DNA from: a virus
Strand: one strand, 5' to 3'
Length of the DNA: 31,639 bases
IMG/VR virus record: IMGVR_UViG_3300030389_001568
Location: 1-31,639 of that record
Positions within the stretch are counted from its first letter, which is position 1; each line of letters begins with the position of its first letter. Made by a program: the position numbers and the translations under genes. Below are positions 1 through 31,639 of the stretch, piece by piece. The notes beneath the pieces were generated by a model. The model saw only the letters and a list, made by a program, of their open reading frames with translations, was not told where the DNA came from and ran no database searches.

Positions 1-1
1 T

Positions 2-454
2 GGAGGATCCGGTGGCGGCGGAGGTGGTAATTCAGGTAGACCCGGTGGTAGTGGTAATTCTCCATCAGTTTCTCCTGCTCAAGGTACAAATGGCGGTACT
101 GGATATAATTCTGGTGGTTCATATGGTGAAAGAGGCGGTGGTGGCGGTGGAGCCATTCAAGCTGGCCAACCAGGTAGTCCGACAACTCCTTATGGAGGTG
201 ATGGAACAGCAACTTCAATAACAGGTTCTCCAGTTGCAAGAAGTGGAGGAGGCGGAGGCGGAAACGCAGGGGCTTCTCCAGGGACTGGTCCAGGAGGAAC
301 AGGCGGAGGAGGAAACGGCGGCGATGGTGGTGCTAGCGGTGGAAATGGTTCTGGAAATACAGGCGGAGGAGGCGGAGGCGCTGGTGAAAACAGCGGTCCG
401 AAATCTGGTTCAGGCGGTAGTGGAATAGTAGTAATAAGGTATAAATATCAATAG
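2..454 (+). CDS. Glycine-rich tail fibre / adhesin, C-terminal part (5' truncated)
   Basis: The frame is open from the first bases to TAG at 452-454, giving 150 codons with no start in the window, so this is the 3' end of a longer gene. The residues are dominated by Gly, Ser, Asn, Pro and Thr, with runs such as SGGGGGGNAG and TGGGGNGGDGG, and end in SGIVVIRYKYQ. Gly-rich stretches closing on a short hydrophobic beta-strand of the GIVVIRY kind are common at the ends of marine phage tail proteins. Gly-rich motifs also form polyglycine-II helices in adhesins such as Salmonella phage S16 gp38. I infer host receptor binding. The coding stretch is clearly richer in G and C than the rest of the window because of GGN codons. 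ATG-initiated frames inside it in another phase are artefacts of the G-rich sequence. Confidence 0.8.
   Translation, partial: GGSGGGGGGNSGRPGGSGNSPSVSPAQGTNGGTGYNSGGSYGERGGGGGGAIQAGQPGSPTTPYGGDGTATSITGSPVARSGGGGGGNAGASPGTGPGGTGGGGNGGDGGASGGNGSGNTGGGGGGAGENSGPKSGSGGSGIVVIRYKYQ
299..372 (+). repeat. 14-nt direct repeat in the adhesin Gly-rich region
   Basis: ACAGGCGGAGGAGG occurs at 299-312 and again at 359-372, exactly 60 nt (20 codons) apart and in frame, so both copies encode TGGGG. Related GGAGGCGGAGGCGG stretches lie near 244 and 365. In-frame repeats of this kind allow length change by slippage or recombination without a frameshift. Confidence 0.75.
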
Positions 455-461
455 GTAAATT

Positions 462-887
462 ATGGCAAGTTTTGCAAAAATAAATGAAGATAATGAAGTT
501 ATTAATGTTTTAACAGTTAATGACGAAGATGTTTTAAATGATCAAGGTGTAGAAACTGAATCAGTAGGACAATCATATTTAGAAAAACATAATAATTGGC
601 CTGCACATCTTTGGATACAAACTTCCTACAATACAATTAATAATACACATAAACTTGGTGGAACTGCATTTAGAGGAAATTTTGCAGGCATTGGTTTTAC
701 ATGGGATTCTGTAAATCAAAAATTTTGGCCACCAAGCCCTTATTCTTCTTGGGTTAAGGATAATGATTCTTGTAGTTGGAAATCTCCTATTGGAAATGCT
801 CCAACATTAACAGAAGAAGAAATTTCAGCAAACAAAAAATATGCTTGGAATGAGACTAATCAGTCTTGGGATTTAGTAAATCGTTAA
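462..887 (+). CDS. Small virion/tail-associated protein (marine phage family)
   Basis: 141 aa. The start follows the adhesin stop by 7 nt. The N-terminus (MASFAKINEDNEVINVLTV) is followed by an aromatic-rich middle with FRGNFAGIGFTWD at about residues 70-82, FWPPSPYSSW at 88-97 and CSWKSP at 104-109, then a C-terminal YAWNETNQSWDLV. Small proteins with an FRGN(F/Y)AGIG(F/Y)T(W/Y)D core sit next to tail fibre genes in many cyanophages and other marine phages and are usually annotated as virion structural proteins of unknown role. The position right after the adhesin suggests a fibre accessory protein or tip. There is no signal peptide, membrane segment or enzymatic motif. Confidence 0.6.
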   Translation: MASFAKINEDNEVINVLTVNDEDVLNDQGVETESVGQSYLEKHNNWPAHLWIQTSYNTINNTHKLGGTAFRGNFAGIGFTWDSVNQKFWPPSPYSSWVKDNDSCSWKSPIGNAPTLTEEEISANKKYAWNETNQSWDLVNR

Positions 888-930
888 TAAATTTTGTTCA
901 TAAATATCTTAAAAAAATGTATATTTTAAT

Positions 931-1434
931 ATGCATAAAAATATATTAACAGAACAAGCCTTATATTATGGCGATGTAAAAATGCCTAAAGGTTTTGAAA
1001 TTAATCATCATAAATTAAAATCCGAAATTTTACAATCAAAAATTGAAAATCGTGATTTTAGATTTTGTAAAGATTGGGATAAATTAAATACTTTTATTAG
1101 AGAACATATCTATCTTAAATTTAAGATTGCATTAATTAATAAATCAACATGGGGAAATTTATTTAAACCATTAACAAATACTGAATCTTTATTAGAAGTT
1201 AATTTAATGGATCTTAAACATGCTCCTGACTTTGTATTATTATATGGAGTACAAGTAAAAGATTGTTTAATAAAAATATTTTATGATAATAACAGAAGAA
1301 AAGGAAACTGTTGGGATATAGAACTTAAAAATAATATGTTTATAATGTTTCCTTCGACTAATACATATACTATTCATAATAAAAAAAATGATGATTTAAA
1401 TATTATTCAAACAATAACTTATGAATATACTTAA
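931..1434 (+). CDS. Hypothetical protein, possible degenerate dioxygenase-fold relative
   Basis: 167 aa, after a 43-nt AT-rich gap (888-930) without a Shine-Dalgarno sequence. The C-terminal third, FIMFPSTNTYTIHNKKN then LNIIQTITYEYT, has the layout of the last strands of a 2OG-Fe(II) dioxygenase core: a FPS turn, a His, then a closing beta-strand. I find no HxD pair before it and no distal Arg in the usual place, so if it is a relative it is probably catalytically dead or binds something else. It overlaps the next gene by 14 nt and heads the dioxygenase block. Codon use is extremely AT-rich, like its neighbours. The fold assignment is inference and would need structure prediction. Confidence 0.5.
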   Translation: MHKNILTEQALYYGDVKMPKGFEINHHKLKSEILQSKIENRDFRFCKDWDKLNTFIREHIYLKFKIALINKSTWGNLFKPLTNTESLLEVNLMDLKHAPDFVLLYGVQVKDCLIKIFYDNNRRKGNCWDIELKNNMFIMFPSTNTYTIHNKKNDDLNIIQTITYEYT

Positions 1435-2053
1435 TCATTATTGGTGGTTTAAATCAGCAATACCTCCTAGAGTTTGCGATGATATAATTAGATATGGATT
1501 ATCTAAATCTGAATCTATGGCTCTTACTGGTGATTACCAAGAAAAAAAATTAACAAACGATCAAATTAGAGATTTAAAAAGAAAAAGAAATTCAGATTTA
1601 GTTTGGCTTGACGATCATTGGATATATAAAGAATTACATCCATTTATTCATAGTGCAAACAAATCTGCTGGTTGGAATTTTGATTGGGATAGGTCAGAAT
1701 CCTGTCAATTTACAAAATATAAATTAAATCAATATTACGATTGGCATCAAGATTCATGGGATAAACCTTATGATAGACCAGGTAAACCTGATCATGGAAA
1801 AATTAGAAAACTATCTATGACTTGTCAATTAACAGATGGATCTGAATATGAAGGTGGCGAATTAGAATTTGATTTTAGAAATTATGATCCACATATGCGA
1901 GATGATTCTAAACATAGAATACAATGTAAAGAGATATTACCAAAAGGATCTATTATTGTATTTCCTAGTTTTGTTTGGCATAGAGTTAAACCTGTAACAA
2001 AAGGAGTTAGATATTCATTAGTTATGTGGAATATTGGATATCCTTTTAGATAA
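1421..2053 (+). CDS. 2-oxoglutarate/Fe(II)-dependent dioxygenase, PKHD hydroxylase type
   Basis: 210 aa with the most complete prolyl-4-hydroxylase-like core in the block: YYDWHQDSWD supplies H109 and D111, FPSFVWHRVKPV supplies the distal H187, and GVRYSLVMW supplies R197, which would bind the 2OG carboxylate. EGGELEF (144-150) and GSIIVFPSF are the usual surrounding strands. The family couples 2OG decarboxylation to hydroxylation of a protein, peptide or small molecule. The substrate is unknown; the position between tail fibre and tail-tube-side genes suggests a virion or cell-surface target. The start overlaps the previous gene by 14 nt without a Shine-Dalgarno sequence, suggesting coupled translation. 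First of five consecutive relatives. Confidence 0.85.
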   Translation: MNILNHYWWFKSAIPPRVCDDIIRYGLSKSESMALTGDYQEKKLTNDQIRDLKRKRNSDLVWLDDHWIYKELHPFIHSANKSAGWNFDWDRSESCQFTKYKLNQYYDWHQDSWDKPYDRPGKPDHGKIRKLSMTCQLTDGSEYEGGELEFDFRNYDPHMRDDSKHRIQCKEILPKGSIIVFPSFVWHRVKPVTKGVRYSLVMWNIGYPFR

Positions 2054-2054
2054 C

Positions 2055-2684
2055 ATGATAATAAATGAATATTTTAAAACACCTTTCTGGATAATAGAAA
2101 AACCAGAATTTATAACATCTCTAAATAATGCTTCTAACAAATATATAAAAGAAGCCAAAAAAATAGAAAAAAATTATATAAAAAAATATGGAGATTTTGG
2201 AAGAAGTTATCATTCAACACAACTTACATTAGATAATGATTTTTTAGATTTTAGAAATTTTATTGGTCAAAAATCTTGGGAATTTTTAAATTGGCAAGGT
2301 TTTGATATGTCAGAATATACAACTATATTTTCTGAGTTATGGGTACAAGAGTTTTCTAAAAAAGGTGGTGGTCATCATTCTGCACACATACATTGGAACC
2401 AACATGTATCAGGTTTTTATTTTTTAAAGTGTAGTGATAAAACTTCTTTTCCAGTATTTCATGATCCAAGGACTGGTGCACGAGCTACAAAGTTAAAATT
2501 AAAAAATCAAAATAGTATTTGTTACGGAACTGAATTAGTAAATTTTAGATTAAAACCTGGATCTTTAATTATATTTCCAGGGTATTTAGAACATGAGTTT
2601 GCAGTAGATCATGGTATAGAACCTTTTAGATTTATACATTGGAACATACAAGCTCTTCCAAAAGGAACAACTAAAGATGTTTAA
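2055..2684 (+). CDS. 2OG-Fe(II) oxygenase-like protein (TIGR02466 / 2OG-FeII_Oxy_5 type)
   Basis: 209 aa from ATG 2055, one base after the previous stop. An upstream in-frame TTG at 2034 lies inside the previous gene and is less likely. The sequence HHSAHIHWNQHVSGFYFLK (107-125) matches the H-x-H...SG(V/F)YYL pattern of the TIGR02466 family; LEHEFAVDHG (179-188) gives the distal H180 and PFRFIHWN gives R192. The proximal site reads H111-x-H113 instead of the HxD of the other members, so the metal ligands differ or the family uses another residue. It overlaps the next gene by 8 nt. The fold is clear; catalysis and substrate are inferred from family membership only. Confidence 0.75.
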   Translation: MIINEYFKTPFWIIEKPEFITSLNNASNKYIKEAKKIEKNYIKKYGDFGRSYHSTQLTLDNDFLDFRNFIGQKSWEFLNWQGFDMSEYTTIFSELWVQEFSKKGGGHHSAHIHWNQHVSGFYFLKCSDKTSFPVFHDPRTGARATKLKLKNQNSICYGTELVNFRLKPGSLIIFPGYLEHEFAVDHGIEPFRFIHWNIQALPKGTTKDV

Positions 2685-3186
2685 TAATATATTTTATAAA
2701 ATTAATTTAAGTTGGACTAATAAATTTGTTAAAGATAATATAACAAATATAGAAAAAAATTATAGTTTGTATCCAAATAATAACAGATGGGAATGTAATT
2801 GTCATACTATCCATGATAATGATGAAAAAGTATATCCTATTAATTATGTTTTTTTGAGAAAAGAATATGAAAAAATAGCTGTTGAAGTTTGTAAAAATTA
2901 TAATATCAACAAATATTATTTAAGTGATATATGGTATAACTATTACAAAAAACAACAATACCAAGAGCCACATATCCACGATGGAAATGGTGGATTAACA
3001 GCAGTTCATTATTTAATATTTGATGCAAAAAAACATTCAAAAACTTGTTTTAATAATATAGAATCACCAAATATTGACGAGGGAGATATTTTATTTTTTC
3101 CAGATAATTTAGAACATTTTGTTCCCGAAAATAAAACAGATAGTCCAAGATTAACTGTAGCTTTTACAATAACAAAAATTAATTAA
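2677..3186 (+). CDS. 2OG-Fe(II) oxygenase-like protein
   Basis: 169 aa. QEPHIHDGNGG (96-106) carries H99, H101 and D102; LFFPDNLEHFVPEN (139-152) gives the distal H147; SPRLTVAFTI gives R158 on the closing strand. This is the double-stranded beta-helix order seen in phage 2OG oxygenases. As in the preceding gene, HxH replaces HxD, with an Asp directly after. There is a weak AAGGAA about 12 nt upstream of the ATG. The gene is among the most AT-rich in the window, with many AAA, AAT and TTT codons. Substrate unknown. It ends one base before the next ATG. Confidence 0.65.
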   Translation: MFNNIFYKINLSWTNKFVKDNITNIEKNYSLYPNNNRWECNCHTIHDNDEKVYPINYVFLRKEYEKIAVEVCKNYNINKYYLSDIWYNYYKKQQYQEPHIHDGNGGLTAVHYLIFDAKKHSKTCFNNIESPNIDEGDILFFPDNLEHFVPENKTDSPRLTVAFTITKIN

Positions 3187-3187
3187 T

Positions 3188-3673
3188 ATGAGTTTTAAAA
3201 TAATAGATAATTATTTAAATAAAGATGATCATTCTTTATTAAAAACAATAATGGAATCTGATAACTTTCCTTGGTTTTTCAACGATTTTAAAATTAGAAA
3301 AGGTGAAAATAAATTGTTTTCATATCAATTTGTTCATATATTTTATATTAATGATAATATTAATTCTGATTATTTTAAAAGATTAGAACCTTTGTTAAAA
3401 AAAATAGATTATAAATCTTTGATAAGAATAAAAGCTAACTTAAATCCTATATCAAATGAATTAATTGAATTTGATAAACATACAGATCAAAATTTTAAAT
3501 GTAAATCAGCTATATATTATGTTAATAATAATAATGGTTTTACAATTATAGATGGTAAAAAAATAGAAAGTAAAAAAAATAGGATTGTTTTTTTTGATTC
3601 ACAAACAAAACATTATGGTACAAATAGTACAAATTGTAATAATAGAATGGTAATTAACTTTAATTATTTTTAA
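3188..3673 (+). CDS. 2OG-Fe(II) dioxygenase, prolyl 4-hydroxylase-like
   Basis: 161 aa, compact. FDKHTDQNFKCKSAIYYVN (95-113) supplies H98 and D100; IVFFDSQTKHYGTNST (133-148) supplies the distal H142; NNRMVINFNYF supplies R153. The set HxD...H...R is intact. The N-terminus, MSFKIIDNYLNKDDHSLL, resembles the start of many phage dioxygenases of this kind, which open with a short strand and a helix. No Shine-Dalgarno sequence is present. The next ATG overlaps the TAA by one base (TAATG), so translation is probably coupled. The substrate cannot be deduced; small members like this are often annotated only as oxygenases. Confidence 0.75.
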   Translation: MSFKIIDNYLNKDDHSLLKTIMESDNFPWFFNDFKIRKGENKLFSYQFVHIFYINDNINSDYFKRLEPLLKKIDYKSLIRIKANLNPISNELIEFDKHTDQNFKCKSAIYYVNNNNGFTIIDGKKIESKKNRIVFFDSQTKHYGTNSTNCNNRMVINFNYF

Positions 3674-4296
3674 TGTCTTTTAAAAAAAATAAATATACAG
3701 TAATTAGACAAGCTATATCAAAAGATTTAGCTTCTTTTGTTTCAAATTATTTTTTAATGCAAAAACAAGTTTATGATACTTGTAGACAAGCAAGATACAT
3801 TTCACCTTATGAAACTATTATTGGATACTATGAAGGTGAAAACGAACAAATACCAAATACATATTCTCAATATGCTAACATGGCTATGGAAACTTTATTA
3901 CTTAAATGTCAACCAGTTATGGAAAAAGCAACAGGTCTAAAATTATATCCAGCTTACACTTATGCTAGAATATATAAAAAAGGTGATGAATTGAAAAGGC
4001 ACAAAGATAGATTTAGTTGTGAAATATCAACGACTATGAATTTAGGAGGTGATGACTGGCCAATATATTTAGAGCCTTCTGGAGAAGTCGGTAAAAAAGG
4101 TGTTAAAGTTGATTTAAAACAAGGAGATATGCTTGTTTATTCTGGTTGTGAACTAGAACATTGGAGAGAAAAATTTAAAGGTAAAGAATGTGTTCAAGTA
4201 TTCTTACATTATAACAACCGTAAAACTCTAGGCGCAAAAGATAATATTTTTGATAAACGACCTCATTTAGGTTTACCTTCTTGGTTTAAAAGATAA
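3673..4296 (+). CDS. 2OG-Fe(II) dioxygenase-like protein
   Basis: 207 aa. The core runs YARIYKKGDELKRHKDRFSC (97-116) with H110 and D112, then STTMNLGGDDWPIYLEP, then GDMLVYSGCELEHWRE (151-166) with the distal H163. I could not place the usual distal Arg confidently; the strand CVQVFLHY follows where it is expected, with K171 nearby. It is the last of five consecutive dioxygenase-like genes. An extra C-terminal tail rich in basic and aromatic residues (KRPHLGLPSWFKR) is not part of the core. GC content is slightly higher than in the two genes before it. Function is hydroxylation or related oxidation by family; target unknown. Confidence 0.75.
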   Translation: MSFKKNKYTVIRQAISKDLASFVSNYFLMQKQVYDTCRQARYISPYETIIGYYEGENEQIPNTYSQYANMAMETLLLKCQPVMEKATGLKLYPAYTYARIYKKGDELKRHKDRFSCEISTTMNLGGDDWPIYLEPSGEVGKKGVKVDLKQGDMLVYSGCELEHWREKFKGKECVQVFLHYNNRKTLGAKDNIFDKRPHLGLPSWFKR

Positions 4297-4298
4297 TT

Positions 4299-4631
4299 GT
4301 GAAAAAATTTATAGAGCTTTTATCTGAGCCTATTTTAGCTACTGTAAAACAACAAGAAGAAGAAATTTGGGATGTAGAAGGAAGATTAAAAAATGGTAAT
4401 CAATCTTTTAAATTTGATATAAGACCTCTAATACAAGTTGCTAATAAAGCTGAAAAAATAGGTTATTTTAAATCAAAATCTAATAAGATAGTTTTCGAAA
4501 GTATTGATAAATGGATTATATTTGATACTGAAGAAGTCAATGAATATGTAAAATCGAAAGATAAAAGAGATTTTAATATTGATGAATTATTAGATGATTT
4601 GTCTTGGAATTTAATCATAGATAAACACTAG
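4299..4631 (+). CDS. Hypothetical protein, 110 aa
   Basis: The start is GTG at 4299, two bases after the previous stop, reading MKKFIELLSEPIL. The protein is soluble and charged, with alternating Glu/Lys stretches (KQQEEEIWDVEGRL, SKDKRDFNIDELLDD) and no recognisable motif, signal or membrane segment. It closes the dioxygenase block and precedes the large tail protein by 31 nt. I do not recognise the family. Codon use and frame quality are consistent with a real gene in this tightly packed region. Confidence 0.55.
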   Translation: MKKFIELLSEPILATVKQQEEEIWDVEGRLKNGNQSFKFDIRPLIQVANKAEKIGYFKSKSNKIVFESIDKWIIFDTEEVNEYVKSKDKRDFNIDELLDDLSWNLIIDKH

Positions 4632-4662
4632 AAATACCTCATTTTTGTTATATAATAAAATT

Positions 4663-6510
4663 ATGCCTTTAACTCAATTAAATTTTATACCAGGAATTGA
4701 TACTGAAAACACTCAAACAGGTGCAGAAGGTAGATGGACTAATTGTGATAAAGTTAGATTTAGAAAAAATTTACCACAAAAAATTGGTGGTTGGACTAAA
4801 TTTAGTCTTGCTTACTATGTTGGTGTTGGCAGAGCTTTATTTAGTTGGTTTTCTTTAGATGAATCTAGATATCAAGCTCTTGGTACTAATAGAAAAGTTT
4901 ATGTTTATAGATCAGGAACTAATGCAGATGTAACACCTTTAAGGCAATCAAATTCTTTAGTTAATGTATTTACAACATTAAATACAAGTGCAAATATAAC
5001 AGTCAATCATACAGCTCATGGTGCAGCGGAAGGTGATTTTATTACAGTATCAAATACATCTACAGCTAATGTAGGCGGTATTGCAAATACATCCATAGAT
5101 GCAGAATATCAAATTGTAAGTGTTACAAATGATAATCAATATGTAATTACATCAAATGAAACTGCTTCTTCAAATGTTACTACTTTTGCTAATTGTGATA
5201 TAGCATATCAAATACCTGTAGGTCCGGCAGTACAAACTTTTGGTTTCGGTTGGGGAACTGGTACTTGGAATGCTTTAGCTTGGAACCAACCAAGAACTAC
5301 GTCTAATGTTACTATAGATATGAAACAATGGTCAATTAATAATTGGGGTGAAGATTTAATTTTAACACAAAAAAATTCTGGTACTTATCTATGGGATGAA
5401 TCACTTGGTATGAATAATAATAGAGCTACAATAATTGCTAATGCACCTACAACAAGTATTTTATCAGTTGTATCAACAGAAACAAGACACTTAATTTTAA
5501 TGGGAACAGAAACAACAATAGGAGATGACACTACTCAAGATAAAATGTTTATTAGATTTTCTGATCAAGAAGATTTTAATTCATTTGCTCCTAATACTAC
5601 AAATTCAGCTGGTTCTCAAAGAATAGCAGGTGGAAGTGAAATCAGATGTGCTAAACCTGCTAAAGGTGCAATATTAATATGGACGGATACTACTATGCAT
5701 TCCATGTCATTTATTGGTCCACCTTTTATTTTTGGTTTTAGACAATTAGGTAATGACTGTGGAAGTGTAGGATTAAATGCAGCAATTGTGGTAGATGATA
5801 TTGCTTATTGGATGTCTGATGGACAATTTTTTAGATATGCTGGTGCAGTACAAGAAATTCCTTGTAGTGTCTTAAATCATGTTTTTGATGATATTAATAA
5901 AACTCAATATCAACAAGTATATGCAGCTCAAAATTCAAATTTTTCAGAAATTATTTGGTATTATTGTTCTGCTAATTCTGATGTTAATGACAAATATGTA
6001 ATTTACAATTATTTAGAAAATACCTGGTATTTTGGTACTATGGATAGAACTACTTACATAGATAATGGTGTTGAACAAAATCCTTTAGCTAGTGAATATT
6101 TAGCTAACTCTACAATAGATACAATTACTCAAATTAATGGATTAACAAAAGGTAGAAGTCTAATATATCGTCATGAATCAGGAGTAGATGCTGATGGTTC
6201 TGCTTTACCTGCTTTTATAGAATCAGGTGATGGAGATATTGCTGATGGTGAAACATTTAGTTTTATTAATAAAGTAATTCCTGATTTTCAAAATATGGAA
6301 GGTAATGCTATAATTACTCTTAGTACAAGAGATTATCCTAATGATACTAGAGCTACAGGAGAAGCAATTACAGTCAATAATTCAACAAGATTTTATAATA
6401 CAAGAACTAGAGGAAGACAGTCTAGTCTTAAAATAGAAAATGATGGTCTTGGCGATAATTGGAGGTTTGGAACAATAAGAATTAATATAAGGCCAGATGG
6501 AAAAAGATAA
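4663..6510 (+). CDS. Large tail / DNA-stabilisation structural protein (P22 gp10-like)
   Basis: 615 aa from ATG 4663; a TTG 18 nt upstream is in frame but less likely. The start, MPLTQLNFIPGIDTEN, followed by KVRFRKNLPQKIGGWTKF and repeated blade-like segments (ALFSWFSLDESRYQALG, LILTQKNSGTYLWDE, HLILMGTETTIGDD), matches the beta-propeller tail/stabilisation proteins of marine podophages. The family resembles P22 gp10, which closes the portal after packaging and forms part of the tail hub. There are no catalytic motifs. The protein is Asn- and Thr-rich and acidic. It overlaps the GNAT-like gene by 14 nt. Family identity is by pattern only, so the exact role (head completion or tail nozzle) is uncertain. 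Confidence 0.65.
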   Translation: MPLTQLNFIPGIDTENTQTGAEGRWTNCDKVRFRKNLPQKIGGWTKFSLAYYVGVGRALFSWFSLDESRYQALGTNRKVYVYRSGTNADVTPLRQSNSLVNVFTTLNTSANITVNHTAHGAAEGDFITVSNTSTANVGGIANTSIDAEYQIVSVTNDNQYVITSNETASSNVTTFANCDIAYQIPVGPAVQTFGFGWGTGTWNALAWNQPRTTSNVTIDMKQWSINNWGEDLILTQKNSGTYLWDESLGMNNNRATIIANAPTTSILSVVSTETRHLILMGTETTIGDDTTQDKMFIRFSDQEDFNSFAPNTTNSAGSQRIAGGSEIRCAKPAKGAILIWTDTTMHSMSFIGPPFIFGFRQLGNDCGSVGLNAAIVVDDIAYWMSDGQFFRYAGAVQEIPCSVLNHVFDDINKTQYQQVYAAQNSNFSEIIWYYCSANSDVNDKYVIYNYLENTWYFGTMDRTTYIDNGVEQNPLASEYLANSTIDTITQINGLTKGRSLIYRHESGVDADGSALPAFIESGDGDIADGETFSFINKVIPDFQNMEGNAIITLSTRDYPNDTRATGEAITVNNSTRFYNTRTRGRQSSLKIENDGLGDNWRFGTIRINIRPDGKR

Positions 6511-6952
6511 ATATAAAATAAGACAAGCACGTATTGACGATGCTGTTCGAGTAAGAGAATTGCTTAAAACATGGCTTCCAGAATCACCATACAACTTTGG
6601 AAACGTAAATAACAAGAAATTACTAGATCATATTATATTTTACATTAAAAATAGTTTTGTTATAGTAGTAGAATATGAAAATGTTATTATAGGAACTATG
6701 GCTGCCGCTGTAGACGAAACATGGTACAGTGACAAAAGATTTTTAAGAAGTTTGTGGCTTCATGTTAATCCTAAATATCGTAACTTTCATATCTTTAGAG
6801 CTATGATGATAGTTTTTAAAGAATACGCACAAAGTAAAAAATTAACAGCTTTATGCGAAATAACACAAGGTAAAGACGTTGAAAGAAAACATAACGCCTT
6901 TATTAAATTAGGTTATAAAAATATTGGAGGTACATATATAATCAATGGGTAG
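6497..6952 (+). CDS. GNAT-fold acetyltransferase-like protein
   Basis: 151 aa. N-terminal YKIRQARIDDAVRVREL is the typical first strand and helix of GNAT enzymes; IIGTMAAAVDE (64-74) is the central strand pair; LWLHVNPKYRNFHIFRAMM (86-104) is motif A; and AFIKLGYKNIGGTYIING is the closing GFxxxG-like end. The acetyl-CoA pyrophosphate loop, normally (Q/R)xxGxG/A, reads KYRNFHIF here, so the Gly residues are missing and acetyl-CoA binding is questionable. GNAT-like proteins next to tail or internal virion genes are common in podophages and have no firm role. It overlaps both neighbours (14 and 8 nt). Confidence 0.7.
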   Translation: MEKDKYKIRQARIDDAVRVRELLKTWLPESPYNFGNVNNKKLLDHIIFYIKNSFVIVVEYENVIIGTMAAAVDETWYSDKRFLRSLWLHVNPKYRNFHIFRAMMIVFKEYAQSKKLTALCEITQGKDVERKHNAFIKLGYKNIGGTYIING

Positions 6953-7979
6953 TCTTTTCAAACCATCAACAACAGTAGTACAAGCGCCGCAACAACAAAC
7001 AGTTACTTCGCAAATACCAGAATATTTTAAAGAAATTCAAGAGAGAACTTTAAGAACAGCAGAGAATGTTTTTAATACACCTTATGTAGGTTATCAAGGA
7101 CAACGTGTAGCTCAATTAACTCCTCAAGAACAACAAGTTGCTAATGTATTTAGTAATCAAATTTTACCACAAGCAGGTCAATTAGCTCAAATAGGGGCAC
7201 AAACTTTTGATACACAAACTATGCAAGATTATATGAACCCTTATACTAATGCTGTAATTCAATCTACATTATCTGATTTAGGAGAAGCTTTTGGTCAACA
7301 AGAAAGAGGAATGGCAGCAAGAGCTATAGGAGCAGGAGCTTTTGGTGGAGAAAGAGAAGGCATTGAAAGAGTTTTAGGTAGAGAAAGATATTTAGATCAA
7401 GTTGCTGATACCTCTGCTAGATTAAGACAAGCTGGTTTTGAATCAGGGGCTCAAAGATTTGCTGCTGATAGAGCAGCACAATTACAAGCTGCTCAAGCAC
7501 AATTATCAGGACTTGCTGGTGCTGCAGCAGGTTTAGGACAAGCTGGTAGTTTAGAAAGAGGAATAGAACAAGCTGGTTTAACAGAAGCTTATAGAGATTT
7601 CATAGAAGAAAGAGAATATCCTGCTGGTCAAGTAAGACAAATGATTGGTGCTTTAGCAGGTGCACCTATTAGAACATACGGAGAAGAAAGATCAGCATTA
7701 ACAGGAACACCAGTTGGTGCTCCTAGTCCATTTGCACAATTAGTTGGTGCAGGTCAAGCTTTCGCTGCAATGTCGGATATTAGATTAAAAGAAGATATTA
7801 AATTAATTGGTAAATCACCTAGTGGTATAAATATTTATAACTTTAAATATAAAGGTGATAACACAACATATCAAGGCGTAATGGCTCATCAAGTACCTAA
7901 AGCATCTACTCCTAATGAGTTTGGTTACTTAATGGTAGATTACTCTAAGATAGATGTTGAATTTAAAAAGGTAAACTAA
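6945..7979 (+). CDS. Internal virion / ejection-type protein with C-terminal S74 intramolecular chaperone
   Basis: 344 aa. Residues 1-275 are Ala-, Gln- and Gly-rich and helical (LTPQEQQVANVFSNQIL, AADRAAQLQAAQAQLSGLAG), like podophage proteins released into the cell at DNA injection. Residues 277-344 form a peptidase_S74 / endosialidase chaperone domain: SDIRLKEDIKLIG, then YNFKYKG and YQGVMAHQVP. In known S74 domains the Ser-Asp dyad self-cleaves just before the Ser, which would release this domain between M276 and S277 after trimerisation. A chaperone of this type is normally attached to beta-helical fibres, so its fusion to a helical body is notable but recurrent in marine phages. TAATG overlap with the next gene. 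Confidence 0.7.
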   Translation: MGSLFKPSTTVVQAPQQQTVTSQIPEYFKEIQERTLRTAENVFNTPYVGYQGQRVAQLTPQEQQVANVFSNQILPQAGQLAQIGAQTFDTQTMQDYMNPYTNAVIQSTLSDLGEAFGQQERGMAARAIGAGAFGGEREGIERVLGRERYLDQVADTSARLRQAGFESGAQRFAADRAAQLQAAQAQLSGLAGAAAGLGQAGSLERGIEQAGLTEAYRDFIEEREYPAGQVRQMIGALAGAPIRTYGEERSALTGTPVGAPSPFAQLVGAGQAFAAMSDIRLKEDIKLIGKSPSGINIYNFKYKGDNTTYQGVMAHQVPKASTPNEFGYLMVDYSKIDVEFKKVN

Positions 7980-9349
7980 TGGCTATTTTTTTTGCAGAAA
8001 ATAAAAATAATCCAGGCGGACTTCAAAAAATTCGAATAGATGAAAAAAATTTAAATGAAGAACAAAAAGATGTAGTTGATAACTTTAAAAAAGGTAAAGT
8101 ATTAATAACTGCAGAAGAACAATTTGCAGGTTCTAAACCTACTGATTCTAAACCTATTGATGCTAAAATAGAAGTACAAGGTGGTGATGCATTAACAAAC
8201 GAAATAGATAAAAATACTATTGATGAATTAAACAAAGGCGGTGATGTTGGTGGTGGTAATGGTGATGGTGATAAAAAGAAAAAAACTGGATTTCAAAGTT
8301 TTGTAAGTAGTGTAGGAAGTGCTTTTGAAAATATTGCTGAAGGTGCAGAGAAGAAATTAAAAACTGTATATGATGACCGTGAAAAAAGAGCTATGTTTCT
8401 ATCAGGATTAAATACTATTATTGATGCTTCTTCATATACTCCTATAACTCAAGCTAAGTCACCATTTGGTACTATAGCCGGGGGTCAGAAAAAAGGATTT
8501 TTAGAATCAGAAGCTATTGGAAGCAAAAGAGCAGAAATAGAAGCAAAAAGACTTCAAGCATTAAAACAACCTAAAAGGGTTGCTGATCCAAAAGATAAAG
8601 TAATTTCTGAAATGTTTACTGAATATAATAAAAAATATAATGAAGGTAAAGCATCTAAAATTGCATCAGAAAGAACTTACAATGAATTATTAAAAAATAA
8701 AAACTATACGCCAACTGGTATATTAGAAAACTTTTTTCAACCTCTTAACGAAATTGCAGTTAGTTTAGGTTATGGAGATGTTATAAATAATGTTAGAAAA
8801 AAGTTTGCTGACAATCCAGATTATGTTCCAAGCGAAGAAGAAATTGTTGCTTTCAAAAGTATAATTGATTCTGATGCTGGTACTAGAATTTTAGGTAAAG
8901 CTAAAGAACTTTATCCAGTTTCTAATGTTGACTTACAATTATTATTAAGAGGAGCAGGTAGTTTATCTACTAACCCTGGAGCTTTAAAAGTTTTATTGTC
9001 AGCAGAAAGAGCTTTAAATTTAATTGAAGATGAAGCTTTTCCTTTAGCTAATCAACTTGCATATCCTGGTGGCCAAGTTACTGGATCAACAAATTTTGCA
9101 ATGGAAGCTTCTGATTTAGCTGCTAAAAATTTATCAGAAAAATTTGCAAAAGAAGTTAAAGATGAAACATTAGTTGAGTTATTTGGAACTAAAGAAAAAA
9201 ATCCATTTAGAATTATACAAGCAAAACTGTATCAAGATTTACAAGCTGATAAAGAAATTGAAGAAATTTCAGCTTTCGATAAATTCATTGGTGCTAAAAA
9301 AGAAAAAGAAACAGAAATTCAAAGTATTAAAGAAAAATACAAGAAATGA
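7979..9349 (+). CDS. Putative internal virion / structural protein, 456 aa
   Basis: The start is ATG 7979, overlapping the previous stop by one base. The N-terminal 90 residues are acidic, followed by a Gly/Asp linker (GGDVGGGNGDGDKKKK, 87-102), a segment with mild amphipathic character (FQSFVSSVGSAFENIAEGAEKK, seen only as alternating small and hydrophobic residues) and a long helical body with many Lys and Glu. There are no catalytic motifs. Its place between the S74 protein and the 1145-aa protein suggests one of the three proteins of an internal core or ejectosome, comparable in position to T7 gp14-16 or P22 gp7-gp20-gp16. I do not recognise a named family. Confidence 0.5.
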   Translation: MAIFFAENKNNPGGLQKIRIDEKNLNEEQKDVVDNFKKGKVLITAEEQFAGSKPTDSKPIDAKIEVQGGDALTNEIDKNTIDELNKGGDVGGGNGDGDKKKKTGFQSFVSSVGSAFENIAEGAEKKLKTVYDDREKRAMFLSGLNTIIDASSYTPITQAKSPFGTIAGGQKKGFLESEAIGSKRAEIEAKRLQALKQPKRVADPKDKVISEMFTEYNKKYNEGKASKIASERTYNELLKNKNYTPTGILENFFQPLNEIAVSLGYGDVINNVRKKFADNPDYVPSEEEIVAFKSIIDSDAGTRILGKAKELYPVSNVDLQLLLRGAGSLSTNPGALKVLLSAERALNLIEDEAFPLANQLAYPGGQVTGSTNFAMEASDLAAKNLSEKFAKEVKDETLVELFGTKEKNPFRIIQAKLYQDLQADKEIEEISAFDKFIGAKKEKETEIQSIKEKYKK

Positions 9350-9364
9350 TACATAGGATAAAAT

Positions 9365-12300
9365 GTGGCCGAAGAAACAAAATTTACTGAAGAACAACAA
9401 AAAGATTTTGAAAGATTACTTGAGTTACAAGTAAAACCAAAAGACGCCAAAAATATTATATTAGGAGTAGATGTAGAATTACCGACTGTAGGTGATACCA
9501 CTTTAGAAGCACCGACTGGAAAACAAGAAAAAGATATTGATAGAAAATTATTAGCAGAAGAAGGTTATAGTTTAGATTTAATTGAGAAAGCAACTCCTAA
9601 AGCAGAAAAAAGTTATTCAGATATTTTAACTGATGATGTTGGTATTGAAACTGAATCTCAATACGTTCCTTTAAAAACTCTTTATAATCTAGAAGGTGTA
9701 ACTGCAGAGAAAGAAACAGAATTATCTAATGATATAAGATTTAAAGCAGGTTTTGGATTATCTGGTGATGAAGAAAAATCTATAAATATAAAAGATTTAT
9801 TAATTAGAGAATTAAAAAATAAATATGGTGATGAAGAAGTTGAAAAATATAAAGATAAAATTGATGTAAAATACCAAGCTTTAAAATTTAAAAACATTGA
9901 TAAAAAAGGTTTAGTATATAAGATTCCTACTGAACTAGGAGGAAATGGATTATATGCTGCTGTTGATTCTCCAGATTTATCATTAAGAGATTTTTCTGAC
10001 TTAGCAGCTGATAGTGGACCAATTGTAGCTTCTATTATAGGTGGTACTTTTGGAAGCACACTTGGCCCTGTAGGAACTATTGGTGGTTCTGCTGTATCTG
10101 CAGGTTTAACTGAATATGCTAGATTAATGTATGGTTATCATAAATTAGGTTTAATGAATGAACAATTTACTCCAGAACAATTTAATGAATTAGCTTTAGC
10201 TAAAGCTGTTAAATATGGTGCAATAGACGCTGCTGCAACAGGAGCTTTTTTAAGTGCAGCTAAATTAGTATTACCAACTATATTGGGTAAAAATCAATTA
10301 AGCACAAAAACAATTAGTGATTTTATAGAAACTAAAGGTAGAACAGATGATACTGTTTTTTCTAAAGTAAATAAAGTTAAAGATAAAATGAAAAAACAAT
10401 ATAATCTGACAGATTCAGAAGCAGATAAATATTTTGCTGTATCAGTAGGAAAAGCATTAATTGAACCAGGTGAATTAGGTGCTAAAACAAGTGCTGTTAA
10501 AAAAGCTATTTTATCAGATGAAATAGGTAATCTTAAAACTAAAGCAGAAATTAAAGGAATAGAAGATAAAATATTAAAGAAAGCAACAGGACTTAAAGAA
10601 GTTGATAATGTAACTGCAGATAGTATTATCGAAACAGTAGAAAATCAAGTTAAAGGTCAAGCTCAACTTGCTGTTAATACAGCAGAAATAAATGCTCTTA
10701 ATACCTCTAAACAAGTTGCAGAATTAGAAAAAAGTTTTGTAGATGATTTTGCTACAAAATATTTAGATGAATTTGGTGTTTACCTTGATGATACTTATAG
10801 AGCATTACAATCTGAATTAAAATTAGTTGATGATAATTTAGCAACTTTAATAAATAAAAATAAAGACCCTATAGATTTAAATTTAAATGAGACTTTTAGA
10901 ATTTTAGAGAAAGAAATTAAAAAATTTGATTTAAAAGGGTTACTACCAAAAGGTTTAAAAAAAATACCTGGACAAAAAGCTAAACCAGAGAATATACAAA
11001 AAGCAATTGATAATAATGTTTTATTTAATTTAAGACAATTATTTGATGAAGCTGGATTTAGTAAAATGGGTATTGATTTAAAAAATTTAGAAAAAGGATT
11101 TAAATTATTATCTAAAAAAGGTAACATTACTATTAAACAAGTTTATACTTTAAAAAATGCTGTAGATTTATTAGAACAAGCATCAGTTGGAACTAAACAA
11201 GGTGTCCTTAGAAATCTATCGGGTAAATTAAATAAAAATATTGCAGAAGCTCTTGCTGAATCTGGTGATGATGTTTTAGCTAAAGCTTTTAAAGATAAAC
11301 AAATATTATTAGAATTAAAAAGAAATTCTATTTTTGATAATTTTTCTAACGAATTTGCAGGTGGTAAATTAGCTTTTAATAATACACTAGGAAAACAAGT
11401 ATCAGAAAGTGAAGCTCTTTTTACTAAACTTGTAAGTGATTCCATTGAATCTAGAAAACAATCAGCAATATTTGGAAAAATATTTCAAAACGAAACAGGC
11501 ACATCTTTTGCTATTCCTACTAATGCAAAATTAAAAATAGAACAAGCTTTATATAGAAATTATTTTAATAATGTTATTGAACAAGAAGGCATCAAAAAAA
11601 TGTCTCACCAAGAATTCTTTAATAAGTTTGGTAAAAATTATGAAAATATTTTAGGTAAAGAAAAATTTAGTAAATTAAAAAACACATCGAAAGTATTAGA
11701 CGAATATGAAAAATTAAATAATTTTAGATTAGATCAAAATGCAGTTGTCCAAAAAGCATTACCCGGTATAACATGGGATGCTATTGATAGTTCAGGGCCT
11801 GGTCAAATTGTAGATTATATTTTAAAATCAGGTGTTAAATCTAATAATTTAAAATTACTTACTGAAAAATTACCTAGTAAAACTGTTAATGATATAAGAA
11901 CAATTTTTTTAAGAAAGATGATGTCCGATGTTAATGGATCAACTTATGAACCTGGTATAGCTAAATATATAGGCGCAAGACAAACTGATACTTTAAACGG
12001 TGCAAAACTAAATGCATTTCTAGATAAAAATAGATCAACTATATTACAATTATATGATAAAGAATTTTTTAGTTTATATAGAGATATGGCTAATGTTTTA
12101 GAAATGTTACAATCTCCTGCTAAAGGCATTGGTGTAGGAGGTGGTAAAACAATTACAGATGTAGCCAATCAAGCAGGTTTATTTGTAGATATATTTGCAG
12201 GACCACTAAATCATAAAAGATTAATTTTAAATAGAGCAGCAAGAATTCTTGATAGTTTTAATATTAATGCCGATAATCTAATGTTGTTTACAGATTATAA

Positions 12301-12802
12301 TAAATTTATCAAAGCAGCTAAAAATAATTTTTTAGGTGGTAATTATCCTAGATTTATGGATCAACTACCAGGTAAAACTAGAGAAAATTTAATTGATAAA
12401 GTTTTAAAAAGTATAAAAAAAGAAGATACAGCTGTTGGAAAATTTTTATCTAAAGAAGCAAACTTAGATAATATAATAAATAGATTAAATTTAGGTTTTA
12501 ATAAAGCAGCTGGATTAAGAAAAGGTTATACTTTAAATCCTTTAAGAAATCCTTTAGTTGGAAAAGAATTTGCTAAAGACAAATTTGAAGAAGTTAAAGA
12601 TAAAGATCCAATGGAAGGTGATGCTGATATTTTTTTTCCAGCAGATATTACTGGAAGATTTGCAATAGAAGCTCTACAATCACTAATATCAAAAGGTAAA
12701 AAAGCTAAAAAATTTATTTTTGATGAGCCTGAAAAAGAAATAAAAAAATATGAAGAACGTAATTTAGAAAAAGAAAAATTTGAAAAGGAATTAAATGAAT
12801 AA
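9365..12802 (+). CDS. Very large internal virion / DNA-ejection protein, 1145 aa
   Basis: The start is GTG 9365 (MAEETKFTEEQQ); the overlapping ATG at 9363 is out of frame. A weak AGGA lies 6-9 nt upstream. The protein is Lys/Glu/Leu-rich and mostly helical. Residues about 218-248 form a Gly-rich hydrophobic stretch (PIVASIIGGTFGSTLGPVG then TIGGSAVSAG), with a second at about 286-307 (IDAAATGAFLSAAKLVLP). These could insert into the host membrane during DNA ejection. The largest protein at the end of a podophage late operon is typically the main ejection protein (T7 gp16 class). I see no lytic transglycosylase motif and no fibre repeats. A role in genome delivery is inference from size, position and composition. 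Confidence 0.6.
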   Translation: MAEETKFTEEQQKDFERLLELQVKPKDAKNIILGVDVELPTVGDTTLEAPTGKQEKDIDRKLLAEEGYSLDLIEKATPKAEKSYSDILTDDVGIETESQYVPLKTLYNLEGVTAEKETELSNDIRFKAGFGLSGDEEKSINIKDLLIRELKNKYGDEEVEKYKDKIDVKYQALKFKNIDKKGLVYKIPTELGGNGLYAAVDSPDLSLRDFSDLAADSGPIVASIIGGTFGSTLGPVGTIGGSAVSAGLTEYARLMYGYHKLGLMNEQFTPEQFNELALAKAVKYGAIDAAATGAFLSAAKLVLPTILGKNQLSTKTISDFIETKGRTDDTVFSKVNKVKDKMKKQYNLTDSEADKYFAVSVGKALIEPGELGAKTSAVKKAILSDEIGNLKTKAEIKGIEDKILKKATGLKEVDNVTADSIIETVENQVKGQAQLAVNTAEINALNTSKQVAELEKSFVDDFATKYLDEFGVYLDDTYRALQSELKLVDDNLATLINKNKDPIDLNLNETFRILEKEIKKFDLKGLLPKGLKKIPGQKAKPENIQKAIDNNVLFNLRQLFDEAGFSKMGIDLKNLEKGFKLLSKKGNITIKQVYTLKNAVDLLEQASVGTKQGVLRNLSGKLNKNIAEALAESGDDVLAKAFKDKQILLELKRNSIFDNFSNEFAGGKLAFNNTLGKQVSESEALFTKLVSDSIESRKQSAIFGKIFQNETGTSFAIPTNAKLKIEQALYRNYFNNVIEQEGIKKMSHQEFFNKFGKNYENILGKEKFSKLKNTSKVLDEYEKLNNFRLDQNAVVQKALPGITWDAIDSSGPGQIVDYILKSGVKSNNLKLLTEKLPSKTVNDIRTIFLRKMMSDVNGSTYEPGIAKYIGARQTDTLNGAKLNAFLDKNRSTILQLYDKEFFSLYRDMANVLEMLQSPAKGIGVGGGKTITDVANQAGLFVDIFAGPLNHKRLILNRAARILDSFNINADNLMLFTDYNKFIKAAKNNFLGGNYPRFMDQLPGKTRENLIDKVLKSIKKEDTAVGKFLSKEANLDNIINRLNLGFNKAAGLRKGYTLNPLRNPLVGKEFAKDKFEEVKDKDPMEGDADIFFPADITGRFAIEALQSLISKGKKAKKFIFDEPEKEIKKYEERNLEKEKFEKELNE

Positions 12803-12992
12803 AAGAACAGCAAATACAGCACATGCTAGATTAGATAGTCACGAAAAGTTATGTCGTATTATGCAAAAACAAACTCACGATAAAATAGAAGGATTAGCAA
12901 ATCAAATTGCTAGATTGGAGAAAATATTAATTGGAGCAGCAGGTCTTATTATAACTGGTTTAGGCACAGCATTGCTTCATTTAATAGGTTAG
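12795..12992 (+). CDS. Small membrane protein, holin or XhlA-like candidate
   Basis: 65 aa with AAGGAA 5-10 nt before the ATG. Residues 1-43 are charged and probably helical or coiled (DKIEGLANQIARLEK). Residues 44-64 are one transmembrane helix with small residues (ILIGAAGLIITGLGTALLHL). This coil-then-anchor layout is that of XhlA/hemolysin-type lysis accessory proteins and some single-span holins. It lies two genes before the amidase, in the lysis region, and overlaps the 1145-aa gene by 8 nt. Holin function cannot be proven from sequence; a spanin-like or virion role is possible. Confidence 0.55.
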   Translation: MNKRTANTAHARLDSHEKLCRIMQKQTHDKIEGLANQIARLEKILIGAAGLIITGLGTALLHLIG

Positions 12993-13288
12993 TGATAAAT
13001 AAAAATAAAGGTTGTGTATGTGAAAATCTTGCAGTTGTTTGGCTACAAGAAAAAGGTTATTATGTTTATAAAGGTTCTCAAACTCAATCGCCAATAGATT
13101 TAATTGCTGTTGATCCTAAAACATTAGATACTTTTTATTATGATGTTAAACATATAGGTCGTAGAAAAGACGGAAGTATCATTGCTAGAACACCTAGAAT
13201 TAAAGACAAGAGAATACATATATTGAGTGTAGACTTAGATAAAAAAATGTGTAGAATAGTACCAAGAAGGAATGCAAAATGGACGTAA
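12992..13288 (+). CDS. PD-(D/E)XK nuclease-like protein
   Basis: 98 aa from GTG 12992, whose first base is the last base of the previous stop. CENLAVVWLQEKGYYVY supplies E11; SPIDLIAVD (33-41) supplies D36; FYYDVKHIG supplies D51-x-K53. E...D...DxK is the active-site set of PD-(D/E)XK nucleases, and the small size fits the archaeal resolvase or PF11645 kind. In T7 the junction-cutting endonuclease (gene 3) directly precedes lysozyme (gene 3.5), and here too the amidase follows, overlapping by 10 nt. The likely role is cutting branched phage DNA or host DNA. The exact subfamily is uncertain. Confidence 0.7.
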   Translation: MINKNKGCVCENLAVVWLQEKGYYVYKGSQTQSPIDLIAVDPKTLDTFYYDVKHIGRRKDGSIIARTPRIKDKRIHILSVDLDKKMCRIVPRRNAKWT

Positions 13289-13722
13289 GAAAAAAAACAG
13301 ATTCAATAATAATTCATTGTGCTGCAACTAAATCATCAATGGATATTGGTTATAAAGAAATTAGAACATGGCACGTTGATCAAAATGGTTGGGATGATGT
13401 AGGCTATCATTTTATAATTAGACGTAATGGTAAATTAGAAAAAGGTAGACCCGAAGGATACTCAGGAGCACATGCTCCTTCTCATAATAGTAGAAGTATA
13501 GGAATTTGTTTAGTTGGTGGTATGGCAGATGACGGTGGTCCAGAAAATAATTTTACTCTAGAACAATTTTTAACTTTAAAAGATTTAGTAAATATGATAA
13601 TGAACAAGTATTCAGACATAACTGAAGTTCTTGGTCATTGCGATGTACAAGATAATAAACCTAATTGTCCAGGCTTTAATGTAAAAGAATGGTTACATAA
13701 GGAGGCTATCAATGTGGCTTAG
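13279..13722 (+). CDS. N-acetylmuramoyl-L-alanine amidase (T7 lysozyme type endolysin)
   Basis: 147 aa, close to the 151 aa of T7 lysozyme. IIHCAATKSSMDIG gives zinc ligand H13, VGYHFIIRRNG gives Y43, LGHCDVQ gives H120, and KPNCPGFNVKEWL gives C130 with K127 nearby, matching the H/Y/H/K/C set of T7 gp3.5. The enzyme cleaves the bond between muramic acid and L-Ala in peptidoglycan at lysis. There is no signal peptide, so it needs a holin for release. T7 lysozyme also inhibits its phage RNA polymerase; no such polymerase is in this window, so that second role is untested. Overlaps the next gene by 11 nt. Confidence 0.95.
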   Translation: MDVRKKTDSIIIHCAATKSSMDIGYKEIRTWHVDQNGWDDVGYHFIIRRNGKLEKGRPEGYSGAHAPSHNSRSIGICLVGGMADDGGPENNFTLEQFLTLKDLVNMIMNKYSDITEVLGHCDVQDNKPNCPGFNVKEWLHKEAINVA

Positions 13723-14101
13723 TATTGCAAGTAAGCTTGTCCCGGGAATGATTAAAACTGGAATGAAAATTGCAGCTAATCGTAGACAAGCTAAAGAATT
13801 TGAATCTATGGCTGAAATGAAACATGCGGAGAGAATGGCCAATGGAGAATTGGAATATAAAAAAGAAGTTATTAAAAATAATCAACAAGGCTGGAAGGAC
13901 GAGTTTGTTCTTATTTTGGTGTCCGCTCCTGTTCTTATATTGGTGTATTCTATTTTTTCTGACGATCCAGAGATTCATGCTAAATTAAAATTATTCTTCG
14001 ATCAATTTAATAATATGCCTTATTGGTATCAAGCATTGTTTATTGGTGTAGTTTCAGCAATATACGGATTGAAAGGAGCCGACATAATAAAAAGAAAATA
14101 A
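13712..14101 (+). CDS. Membrane protein, probable holin
   Basis: 129 aa with a strong AAGGAGG 6-12 nt before the ATG. Residues 1-23 may be a hydrophobic or amphipathic helix (MWLSIASKLVPGMIKTGMK). Residues 24-62 are charged. Two transmembrane helices follow: about 64-82 (EFVLILVSAPVLILVYSIF) and 105-121 (WYQALFIGVVSAIYGLK), with a basic end, IIKRK. Position straight after the amidase with overlap, and the two-span layout, make this the best holin candidate in the window. Proteins of this layout are common beside endolysins in marine phages. Not proven. Confidence 0.65.
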   Translation: MWLSIASKLVPGMIKTGMKIAANRRQAKEFESMAEMKHAERMANGELEYKKEVIKNNQQGWKDEFVLILVSAPVLILVYSIFSDDPEIHAKLKLFFDQFNNMPYWYQALFIGVVSAIYGLKGADIIKRK

Positions 14102-14116
14102 TATGGAGTGTGCAAA

Positions 14117-14191
14117 GTGGATTACAGGTTTACAGCAGTTCTTATTATCTTATTATGTTTGCTTGCGTTCTTCGGCGGTCCACCTAGATAA
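14117..14191 (+). CDS. Very small membrane peptide, 24 aa
   Basis: From GTG 14117 the frame reads VDYRFTAVLIILLCLLAFF, then GGPPR and TAA at 14189-14191. GGAG at 14105-14108 lies 8 nt before this GTG, good ribosome-binding spacing. The peptide is one membrane helix with a short charged start and a Cys in the helix. It sits just after the holin candidate and its end overlaps the convergent helicase gene by 8 nt. A lysis accessory role is possible. An in-frame GTG at 14108 would add three residues. Weak evidence because of its size. Confidence 0.4.
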   Translation: MDYRFTAVLIILLCLLAFFGGPPR

Positions 14192-15659
14192 ATAATTCTT
14201 TCCAATTATCACCTGTTATCTGATCTGCTAACTTTTTTTTATTACTTAAAGTTTTAAGTATTTTTTCATCTATAGTTTTAGGACAAACAAAATCTATGTA
14301 TAGTACTTTATCTTTTTGTCCTATTCTATGTGCTCTATCTTCTGACTGTAATCTAACTTCCATATCGTAAGTATTATTAAAGTATATTACTGTTTTAGCA
14401 TTAGTTAATGTAAGACCATATCCACCAGTTCTAGGTTGGCCTATAAAATATTTAATATCTCCTTTTTGAAACTTCTCAACTATTTCTTGTCTTACTTCTG
14501 ATTCTGTTTCTCCATAATATGTAGCAACTTTACTTGCGCCATATTTTTTAGCTAGTGCGTCACGGATCATTTGTATAGTTCTTCTAAATGTAGCCCATAT
14601 AATTACACCACCTTGAGTTTCTTCTAGTACATCTAACAGTTCATCTAGTCTAGGATTAGTGCCTTTAATAACTTCTTCAGTTCCATCGTCAAATTTAACA
14701 AATCCACATAATATCTGCTGTAATCTCAATATTCGTGTGATTATAAGAGGCGCAGTCACTAATTTCTCTTGTTCTAGCTCTAATATAGCACGTTTTTTAA
14801 GTTGAGTGTACATGAGCTTCTGAGCCGGCGTCATGTCGATTTGTCTTATAGTTCTTACTTTTGCTGGTAAATCTAAGCATTCTTCTTTAGTAACTCTGAA
14901 ACTATGCTTGTCTAGTATAGATTGTAATTCTTCTAATCTTTGATAACCAATTATTTCATCAAAACTATGCGTAGATACTCGCCTTTTTCTAATAACACAA
15001 AATGTATTTCTGTAAGCATAGAAACTGTTTTGTAAAATATACTCATCAAGAAAATTTACTTGCGCCCATAAGTCTAAAGGACCTTGGGTCACTGGTGTAC
15101 CAGTTAATATTCTTCTATATTTTGCTAATCGTCCTAGTTTAAGACAAGCTTTAGTTCTTCTTGCTGTTCTATTTTTTATATTTGTACTTTCATCTATACA
15201 GAAAAAAGCTTTACTTGAATTTAATAATCTATGTAAATAATTTTTACCTTTGTCAGTTGATAAAGCTTCTATATTAACAATAAAAAATTTAAGATTATGA
15301 TTTGGTTTTAAAAAATTAGTTAATGTATCTATATTAGATTTAGTTTCAGCAGGTGACCATACTAACATTTCTGTAAATTCTTTTACGTCATCTGGCATAT
15401 GAGTTTTAAATTCAGAGCTTAACCAATTACGATATACACCTTTAGGTGCAGCAATAACTGCTGTATCTATTTTACCTTCTCTATAAAGATAAGCAATATT
15501 ATCTATAATTACTTTAGACTTACCGGTGCCTTGTTCCATAAACAAAGCATAGCTTTCTTTATCTTTGCATTTTAAAAATGCATTATATTGATGTTTATAA
15601 GGTTTAGTTTTAAATTTATACTTTATAAAATCTTTATCATCTATAAACTGTACTTGCAT
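14184..15659 (-). CDS. SNF2-family (SF2) DEAD/DEAH-like helicase
   Basis: 491 aa, the only gene on the minus strand. N-terminal KPYKHQYNAFLKC is a Q-like motif; MEQGTGKSKV (41-50) is Walker A with K47; FFCIDEST (152-159) is motif II with D156-E157; LTGTPVTQGPLDLW (185-198) is motif III; VIIWATFRRT is motif IV; PRTGGYGLTLTNA (409-421) is motif V; and LQSEDRAHRIGQKD (437-450) is motif VI, diagnostic of SNF2 ATPases. These proteins translocate on double-stranded DNA and remodel protein-DNA complexes; phage versions are near replication genes. It has its own promoter facing the early operon. With no DnaB-like helicase in view, it may help replication or clear host proteins from DNA. Confidence 0.92.
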   Translation of the reverse strand: MQVQFIDDKDFIKYKFKTKPYKHQYNAFLKCKDKESYALFMEQGTGKSKVIIDNIAYLYREGKIDTAVIAAPKGVYRNWLSSEFKTHMPDDVKEFTEMLVWSPAETKSNIDTLTNFLKPNHNLKFFIVNIEALSTDKGKNYLHRLLNSSKAFFCIDESTNIKNRTARRTKACLKLGRLAKYRRILTGTPVTQGPLDLWAQVNFLDEYILQNSFYAYRNTFCVIRKRRVSTHSFDEIIGYQRLEELQSILDKHSFRVTKEECLDLPAKVRTIRQIDMTPAQKLMYTQLKKRAILELEQEKLVTAPLIITRILRLQQILCGFVKFDDGTEEVIKGTNPRLDELLDVLEETQGGVIIWATFRRTIQMIRDALAKKYGASKVATYYGETESEVRQEIVEKFQKGDIKYFIGQPRTGGYGLTLTNAKTVIYFNNTYDMEVRLQSEDRAHRIGQKDKVLYIDFVCPKTIDEKILKTLSNKKKLADQITGDNWKELFI

Positions 15660-15686
15660 ATATTCTTTCTGTTTTCTAATTATTAA

Positions 15687-15715
15687 TTTACTTTATATAG
15701 AATTTAATTTATAAG
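15687..15715 (+). promoter_or_regulatory. Putative sigma70-type promoter of the early operon
   Basis: TTTACT at 15687-15692, a 17-nt spacer, then TATAAG at 15710-15715. Transcription would start near 15722 and leave a short leader with AAGGAG at 15734-15739 before ATG 15744. This fits early transcription by host RNA polymerase. Confidence 0.55.
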
Positions 15716-15719
15716 TAAA
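15692..15719 (-). promoter_or_regulatory. Putative sigma70-type promoter of the SNF2 gene
   Basis: Read on the minus strand: TTTACT at 15719-15714, a 16-nt spacer, TATAAA at 15697-15692. The leader then carries AGAAAG about 5 nt before the ATG (15659). It interlocks with the plus-strand promoter, so the two can hardly be occupied together. Confidence 0.5.
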
Positions 15720-15743
15720 TCTAAAAACTAAGAAAGGAGAACT

Positions 15744-16073
15744 ATGGCGAAAGTTTATGTAGTGCAAGAAAATCCAAGAGTTAATATTCTTGCAGCAGGA
15801 CGATATGGCGAATTGATACCGTTATTAAATCCTGGTAAACAAATTACATTATCGTCTGCTCCTGTTGTAAGATTAATGCGTCAGAAATTAAAAGATTATA
15901 ATGATGACGATTTTATTCTTGCGATGGGTGATCCTGTAGCTATTGGTATTTCATGTATTATTGCTTCTGAAGTTAATAATGGAAAAGTAAATATACTTAA
16001 ATGGGATAGAGAAAATAGTTGCTATTATAATGTAAAAATAAACATGTATCAGAAAGGAGAAAGCGATGTCTAA
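15744..16073 (+). CDS. Conserved-looking early protein of unknown function, 109 aa
   Basis: First gene of the early operon, with a strong AGAAAGGAG 5 nt before ATG 15744. The sequence MAKVYVVQENPRVNILAAG is followed by LMRQKLKDYNDDDFILAMGD (84 and before) and a beta-rich end, GKVNILKWDRENSCYYNVKI. It has no membrane segment, zinc site or nucleotide motif. Small proteins of this layout open the replication cluster in other low-GC marine podophages, which suggests a host-takeover or replication-start role, but I cannot name one. It overlaps the next gene by 8 nt. Confidence 0.65.
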   Translation: MAKVYVVQENPRVNILAAGRYGELIPLLNPGKQITLSSAPVVRLMRQKLKDYNDDDFILAMGDPVAIGISCIIASEVNNGKVNILKWDRENSCYYNVKINMYQKGESDV

Positions 16074-16650
16074 AGAAACATGGATATTTGACGAAGTTGA
16101 AAAACATAGTAAAAAGAAAAAACTACCAGATGTTGGTATCGGAGTTGTAACTCAGATAGGAAATAAATTGGTAGAAAAGAAAAAACATCTTGCTAAAGAA
16201 GAAGAACGATTGAAAACTTTAAAAGCAGAGATAAGAGAGATTGAAGAACGTGAATTACCAGATGCAATGAGAGCATGTGGTGGAATGGAACGATTTGATC
16301 TCAAAGACGGAAGTCAAATAAAAATAAAAGACGACATATTTTGTTCTATACCAGTAGATAAAAAAGCAGATGCTTTAAAATGGTTAGAAGAAAATGGACA
16401 CGCAGGATTAATTAAACATGATGTTAAAGTTAGTTTTGCGAAAGGTGAATATGACGAAGCTGATAAGTTAATTAAGGTATTAAATAAGAATTTTAAAAAT
16501 ATACCTTATGACGAAAACAGTACAGTCCATTCACAAACTTTAAAAGCTTTTGCTAAAGATCAATATAAGTTAGGTCAAACTCTTCCAGAGAGTTTATTTA
16601 ATGTATATGAAGCATCTATTGCAAAAGTGACACTTGGAAAGGAGAAATAA
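16066..16650 (+). CDS. Replication-associated coiled-coil protein, unknown function
   Basis: 194 aa with AGAAAGGAG before ATG 16066. Residues about 30-65 are a strongly charged coiled coil (KKKHLAKEEERLKTLKAEIR), followed by GGMERFDLKDGSQIKIKDD, a small beta element, then a helical region and LPESLFNVYEASIAKVTL at the end. Proteins with this coiled coil plus a C-terminal LPE(S/D)LF...Y motif lie beside SSB-like genes in several podophages. That suggests a partner in single-strand DNA handling. No catalytic residues are evident. TAATG overlap with the SSB-like gene supports joint expression. Confidence 0.6.
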   Translation: MSKETWIFDEVEKHSKKKKLPDVGIGVVTQIGNKLVEKKKHLAKEEERLKTLKAEIREIEERELPDAMRACGGMERFDLKDGSQIKIKDDIFCSIPVDKKADALKWLEENGHAGLIKHDVKVSFAKGEYDEADKLIKVLNKNFKNIPYDENSTVHSQTLKAFAKDQYKLGQTLPESLFNVYEASIAKVTLGKEK

Positions 16651-17408
16651 TGAGTGATAAAGAAATAGCTAAAAAATCAAAAACTGATATTGCAAATTTA
16701 TCAGATGATTTAATTTTAGCGAGTGCAGGTAAAGGGTTACAAAATATAAGTAACGATGATGTTACTATACCTAGACTTGCAATAGTACAATCTGGTTCGC
16801 CTCAACGTAAAAAGAAAGATGAAAAATACATTGATGGCGCAGATGAAGGTATGATATTCAATACTGTTACTAATGAATTATATAAAGATAGTTTAGAAGT
16901 AATACCATGTGGGTATCGTAAAACATATGTAGAATGGGTACCTAGAGATAAAGGTGGCGGACTTGTAGCAGTTCATGATTATAAACCTGAAAAAGCTATA
17001 ACAGATCCTAAAACTAGAAAGACTATGTTAGGCGAAAATCAAATAGTTGATACAGCTGAACATTTTGTTTTAGTTAAAACTTCTCAAGGTTATTCACCTG
17101 CTGTATTGACTATGACATCTAGTAATCTTGGAGTTTCAAGAAAGTGGAACACACTTCTTAAAATGAAAAGATTAAATGTAAAGGGTCAAACTGTTGAAGC
17201 ACCTTCTTTTTTATATAAGTTTAAATTGTCTACAGTAGAAGCTGAAAACGATTTAGGTAACTGGCATAAATATAAAATCGAAGAAGCAGGCCAAATTGAA
17301 AGTAAAGATATTTTCAAAGAGGGAGAAGCATTAGCTGATTCAGTAACAACTGGTAAAGTTAAAGCTTCAGAGCCAACAGAAACTTCTGGAGAAGATGCAC
17401 CATTCTAA
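16650..17408 (+). CDS. Single-stranded DNA-binding protein-like
   Basis: 252 aa with GGAAAGGAG upstream. A core with DVTIPRLAIVQSGSPQRKKK (37-56), aromatic and basic strands (GYRKTYVEWVPRD) and TMTSSNLGVSRKWNTLLKMK suits an OB-fold binder. The C-terminal 30 residues are acidic and low in complexity and end in SGEDAPF. This closely resembles the acidic DDxPF tail of bacterial SSB, which recruits replication and repair enzymes, and the acidic aromatic tail of T7 gp2.5. The role in coating single strands is inferred from the tail and from the primase gene that follows with a 14-nt overlap. Confidence 0.6.
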   Translation: MSDKEIAKKSKTDIANLSDDLILASAGKGLQNISNDDVTIPRLAIVQSGSPQRKKKDEKYIDGADEGMIFNTVTNELYKDSLEVIPCGYRKTYVEWVPRDKGGGLVAVHDYKPEKAITDPKTRKTMLGENQIVDTAEHFVLVKTSQGYSPAVLTMTSSNLGVSRKWNTLLKMKRLNVKGQTVEAPSFLYKFKLSTVEAENDLGNWHKYKIEEAGQIESKDIFKEGEALADSVTTGKVKASEPTETSGEDAPF

Positions 17409-18900
17409 ACTTTTTCAGATTTTTCCAGGTTTACATCGGGCTTATGGTCATTTCTTTATAACAGAAAGAAAAGGACCTAAGCTTGATGGCTATGGTAAAA
17501 CAATAAGAGAAAAGTATGTTGAAGACTTATGGGTACAACACCTAACTGGTAAAACTGGATTAGGTGTTATACCTATTAATGAAGATAATAAGTGTAAATG
17601 GGGTTGTCTAGATGTTGACGATTACTCAGTAAATATAGAAAAAATTTCAAAACAATTTGTAAAAAAAAATTTAATAGTATGTAGATCAAAATCAGGTGGT
17701 GCTCACATATTTATTTTTACTAAAAAATTTGTATCTGCAAAATCAATGATTGATAAGCTTAAAGCTATTGCTAAAGCTTTTGGTTTTGTAAAATACGATT
17801 TAAGACCACAACAAACTCAATTATTAAACGATGACGATGTAGGAAGTTGGCTTAATATGCCATACTTTAATGGAGATGAAACAGATAGATATGCTTTATA
17901 TGATGGTAAAGCTCTATCATTAGAACATTTTTTACAATGGGTAGATAAGTTTGCAGTAAATTCTTTAGATGAAATTAAATTAGATTTTATAAAAAAAGAA
18001 AATAAATCAAACGAAATACTCCCGGGAGGACCGCCTTGTTTACAAGATTTACTTTCTCAAGGTGCTTTAGGAGAAGGTGGTAGAAATAATGGATTATTTA
18101 ACATAGGTGTTTATTTAAGAAAAAGATTTCCAGAAGATTGGCAAGAAAAGTTAGAAGAATATAATGATGAATACATTGATCCACCATTAAAGCCAAGAGA
18201 ATTTACAACAGTATTAAATAGTTTAGATAAAAAGTCTTACAATTATAAATGTAAAGATAGTCCTATTAATTCAGTTTGTAATAAAACTAAATGTTTAACA
18301 TGCGAATATGGAATTAGCGATGATGGTACTATGCCTGTTTTAAATAGTATAACTAAAATCCTAACTAATCCACCACAATATTTTTTAACATTAAATGAAA
18401 GAAAGATTGGTCCACTTGCTAGTAAACAAATTTATAATTTTATGGATTTTAAACAAGTTGTGTTTGAAAATTTAGATATGTTACTTCCTAAAATTAATGA
18501 CAAGCTATGGACAGAATCAGTAAATGATTTAATGTCTAGAGTTATTACTGTAGAAGCACCAAAAGACAGTAGTAACGAAGGTAGATTATTAGATTTACTA
18601 GAAAGATTTTGTACTGGTTCTACTTCATCAACAGAAGTAGAAGATATATTAAGAGGTAAAGCTATTGTAAATTCTACACATACAGAATTTAGAATAAATG
18701 ATTTAATGGAATTTTTAGATAGACATAGATTTAAAGAATTTAAATTAAATGAAATTACAGCATATCTTAAAAATTTAGGAGCAGAACATTCTGGTAAAAA
18801 AATTAAAGGTAAATTTATGAATGTATGGTCTATAAAAAATTTTAGTGTACAAGACGAAGAATTTACTCAACCTAAAATAGAAAAGGAGGCATATGAATAA
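17395..18900 (+). CDS. Archaeo-eukaryotic-type primase (PrimPol-like)
   Basis: 501 aa. KWGCLDVDDYS (68-78) has the metal-binding D73-x-D75, and SKSGGAHIFIFT (98-109) has the SxH-type motif with H104, the signature of AEP primases. GEGGRNNGLFNIGVYLRKR (227-245) is the PriCT-type helical segment that follows such cores. A Cys set, C286-x8-C295-x4-C300-x2-C303, could hold zinc or an Fe-S cluster. The C-terminal part has no Walker motifs, so this is not a primase-helicase fusion. It should make primers for the PolA-type polymerase encoded at 25830. The gene overlaps the SSB-like gene and ends in a strong ribosome binding site for the next one. Confidence 0.85.
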   Translation: MHHSKLFQIFPGLHRAYGHFFITERKGPKLDGYGKTIREKYVEDLWVQHLTGKTGLGVIPINEDNKCKWGCLDVDDYSVNIEKISKQFVKKNLIVCRSKSGGAHIFIFTKKFVSAKSMIDKLKAIAKAFGFVKYDLRPQQTQLLNDDDVGSWLNMPYFNGDETDRYALYDGKALSLEHFLQWVDKFAVNSLDEIKLDFIKKENKSNEILPGGPPCLQDLLSQGALGEGGRNNGLFNIGVYLRKRFPEDWQEKLEEYNDEYIDPPLKPREFTTVLNSLDKKSYNYKCKDSPINSVCNKTKCLTCEYGISDDGTMPVLNSITKILTNPPQYFLTLNERKIGPLASKQIYNFMDFKQVVFENLDMLLPKINDKLWTESVNDLMSRVITVEAPKDSSNEGRLLDLLERFCTGSTSSTEVEDILRGKAIVNSTHTEFRINDLMEFLDRHRFKEFKLNEITAYLKNLGAEHSGKKIKGKFMNVWSIKNFSVQDEEFTQPKIEKEAYE

Positions 18901-19081
18901 AGAAAGAGCAATTAATATTTTACTTGACTTTGCAAAAAATCATAATGAAGATTGGTATGCAAAAGATAATGATGCTCTTACTTCTGCTATTTTATTTTTA
19001 GAAAAAGATATACAGCAAAATAAAAAAGATGCTAAAGTAGAAGTAAAAGGCGTAGAATTTAATATTAGAAAAGGAGTATAA
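18893..19081 (+). CDS. Small hypothetical protein, 62 aa
   Basis: Preceded by AAAAGGAGG with 5 nt to ATG 18893, an excellent ribosome binding site, and overlapping the primase by 8 nt. The sequence is helical and charged (MNKERAINILLDFAKNHNED, then LTSAILFLEKDIQQNK), ending in a short strand, VEVKGVEFNIRKG. No motif is recognised. The TAATG overlap with the exonuclease gene indicates that it is translated as part of the replication operon. Confidence 0.6.
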   Translation: MNKERAINILLDFAKNHNEDWYAKDNDALTSAILFLEKDIQQNKKDAKVEVKGVEFNIRKGV

Positions 19082-19884
19082 TGTTATTATTTTTTGATAC
19101 TGAAACTAATGGTTTATGGAGGAGAGATTTAAATCCTGACCATGAAGATCAACCAAGACTTGTTAGTTTAGCTTTTCAAGTTACTGACGACAATGAAAAA
19201 GTTGTTGCTCAATATTCAAGTAGAATAGAACCTAAAAATACAACTATACCTAGTTTTAAAATACCAAAAGAAGCTTCAGATATACATGGAATATCTACTG
19301 AACAAGCTCAAGAAACAGGTATAGCTCTTAATGTAGCATTGGCAGTATTTACTTATTTTTCAAGTAAGTGTCATACTTTAGTTGCGCATAATTTAGCATT
19401 TGATTTACAGATAATTCAAAGAGAAATAAATCTCTTAAAGTATATGTGGAAAAAACCAGATAACTCACATTGTACTATGATGACTTCTAAAGATGAAATG
19501 AAACTTGAAGGTAAATTTGATGATTATAAGTTTCCTAAATTGCAAGAATGTTTTGATTACTTTTTTCATAAAGGCGTACAAAATTATCACGATGCTTTAC
19601 TAGATGTACAGTTATGTAGAGAACTTTATTTTCAATTAAGACGTAAAGGAGTATTACTAAAAGGTCCTCAAGATATACCAAAAGAATTATTAAAAAGAAT
19701 TGATGGAGAGAAATATAAAAATTTAGTTAAATTTTTACTTAATATTGATTCAACAAAAATTAATGAATGGGAAAATAGTTTTTGTCAGTCAGTTATTGAA
19801 AAGCTCGATAAGTATGATGAACATATTTTATTATCAAGTAAACAATATGATACATTAAGAAAAATTTATACTAAACATGGGTGA
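19081..19884 (+). CDS. DEDDh 3'-5' exonuclease (DnaQ-like)
   Basis: 267 aa. FFDTETNGLW (4-13) supplies D6 and E8; TLVAHNLAFDLQII (99-112) supplies D108; NYHDALLDVQLCRELY (168-183) supplies H170 and D175. This is the complete DEDDh set. The exonuclease domain ends near residue 190, followed by about 75 residues of helical sequence without known motif. The phage polymerase already carries its own DEDDy exonuclease, so this second enzyme more likely trims recombination or repair intermediates, perhaps with the helicase that follows with an 8-nt overlap. Confidence 0.9.
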   Translation: MLLFFDTETNGLWRRDLNPDHEDQPRLVSLAFQVTDDNEKVVAQYSSRIEPKNTTIPSFKIPKEASDIHGISTEQAQETGIALNVALAVFTYFSSKCHTLVAHNLAFDLQIIQREINLLKYMWKKPDNSHCTMMTSKDEMKLEGKFDDYKFPKLQECFDYFFHKGVQNYHDALLDVQLCRELYFQLRRKGVLLKGPQDIPKELLKRIDGEKYKNLVKFLLNIDSTKINEWENSFCQSVIEKLDKYDEHILLSSKQYDTLRKIYTKHG

Positions 19885-21385
19885 TACTGTTAAAATATTT
19901 GGTAGTCCCGGTACTGGTAAAACTACAACATTATTAAATATACTTGAAGAAAAAATATCAGAAGGTTATCAACCAAATAGAATAGGTTTTTTTTCTTTTA
20001 CTCGTAGAGCATTAAAAGAAGCTCGTAGGAGAGTTGTACATAAATTTAATTTATCAGATGATGACATAGATTATTTTAGAACAATACATAGTTTATGTTA
20101 CAGAACTTTATCAATAAACAGTGGTCAAGTATTTAAAGGAGAACGTGTAAAAGAGTTTTCAGAATTAGTAAGAGTAGAAATGTCGAGTGTATCAGAAGAA
20201 GATTCATCTGGTTTATCTGTAGGAGGTAGAAAAGGTGATTTACTTTTATTTTGTGATGAAGTTGCACGATCAAGTGAAAGAGATTTAAAAGCAGTATGGA
20301 AAGAATTAGAATGTGATCATTCTTTTGAAGAACAAGAATATTTTTCTTTAGCCCTTAAAAATTTTAAAAGAGAAAAAAAATTATTAGATTTTACAGATAT
20401 GCTTGATGCTTTTTTAGAAGAAGAATATATACCAAGATTAGATATTGTTTTTGTTGATGAAGCACAAGACTTAACTACTAAACAATGGAAAGTTATAGAA
20501 AAATTAAGTGAAAGTTGTAAGATTAGATATATAGCAGGTGACGATGATCAAGCTATTTACAAATGGGCTGGTGCTGATGTTAAAAAGTTTTTATCTATAA
20601 AAGGTAACATACAAGTATTACCAGTATCATATAGATTGCCAAAAAAAATACACGGTCTTGCTAATCAAATATCAAATAGAATTTCTTTAAGACAAAATAA
20701 AGAATGGTCATGTAGAGATGAAGAAGGAACTATTACTGAAATACAATCTATAGAAGATATTGATATGTCAAAAGGTAATTGGTTAATTTTAGCTAGATCA
20801 GGTTATCAACTAAATAAAGCTGAATCTTACTGTAAAAGAATGGGTTGGTTTTATGAAAAAGGTTACAATGAATTTAGAGCTAATAAATATGTTATTGCAA
20901 TAAGATCATGGATTGCTTTAAATAATCAAGAAAAAATATCTTATGAAGAATTAAAAAAACTTTATTCTTGTTTACGAACAAATGTAGGAGTAAAAAGAGG
21001 ATTTAAAGGTTTGAAAAATATTGAAACTGATATAGATTTTGATTTAGAATATTTAAAAGAAAACGTAGGACTATTAGCAGAAGGTGAATGGCAAGATATT
21101 TTAGAGGGTTTAGATCCAGAAGATATACTTATGTTTGAATCTTTAGTTAAATCAAAAGATATATTTAAAAATAAAGCTAGAATTAGATTGTCAACAATAC
21201 ATGGAATGAAAGGTGGAGAAAGTGAAAATGTAGTTGTAATGTCCGATATTTCTTATAAAACATGGCGAAAATTAAATACAGAACCAGATGACGAACACAG
21301 AGTGTTTTATGTTGCAATTACTAGAGCTAAAAAAAATTTGTTTATATTACAGCCTGAAACGAAGTATAGTTATGATATTCGTTAA
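19877..21385 (+). CDS. SF1 helicase, UvrD/Rep-like
   Basis: 502 aa. KIFGSPGTGKTTTLL (6-20) is Walker A with K15; FFSFTRRALKEARRR (38-52) is motif Ia; DIVFVDEAQDLTTKQW (189-204) is motif II; YIAGDDDQAIYKWAGAD (218-234) is motif III; RLSTIHGMKGGESENVVVM is motif V; and VFYVAITRAKKNLFIL is motif VI. These are all motifs of the UvrD/PcrA group, whose members translocate 3'-5' on single strands. The protein is smaller than UvrD because the 1B/2B insertions are reduced. No DnaB-type helicase gene is present in the window, so this protein and the SNF2 protein are the only helicases seen. Confidence 0.93.
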   Translation: MGDTVKIFGSPGTGKTTTLLNILEEKISEGYQPNRIGFFSFTRRALKEARRRVVHKFNLSDDDIDYFRTIHSLCYRTLSINSGQVFKGERVKEFSELVRVEMSSVSEEDSSGLSVGGRKGDLLLFCDEVARSSERDLKAVWKELECDHSFEEQEYFSLALKNFKREKKLLDFTDMLDAFLEEEYIPRLDIVFVDEAQDLTTKQWKVIEKLSESCKIRYIAGDDDQAIYKWAGADVKKFLSIKGNIQVLPVSYRLPKKIHGLANQISNRISLRQNKEWSCRDEEGTITEIQSIEDIDMSKGNWLILARSGYQLNKAESYCKRMGWFYEKGYNEFRANKYVIAIRSWIALNNQEKISYEELKKLYSCLRTNVGVKRGFKGLKNIETDIDFDLEYLKENVGLLAEGEWQDILEGLDPEDILMFESLVKSKDIFKNKARIRLSTIHGMKGGESENVVVMSDISYKTWRKLNTEPDDEHRVFYVAITRAKKNLFILQPETKYSYDIR

Positions 21386-21403
21386 CCAAAAAAAGAAAGA
21401 ATT

Positions 21404-22462
21404 ATGAAAGCATTAGGAACATACATTTTTGCAGGAGGTTTTACTCTTGGTGTTAAAAAACATTTTGATATAGAAGCACATTTTGAAAGTAAACCAGGAT
21501 TATATAAAAAAACATTTAAAGCTAATTTTCCAAAAATACCAGTTTATGAAGGTGAAGATGATTGGCCTATAGAAAAATATAAAAATAAAATAGATTTTGT
21601 ATATTGTAATCCACCATGTGCGCCTTGGTCTAATTTAGGTGGTGCTCAAAAAGGTGCGGGAGCATGGAAAGATGATCCTAGAATTAAATGTTGGAGAGAT
21701 AGTTTTGATTTATTAAGAAAGATAGAACCTAAAGCTATTGCAATTGAATCGGTTCCTAGAGTTTATAGCAAAAATGGCGGTAGACCGATGATCATGGACT
21801 TAACTAAAAAAGCAAATTACTTAGGTTATCAAGTTACTCATTTACTAATTGATGGTGGTTTTACAGGATTAAATCATTCAAGAAAAAGATTTTTCTTTAT
21901 AGCAACTAAATATGATTTAAATGCAGGAGGTTTAAACTTTCAACCTTTACCAACTGCAGGTGAAGTATTAGGCTCTTTTAAAAAAGAACATGGAAAAGAT
22001 ATTGGTCATTTGATGAAATTAGGAGAAAACGAAAAACCTTATCTTAAACATTGTAAACAAGGAGAAAGTTTAAGAGTTACATGGGAAAGATATAATCCAC
22101 CAGAAACTTGGGTAAGAGGAGGTATGCGTGGAGGAGTTAAAGGTAGACCACAATTTATGAAATGGAGATTAAAATCAGATGCTCATATACCAGTTATTGC
22201 TGGAGGATTTTATATACATCCTACAGAGGATAGATTATTTGGTCATAAAGAATTAGCTTATATGGCAGGGTATCCAGTAAATTACAAATGGGAAGGACCT
22301 GCTTCATCTATCGGATCACAAATTGCAAGAGGTGTAATGCCACCTGTCGCTGAATATGTAGCAAGAATAATAAAAAATAGTATTAAAGAAAAAGTAAAGA
22401 CTAAAGAAGAATTAAAAATAGTAGATTATAGAAAGGTACCAGAACAAGAAGCTTTACTATGA
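21404..22462 (+). CDS. DNA cytosine-5 methyltransferase
   Basis: 352 aa, 18 nt after the helicase, with AAAGAAAGAA upstream. FAGGFTLGVKKHFDIEAHFE (9-28) is motif I/II for S-adenosylmethionine; FVYCNPPCAPWSNLGG (65-80) is motif IV with nucleophile C72; AIAIESVPR (111-119) is motif VI with E115 (ESV for the usual ENV); HSRKRFFFIA (158-167) is motif VIII; and IARGVMPPVAEYV near the end is motif X. A complete C5-MTase with a variable region that should set the target. The recognition sequence is not deducible. No restriction gene is adjacent, so protection from host enzymes or entry into a hypermodification route are both possible. Confidence 0.88.
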   Translation: MKALGTYIFAGGFTLGVKKHFDIEAHFESKPGLYKKTFKANFPKIPVYEGEDDWPIEKYKNKIDFVYCNPPCAPWSNLGGAQKGAGAWKDDPRIKCWRDSFDLLRKIEPKAIAIESVPRVYSKNGGRPMIMDLTKKANYLGYQVTHLLIDGGFTGLNHSRKRFFFIATKYDLNAGGLNFQPLPTAGEVLGSFKKEHGKDIGHLMKLGENEKPYLKHCKQGESLRVTWERYNPPETWVRGGMRGGVKGRPQFMKWRLKSDAHIPVIAGGFYIHPTEDRLFGHKELAYMAGYPVNYKWEGPASSIGSQIARGVMPPVAEYVARIIKNSIKEKVKTKEELKIVDYRKVPEQEALL

Positions 22463-22989
22463 ATAAAAAACAATTAAAAAAATTTATAGAAGAAAGAACT
22501 TTATCTACACCAATTAGTGAATATGAAAAAAGTTTAGATCAAAAAGATCAGTTTGCTTGTATGGATTGTGATACTTTAATTCAAGATATTGATGCTTTTC
22601 ATAAAAAATTTATGTTTGAAAAAAATGAAAAAGTTGGTATTCCAGATAATAATGAACTCGTAAATTTTAGAACATCTTTTTTAATGGAAGAACTTGCAGA
22701 ATATACACAAGCAATAACTAAAAAAGATGCAGCAGGAGCATTAGATGCTCTTGTAGATATAGTTTATATTGCTTTAGGTACTGCTTGGCTTTTTAATTTA
22801 CCATTTGAAAGAGCATGGAGACAAGTGCAAAAAGCTAATATGAGTAAAATAAGAGCTAAAAGTAAATCAAAAAAACGAGGTACATCATTTGATGTAGTTA
22901 AACCTAAAGGTTGGATTGCACCAGATATTGAACAAATAATAGAAGAAGAAAGGGAAAAACAAAATGAAAATATTAGTAACAGGGTTTAA
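22459..22989 (+). CDS. MazG-like nucleotide pyrophosphohydrolase
   Basis: 176 aa; ATGA overlap with the methyltransferase. Residues 66-120 form an all-alpha NTP-PPase core: FLMEELAEYTQAI has E77, E78 and E81, and ALDALVDIVYIALGTA has D96 and D100, the EExxE and D...D magnesium site. The N-terminal 60 residues carry a C34-x2-C37 pair of unknown use. Such enzymes split NTPs or dNTPs into NMP and pyrophosphate. Among C5-MTase, glycosyltransferase, kinase and hydroxymethylase genes, a dCTP/dUTP-cleaving role like that of T4 gp56 is plausible; ppGpp or housekeeping NTP hydrolysis cannot be excluded. Confidence 0.8.
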   Translation: MNKKQLKKFIEERTLSTPISEYEKSLDQKDQFACMDCDTLIQDIDAFHKKFMFEKNEKVGIPDNNELVNFRTSFLMEELAEYTQAITKKDAAGALDALVDIVYIALGTAWLFNLPFERAWRQVQKANMSKIRAKSKSKKRGTSFDVVKPKGWIAPDIEQIIEEEREKQNENISNRV

Positions 22990-24010
22990 TGCTTTATCAA
23001 TTGGTACAGCAAGATCACCATTAAATATAGCATCATCTGCTAGAATTTTACCAAAAGTTTTAGAAGAATTAGGACATGAAGTAATTCAAAAAGCTATTAT
23101 CCCGGGAGAAGATGTATCTATGTATGATAAAGTTTTTGTATTTGTATTTGGTCCAAATAGTTTATCAGCAAGATATTGGTATGGTGCTGCATATACAATT
23201 ATAAAAAGACCTGATGCAATAGTTTCTATTGACGATTGGCAAACTAAAGATTCAGTAAGTGGATTTAGAACATTTAGTAATGGTCATTGGAGAATATGGA
23301 AAAAAGTTTCTAAAGCAGGTAATCCTGTAGGCAAAGTTAATTGGGACGAGGCTCAACCATATAAAAAAGAGATTGAAGATTTAGTTGATCATTTTGCTCA
23401 TAAAGAATGGCCACACAAACTTTTAATACCAGCATATGATGGTGGTAATTACGATGAATTAGGTATAAAAGCTAAAGAAATTGTCAATTGGGATCCATCT
23501 GCATATACAGATACATATTTAAAAAGTCCTGATAATCAAGAAGATTTATTAGCAAGTTTTGCACCAAATGATGGAATAAAAGAAAATGCGTGGATTTGTG
23601 CTAGTCTTGTAAGTAAACAAGGTTGGCTGAATGGTCAAAATTTTAAATGGCGAGTTAAAACTTTTGGTAATCAAAGAGAAGGTCAAACTAGATTAAAAGA
23701 ACACGAAATGTTTCAAGAGTATAGAAAAGTATGGGGGATAATAAGTCCTCCGCATTATCATACAGCTAAAGGATCGGGTTGGTGGAGAGTAAGATATAAA
23801 ATGGCATTAGATGCTAAATGTATAGTTTATGCTCACCCTGAAGAAGCTAAAATTTTAGGTTTAAATTGTGATTTAAATAAAATAGAAAATTCTAATAAAG
23901 AAGAATTATTAAATATTTCAAGAGAGCATATGGATACTTTAAAAGTTAAATTTTGGAATAGAGAAAGAACTAAAGAATTTTTTAAATGTTTATTAGAGGA
24001 AAAATCTTAA
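22964..24010 (+). CDS. GT-B fold glycosyltransferase, possible DNA glucosyltransferase
   Basis: 348 aa, overlapping the MazG-like gene by 26 nt. The N-terminal MKILVTGFNALSIGTARSPL, followed by ILPKVLEELGHEV and YDKVFVFVFGPNSL, is a Rossmann half like that of T4 beta-glucosyltransferase. The C-terminal KGSGWWRVRYKMALDAKCIV (269-288) and the closing helices (ELLNISREHMDTLKVKFW) have the donor-binding layout of GT-B enzymes. SIDDWQTKD (88-96) is a second conserved-looking patch. No membrane segment is present, so a soluble acceptor is likely. Placement among nucleotide-modification genes suggests transfer of sugar to hydroxymethylated DNA; polysaccharide or protein acceptors remain possible. 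The similarity is at fold-pattern level only. Confidence 0.65.
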   Translation: MKILVTGFNALSIGTARSPLNIASSARILPKVLEELGHEVIQKAIIPGEDVSMYDKVFVFVFGPNSLSARYWYGAAYTIIKRPDAIVSIDDWQTKDSVSGFRTFSNGHWRIWKKVSKAGNPVGKVNWDEAQPYKKEIEDLVDHFAHKEWPHKLLIPAYDGGNYDELGIKAKEIVNWDPSAYTDTYLKSPDNQEDLLASFAPNDGIKENAWICASLVSKQGWLNGQNFKWRVKTFGNQREGQTRLKEHEMFQEYRKVWGIISPPHYHTAKGSGWWRVRYKMALDAKCIVYAHPEEAKILGLNCDLNKIENSNKEELLNISREHMDTLKVKFWNRERTKEFFKCLLEEKS

Positions 24011-24543
24011 TTGTAGAAGGACCAGATGGTGTAGGTAAAACTACATTAATTAATAGAATAAAAGAAAAATTTAAAAATAATTTCTACATGCATTTAAGAG
24101 TGCATAAAAATATGAAATTATGGCATACTGCAACTGTTAGATTAGCTATAAAAAAACAAATGCTTGGTAAATTAGTTTTATTAGATAGACATTGGCCAAG
24201 CGAACAATGTTATTCTTACATAAGAAGTAATGGACCTAGTTATAATCCAAGACAATTATATAATATTTTAAAAGATAGAGGTGCTAAATATGTTTGGTGT
24301 ATTCCAGAAGATAGACAAAGAGTTAAAGAAAATCATAGAATTAATAGAGAATTGCGACATGAAGAATATCATGATATTGATAATGTTATTGATGATTATT
24401 ATTTTTCATGGTTTGGTAAGTGTAAGCGAAATAATTTTTTGACTACGCTATCGCCGTTGAGTAACAGAAAAGATTTTATAAGATATGATTTATTTAAAGA
24501 CGGTCATAAAATGGACGCATTTATTGATAAGATATTAAATTAA
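23986..24543 (+). CDS. P-loop deoxynucleoside monophosphate kinase (thymidylate kinase-like)
   Basis: 185 aa, start overlapping the glycosyltransferase by 25 nt. KILIVEGPDGVGKTTLINRI (6-25) is Walker A with K18; LVLLDRHWPSEQCYSY (63-78) holds the DR(Y/H)xxS motif with D67-R68; and ENHRINRELRHEEYHD is a lid-like basic segment. This is the thymidylate-kinase fold, reading shorter than bacterial Tmk. In the T4 scheme gp1 phosphorylates hydroxymethyl-dCMP, dTMP and dGMP. Next to the hydroxymethylase-like gene (TAATG overlap) such a substrate is likely. It could also be a plain dTMP kinase. Confidence 0.8.
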   Translation: MFIRGKILIVEGPDGVGKTTLINRIKEKFKNNFYMHLRVHKNMKLWHTATVRLAIKKQMLGKLVLLDRHWPSEQCYSYIRSNGPSYNPRQLYNILKDRGAKYVWCIPEDRQRVKENHRINRELRHEEYHDIDNVIDDYYFSWFGKCKRNNFLTTLSPLSNRKDFIRYDLFKDGHKMDAFIDKILN

Positions 24544-25379
24544 TGAAAGATATAAATTCACGATATAAGAAAATGTTATGGGATGTATATCGTCAGCCTG
24601 ATTTTATTTGTAAACCTAGAGATTTAAAAATAAGTGAAAAGATAAATCATACTTGGAAAGTTGATATGGATGATCCTATTATTACTTTACCAGAGAGAAA
24701 ATTATCTTATCCATTTATGTTTGGTGAAGCTACATGGATGCTTCAAGGTAAGAACGATGTAGAAAGTGTAAGTAAATATGTAGGTGGTATTAAAAGATTT
24801 AGTGATGATGGTGAAACTTTTTTTGGTGCCTATGGTCCTAAAATTATTACTCAATGGGGTTATGTAGTTAAAACATTAATAAATGATCAAGATAGTAGAC
24901 AAGCAATAATAAGTATATGGAGAGAAAATCCAAGATCAAGTAAAGATATTCCATGTACTTTAACATTACAATTTTTTTTAAGAGAAGCAAGCGATCAATT
25001 ATGGTTACATACTATTGCTAATATGAGAAGTAACGATGCATGGTTAGGTGTACCATATGATACTTTTAATTTTAGTGCTATTTCTTTTTTTATTGTATTA
25101 CATTTAAATAAATTAGGAATAAAATGTAAATTAGGTGAATTAACTATTCAAGCAGGTAGTAGACATATTTACGAAACAGATTACTCAAAACTTGATAAAA
25201 TTTTTGCATCTGATTTTCATGATGAAAGCGAAATATCTTTAAATAATTTAATTGATAAATATTCTAATGACCCTAAAAAATTTATAGATATACTACAAGA
25301 AATGGCAGATTTAGAAGGTACAGAGCTTAGACTTAATGGTATGTTATCAGAAAGGCTTAATTACCTTCTTCATGGATAG
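24543..25379 (+). CDS. ThyA-family enzyme, predicted dCMP hydroxymethylase
   Basis: 278 aa. Thymidylate-synthase-family landmarks: E62 (GEATWMLQG), R119 (DSRQAIISIW), nucleophile C138 (IPCTLTLQFF), NMRSNDAWLGVPYDTFNFS (160-178) with D165, and GSRHIYETDY with H208 and Y210. At the position of E. coli ThyA N177, which reads the uracil ring, this protein has D173 in VPYD. T4 dCMP hydroxymethylase has Asp there too (D179), and Asp favours cytosine. MRSND is also shared with T4 gp42. I predict 5-hydroxymethyl-dCMP from dCMP and methylene-tetrahydrofolate. ThyA-like tryptophans before the GxYG segment are not conserved. Ordinary dTMP synthesis is the alternative. Confidence 0.8.
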   Translation: MKDINSRYKKMLWDVYRQPDFICKPRDLKISEKINHTWKVDMDDPIITLPERKLSYPFMFGEATWMLQGKNDVESVSKYVGGIKRFSDDGETFFGAYGPKIITQWGYVVKTLINDQDSRQAIISIWRENPRSSKDIPCTLTLQFFLREASDQLWLHTIANMRSNDAWLGVPYDTFNFSAISFFIVLHLNKLGIKCKLGELTIQAGSRHIYETDYSKLDKIFASDFHDESEISLNNLIDKYSNDPKKFIDILQEMADLEGTELRLNGMLSERLNYLLHG

Positions 25380-25830
25380 ACCACCTGTAGATTTTTATTT
25401 TTTAAGAATGGCATTTTTAGTTTCAGAAAGGGGAACGTGTGCGAGAAGAAGGGTTGGTTGTGTTTTCGTAAATAAGAGAAATCATGTTATTGCAACTGGA
25501 TATAATGGAGCGCCTAGTGGTTTTAAACATTGTATAGATAACCCTTGCAATGGAACAAAATTTAAATCAGGCGAAGGTTTAGAAGAATGTGAAGCTATTC
25601 ATGCAGAACAGAATGCTATCTTACAATGTAAAGATGTCTACGACATTGACAGGGTTTATACTACACTTGAACCTTGCGTCCATTGTATTAAACTTCTACT
25701 TAACACTTCAGCAAATCAAATTATATATGGTGAACAATATGTACACGAGAAAGCAAGAAATTTATGGAAGATGTCAGGAAGAGGTTACACTTTTATAGAT
25801 AAGAAAGTATTAGAAGATAAATTAAATTGA
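25372..25830 (+). CDS. dCMP deaminase
   Basis: 152 aa from ATG 25372, which overlaps the previous stop by 8 nt; an upstream in-frame ATG at 25336 lies deeper in the previous gene and adds non-family residues. CARRRVGCVFVNK is the usual first strand; AIHAEQNAI (75-83) has the zinc ligand H77 and catalytic E79; and TLEPCVHCIK (98-107) has C102 and C105. Additional Cys and His residues in KHCIDNPCNG may form the second structural site of phage deaminases. It converts dCMP to dUMP, balancing pyrimidine pools. Beside the hydroxymethylase-like gene, both enzymes would compete for dCMP, as in T4. Confidence 0.93.
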   Translation: MDRPPVDFYFLRMAFLVSERGTCARRRVGCVFVNKRNHVIATGYNGAPSGFKHCIDNPCNGTKFKSGEGLEECEAIHAEQNAILQCKDVYDIDRVYTTLEPCVHCIKLLLNTSANQIIYGEQYVHEKARNLWKMSGRGYTFIDKKVLEDKLN

Positions 25831-27683
25831 TGTTTAACACTAATAAAATTGACGAAGCAACTTATATTGCTATTGATACTGAAACACACGATCCTAGATT
25901 AAAAACACATGGACCTGGTGGATTTAGAAAAGATGGTTTTGTTGCAGGTATTTCTATTGCAACAGATAATGGTCTTAATGAATATTTACCAATAAAACAT
26001 CAAGGAGGTGGTAATTTAGATTCAGAAAAAGTAATTAGATTTATTAAATACATTTATAATAAATGTGAAGAAAAACGATTTCCAATGATATTTGCTAACG
26101 CAATGTATGACGTAGAGTGGCTTTATTCACTGGATAATAGACTTGCGCTTACTAAGAGTCACAGGGTTTTCGACATTCAAACTATAGAGCATTTAATAGA
26201 TGAAAATAAATTAAAGTATTCATTAGATTCACTTGCTAAGTTTTATTTAAGAAAATCTAAGTATGAAGTTGAATTAGAACAAGCAGTGTTAGCAAAGTTT
26301 GGTAAACGTGCAAAAGTAAAAGAAAGTTTATGGAGATTACATGCAAACGAAGTTGCAGAGTATGCGAAAGCAGATGCACAATTAACATTAGATATTTTTT
26401 TAAAACAACAAACTAGAATTAAAAGAGAGCAAATAGAAAGTATTGTTGATTTTGAATCAAGACTTATTCCTTTATTATTTCATATGCGTAAAGGTGGAGT
26501 AAGGGTAAACATTTCTAGAGCTGAAGAATTGTATGATGAATTAGAAAAAAAACAACAAGATCATCAATCAATACTAAATAGACTTGGAGGAAGTGAAGTT
26601 AATGTATGGGCAAATGCTTCACTAAAACAAGCATATGATAATAATTCGATTAAGTATAACCACACAGCAAAAGGAACTCCGAGTTTCACTGCGAGTTGGT
26701 TGGAAACTCAAAATGATGACGTTTCTAAAACTATATTACAAATAAGAAAGTTAGACAAAATTAGAAATACATTTATTAAAAACATGATATTGGATAAAGC
26801 TAAAGATGGTAGAATTTATTGTAGTTTTAATCCTATGGGTACTGTTACAGGTAGATTTAGCTCTCAGTATCCTAATCTACAACAAGTGCCTGCTAGAGAT
26901 CCAGAACTTGGTCCGATGATCAGAAGTTTGTTTTTACCAGAAGAAAATCATGATTGGGTTGCTTGTGACTATGCTCAACAAGAACCAAGGGTTTTAGTAC
27001 ATTATTCTAGTTTAAAACTTATGGATTCAGCGATGGCTATGCAAAAAGAATATCTTAACAATCCTAGAACAGACTTTCATTCTATGGTTGCTACGATGGC
27101 AAGTATACCTAGAAAACAAGCAAAGACTATTAATTTAGGTTTATTCTATGGTATGGGAAATAAAAAACTTGCATCAGAATTAGGGTTAGAACTAGATCAA
27201 GCTTATGATCTTTTTAATAAGTATCATTCTAAAGTACCATTTGTAAAAGAATTATCTAAACAAGTTTCACATGTAGCTAGTACAAGAGGTTACATAAAAA
27301 CTTTATTAGGTAGAAAAAGAAGATTTGAATTATGGGAACCTAGAGATGAATGGGGTTCAAAAGCATATCCTTTATCAGAAGCACATATACATTATCCTAA
27401 AACAGAACTTAAAAGAGCTTACACTCATACAGCATTAAATGCTTTAATTCAAGGTAGCTCTGCTGATATTACAAAAGCAGCAATGTTAAAGATATGGGAA
27501 GATGGTTATTTAGATTATATTGATTTAAAACTTACAATTCATGATGAATTAGATTTTTCAGTTGATCAGTTACAACAAAAATGTTTAAATGAAGCTATAC
27601 ATTGTATGAAAAATTGTGTACAAATAGGAGTGCCTTTAGAAGTAGATGTAGAGAAAGGAAGTAATTGGGGCACAGCAAAATAA
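25830..27683 (+). CDS. Family A DNA polymerase with 3'-5' exonuclease
   Basis: 617 aa from ATG 25830, which shares a base with the previous TGA. Exonuclease: YIAIDTETHDP with D16 and E18, NAMYDVEWL with D94, and EYAKADAQLTLD with D182. Polymerase: motif A, WVACDYAQQEPRVL (D380); motif B, RKQAKTINLGLFYGMG (428-443, K432); motif C, LTIHDELDF (568-576, D572-E573). No 5'-3' exonuclease domain is present, as in other phage PolA enzymes. The residue matching E. coli F762 is L436, a type associated in viral surveys with slower or temperate-type phages. It would replicate the genome and must accept any hydroxymethylated dCTP made by the neighbouring enzymes. Confidence 0.96.
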   Translation: MFNTNKIDEATYIAIDTETHDPRLKTHGPGGFRKDGFVAGISIATDNGLNEYLPIKHQGGGNLDSEKVIRFIKYIYNKCEEKRFPMIFANAMYDVEWLYSLDNRLALTKSHRVFDIQTIEHLIDENKLKYSLDSLAKFYLRKSKYEVELEQAVLAKFGKRAKVKESLWRLHANEVAEYAKADAQLTLDIFLKQQTRIKREQIESIVDFESRLIPLLFHMRKGGVRVNISRAEELYDELEKKQQDHQSILNRLGGSEVNVWANASLKQAYDNNSIKYNHTAKGTPSFTASWLETQNDDVSKTILQIRKLDKIRNTFIKNMILDKAKDGRIYCSFNPMGTVTGRFSSQYPNLQQVPARDPELGPMIRSLFLPEENHDWVACDYAQQEPRVLVHYSSLKLMDSAMAMQKEYLNNPRTDFHSMVATMASIPRKQAKTINLGLFYGMGNKKLASELGLELDQAYDLFNKYHSKVPFVKELSKQVSHVASTRGYIKTLLGRKRRFELWEPRDEWGSKAYPLSEAHIHYPKTELKRAYTHTALNALIQGSSADITKAAMLKIWEDGYLDYIDLKLTIHDELDFSVDQLQQKCLNEAIHCMKNCVQIGVPLEVDVEKGSNWGTAK

Positions 27684-27686
27684 ATT

Positions 27687-28967
27687 ATGAATATTGGATT
27701 TTTAGGACTAGGAAAACTAGGTTTACCTGTAGCACTAGCAGTCGAAAGTAAAGGCCACAATGTTTTTGGTACAGATATTAATGAAACAACTTTAAGAAAT
27801 ATAAGATTTAAAACACTCAATTATAAAGAAAAAGGTGCTCAAGAGCTATTAAATAATTCTAAAATACAAATAAAAAATATTGAGCAAATTGTATCTGACT
27901 CTGATATAATTTTTGTCCCTATTCAAACACCTCATGATGAAAAATACGAAGGTATAACAAGAATACCAAAAGAAAGAAAAGATTTTAATTATGAATTTTT
28001 AAAAAATGGTGTTAAAGATTTAAGTGATGAAATAGAAAAACAAGGAAAAGATAAAGTTGTAGTAATAATTTCTACAGTTTTACCTGGAACTATTAGAACT
28101 CATATAAAACCTATTTTAAGTAAGCATGTAAAACTTTGTTATAATCCATATTTTATAGCTATGGGTACAACGATTGATGATTTTTTAGGAGCAGAAATAA
28201 ATTTATTTGGTGTTGATGATGAAGAGGCTGCAAATAAAGCAGAAGAATTTTATAAAACAGTAAATAAATCTCCATTCTTTAAAACTACAATTGAAAATGC
28301 AGAACTAATTAAAGTTGGATATAATACTTTTATTTCTACTAAAATTGCAATGATTAATACTTTAATGGAAACATGTCATAATTTGCCTAACACTAATATT
28401 GACGACATCAGTAAAGCTTTTTCTTTATGCGATACAAGATTAATTAGTGATAAATATTTATATGGTGGTATGGGAGATGGAGGAGGTTGTCATCCCCGGG
28501 ATAATATAGCTTTAAGTTATTTAGCTAAAAAATTAAATGTATCATATAATTGGTATGAAGGAATTATGTCACAAAGAGAAAAACAAACTGATTGGTTAGC
28601 TGATTTAATTGTTAGTGAAAAGTTTGAAATGGATATAAATATTTTAGGTAAATGTTTTAAACCAGAAACAAATTTAACATTAGGTAGTCCATCAATATTA
28701 CTTAAAAATATTTTAGAAGAAAGAGGAGAAAGAGTAAAAATGTGGGATCCTTATGTTGATTCAATTGATATGAAAAATGTTTCTCAAGAAATGGAATGGG
28801 AAACTAAACCACAATTATTCTTTATTGGTACTAAACACGAGGCTTTTAAACACTTTTATTTTTATCCTAATTCGGTAGTCATTGATCCATTTAGGTATCT
28901 TAAATTAGGAAATGAAGTTAAATATATTCCTATTGGAGACAATACATGGAAGCAAAAGACAGAGTAA
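27687..28967 (+). CDS. UDP-glucose/GDP-mannose dehydrogenase family protein (nucleotide-sugar dehydrogenase)
   Basis: 426 aa. MNIGFLGLGKLGLPVALAV is the NAD-binding GxGxxG strand with D30 at the end of the second strand. IISTVLPGT is the family STVxPGT motif. ENAELIKVGYNTFIS gives K209 and N213, and GDGGGCHPRDNIAL gives nucleophile C268 and D272, spaced as in UDP-glucose dehydrogenases (K-N-C-D). The reaction is a two-step oxidation of a UDP-hexose to a UDP-hexuronic acid using two NAD+. The donor sugar could feed the phage glycosyltransferase or alter the cell envelope. Only 3 nt separate it from polA, and it overlaps nadE by 22 nt, tying it to NAD+ supply. Confidence 0.88.
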   Translation: MNIGFLGLGKLGLPVALAVESKGHNVFGTDINETTLRNIRFKTLNYKEKGAQELLNNSKIQIKNIEQIVSDSDIIFVPIQTPHDEKYEGITRIPKERKDFNYEFLKNGVKDLSDEIEKQGKDKVVVIISTVLPGTIRTHIKPILSKHVKLCYNPYFIAMGTTIDDFLGAEINLFGVDDEEAANKAEEFYKTVNKSPFFKTTIENAELIKVGYNTFISTKIAMINTLMETCHNLPNTNIDDISKAFSLCDTRLISDKYLYGGMGDGGGCHPRDNIALSYLAKKLNVSYNWYEGIMSQREKQTDWLADLIVSEKFEMDINILGKCFKPETNLTLGSPSILLKNILEERGERVKMWDPYVDSIDMKNVSQEMEWETKPQLFFIGTKHEAFKHFYFYPNSVVIDPFRYLKLGNEVKYIPIGDNTWKQKTE

Positions 28968-29722
28968 AGATAATAACCGATTGGATAAAAGACTATGTTG
29001 AGAGTATGGATACTCCAGCTAATTGTTTAGTTGTAGGAGTTTCTGGTGGAATTGATTCATCAGTAGTTTCTACATTGTGTGCACGTACTGGAATAAAAAC
29101 ACTCGTAGCTTCCATGCCAATATCTCAAAGACCCGAGCATCATGATTTATCTATTAAACATAAAAATTGGCTTACAAGTAAATATCAAAATGCTTATGGT
29201 GTAGAAATAGATTTAACTGGAGCATACTTATCTTTTGAAAATATTTTAACTGATAAAAAATTTACTTCTGATTTAGGTTTAGCAAACTCAAAAGCAAGAT
29301 TACGAATGATGACTTTATATCAAATATCTGCGAGTACATCAGGTTTAGTTGTAGGTACAGGTAATAAAGTGGAGGACTTTGGTGTTGGTTTTTATACAAA
29401 ATATGGTGATGGTGGTGTTGATATATCACCTATCGCTGATTGTAATAAAAGTCAAGTATGGGCTATGGGTAAAGAGTTAGGTATTTTAGAGGAGATACAA
29501 ATGGCTGAACCTACTGATGGTTTATGGTCTGATGGTAGAACAGATACAGATCAATTAGGTATGAGTTATAAAGAGATAGAACATTTAATGTCTAGACCAG
29601 ATGAAGTTGGTTATGATAAGTATCTTGCAATTAGAAAGAAGAATTTGCATAAGATGAAACCAATCCCTGTATGTAAATTTGATGGAAAAGACACTCTGGA
29701 CACAGATCAGAAAGAAACTTAA
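28946..29722 (+). CDS. nadE: NH3-dependent NAD+ synthetase
   Basis: 258 aa. LVVGVSGGIDSSVVSTL (28-44) is the PP-loop (SGGIDSS) that binds ATP. ANSKARLRMMTLYQIS is the NadE helix pattern, VVGTGNKVEDFGVGFYTKYG the nicotinate adenine dinucleotide site, and PTDGLWSDGRTDTDQLG the mobile loop of NadE. It lacks the glutaminase domain, so it uses ammonia. It amidates NaAD to NAD+. Length is typical of ammonia-type NadE (about 270 aa). The gene overlaps the dehydrogenase upstream by 22 nt and the nuclease downstream by 41 nt. It could sustain NAD+ for the dehydrogenase or offset NAD+ depletion by host defence. Confidence 0.93.
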   Translation: MEAKDRVKIITDWIKDYVESMDTPANCLVVGVSGGIDSSVVSTLCARTGIKTLVASMPISQRPEHHDLSIKHKNWLTSKYQNAYGVEIDLTGAYLSFENILTDKKFTSDLGLANSKARLRMMTLYQISASTSGLVVGTGNKVEDFGVGFYTKYGDGGVDISPIADCNKSQVWAMGKELGILEEIQMAEPTDGLWSDGRTDTDQLGMSYKEIEHLMSRPDEVGYDKYLAIRKKNLHKMKPIPVCKFDGKDTLDTDQKET

Positions 29723-30074
29723 AAATTTTTTTATACAAAGAATTGAAACACAAATAGAACGAGGGATCCCTGATGTTCACTACGTTACTTATGGTGGTCA
29801 TTGTGGTTGGATAGAAGGTAAATTTGTTAAAACACCTAAAAGAAGAAAGACAAAAATTAAAGTTGGTCTTTCTATTGAGCAACTAGCTTGGCATAAATCA
29901 TACGAATTTTATGGTGGTAAAGTATTTATACTTGTAAAAAAAGATAGAGATGTTTATTTATTTTATGGTAAAGATGGAGAAACATTAGCTAAAGGTGTTA
30001 CACTAGAAGATTTTAATAAATATAGTATAACTAAAGATTGGAACAATATAGAAAATTTTTTGTCGAATAACTAA
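29682..30074 (+). CDS. VRR-NUC type nuclease
   Basis: 130 aa from ATG 29682; an in-frame TTG one codon earlier is less likely. ERGIPDVHYVTYGGHCGWIE (26-45) followed by GK gives E26, D31 and the E45-x-K47 catalytic set of the PD-(D/E)XK VRR-NUC domain, with Q67 in SIEQLAWHK and KVFILVKK as the closing strand. These stand-alone domains are common in tailed phages and cut branched or flap DNA. The 41-nt overlap with nadE is long, but the N-terminal helix would be lost if a later start were used, so I keep this start. Confidence 0.85.
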   Translation: MEKTLWTQIRKKLKNFFIQRIETQIERGIPDVHYVTYGGHCGWIEGKFVKTPKRRKTKIKVGLSIEQLAWHKSYEFYGGKVFILVKKDRDVYLFYGKDGETLAKGVTLEDFNKYSITKDWNNIENFLSNN

Positions 30075-30085
30075 TTCTAAAAAAA

Positions 30086-30091
30086 TATAAT
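30086..30091 (+). promoter_or_regulatory. Possible -10 element before the DUF2786 gene
   Basis: TATAAT at 30086-30091 lies in the 49-nt gap 30075-30123. The nearest -35-like hexamer, TTGTCG at 30060-30065, is 20 nt away, which is too far for a good promoter. The downstream gene has a strong AGAAAGGAG ribosome binding site, like early genes, which suggests it may have its own transcript. Confidence 0.3.
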
Positions 30092-30123
30092 CTAGTATTA
30101 CATAAATATAAGAAAGGAGAAAT

Positions 30124-30867
30124 ATGCCAGAAGAAAAAGAAAGCATACTGAAACGTATTCAAAAGCTTTTAAAGATGTCAGAAGATAATGGCGCATCAGA
30201 GAACGAAGCCATGCTTGCTGCTAAAAAAGCTCAAGAATTACTTTCAGAACATAATCTATCTCGTTCTGATATTAAAGACGATACAGAGGTAGAACCTATC
30301 GAAAAAGAATCATACGATGTCGAAAGAGATAATTGGCGAGGTTGGATTCAAAGCGCAACTGCTAAATTATATTTTTGTCAAATGTATACTTCAACAGGTG
30401 TAGATGAAAAATATCGTAGAGTAAAACAAGCTACATTTGTCGGTAGAAAATCTAATCGTTTGGTTGCTAAATCTATGTGTGATTATTTTATTAATACTGT
30501 AGTTCGTCTTGCAGATAAAGAGTTCGAAACAGTACCTGGTAGTAAATCAGAAATTAATAGAATGAAACAAGCTTTTAAATTAGGTTGCGCAACGAGATTA
30601 TCAAAGAGGATAAAAGAGAAATGGCTTGAGTTAGTTCCAGATTATAAAGGTATAGAAAATCCAGACGGACTTCCTATGCTTTATAAGAACGAACAAAAAG
30701 CTATTTCAGAGTGGTTAAAAACTCAAGGTGTTCGTATTGTCTCGAAAAAAAGCAGTATGAATATAAGAGATAGAGCCGCTTATCATAATGGTCAATCAAA
30801 AGGTAATGGAATAGGGCTTGATACGCAAGTTAATAACGCAACTAGAAGTAGAATGTTAGGTCGATAA
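30124..30867 (+). CDS. DUF2786 domain protein
   Basis: 247 aa with AGAAAGGAG 6 nt before ATG 30124. Residues 7-45 (ILKRIQKLLKMSEDNGASEN, then EAMLAAKKAQELLSEHNL) match the DUF2786 helix pair found at the N-terminus of many phage and bacterial proteins. The rest has NWRGWIQSATAKLYFCQMY, TFVGRKSNRLVAKSMCDYF and a C-terminal region rich in Arg, Asn and Gly (YHNGQSKGNGIGLDTQ), resembling DUF7168-type extensions. Function is not established; the layout suggests a nucleic-acid-associated protein. It is followed by the hairpin region at 30868-30898. Confidence 0.8.
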   Translation: MPEEKESILKRIQKLLKMSEDNGASENEAMLAAKKAQELLSEHNLSRSDIKDDTEVEPIEKESYDVERDNWRGWIQSATAKLYFCQMYTSTGVDEKYRRVKQATFVGRKSNRLVAKSMCDYFINTVVRLADKEFETVPGSKSEINRMKQAFKLGCATRLSKRIKEKWLELVPDYKGIENPDGLPMLYKNEQKAISEWLKTQGVRIVSKKSSMNIRDRAAYHNGQSKGNGIGLDTQVNNATRSRMLGR

Positions 30868-30876
30868 TGTTATAAT
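30868..30876 (+). promoter_or_regulatory. Extended -10 promoter candidate
   Basis: TGTTATAAT at 30868-30876 is a perfect extended -10 (TGnTATAAT), which works without a strong -35; none is visible 17 nt upstream. Transcription would start near 30883, at the loop side of the hairpin that covers the next start codon. Confidence 0.5.
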
Positions 30877-30898
30877 AGGGCCATTAAATTGGCCCTAT
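30875..30898 (+). promoter_or_regulatory. Hairpin covering the start codon of the peptidase gene
   Basis: ATAGGGCCA (30875-30883), loop TTAAAT, TGGCCCTAT (30890-30898): a perfect 9-bp stem with six G-C pairs in a very AT-rich genome. The first two bases of ATG 30897-30899 are in the stem. No U-tract follows, so it is not an intrinsic terminator. A protein-binding operator is an equal alternative. Confidence 0.65.
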
Positions 30899-31199
30899 GA
30901 AACTAACAGAGATAAAATACAAAGATAAAACAATCAAAGTAGAATTTAAAGACATAGAAGATTATGCTGTATATTATTATACTCATAACAAATTAGTTAT
31001 TAGAAAAGGTCTTTCAAAAAGAATTTTAGGTAAAACTCTTTTTCACGAGTTATTTCACATAATTATATCTGTAAACGATTTTAAGGTTGCACCACATGGA
31101 GAAGAACGTGTCGCAGAGTGGAGTGAAGAATATTATAGCATACTTAAACAAAATAAAGTTTTACGAAACCTTATCTATAGGTGTATACTTGTAGAATGA
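30897..31199 (+). CDS. Small zinc metallopeptidase-like protein (HExxH, ImmA/IrrE-like)
   Basis: 100 aa. TLFHELFHIII (47-57) has the zinc motif H50-E51-x2-H54. Downstream HGEERVAEWSEEYYSIL (67-83) offers E70 or E74 as third ligand, like the EE...A...FA helix of ImmA/IrrE peptidases, but the protein is shorter than most of them. ImmA-type enzymes cleave repressors such as ImmR; some phages carry small versions of unknown use. There is no visible Shine-Dalgarno sequence and the ATG is partly within the hairpin, so expression is likely controlled. It shares ATGA with the next gene. Confidence 0.7.
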   Translation: MKLTEIKYKDKTIKVEFKDIEDYAVYYYTHNKLVIRKGLSKRILGKTLFHELFHIIISVNDFKVAPHGEERVAEWSEEYYSILKQNKVLRNLIYRCILVE

Positions 31200-31414
31200 A
31201 TTTTGTTTTAAGTTTAATTATGTGTTCTGGTGTAGCGAATAGTTGTCTACCACCTTATAGATATCCTGATTTATTTACAGATGCTTATTCTTGTATGATA
31301 GCAGGTAATTATGAATCCATCTTAAAGCTAGAAGATATTGGTTACGAAGATGTAAATAAAAATAAGATATTCATAAAATTTATATGTATACCAGAAACAG
31401 AAGAAATAACTTAA
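31196..31414 (+). CDS. Small Cys-rich protein, probably exported
   Basis: 72 aa from ATG 31196, overlapping the peptidase stop as ATGA; an in-frame GTG at 31181 is less likely. The N-terminus, MNFVLSLIMCSGVANSCLPP, is a short signal-like hydrophobic segment. C10, C17, C33 and C64 could form two disulfides in the periplasm, with C10 as a possible lipobox-like Cys. The middle, DLFTDAYSCMIAGNYES, has a conserved look. Function unknown; possible periplasmic or envelope target. I do not recognise the family with certainty. Confidence 0.6.
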   Translation: MNFVLSLIMCSGVANSCLPPYRYPDLFTDAYSCMIAGNYESILKLEDIGYEDVNKNKIFIKFICIPETEEIT

Positions 31415-31639
31415 TGTTTAAAAATAAACCTGATATCGAAATTTTAGAAGAATTATATGCAGCACCAGTTAAAGATTATATTGTAACTTTTAAATACCAT
31501 AGTGTCGTTGATCCAACTAAAATAGAAAAATTAGAATTTAAACAAATAGATAGTGAACCTTTCTTTCCAAGGATAAATAGGTTTTATGAATTTTGTAATT
31601 ATAAAATGAAAAATAAATTTGTTTTTATAGATTATGAAG
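31414..31639 (+). CDS. Hypothetical protein (3' truncated by window end)
   Basis: Starts at ATG 31414, sharing a base with the previous TAA, and stays open for 75 codons to the last base. Beginning MFKNKPDIEILEELYAAPVK, with DYIVTFKYHSVVDPTKIEK and FFPRINRFYEFCNY; no motif recognised. The overlap and continuous frame support a real gene that continues beyond the window. Confidence 0.6.
   Translation, partial: MFKNKPDIEILEELYAAPVKDYIVTFKYHSVVDPTKIEKLEFKQIDSEPFFPRINRFYEFCNYKMKNKFVFIDYE

Follow-up and report, generated by a model that had tools for sequence, protein, structure and literature searches.

A conserved block of genes in the window, by which we mean the whole 31,639-nucleotide stretch of viral DNA analysed (IMGVR_UViG_3300030389_001568:1-31639), probably encodes a pathway for glycosylated 5-hydroxymethylcytosine (hmC) in the DNA of an uncultured, probable SAR11 phage, with the sugar coming from a phage-encoded UDP-glucose 6-dehydrogenase homologue (UGD). 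The neighbouring genes suggest that this sugar is not the glucose of T4 but one made by sugar-nucleotide oxidation. We computed the identities and order of the genes, the Asp and Thr residues of the ThyA-family protein, the predicted GT-B fold of the glycosyltransferase (GT), and the linkage of the GT with an Asp-type ThyA gene and a sugar-nucleotide enzyme.

The preliminary description had reported seven genes at 21404-27683. All seven are uninterrupted open reading frames where it placed them, and every junction among them overlaps, by 1 to ~45 nt. The limits it drew fit this set but stop before UGD and NadE, which belong to the same conserved unit; that unit extends beyond 27683 through UGD and NadE to a VRR-Nuc gene. 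The genes are as follows.

21404..22462, + strand: C5-cytosine DNA methyltransferase (PF00145 5.4e-27), in the same position in the window clade and the sister clade
22459..22989, + strand: MazG/PRA-PH all-alpha NTP pyrophosphatase, putative dCTPase (PF01503 5.6e-13; PHROG 671)
22964..24010, + strand: glycosyltransferase with predicted GT-B fold, putatively acting on hmC (PHROG 14998 of unknown function; no Pfam)
23986..24543, + strand: P-loop thymidylate-kinase-like (d)NMP kinase, putative hm-dCMP kinase (weak Thymidylate_kin match, PF02223 7e-7; PHROG 761)
24543..25379, + strand: predicted ThyA-family pyrimidine hydroxymethylase (PF00303 3e-17; Cys138, Thr139, Asp173)
25357..25830 (start possibly 25336), + strand: dCMP deaminase (PF00383 1e-20; PHROG 174 7e-39)
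25827..27683, + strand: family A DNA polymerase (PolA) with 3'-5' exonuclease domain (PF00476 8e-72)
27687..28967, + strand: UGD, proposed sugar-donor supply (PF03721/PF00984; PHROG 9148 7e-82; NCBIfam NDP-sugDHase over cut-off)
28946..29722, + strand: ammonia-dependent NAD+ synthase NadE, which would provide UGD with NAD+ (PF02540 6e-46; NCBIfam nadE over cut-off)
29679..30074, + strand: VRR-Nuc-type gene, last of the conserved unit (PHROG 2165 2e-24; order kept in relatives)

Over 20 IMG/VR contigs share the gene order of 21404-27683, with protein identities of ~50-97%, and it is therefore not due to chance. PolA and UGD are adjacent in every window-clade contig that reaches that far, and NadE is present in most. 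The window is an entire IMG/VR record and probably a genome fragment. The podophage-type genome previously proposed is plausible, though not proven, given ejection-protein and structural PHROGs, portal and major head genes in relatives, and no tape measure noticed. The host is most likely SAR11. HTVC023P and HTVC027P are among the phages nearest to the window PolA, and DNA similarity to isolates is confined to the nadE stretch of HTVC008M.

The cytosine-type Asp attributed earlier to the ThyA-family enzyme is confirmed by alignment with T4 gp42 and its relatives. Asp173 (PYD173) corresponds to E. coli position 177 and T4 Asp179 and, like Cys138, is invariant across all 15 aligned sequences. 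At E. coli position 147 the protein has a non-His residue, Thr139 (PCT139), like the CT of T4 gp42. Positions 147 and 177 are the pair that best separated modified from unmodified contigs in MetaGPA, where the MazG-family Pfam domain (PF01503) also co-occurs with modified-C contigs (PMC8670742). The closest PDB structure is the CMP 5-hydroxymethylase MilA (1e-30), with thymidylate synthases at 2e-10 or weaker, an indirect pointer to a hydroxymethyl rather than a methyl product. As a baseline, 741 of 50,697 phage records match the window ThyA at 1e-5; the cultured pelagiphages HTVC200P and HTVC119P carry homologues, with the Asp confirmed for HTVC200P. A TET-like route to hmC was considered and rejected, as the 2OG-Fe(II) oxygenases at 1421-3673 match 2OG-FeII_Oxy_3/_5 rather than TET/JBP and lie ~18 kb away.

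The GT has 457 relatives in IMG/VR, and Asp91, Trp274, Arg275, Arg277 and Glu294 are invariant in a 12-sequence family alignment. The preliminary description had proposed comparing a predicted structure with T4 BGT and AGT. The AlphaFold (AF2) model adopts a GT-B fold (pLDDT 79; residues 10-20 below 50), and in a Foldseek search of the PDB, T4 BGT (1j39) ranks second (E=1.2e-4) with the top TM-score among the matches listed (0.54), while T4 AGT entries rank lower. The predicted fold is thus that of the T4 beta-glucosyltransferase family. The model is of moderate confidence, and its resemblance to antibiotic glycosyltransferases, with GtfA at rank 1, counts against an hmC-GT assignment. Membership of the BGT or ORF003c families by sequence was ruled out: hhalign gave a probability of 4% against T4 BGT, with no significant blastp match, and 0.1% against RB69 ORF003c. 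A search of the GT sequence against PDB chains returned no match.

We then surveyed the neighbourhoods of 81 viral GT loci, 56 of which have at least 2.5 kb on either side. An Asp-type ThyA-family gene is found at 67 of the 81 and an Asn-type gene at none; among the 56, the Asp-type gene occurs at 52, and UGD, UDP-xylose synthase (UXS) or UDP-galactopyranose mutase (UGM) at 48. The baseline for the window UGD at 1e-5 is 28 matches in 50,697 phage records. Phage C48C1, which has a GT homologue and no PF00303 match, counts against the GT–ThyA linkage. The sister GT clade has UXS (human UXS1 match, 3e-88) and lacks UGD, GT relatives in T4-like phages pair with UGM and a GalE-like epimerase, and a remote homologue from Morganella phage Rgz1 adjoins arabinose-5-phosphate isomerase. 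Donor-gene type tracks GT phylogeny across the UGD, UXS and UGM clades, with 12 label changes versus 40 in shuffles. Because GT relatives pair with different sugar-nucleotide enzymes, we predict an hmC base that carries a sugar obtained through UGD, probably glucuronic acid (GlcA), rather than glucose. The T4-like glucose implied by the preliminary description fits poorly, as UGD tracks the GT clade and is replaced elsewhere by UXS or UGM.

More tentatively, and with slightly less than even confidence, we propose that these enzymes make up one large phage family of hmC glycosyltransferases, as yet without a name, in which the sugar depends on the sugar-nucleotide enzyme encoded next door and changes when that enzyme is exchanged. 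SAR11 phages would use an oxidised sugar, either GlcA or whatever an unusual UGD makes; the sister clade with UXS would use xylose, and T4-like phages with UGM and a GalE-like epimerase would use galactofuranose. A GT family whose donor genes can be swapped in this way appears to be new, whereas hypermodification genes in HTVC023P-type pelagiphages have already been published (PMC9599517). If the proposal is right, it would add three bases to those known in DNA, to judge from our literature search: glucuronosyl-, xylosyl- and galactofuranosyl-hmC. Within the openly readable literature, which did not include a 2025 paper on arabinosyl-hydroxycytosine, no report joined UDP-galactopyranose mutase, phage and hydroxymethylcytosine. 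The family is nameless in current libraries, with no Pfam and a PHROG of unknown function; it would offer enzymes for attaching chemically distinct sugars to hmC, and would follow a testable rule, that the adjoining donor enzyme predicts the sugar.

The UGD retains the catalytic residues Cys268, Lys209, Asn213 and Thr130 in an active-site alignment and a three-domain architecture, with PF03721/PF00984 over cut-off and PF03720 slightly below. The Glu of the NPEF motif (human E161, which we take to be important in thioester hydrolysis) is replaced by Tyr/Phe, such that the window clade reads NP[YF]FIAMGT, while the six SAR11 UGDs checked retain NPEFLREG. The product of the window UGD may therefore be something other than UDP-GlcA. 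Among 100 Pelagibacter genomes, 88 already have a UDP-glucose dehydrogenase of this kind; a need for supply is therefore not enough to account for a phage copy. UDP-xylose production by a host UXS in the window clade was tentatively rejected, as 100 Pelagibacter genomes gave no UXS match at 1e-60 in a search run without a positive control.

The window NadE carries the SGGIDS PP-loop and the conserved NadE motifs and matches a PDB NadE at 6e-32. Its closest bacterial relatives are SAR11 nadE genes (up to 65% identity); that of HTCC9565 has cysS-like and DAHP-synthase-like neighbours, a housekeeping setting, and no UGD match was found near bacterial nadE at 80 loci. Two observations weigh against the proposed pathway: NadE–UGD pairs recur within glycan-type clusters of HTVC008M, which has no PF00303 match, and of cyanophages, and at loci L029/L071, L080 and L081 UGD is present but NadE gave no match. 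The recurring pairs raised the idea that NadE might be an amidotransferase put to a new use in forming a uronamide, which we rejected; given the kept motifs and the SAR11 relatives, NAD+ supply is the simpler role.

From these observations we infer a series of reactions. The MazG enzyme would convert dCTP to dCMP, which the ThyA-family enzyme would convert to 5-hydroxymethyl-dCMP and the deaminase to dUMP, toward dTTP. The kinase would begin phosphorylation of 5-hydroxymethyl-dCMP, PolA would build hm-dCTP into DNA, and the GT-B enzyme would add a sugar to hmC within DNA, after incorporation. The donor would not be merely host UDP-glucose: phage UGD, fed NAD+ by phage NadE, would oxidise UDP-glucose, with UDP-glucuronate as the simplest product, and the resulting sugar would be the one that the GT transfers. 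The core of the earlier account, dCMP hydroxymethylation followed by glycosylation of hmC in DNA, is thus supported by the residue diagnostics, the GT-B fold and the recurrent pairing, in many viruses, of the GT family with Asp-type ThyA enzymes. Its detailed mirroring of T4 is not; the roles correspond, and homology is established only with gp42.

Any benefit to the phage, such as the resistance to restriction and CRISPR raised in the preliminary description, would likewise be conjectural. Restriction-modification is rare in SAR11 genomes (PMC7029224), which counts against restriction evasion as the value of modified DNA. If the DNA of these ocean phages does carry sugars so far unseen in DNA on its cytosines, one must ask why phages of hosts nearly free of restriction-modification need them; one possible answer is that the mark spares phage DNA from the phage nucleases by which host DNA is recycled.

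We weighed this pathway against three other readings. Its closest competitor keeps every step and attaches glucose, leaving UGD and NadE for host surface glycans, redox or another use. UDP-glucose is the donor of T4 BGT and AGT, the DNA-modifying structural relatives of the GT, and the NadE–UGD pairs of HTVC008M and cyanophages do lie among glycan genes; but UGD follows the GT clade, with UXS in its place in the sister clade and UGM elsewhere, and the GT, UGD and NadE are jointly absent from podovirus ct3Et533, making glucose unlikely. We also doubt, rather strongly, that the DNA contains 5-methylcytosine or bare hmC and that the GT acts on LPS or protein. The Asp at the ThyA specificity position permits dCMP methylation too, which counts against a hydroxymethylase: a thymidylate synthase N229D variant becomes a dCMP methylase, according to work cited in PMC8670742, and Xp12 DNA contains 5mC (PMC7653180). 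LPS has been proposed as the target of pelagimyophage GTs (PMC7029224), and ct3Et533, AXL3 and PW916 have nucleotide genes with no match to the window GT. Against this stand the position of the GT inside a nucleotide/polymerase operon, the Asp-type enzyme at 52 of 56 informative GT loci, the TM-score of T4 BGT, best among the matches listed, and the hydroxymethylase nearest to the ThyA protein in the PDB.

Very improbable, in our judgement, is a ThyA protein whose product is dTMP or 5hm-dUMP, in which case the deaminase and kinase would help to supply thymidine or to form a modified T. Its gene is indeed flanked by those for dCMP deaminase and the TMK-like kinase, its homologues in PW916 and Agathobaculum bear the annotation deoxyuridylate hydroxymethyltransferase, and a TS plus aG/PT-PPlase are reported in HTVC023P-type pelagiphages (PMC9599517). 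However, Asp173 and Thr139 form the cytosine-type pair, the cytosine-modifying T4 likewise has a deaminase and a kinase, and no aG/PT-pyrophosphorylase family was matched in the nine cassette proteins scanned, the genome beyond being incomplete.

The hydroxymethylcytosine pathway we favour resembles several known systems. The groundwater podovirus ct3Et533 (MW202510) has NTP-PPase, kinase, hydroxymethylase with Asp, deaminase, PolA and VRR-Nuc genes in identical order; it differs in having no match to the GT, UGD or NadE and a class I (Methyltransf_23) methyltransferase where the window has a C5-methyltransferase. HTVC023P-type pelagiphages are SAR11 podophages with related PolA, a TS near the polymerase and, in some, a putative hmC glucosyltransferase, but they pair TS with aG/PT-PPlase, and the main text describing them mentions no UDP enzymes, NAD synthetase or deaminase (PMC9599517); no cassette of the window type was found near PolA in HTVC023P. 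The description of the set as unusual for a podophage must be tempered by the ct3Et533 order, the ThyA genes of HTVC200P and HTVC119P and these published genes, and holds only in part. MetaGPA contigs with 5-carbamoyloxymethylcytosine, selected for modified C, share an Asp-type TS, PRA-PH pyrophosphatase and dCMP deaminase, although carbamoyl, not sugar, caps the hydroxymethyl group (PMC8670742).

With T4 the window shares the gp42-type Asp, Cys-Thr and RSND motifs of the ThyA protein and the set of roles: NTP pyrophosphatase, hydroxymethylase, deaminase, kinase, polymerase and GT-B DNA glycosyltransferase. Unlike T4, in which genes 56, b-gt/42 and 43 lie apart, it has a single overlapping operon, a family A rather than family B polymerase, a GT without sequence similarity to BGT, a MazG protein without a blastp match to gp56, its own UGD and NadE, and a C5-methyltransferase where T4 has Dam. 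RB69 and its relatives likewise place a non-glucose sugar, arabinose, on modified cytosine, with proposed sugar-nucleotide supply genes (PMC6024577), but the window GT is not similar to ORF003c, and UGD and NadE replace the RB69 module. Shewanella phage Thanatos has a cytosine-linked sugar (a deoxypentose), the phage UDP-sugar enzyme TH1_063 and a hydroxymethylase-like gene (PMC12838424), while its donor-supply route differs and no GT in common with the window has been shown. Bacillus phage SP-15 differs in its modified uracil (dihydroxypentyl-U), canonical UGD motif and gene cluster, yet there too a phage UGD is linked to DNA hypermodification, including glucuronolactone (PMC5977210).

The cassette of the window is one gene run with overlaps between neighbors at nearly all junctions. 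The preliminary description, which read this run as T4-like cytosine hypermodification, gave the genes correctly as far as PolA but ended there. A UDP-glucose 6-dehydrogenase homolog (UGD) begins just past PolA, and an NAD+ synthase (NadE) gene overlaps UGD.

21404-30074, plus strand: cassette, comprising C5-methyltransferase, MazG/PRA-PH pyrophosphatase, GT-B-type glycosyltransferase (GT), kinase, ThyA-family enzyme, dCMP deaminase, PolA, UGD, NadE, and VRR-Nuc
27687-28967, plus strand: UGD homolog, NPEF Glu replaced at residue 155
28946-29722, plus strand: nadE, most similar to SAR11 housekeeping nadE

Relatives gathered through GT and ThyA protein searches keep the gene order of the window, with protein identities of about 50-97%. 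In the window clade, UGD follows PolA in every contig that is long enough and NadE comes next in most, with no NadE match beside UGD in L029/L071 (one contig), L080, and L081. The cassette adjoins related structural genes in contigs of 39.7, 52.3, and 56.3 kb, and the window, an entire 31.6-kb IMG/VR record, is probably a fragment of a longer genome. The two longest relatives (52.3 and 56.3 kb) have no end repeats, so no relative contig is known to be complete. On the plus strand of the window, where most genes sit, C makes up just 11.7% of bases versus 17.6% for G. Four adjacent genes in the tail region (1421-3673) match 2OG-Fe(II) oxygenases (PF13640 and PF13759; the last slightly below the cut-off), and HTVC023P-type pelagiphages reportedly carry comparable gene sets. 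Directly after VRR-Nuc, relative L003 carries an additional NAD-dependent, UDP-glucose 4-epimerase-like gene (17099-17926), with similar genes in L070 and L080.

Alignment of the window ThyA family reveals conserved Cys138, Thr139, and Asp173. At the aligned positions, T4 gp42 likewise carries Cys-Thr and Asp, and it shares an RSND motif with the window protein. E. coli thymidylate synthase instead carries His147 in place of Thr139 and Asn177 in place of Asp173. An Asp at position 177 has been tied to dCMP specificity, and positions 147 and 177 were the ones that most clearly distinguished phage contigs with modification from those without (PMC8670742). In a profile search, the top PDB match was the CMP 5-hydroxymethylase MilA (1e-30), with thymidylate synthases from 2e-10. 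Because the Asp alone fails to tell hydroxymethylation from methylation, hydroxymethylation by this enzyme is something we only infer. The window ThyA has matches in 741 of 50,697 phage records (1e-5). The cultured pelagiphage HTVC200P encodes a "thymidylate synthase" with the cytosine-type Asp (8354-9172) and a kinase homolog upstream, and could serve as a culturable test case for 5-hydroxymethylcytosine (hmC).

Neither Pfam nor a PDB sequence search (up to E = 1) gave a match for the GT, and no sequence similarity could be detected between it and T4 BGT or RB69 ORF003c. Its AlphaFold model (17 sequences; pLDDT 79, pTM 0.79) retrieved GT-B enzymes in a PDB structure search, with GtfA ranked first and T4 BGT second; among the matches listed, T4 BGT has the highest TM-score (0.54), and T4 AGT structures rank lower. 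A degenerate scan of viral contigs for G[STV][GN]WWRxR[YPF] yielded 457 relatives that were confirmed; the top 80 of these were retained.

This GT is linked to the cytosine-type enzyme. A ThyA-family gene with Asp is present at 67 of 81 GT loci, and one with Asn at none. Where at least 2.5 kb flanks the GT on both sides, 52 of 56 loci carry the Asp type and 48 a sugar-nucleotide enzyme (UDP-galactopyranose mutase [UGM] at 20, UGD at 19, UDP-xylose synthase [UXS] at 6, and UGD plus UXS or a UXS-like epimerase at 3), although these counts are not independent because some contigs are near-copies. The pairing mostly holds in annotated phages: DSL-LC01, ctIqW946, and Gordonia phage Mareelih encode Asp-type ThyA proteins, while in Aeromonas 60AhydR15PP and Erwinia FBB1 a normal Asn thymidylate synthase is accompanied by a second paralog, which is gp42-like and has Asp. 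Phage C48C1 (10001-11035), which has both GT and UGM, is an exception, with no PF00303 match in its genome.

The donor-type gene differs among GT clades. It is UGD in the window clade, and the window UGD has matches in 28 of 50,697 phage records (1e-5). The sister clade (G021, L073-L079), whose GT is ≈50% identical, lacks UGD and NadE matches; a UXS gene lies upstream in seven of its eight contigs, matching human UXS1 structures at 3e-88. In T4-like and other phages, UGM flanks the GT, often with a GalE-like epimerase. Six loci (L087, L097, L112, L113, L119, and L124) encode GalE-like epimerase, GT, and UGM consecutively, plus a gp42-type ThyA, an arrangement that predicts galactofuranosyl-hmC in these phages. 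On a tree of 76 distinct GT sequences (drawn from the 81 loci, from the window, and from eight further records), donor labels needed 12 changes versus 40 in shuffles, a clustering inflated by near-copies; the deep joins are unsure because this is a quick tree with long branches. In phage ct3Et533, where the nucleotide genes and PolA are present, GT, UGD, and NadE are missing together. These patterns are most simply explained if UGD supplies the GT. The cassettes of AXL3, PW916, and ct3Et533 have an Asp-type ThyA and no match to the window GT; upstream of the pyrophosphatase lies a class I methyltransferase in AXL3 and ct3Et533 and a gene annotated as methyltransferase in PW916. These cassettes could cap hmC differently.

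For the window clade, the plain prediction is UDP-GlcA as donor. The clade's UGDs retain four catalytic residues (Cys, Lys, Asn, and Thr), with Tyr or Phe at the NPEF Glu position. This replacement is shared by the UGDs of HTVC008M, Bellamy, and LR756502, but not by those of SP-15, L095, SfFS3, or six SAR11 UGDs checked. Such a dehydrogenase is already encoded by 88 of 100 Pelagibacter genomes, so the phage UGD may make a non-host product; UXS had no match in these 100 genomes in a search run without a positive control. Given the replaced Glu and the host-encoded dehydrogenase, we claim only that the sugar derives from UGD and is probably GlcA.

The best 80 bacterial relatives of the window NadE (53-65% identity) are named Pelagibacteraceae, Pelagibacterales, or Alphaproteobacteria, and the phage gene was probably captured from a host. 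Together with the nearness of HTVC023P and HTVC027P PolA to the window PolA, this captured gene points to SAR11 as the probable host. Restriction-modification is said to occur in one of >100 SAR11 genomes (PMC7029224), and because it is so rare there, restriction protection is a weak motive.

We found no literature report of the window GT family, its link to exchangeable donor enzymes, or UGM in hmC phages. Hypermodification genes of HTVC023P-type pelagiphages are already published (PMC9599517), and glucuronate is known in SP-15 DNA (PMC5977210). Known cytosine modifications include glycosylated hmC (T4), arabinosylated C (RB69), deoxypentose-C (Thanatos), and carbamoyl-hmC (MetaGPA) (PMC6024577, PMC12838424, PMC8670742). 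In the MetaGPA contigs, NodU/TobZ-type enzymes carbamoylate hmC, and the 56-kb window relative G002 carries one such carbamoyltransferase gene (L063, 15627-17072).

Follow-up and report, generated by a model that had tools for sequence, protein, structure and literature searches.

A dehydrogenase–NadE gene pair as a possible sugar-acid cassette on a putative DNA-glycosylation operon of a probable SAR11 phage

A UDP-sugar dehydrogenase (UGDH) and a NadE-family protein are encoded by the last two genes of a same-strand operon in a viral record of 31,639 bases, here called the window. The window is probably a fragment, as related records reach up to 56 kb. We tentatively favor the reading that the pair is a sugar-acid cassette appended to an operon for DNA glycosylation, in which the NadE-family enzyme would amidate a hexuronate, and a glycosyltransferase resembling the T4 beta-glucosyltransferase (BGT) would transfer the sugar to hydroxymethylcytosine. 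To judge by its family, UGDH would convert a UDP-hexose, probably UDP-glucose, to UDP-hexuronate. A NadE-family enzyme would adenylate a carboxylate and then amidate it with ammonia; the co-occurrence of the two genes and a set of gene fusions point to the carboxylate of the hexuronate as the most likely one here. The product would be a UDP-uronamide, or the sugar could be amidated after its transfer. A dCMP-hydroxymethylase-like enzyme would provide hydroxymethylcytosine, to which the BGT-like transferase would attach the uronamide sugar. Amidation would cancel the additional negative charge of a uronic acid on DNA. Weighing the catalytic motifs and the NadE tree against the fusions and the pairing, we place this reading first and a genuine NAD+ supply near behind.

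The initial annotation described the two open reading frames, their 22-nt overlap and their position directly after polA, and all of these are confirmed (Table 1). UGDH starts 3 nt downstream of polA. Close relatives keep both frames at 70–95% identity, so neither is a chance reading frame.

The UGDH protein (426 aa, ATG start) matches two of the dehydrogenase domains (PF03721, PF00984), and the third, PF03720, is just below the cut-off (29.7 vs 30 bits). It scores above the cut-off of the NCBIfam model for nucleotide sugar dehydrogenases (TIGR03026), and its PHROG family is named 'UDP-glucose dehydrogenase'. The catalytic landmarks GGGCHPRD (Cys) and AELIKVGYN (Lys, Asn) are kept, and the catalytic Asp is also present. 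The canonical glutamates of the NPE...E motif are absent from the window UGDH, which reads NPYFIAMG at this place. In a comparison of the window UGDH with UGDH-family loci L341–L413, the same holds throughout the GGGCHPRD subfamily, where NPYFIAMG or NPFFIAMG is found and the NPE glutamate is replaced by Tyr or Phe; the GGPCLPRD subfamily of cyanophages retains NPEFIAQG. Because the canonical glutamates are missing, we infer the product and file the protein as a nucleotide sugar dehydrogenase. Judged by sequence, this assignment is firm at the family level, and the family suggests that the substrate is probably UDP-glucose.

The NadE protein (258 aa, ATG start) matches PF02540 at 6e-46 and reaches 159 bits with the TIGR00552 nadE model (cut-off 63.65). 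Its PHROG family is named 'NAD synthetase', and its P-loop, an SGGxDS ATP-pyrophosphatase motif, occupies residues 33–39. These matches make the assignment firm at the level of the NadE family.

Table 1. Features of the operon and of the terminal gene pair; positions refer to the window.
Position	Strand	Feature	Family matches and remarks
21404..22462	+	C5-cytosine DNA methyltransferase	PF00145; head of block
22459..22989	+	MazG-like NTP pyrophosphohydrolase	PF01503; kept in the block of relatives
22964..24010	+	GT-B glycosyltransferase, T4 beta-glucosyltransferase-like fold; candidate DNA glycosyltransferase	phrog_14998
23986..24543	+	dNMP kinase-like	PF02223
24543..25379	+	ThyA-superfamily enzyme, dCMP/CMP-hydroxymethylase-like	
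25336..25830	+	dCMP deaminase	PF00383
25827..27683	+	DNA polymerase A (polA)	immediately 5' of the pair
27687..28967	+	UDP-sugar (probably UDP-glucose) 6-dehydrogenase, GGGCHPRD subfamily (UGDH)	PF03721/PF00984, TIGR03026, phrog_9148
28946..28967	+	UGDH/NadE reading-frame overlap, 22 nt	direct reading; relatives overlap by 4–44 nt
28946..29722	+	NadE-family ammonia-dependent amide synthetase, annotated NAD synthetase	PF02540, TIGR00552, phrog_11189, SGGIDSS

Upstream of the pair, the operon includes genes for the methyltransferase, MazG, the glycosyltransferase, the kinase, the ThyA-like protein, the deaminase and polA. Gene content and a predicted fold together suggest that the operon encodes a T4-like set of enzymes for making glycosylated hydroxymethylcytosine. 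No Pfam family matches the glycosyltransferase. Its AlphaFold model was built from a deeper alignment (pLDDT 84) and replaced an earlier one (pLDDT 60). In a Foldseek search with this model, T4 BGT takes ranks 1–3 (1bgt/1nzd/1qkj, E 2.6e-5); BGT is also at rank 1 in VIA-align (Z 16.6, 283/348 residues, rmsd 3.9 A), with SenB nearly tied at 16.2. No link to BGT could be detected from the sequence, where hhalign aligned only 46 columns with a probability of 11%. Given the predicted fold and a hydroxymethylase-like neighbor, the protein is probably a DNA glycosyltransferase.

The best PDB match of the ThyA-like protein is MilA CMP 5-hydroxymethylase with 99 bits, whereas thymidylate synthase scores 42 bits, and T4 gp42 is matched by hhalign at E 8.8e-10. 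Residue D173 is invariant in RSNDxWLGxPYD and takes the place of the dUMP-binding Asn of thymidylate synthase. The block seems to produce hydroxymethylcytosine as a nucleotide, and the C5-cytosine methyltransferase is conserved at its head. Distant homologs of the window glycosyltransferase (28%, H73–H91) are found in T4-like Aeromonas phages, where their annotation is 'hypothetical protein', and in Gordonia phages; they are candidate DNA glycosyltransferases of these phages.

In the window clade (glycosyltransferase identity at least 66%, region covered), UGDH is always located between polA and the next gene. NadE is present in all but two contigs (L318, identical to L086, and L339), which carry UGDH without NadE. 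The sister clade (glycosyltransferase identity 45–51%) keeps the whole block and has no UGDH or NadE at the same place; no UGDH match was found anywhere in the eight sister-clade records examined. Since the block is kept there without either gene, the comparison marks UGDH–NadE as a cassette that was gained or lost at the site between polA and the neighboring gene. The sister clade also has the glycosyltransferase without UGDH or NadE, and the donor may therefore be plain UDP-glucose. Sixteen positions of the glycosyltransferase, five of them within residues 9–18, have one fixed residue in the window clade and another in the sister clade; as a single phylogenetic contrast, these differences are compatible with a changed donor.

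The earlier proposal that UDP-hexuronate feeds the glycosyltransferase is thus strengthened in part, by the BGT-like fold, the hydroxymethylase-like neighbor and the clade-wide position of UGDH beside the glycosyltransferase. The initial annotation would have given it up had the genes been found apart and without the glycosyltransferase in most relatives, and here the result is mixed. UGDH stays beside the glycosyltransferase in the window clade, but the sister clade has the glycosyltransferase alone, and elsewhere the pair occurs with other glycosyltransferases. For the window clade, which probably infects SAR11, we predict that the DNA carries an acidic or amidated sugar; the sister clade, with the same block and without UGDH and NadE, is a natural control.

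The host is likely SAR11, to judge by a pelagiphage-like polA and a NadE that is sister to that of SAR11. The nearest named relatives of the window polA are those of phage DSL-LC04 and HTVC023P-type pelagiphages (39–43%). Beside the tail region, positions 1421–4296 encode several small consecutive proteins, two of which match 2OG-Fe(II) oxygenase families; the others are similar by eye.

NadE and UGDH genes no more than 3 kb apart were found in 185 phage loci with 15 UGDH clusters, in both gene orders. UGDHs were collected with a profile of divergent UGDHs and clustered at 65% identity; some contigs are counted twice among the 185 loci, and the 15 clusters are the safer figure. The overlap of the two genes is most often 4 nt and usually 4–44 nt. 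Among named phages, 15 of 15 records with a NadE of at least 47% identity carry UGDH adjacent or very near, and the UGDHs of these records are down to 28% identical to that of the window. None of the named-phage records whose NadE is of another, more distant type has UGDH. In T4-like cyanophages (~460 records by NrdB), UGDH and NadE are found in the same nine records and never singly; ~450 records have neither. In large freshwater phages the two genes are not neighbors, yet 17 of 20 long records have UGDH elsewhere, and its seeming absence from beside NadE in the T4-like freshwater phages is misleading. A matched set of large freshwater phages, picked by another marker gene, comprises 11 records with both genes, four with NadE only, four with UGDH only and nine with neither (one-sided p 0.03; p 0.008 without two NadE-only records that seem truncated before the expected UGDH position). 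The association in this group is moderate. Related large freshwater phages also conserve, within a few kilobases of NadE, a reading frame that resembles an iron superoxide dismutase and has no PHROG match (L042:14084–14746). A 'CN hydrolase' beside the Sf-FS3 pair was considered as a glutaminase partner and dismissed, as it has no Pfam support. The pairing recurs across phages and adjoins a probable DNA glycosyltransferase, and we agree with the initial annotation that it is functional and not accidental.

The pair could serve glycans of the envelope or virion and not DNA, with UDP-uronate used by glycosyltransferases of the host or by undetected ones of the phage. Cyanophages and Pelagibacter phage HTVC008M have the pair within sugar clusters that also contain epimerases, glycosyltransferases, and carbamoyl- and O-methyltransferases; loci L377–L406 likewise have it in O-antigen-like clusters. 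SAR11 genomes contain related UGDHs beside glycosyltransferases, and one contig of the window clade (G643) has a GT2 match. However, no GT2 match was found in the relatives that measure 56 and 52 kb, records that are possibly incomplete, and the BGT-like transferase of the same operon is the sole glycosyltransferase recognized in the window. We consider a role in glycans unlikely for the window.

Fusions of NadE with glycosyltransferase domains bear on the substrate of the NadE relatives. In L085:8529–9965 NadE is joined to a GT2 domain (PF00535), and in L389:8238–10004, L403:2193–3929, L404 and L405 its partner is a GT47-like domain; in all of them UGDH follows directly. A standalone homolog of the GT47-like domain matches exostosin/AO75L at 1.8e-19, and the two fusion partners are unrelated types of glycosyltransferases. 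Such a fusion is hard to explain for an enzyme that only makes NAD+ and is natural for one that completes a donor sugar. The recurrence of NadE with UGDH, together with the fusions, suggests that the NadE relative works on the sugar.

The main competing reading is that NadE is a genuine NAD+ synthetase that enlarges the NAD+ pool of a tiny host cell during UGDH activity and replication, with UGDH still feeding the DNA glycosyltransferase. We regard this as a serious possibility, ranked second. Besides the TIGR00552 cut-off being passed, it is favored by ancestry. In a quick version of the NadE tree, the window protein is sister to the housekeeping NadE of SAR11 (SH-aLRT 99). This phage-like-subfamily NadE is the only NAD synthetase of SAR11 and is encoded in a housekeeping locus (L087–L166, L172). 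The SAR11 proteins branch within a mostly phage NadE tree. The catalytic motifs are identical in UGDH-paired phages, unpaired phages and SAR11, and no residues consistently separate paired from unpaired or housekeeping NadE across the paired groups. Bacterial genomes examined that have this subfamily always have it as their sole small NadE, and so its ancestral activity presumably was NAD+ synthesis. Amidation of NaAD by the window NadE is plausible, given the motifs common with the sole NadE of SAR11. A second bacterial NadE beside UGDH was not found in genome searches that covered Pseudomonadota and viral records, many of the latter being fragments: this NadE type occurs in SAR11 and in one further Pseudomonadota genome, each time as the sole NadE, and the UGDH islands of SAR11 have no NadE nearby. 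The near identity of the window NadE to the sole SAR11 enzyme counts against uronamide synthesis, as do the two relatives with UGDH only. An AsnB-type amidotransferase, which might stand in for NadE, was found in none of 22 UGDH-only phages.

The gene pairing itself is predicted by NAD+ supply too, as UGDH is net NAD+-reducing (two NAD+ per UDP-uronate). The initial annotation saw in it an NAD+ consumer paired with an NAD+ maker; the genes are indeed paired, but this interpretation is weak on chemical grounds, since NAD+ is reduced by UGDH and not destroyed. The resulting NADH is recycled by respiration and creates no stoichiometric need for new NAD+; what the reaction does generate is a carboxylate. 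The fusions join NadE to glycosyltransferases and not to UGDH. The pair is not accompanied by other NAD genes: NAMPT/NAPRT was found in only one of 28 NadE/UGDH phages, the 642-kb LR756502. Moreover, with the last step alone encoded, the flux would rest on NaAD of the host.

Phage pathways that restore NAD+ exist, and the window NadE seems able to make NAD+. A further reading, in outline that of the initial annotation, is that NadE restores NAD+ lost to host defense (Thoeris, DSR2, SIR2-type), with UGDH being incidental or altering the envelope. NAD+ depletion, however, leads to nicotinamide- or ADPR-type products, on which NadE could act only after processing by salvage enzymes. The window has no recognized enzyme of this kind, and the near absence of NAMPT/NAPRT from the NadE/UGDH phages lends the suggestion no support. 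It would also leave the almost perfect association with UGDH among named phages without explanation, and we consider it very improbable.

The preferred reading, amidation of a hexuronate, has a precedent for a substrate shift in 3fiu, which among solved structures is nearest to the window NadE. This is the Francisella NadE homolog (NMN synthetase), whose substrate has shifted to NaMN (PMC3376133). NadE genes of marine phages, annotated as NAD synthetases, are currently taken to support host NAD+ metabolism or counter-defense. The link to UGDH and the glycosyltransferase fusions suggest that many of them may belong to sugar biosynthesis. If true, a common auxiliary gene would be reannotated, and a new activity would be added to the NadE family. 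A NadE-family uronamide synthetase was not found in the literature searched. It is rather doubtful that the full combination, NadE-family amidation of UDP-hexuronate and a glucuronamide-like sugar on hydroxymethylcytosine, is realized as an undescribed base modification.

Several known systems resemble the window in part. The T4 gp42/BGT pathway, which produces DNA with glucosyl-hydroxymethylcytosine, has in common with it a hydroxymethylase-like enzyme, a GT-B glycosyltransferase (BGT being the top structural match), a dNMP kinase, a MazG-type protein and a location near DNA polymerase. The window glycosyltransferase is only ~14% identical to BGT, and the window adds UGDH–NadE, the C5-methyltransferase and a polA-type polymerase.

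DNA of Bacillus phage SP-15 contains phosphoglucuronate on 5-dihydroxypentyluracil, and the phage encodes UGDH (PMC5977210). Its authors suggested that the glucuronosyl group is probably a lactone, which avoids extra negative charge (PMC5977210). The window shares with SP-15 a phage-encoded UDP-glucose dehydrogenase tied, in SP-15, to a uronic-acid DNA sugar. In contrast to the window, SP-15 modifies thymine positions, its UGDH is 28% identical to that of the window, and no NadE of the window type was found in it. For arabinosyl-hydroxymethylcytosine of RB69, UDP-glucuronate is one proposed precursor (PMC6024577). RB69 is a T4-like phage that alters the sugar on hydroxymethylcytosine, as we propose for the window; no UDP-xylose synthase or 4-epimerase was recognized in the window.

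Conversion of a uronic-acid sugar to a uronamide is an established step of O-antigen pathways, performed by WbpS/WbqG of the AsnB family (PMC7468200). These enzymes, like the window NadE, are encoded beside uronate biosynthesis, but they belong to AsnB and not to NadE. The window protein as a WbpS-type amidotransferase (AsnB, PF00733) is ruled out, since it is a PF02540 protein; its uronamide activity, if any, would be a functional analogy to WbpS/AsnB and not membership. Finally, UGDH and NadE have each been listed separately as auxiliary genes of cyanophages and HTVC008M (PMC10452541, PMC7029224). In these phages the two genes are likewise adjacent and have been annotated individually. There, NadE precedes UGDH within glycan clusters, whereas in the window UGDH precedes a SAR11-type NadE within a DNA-modification operon.
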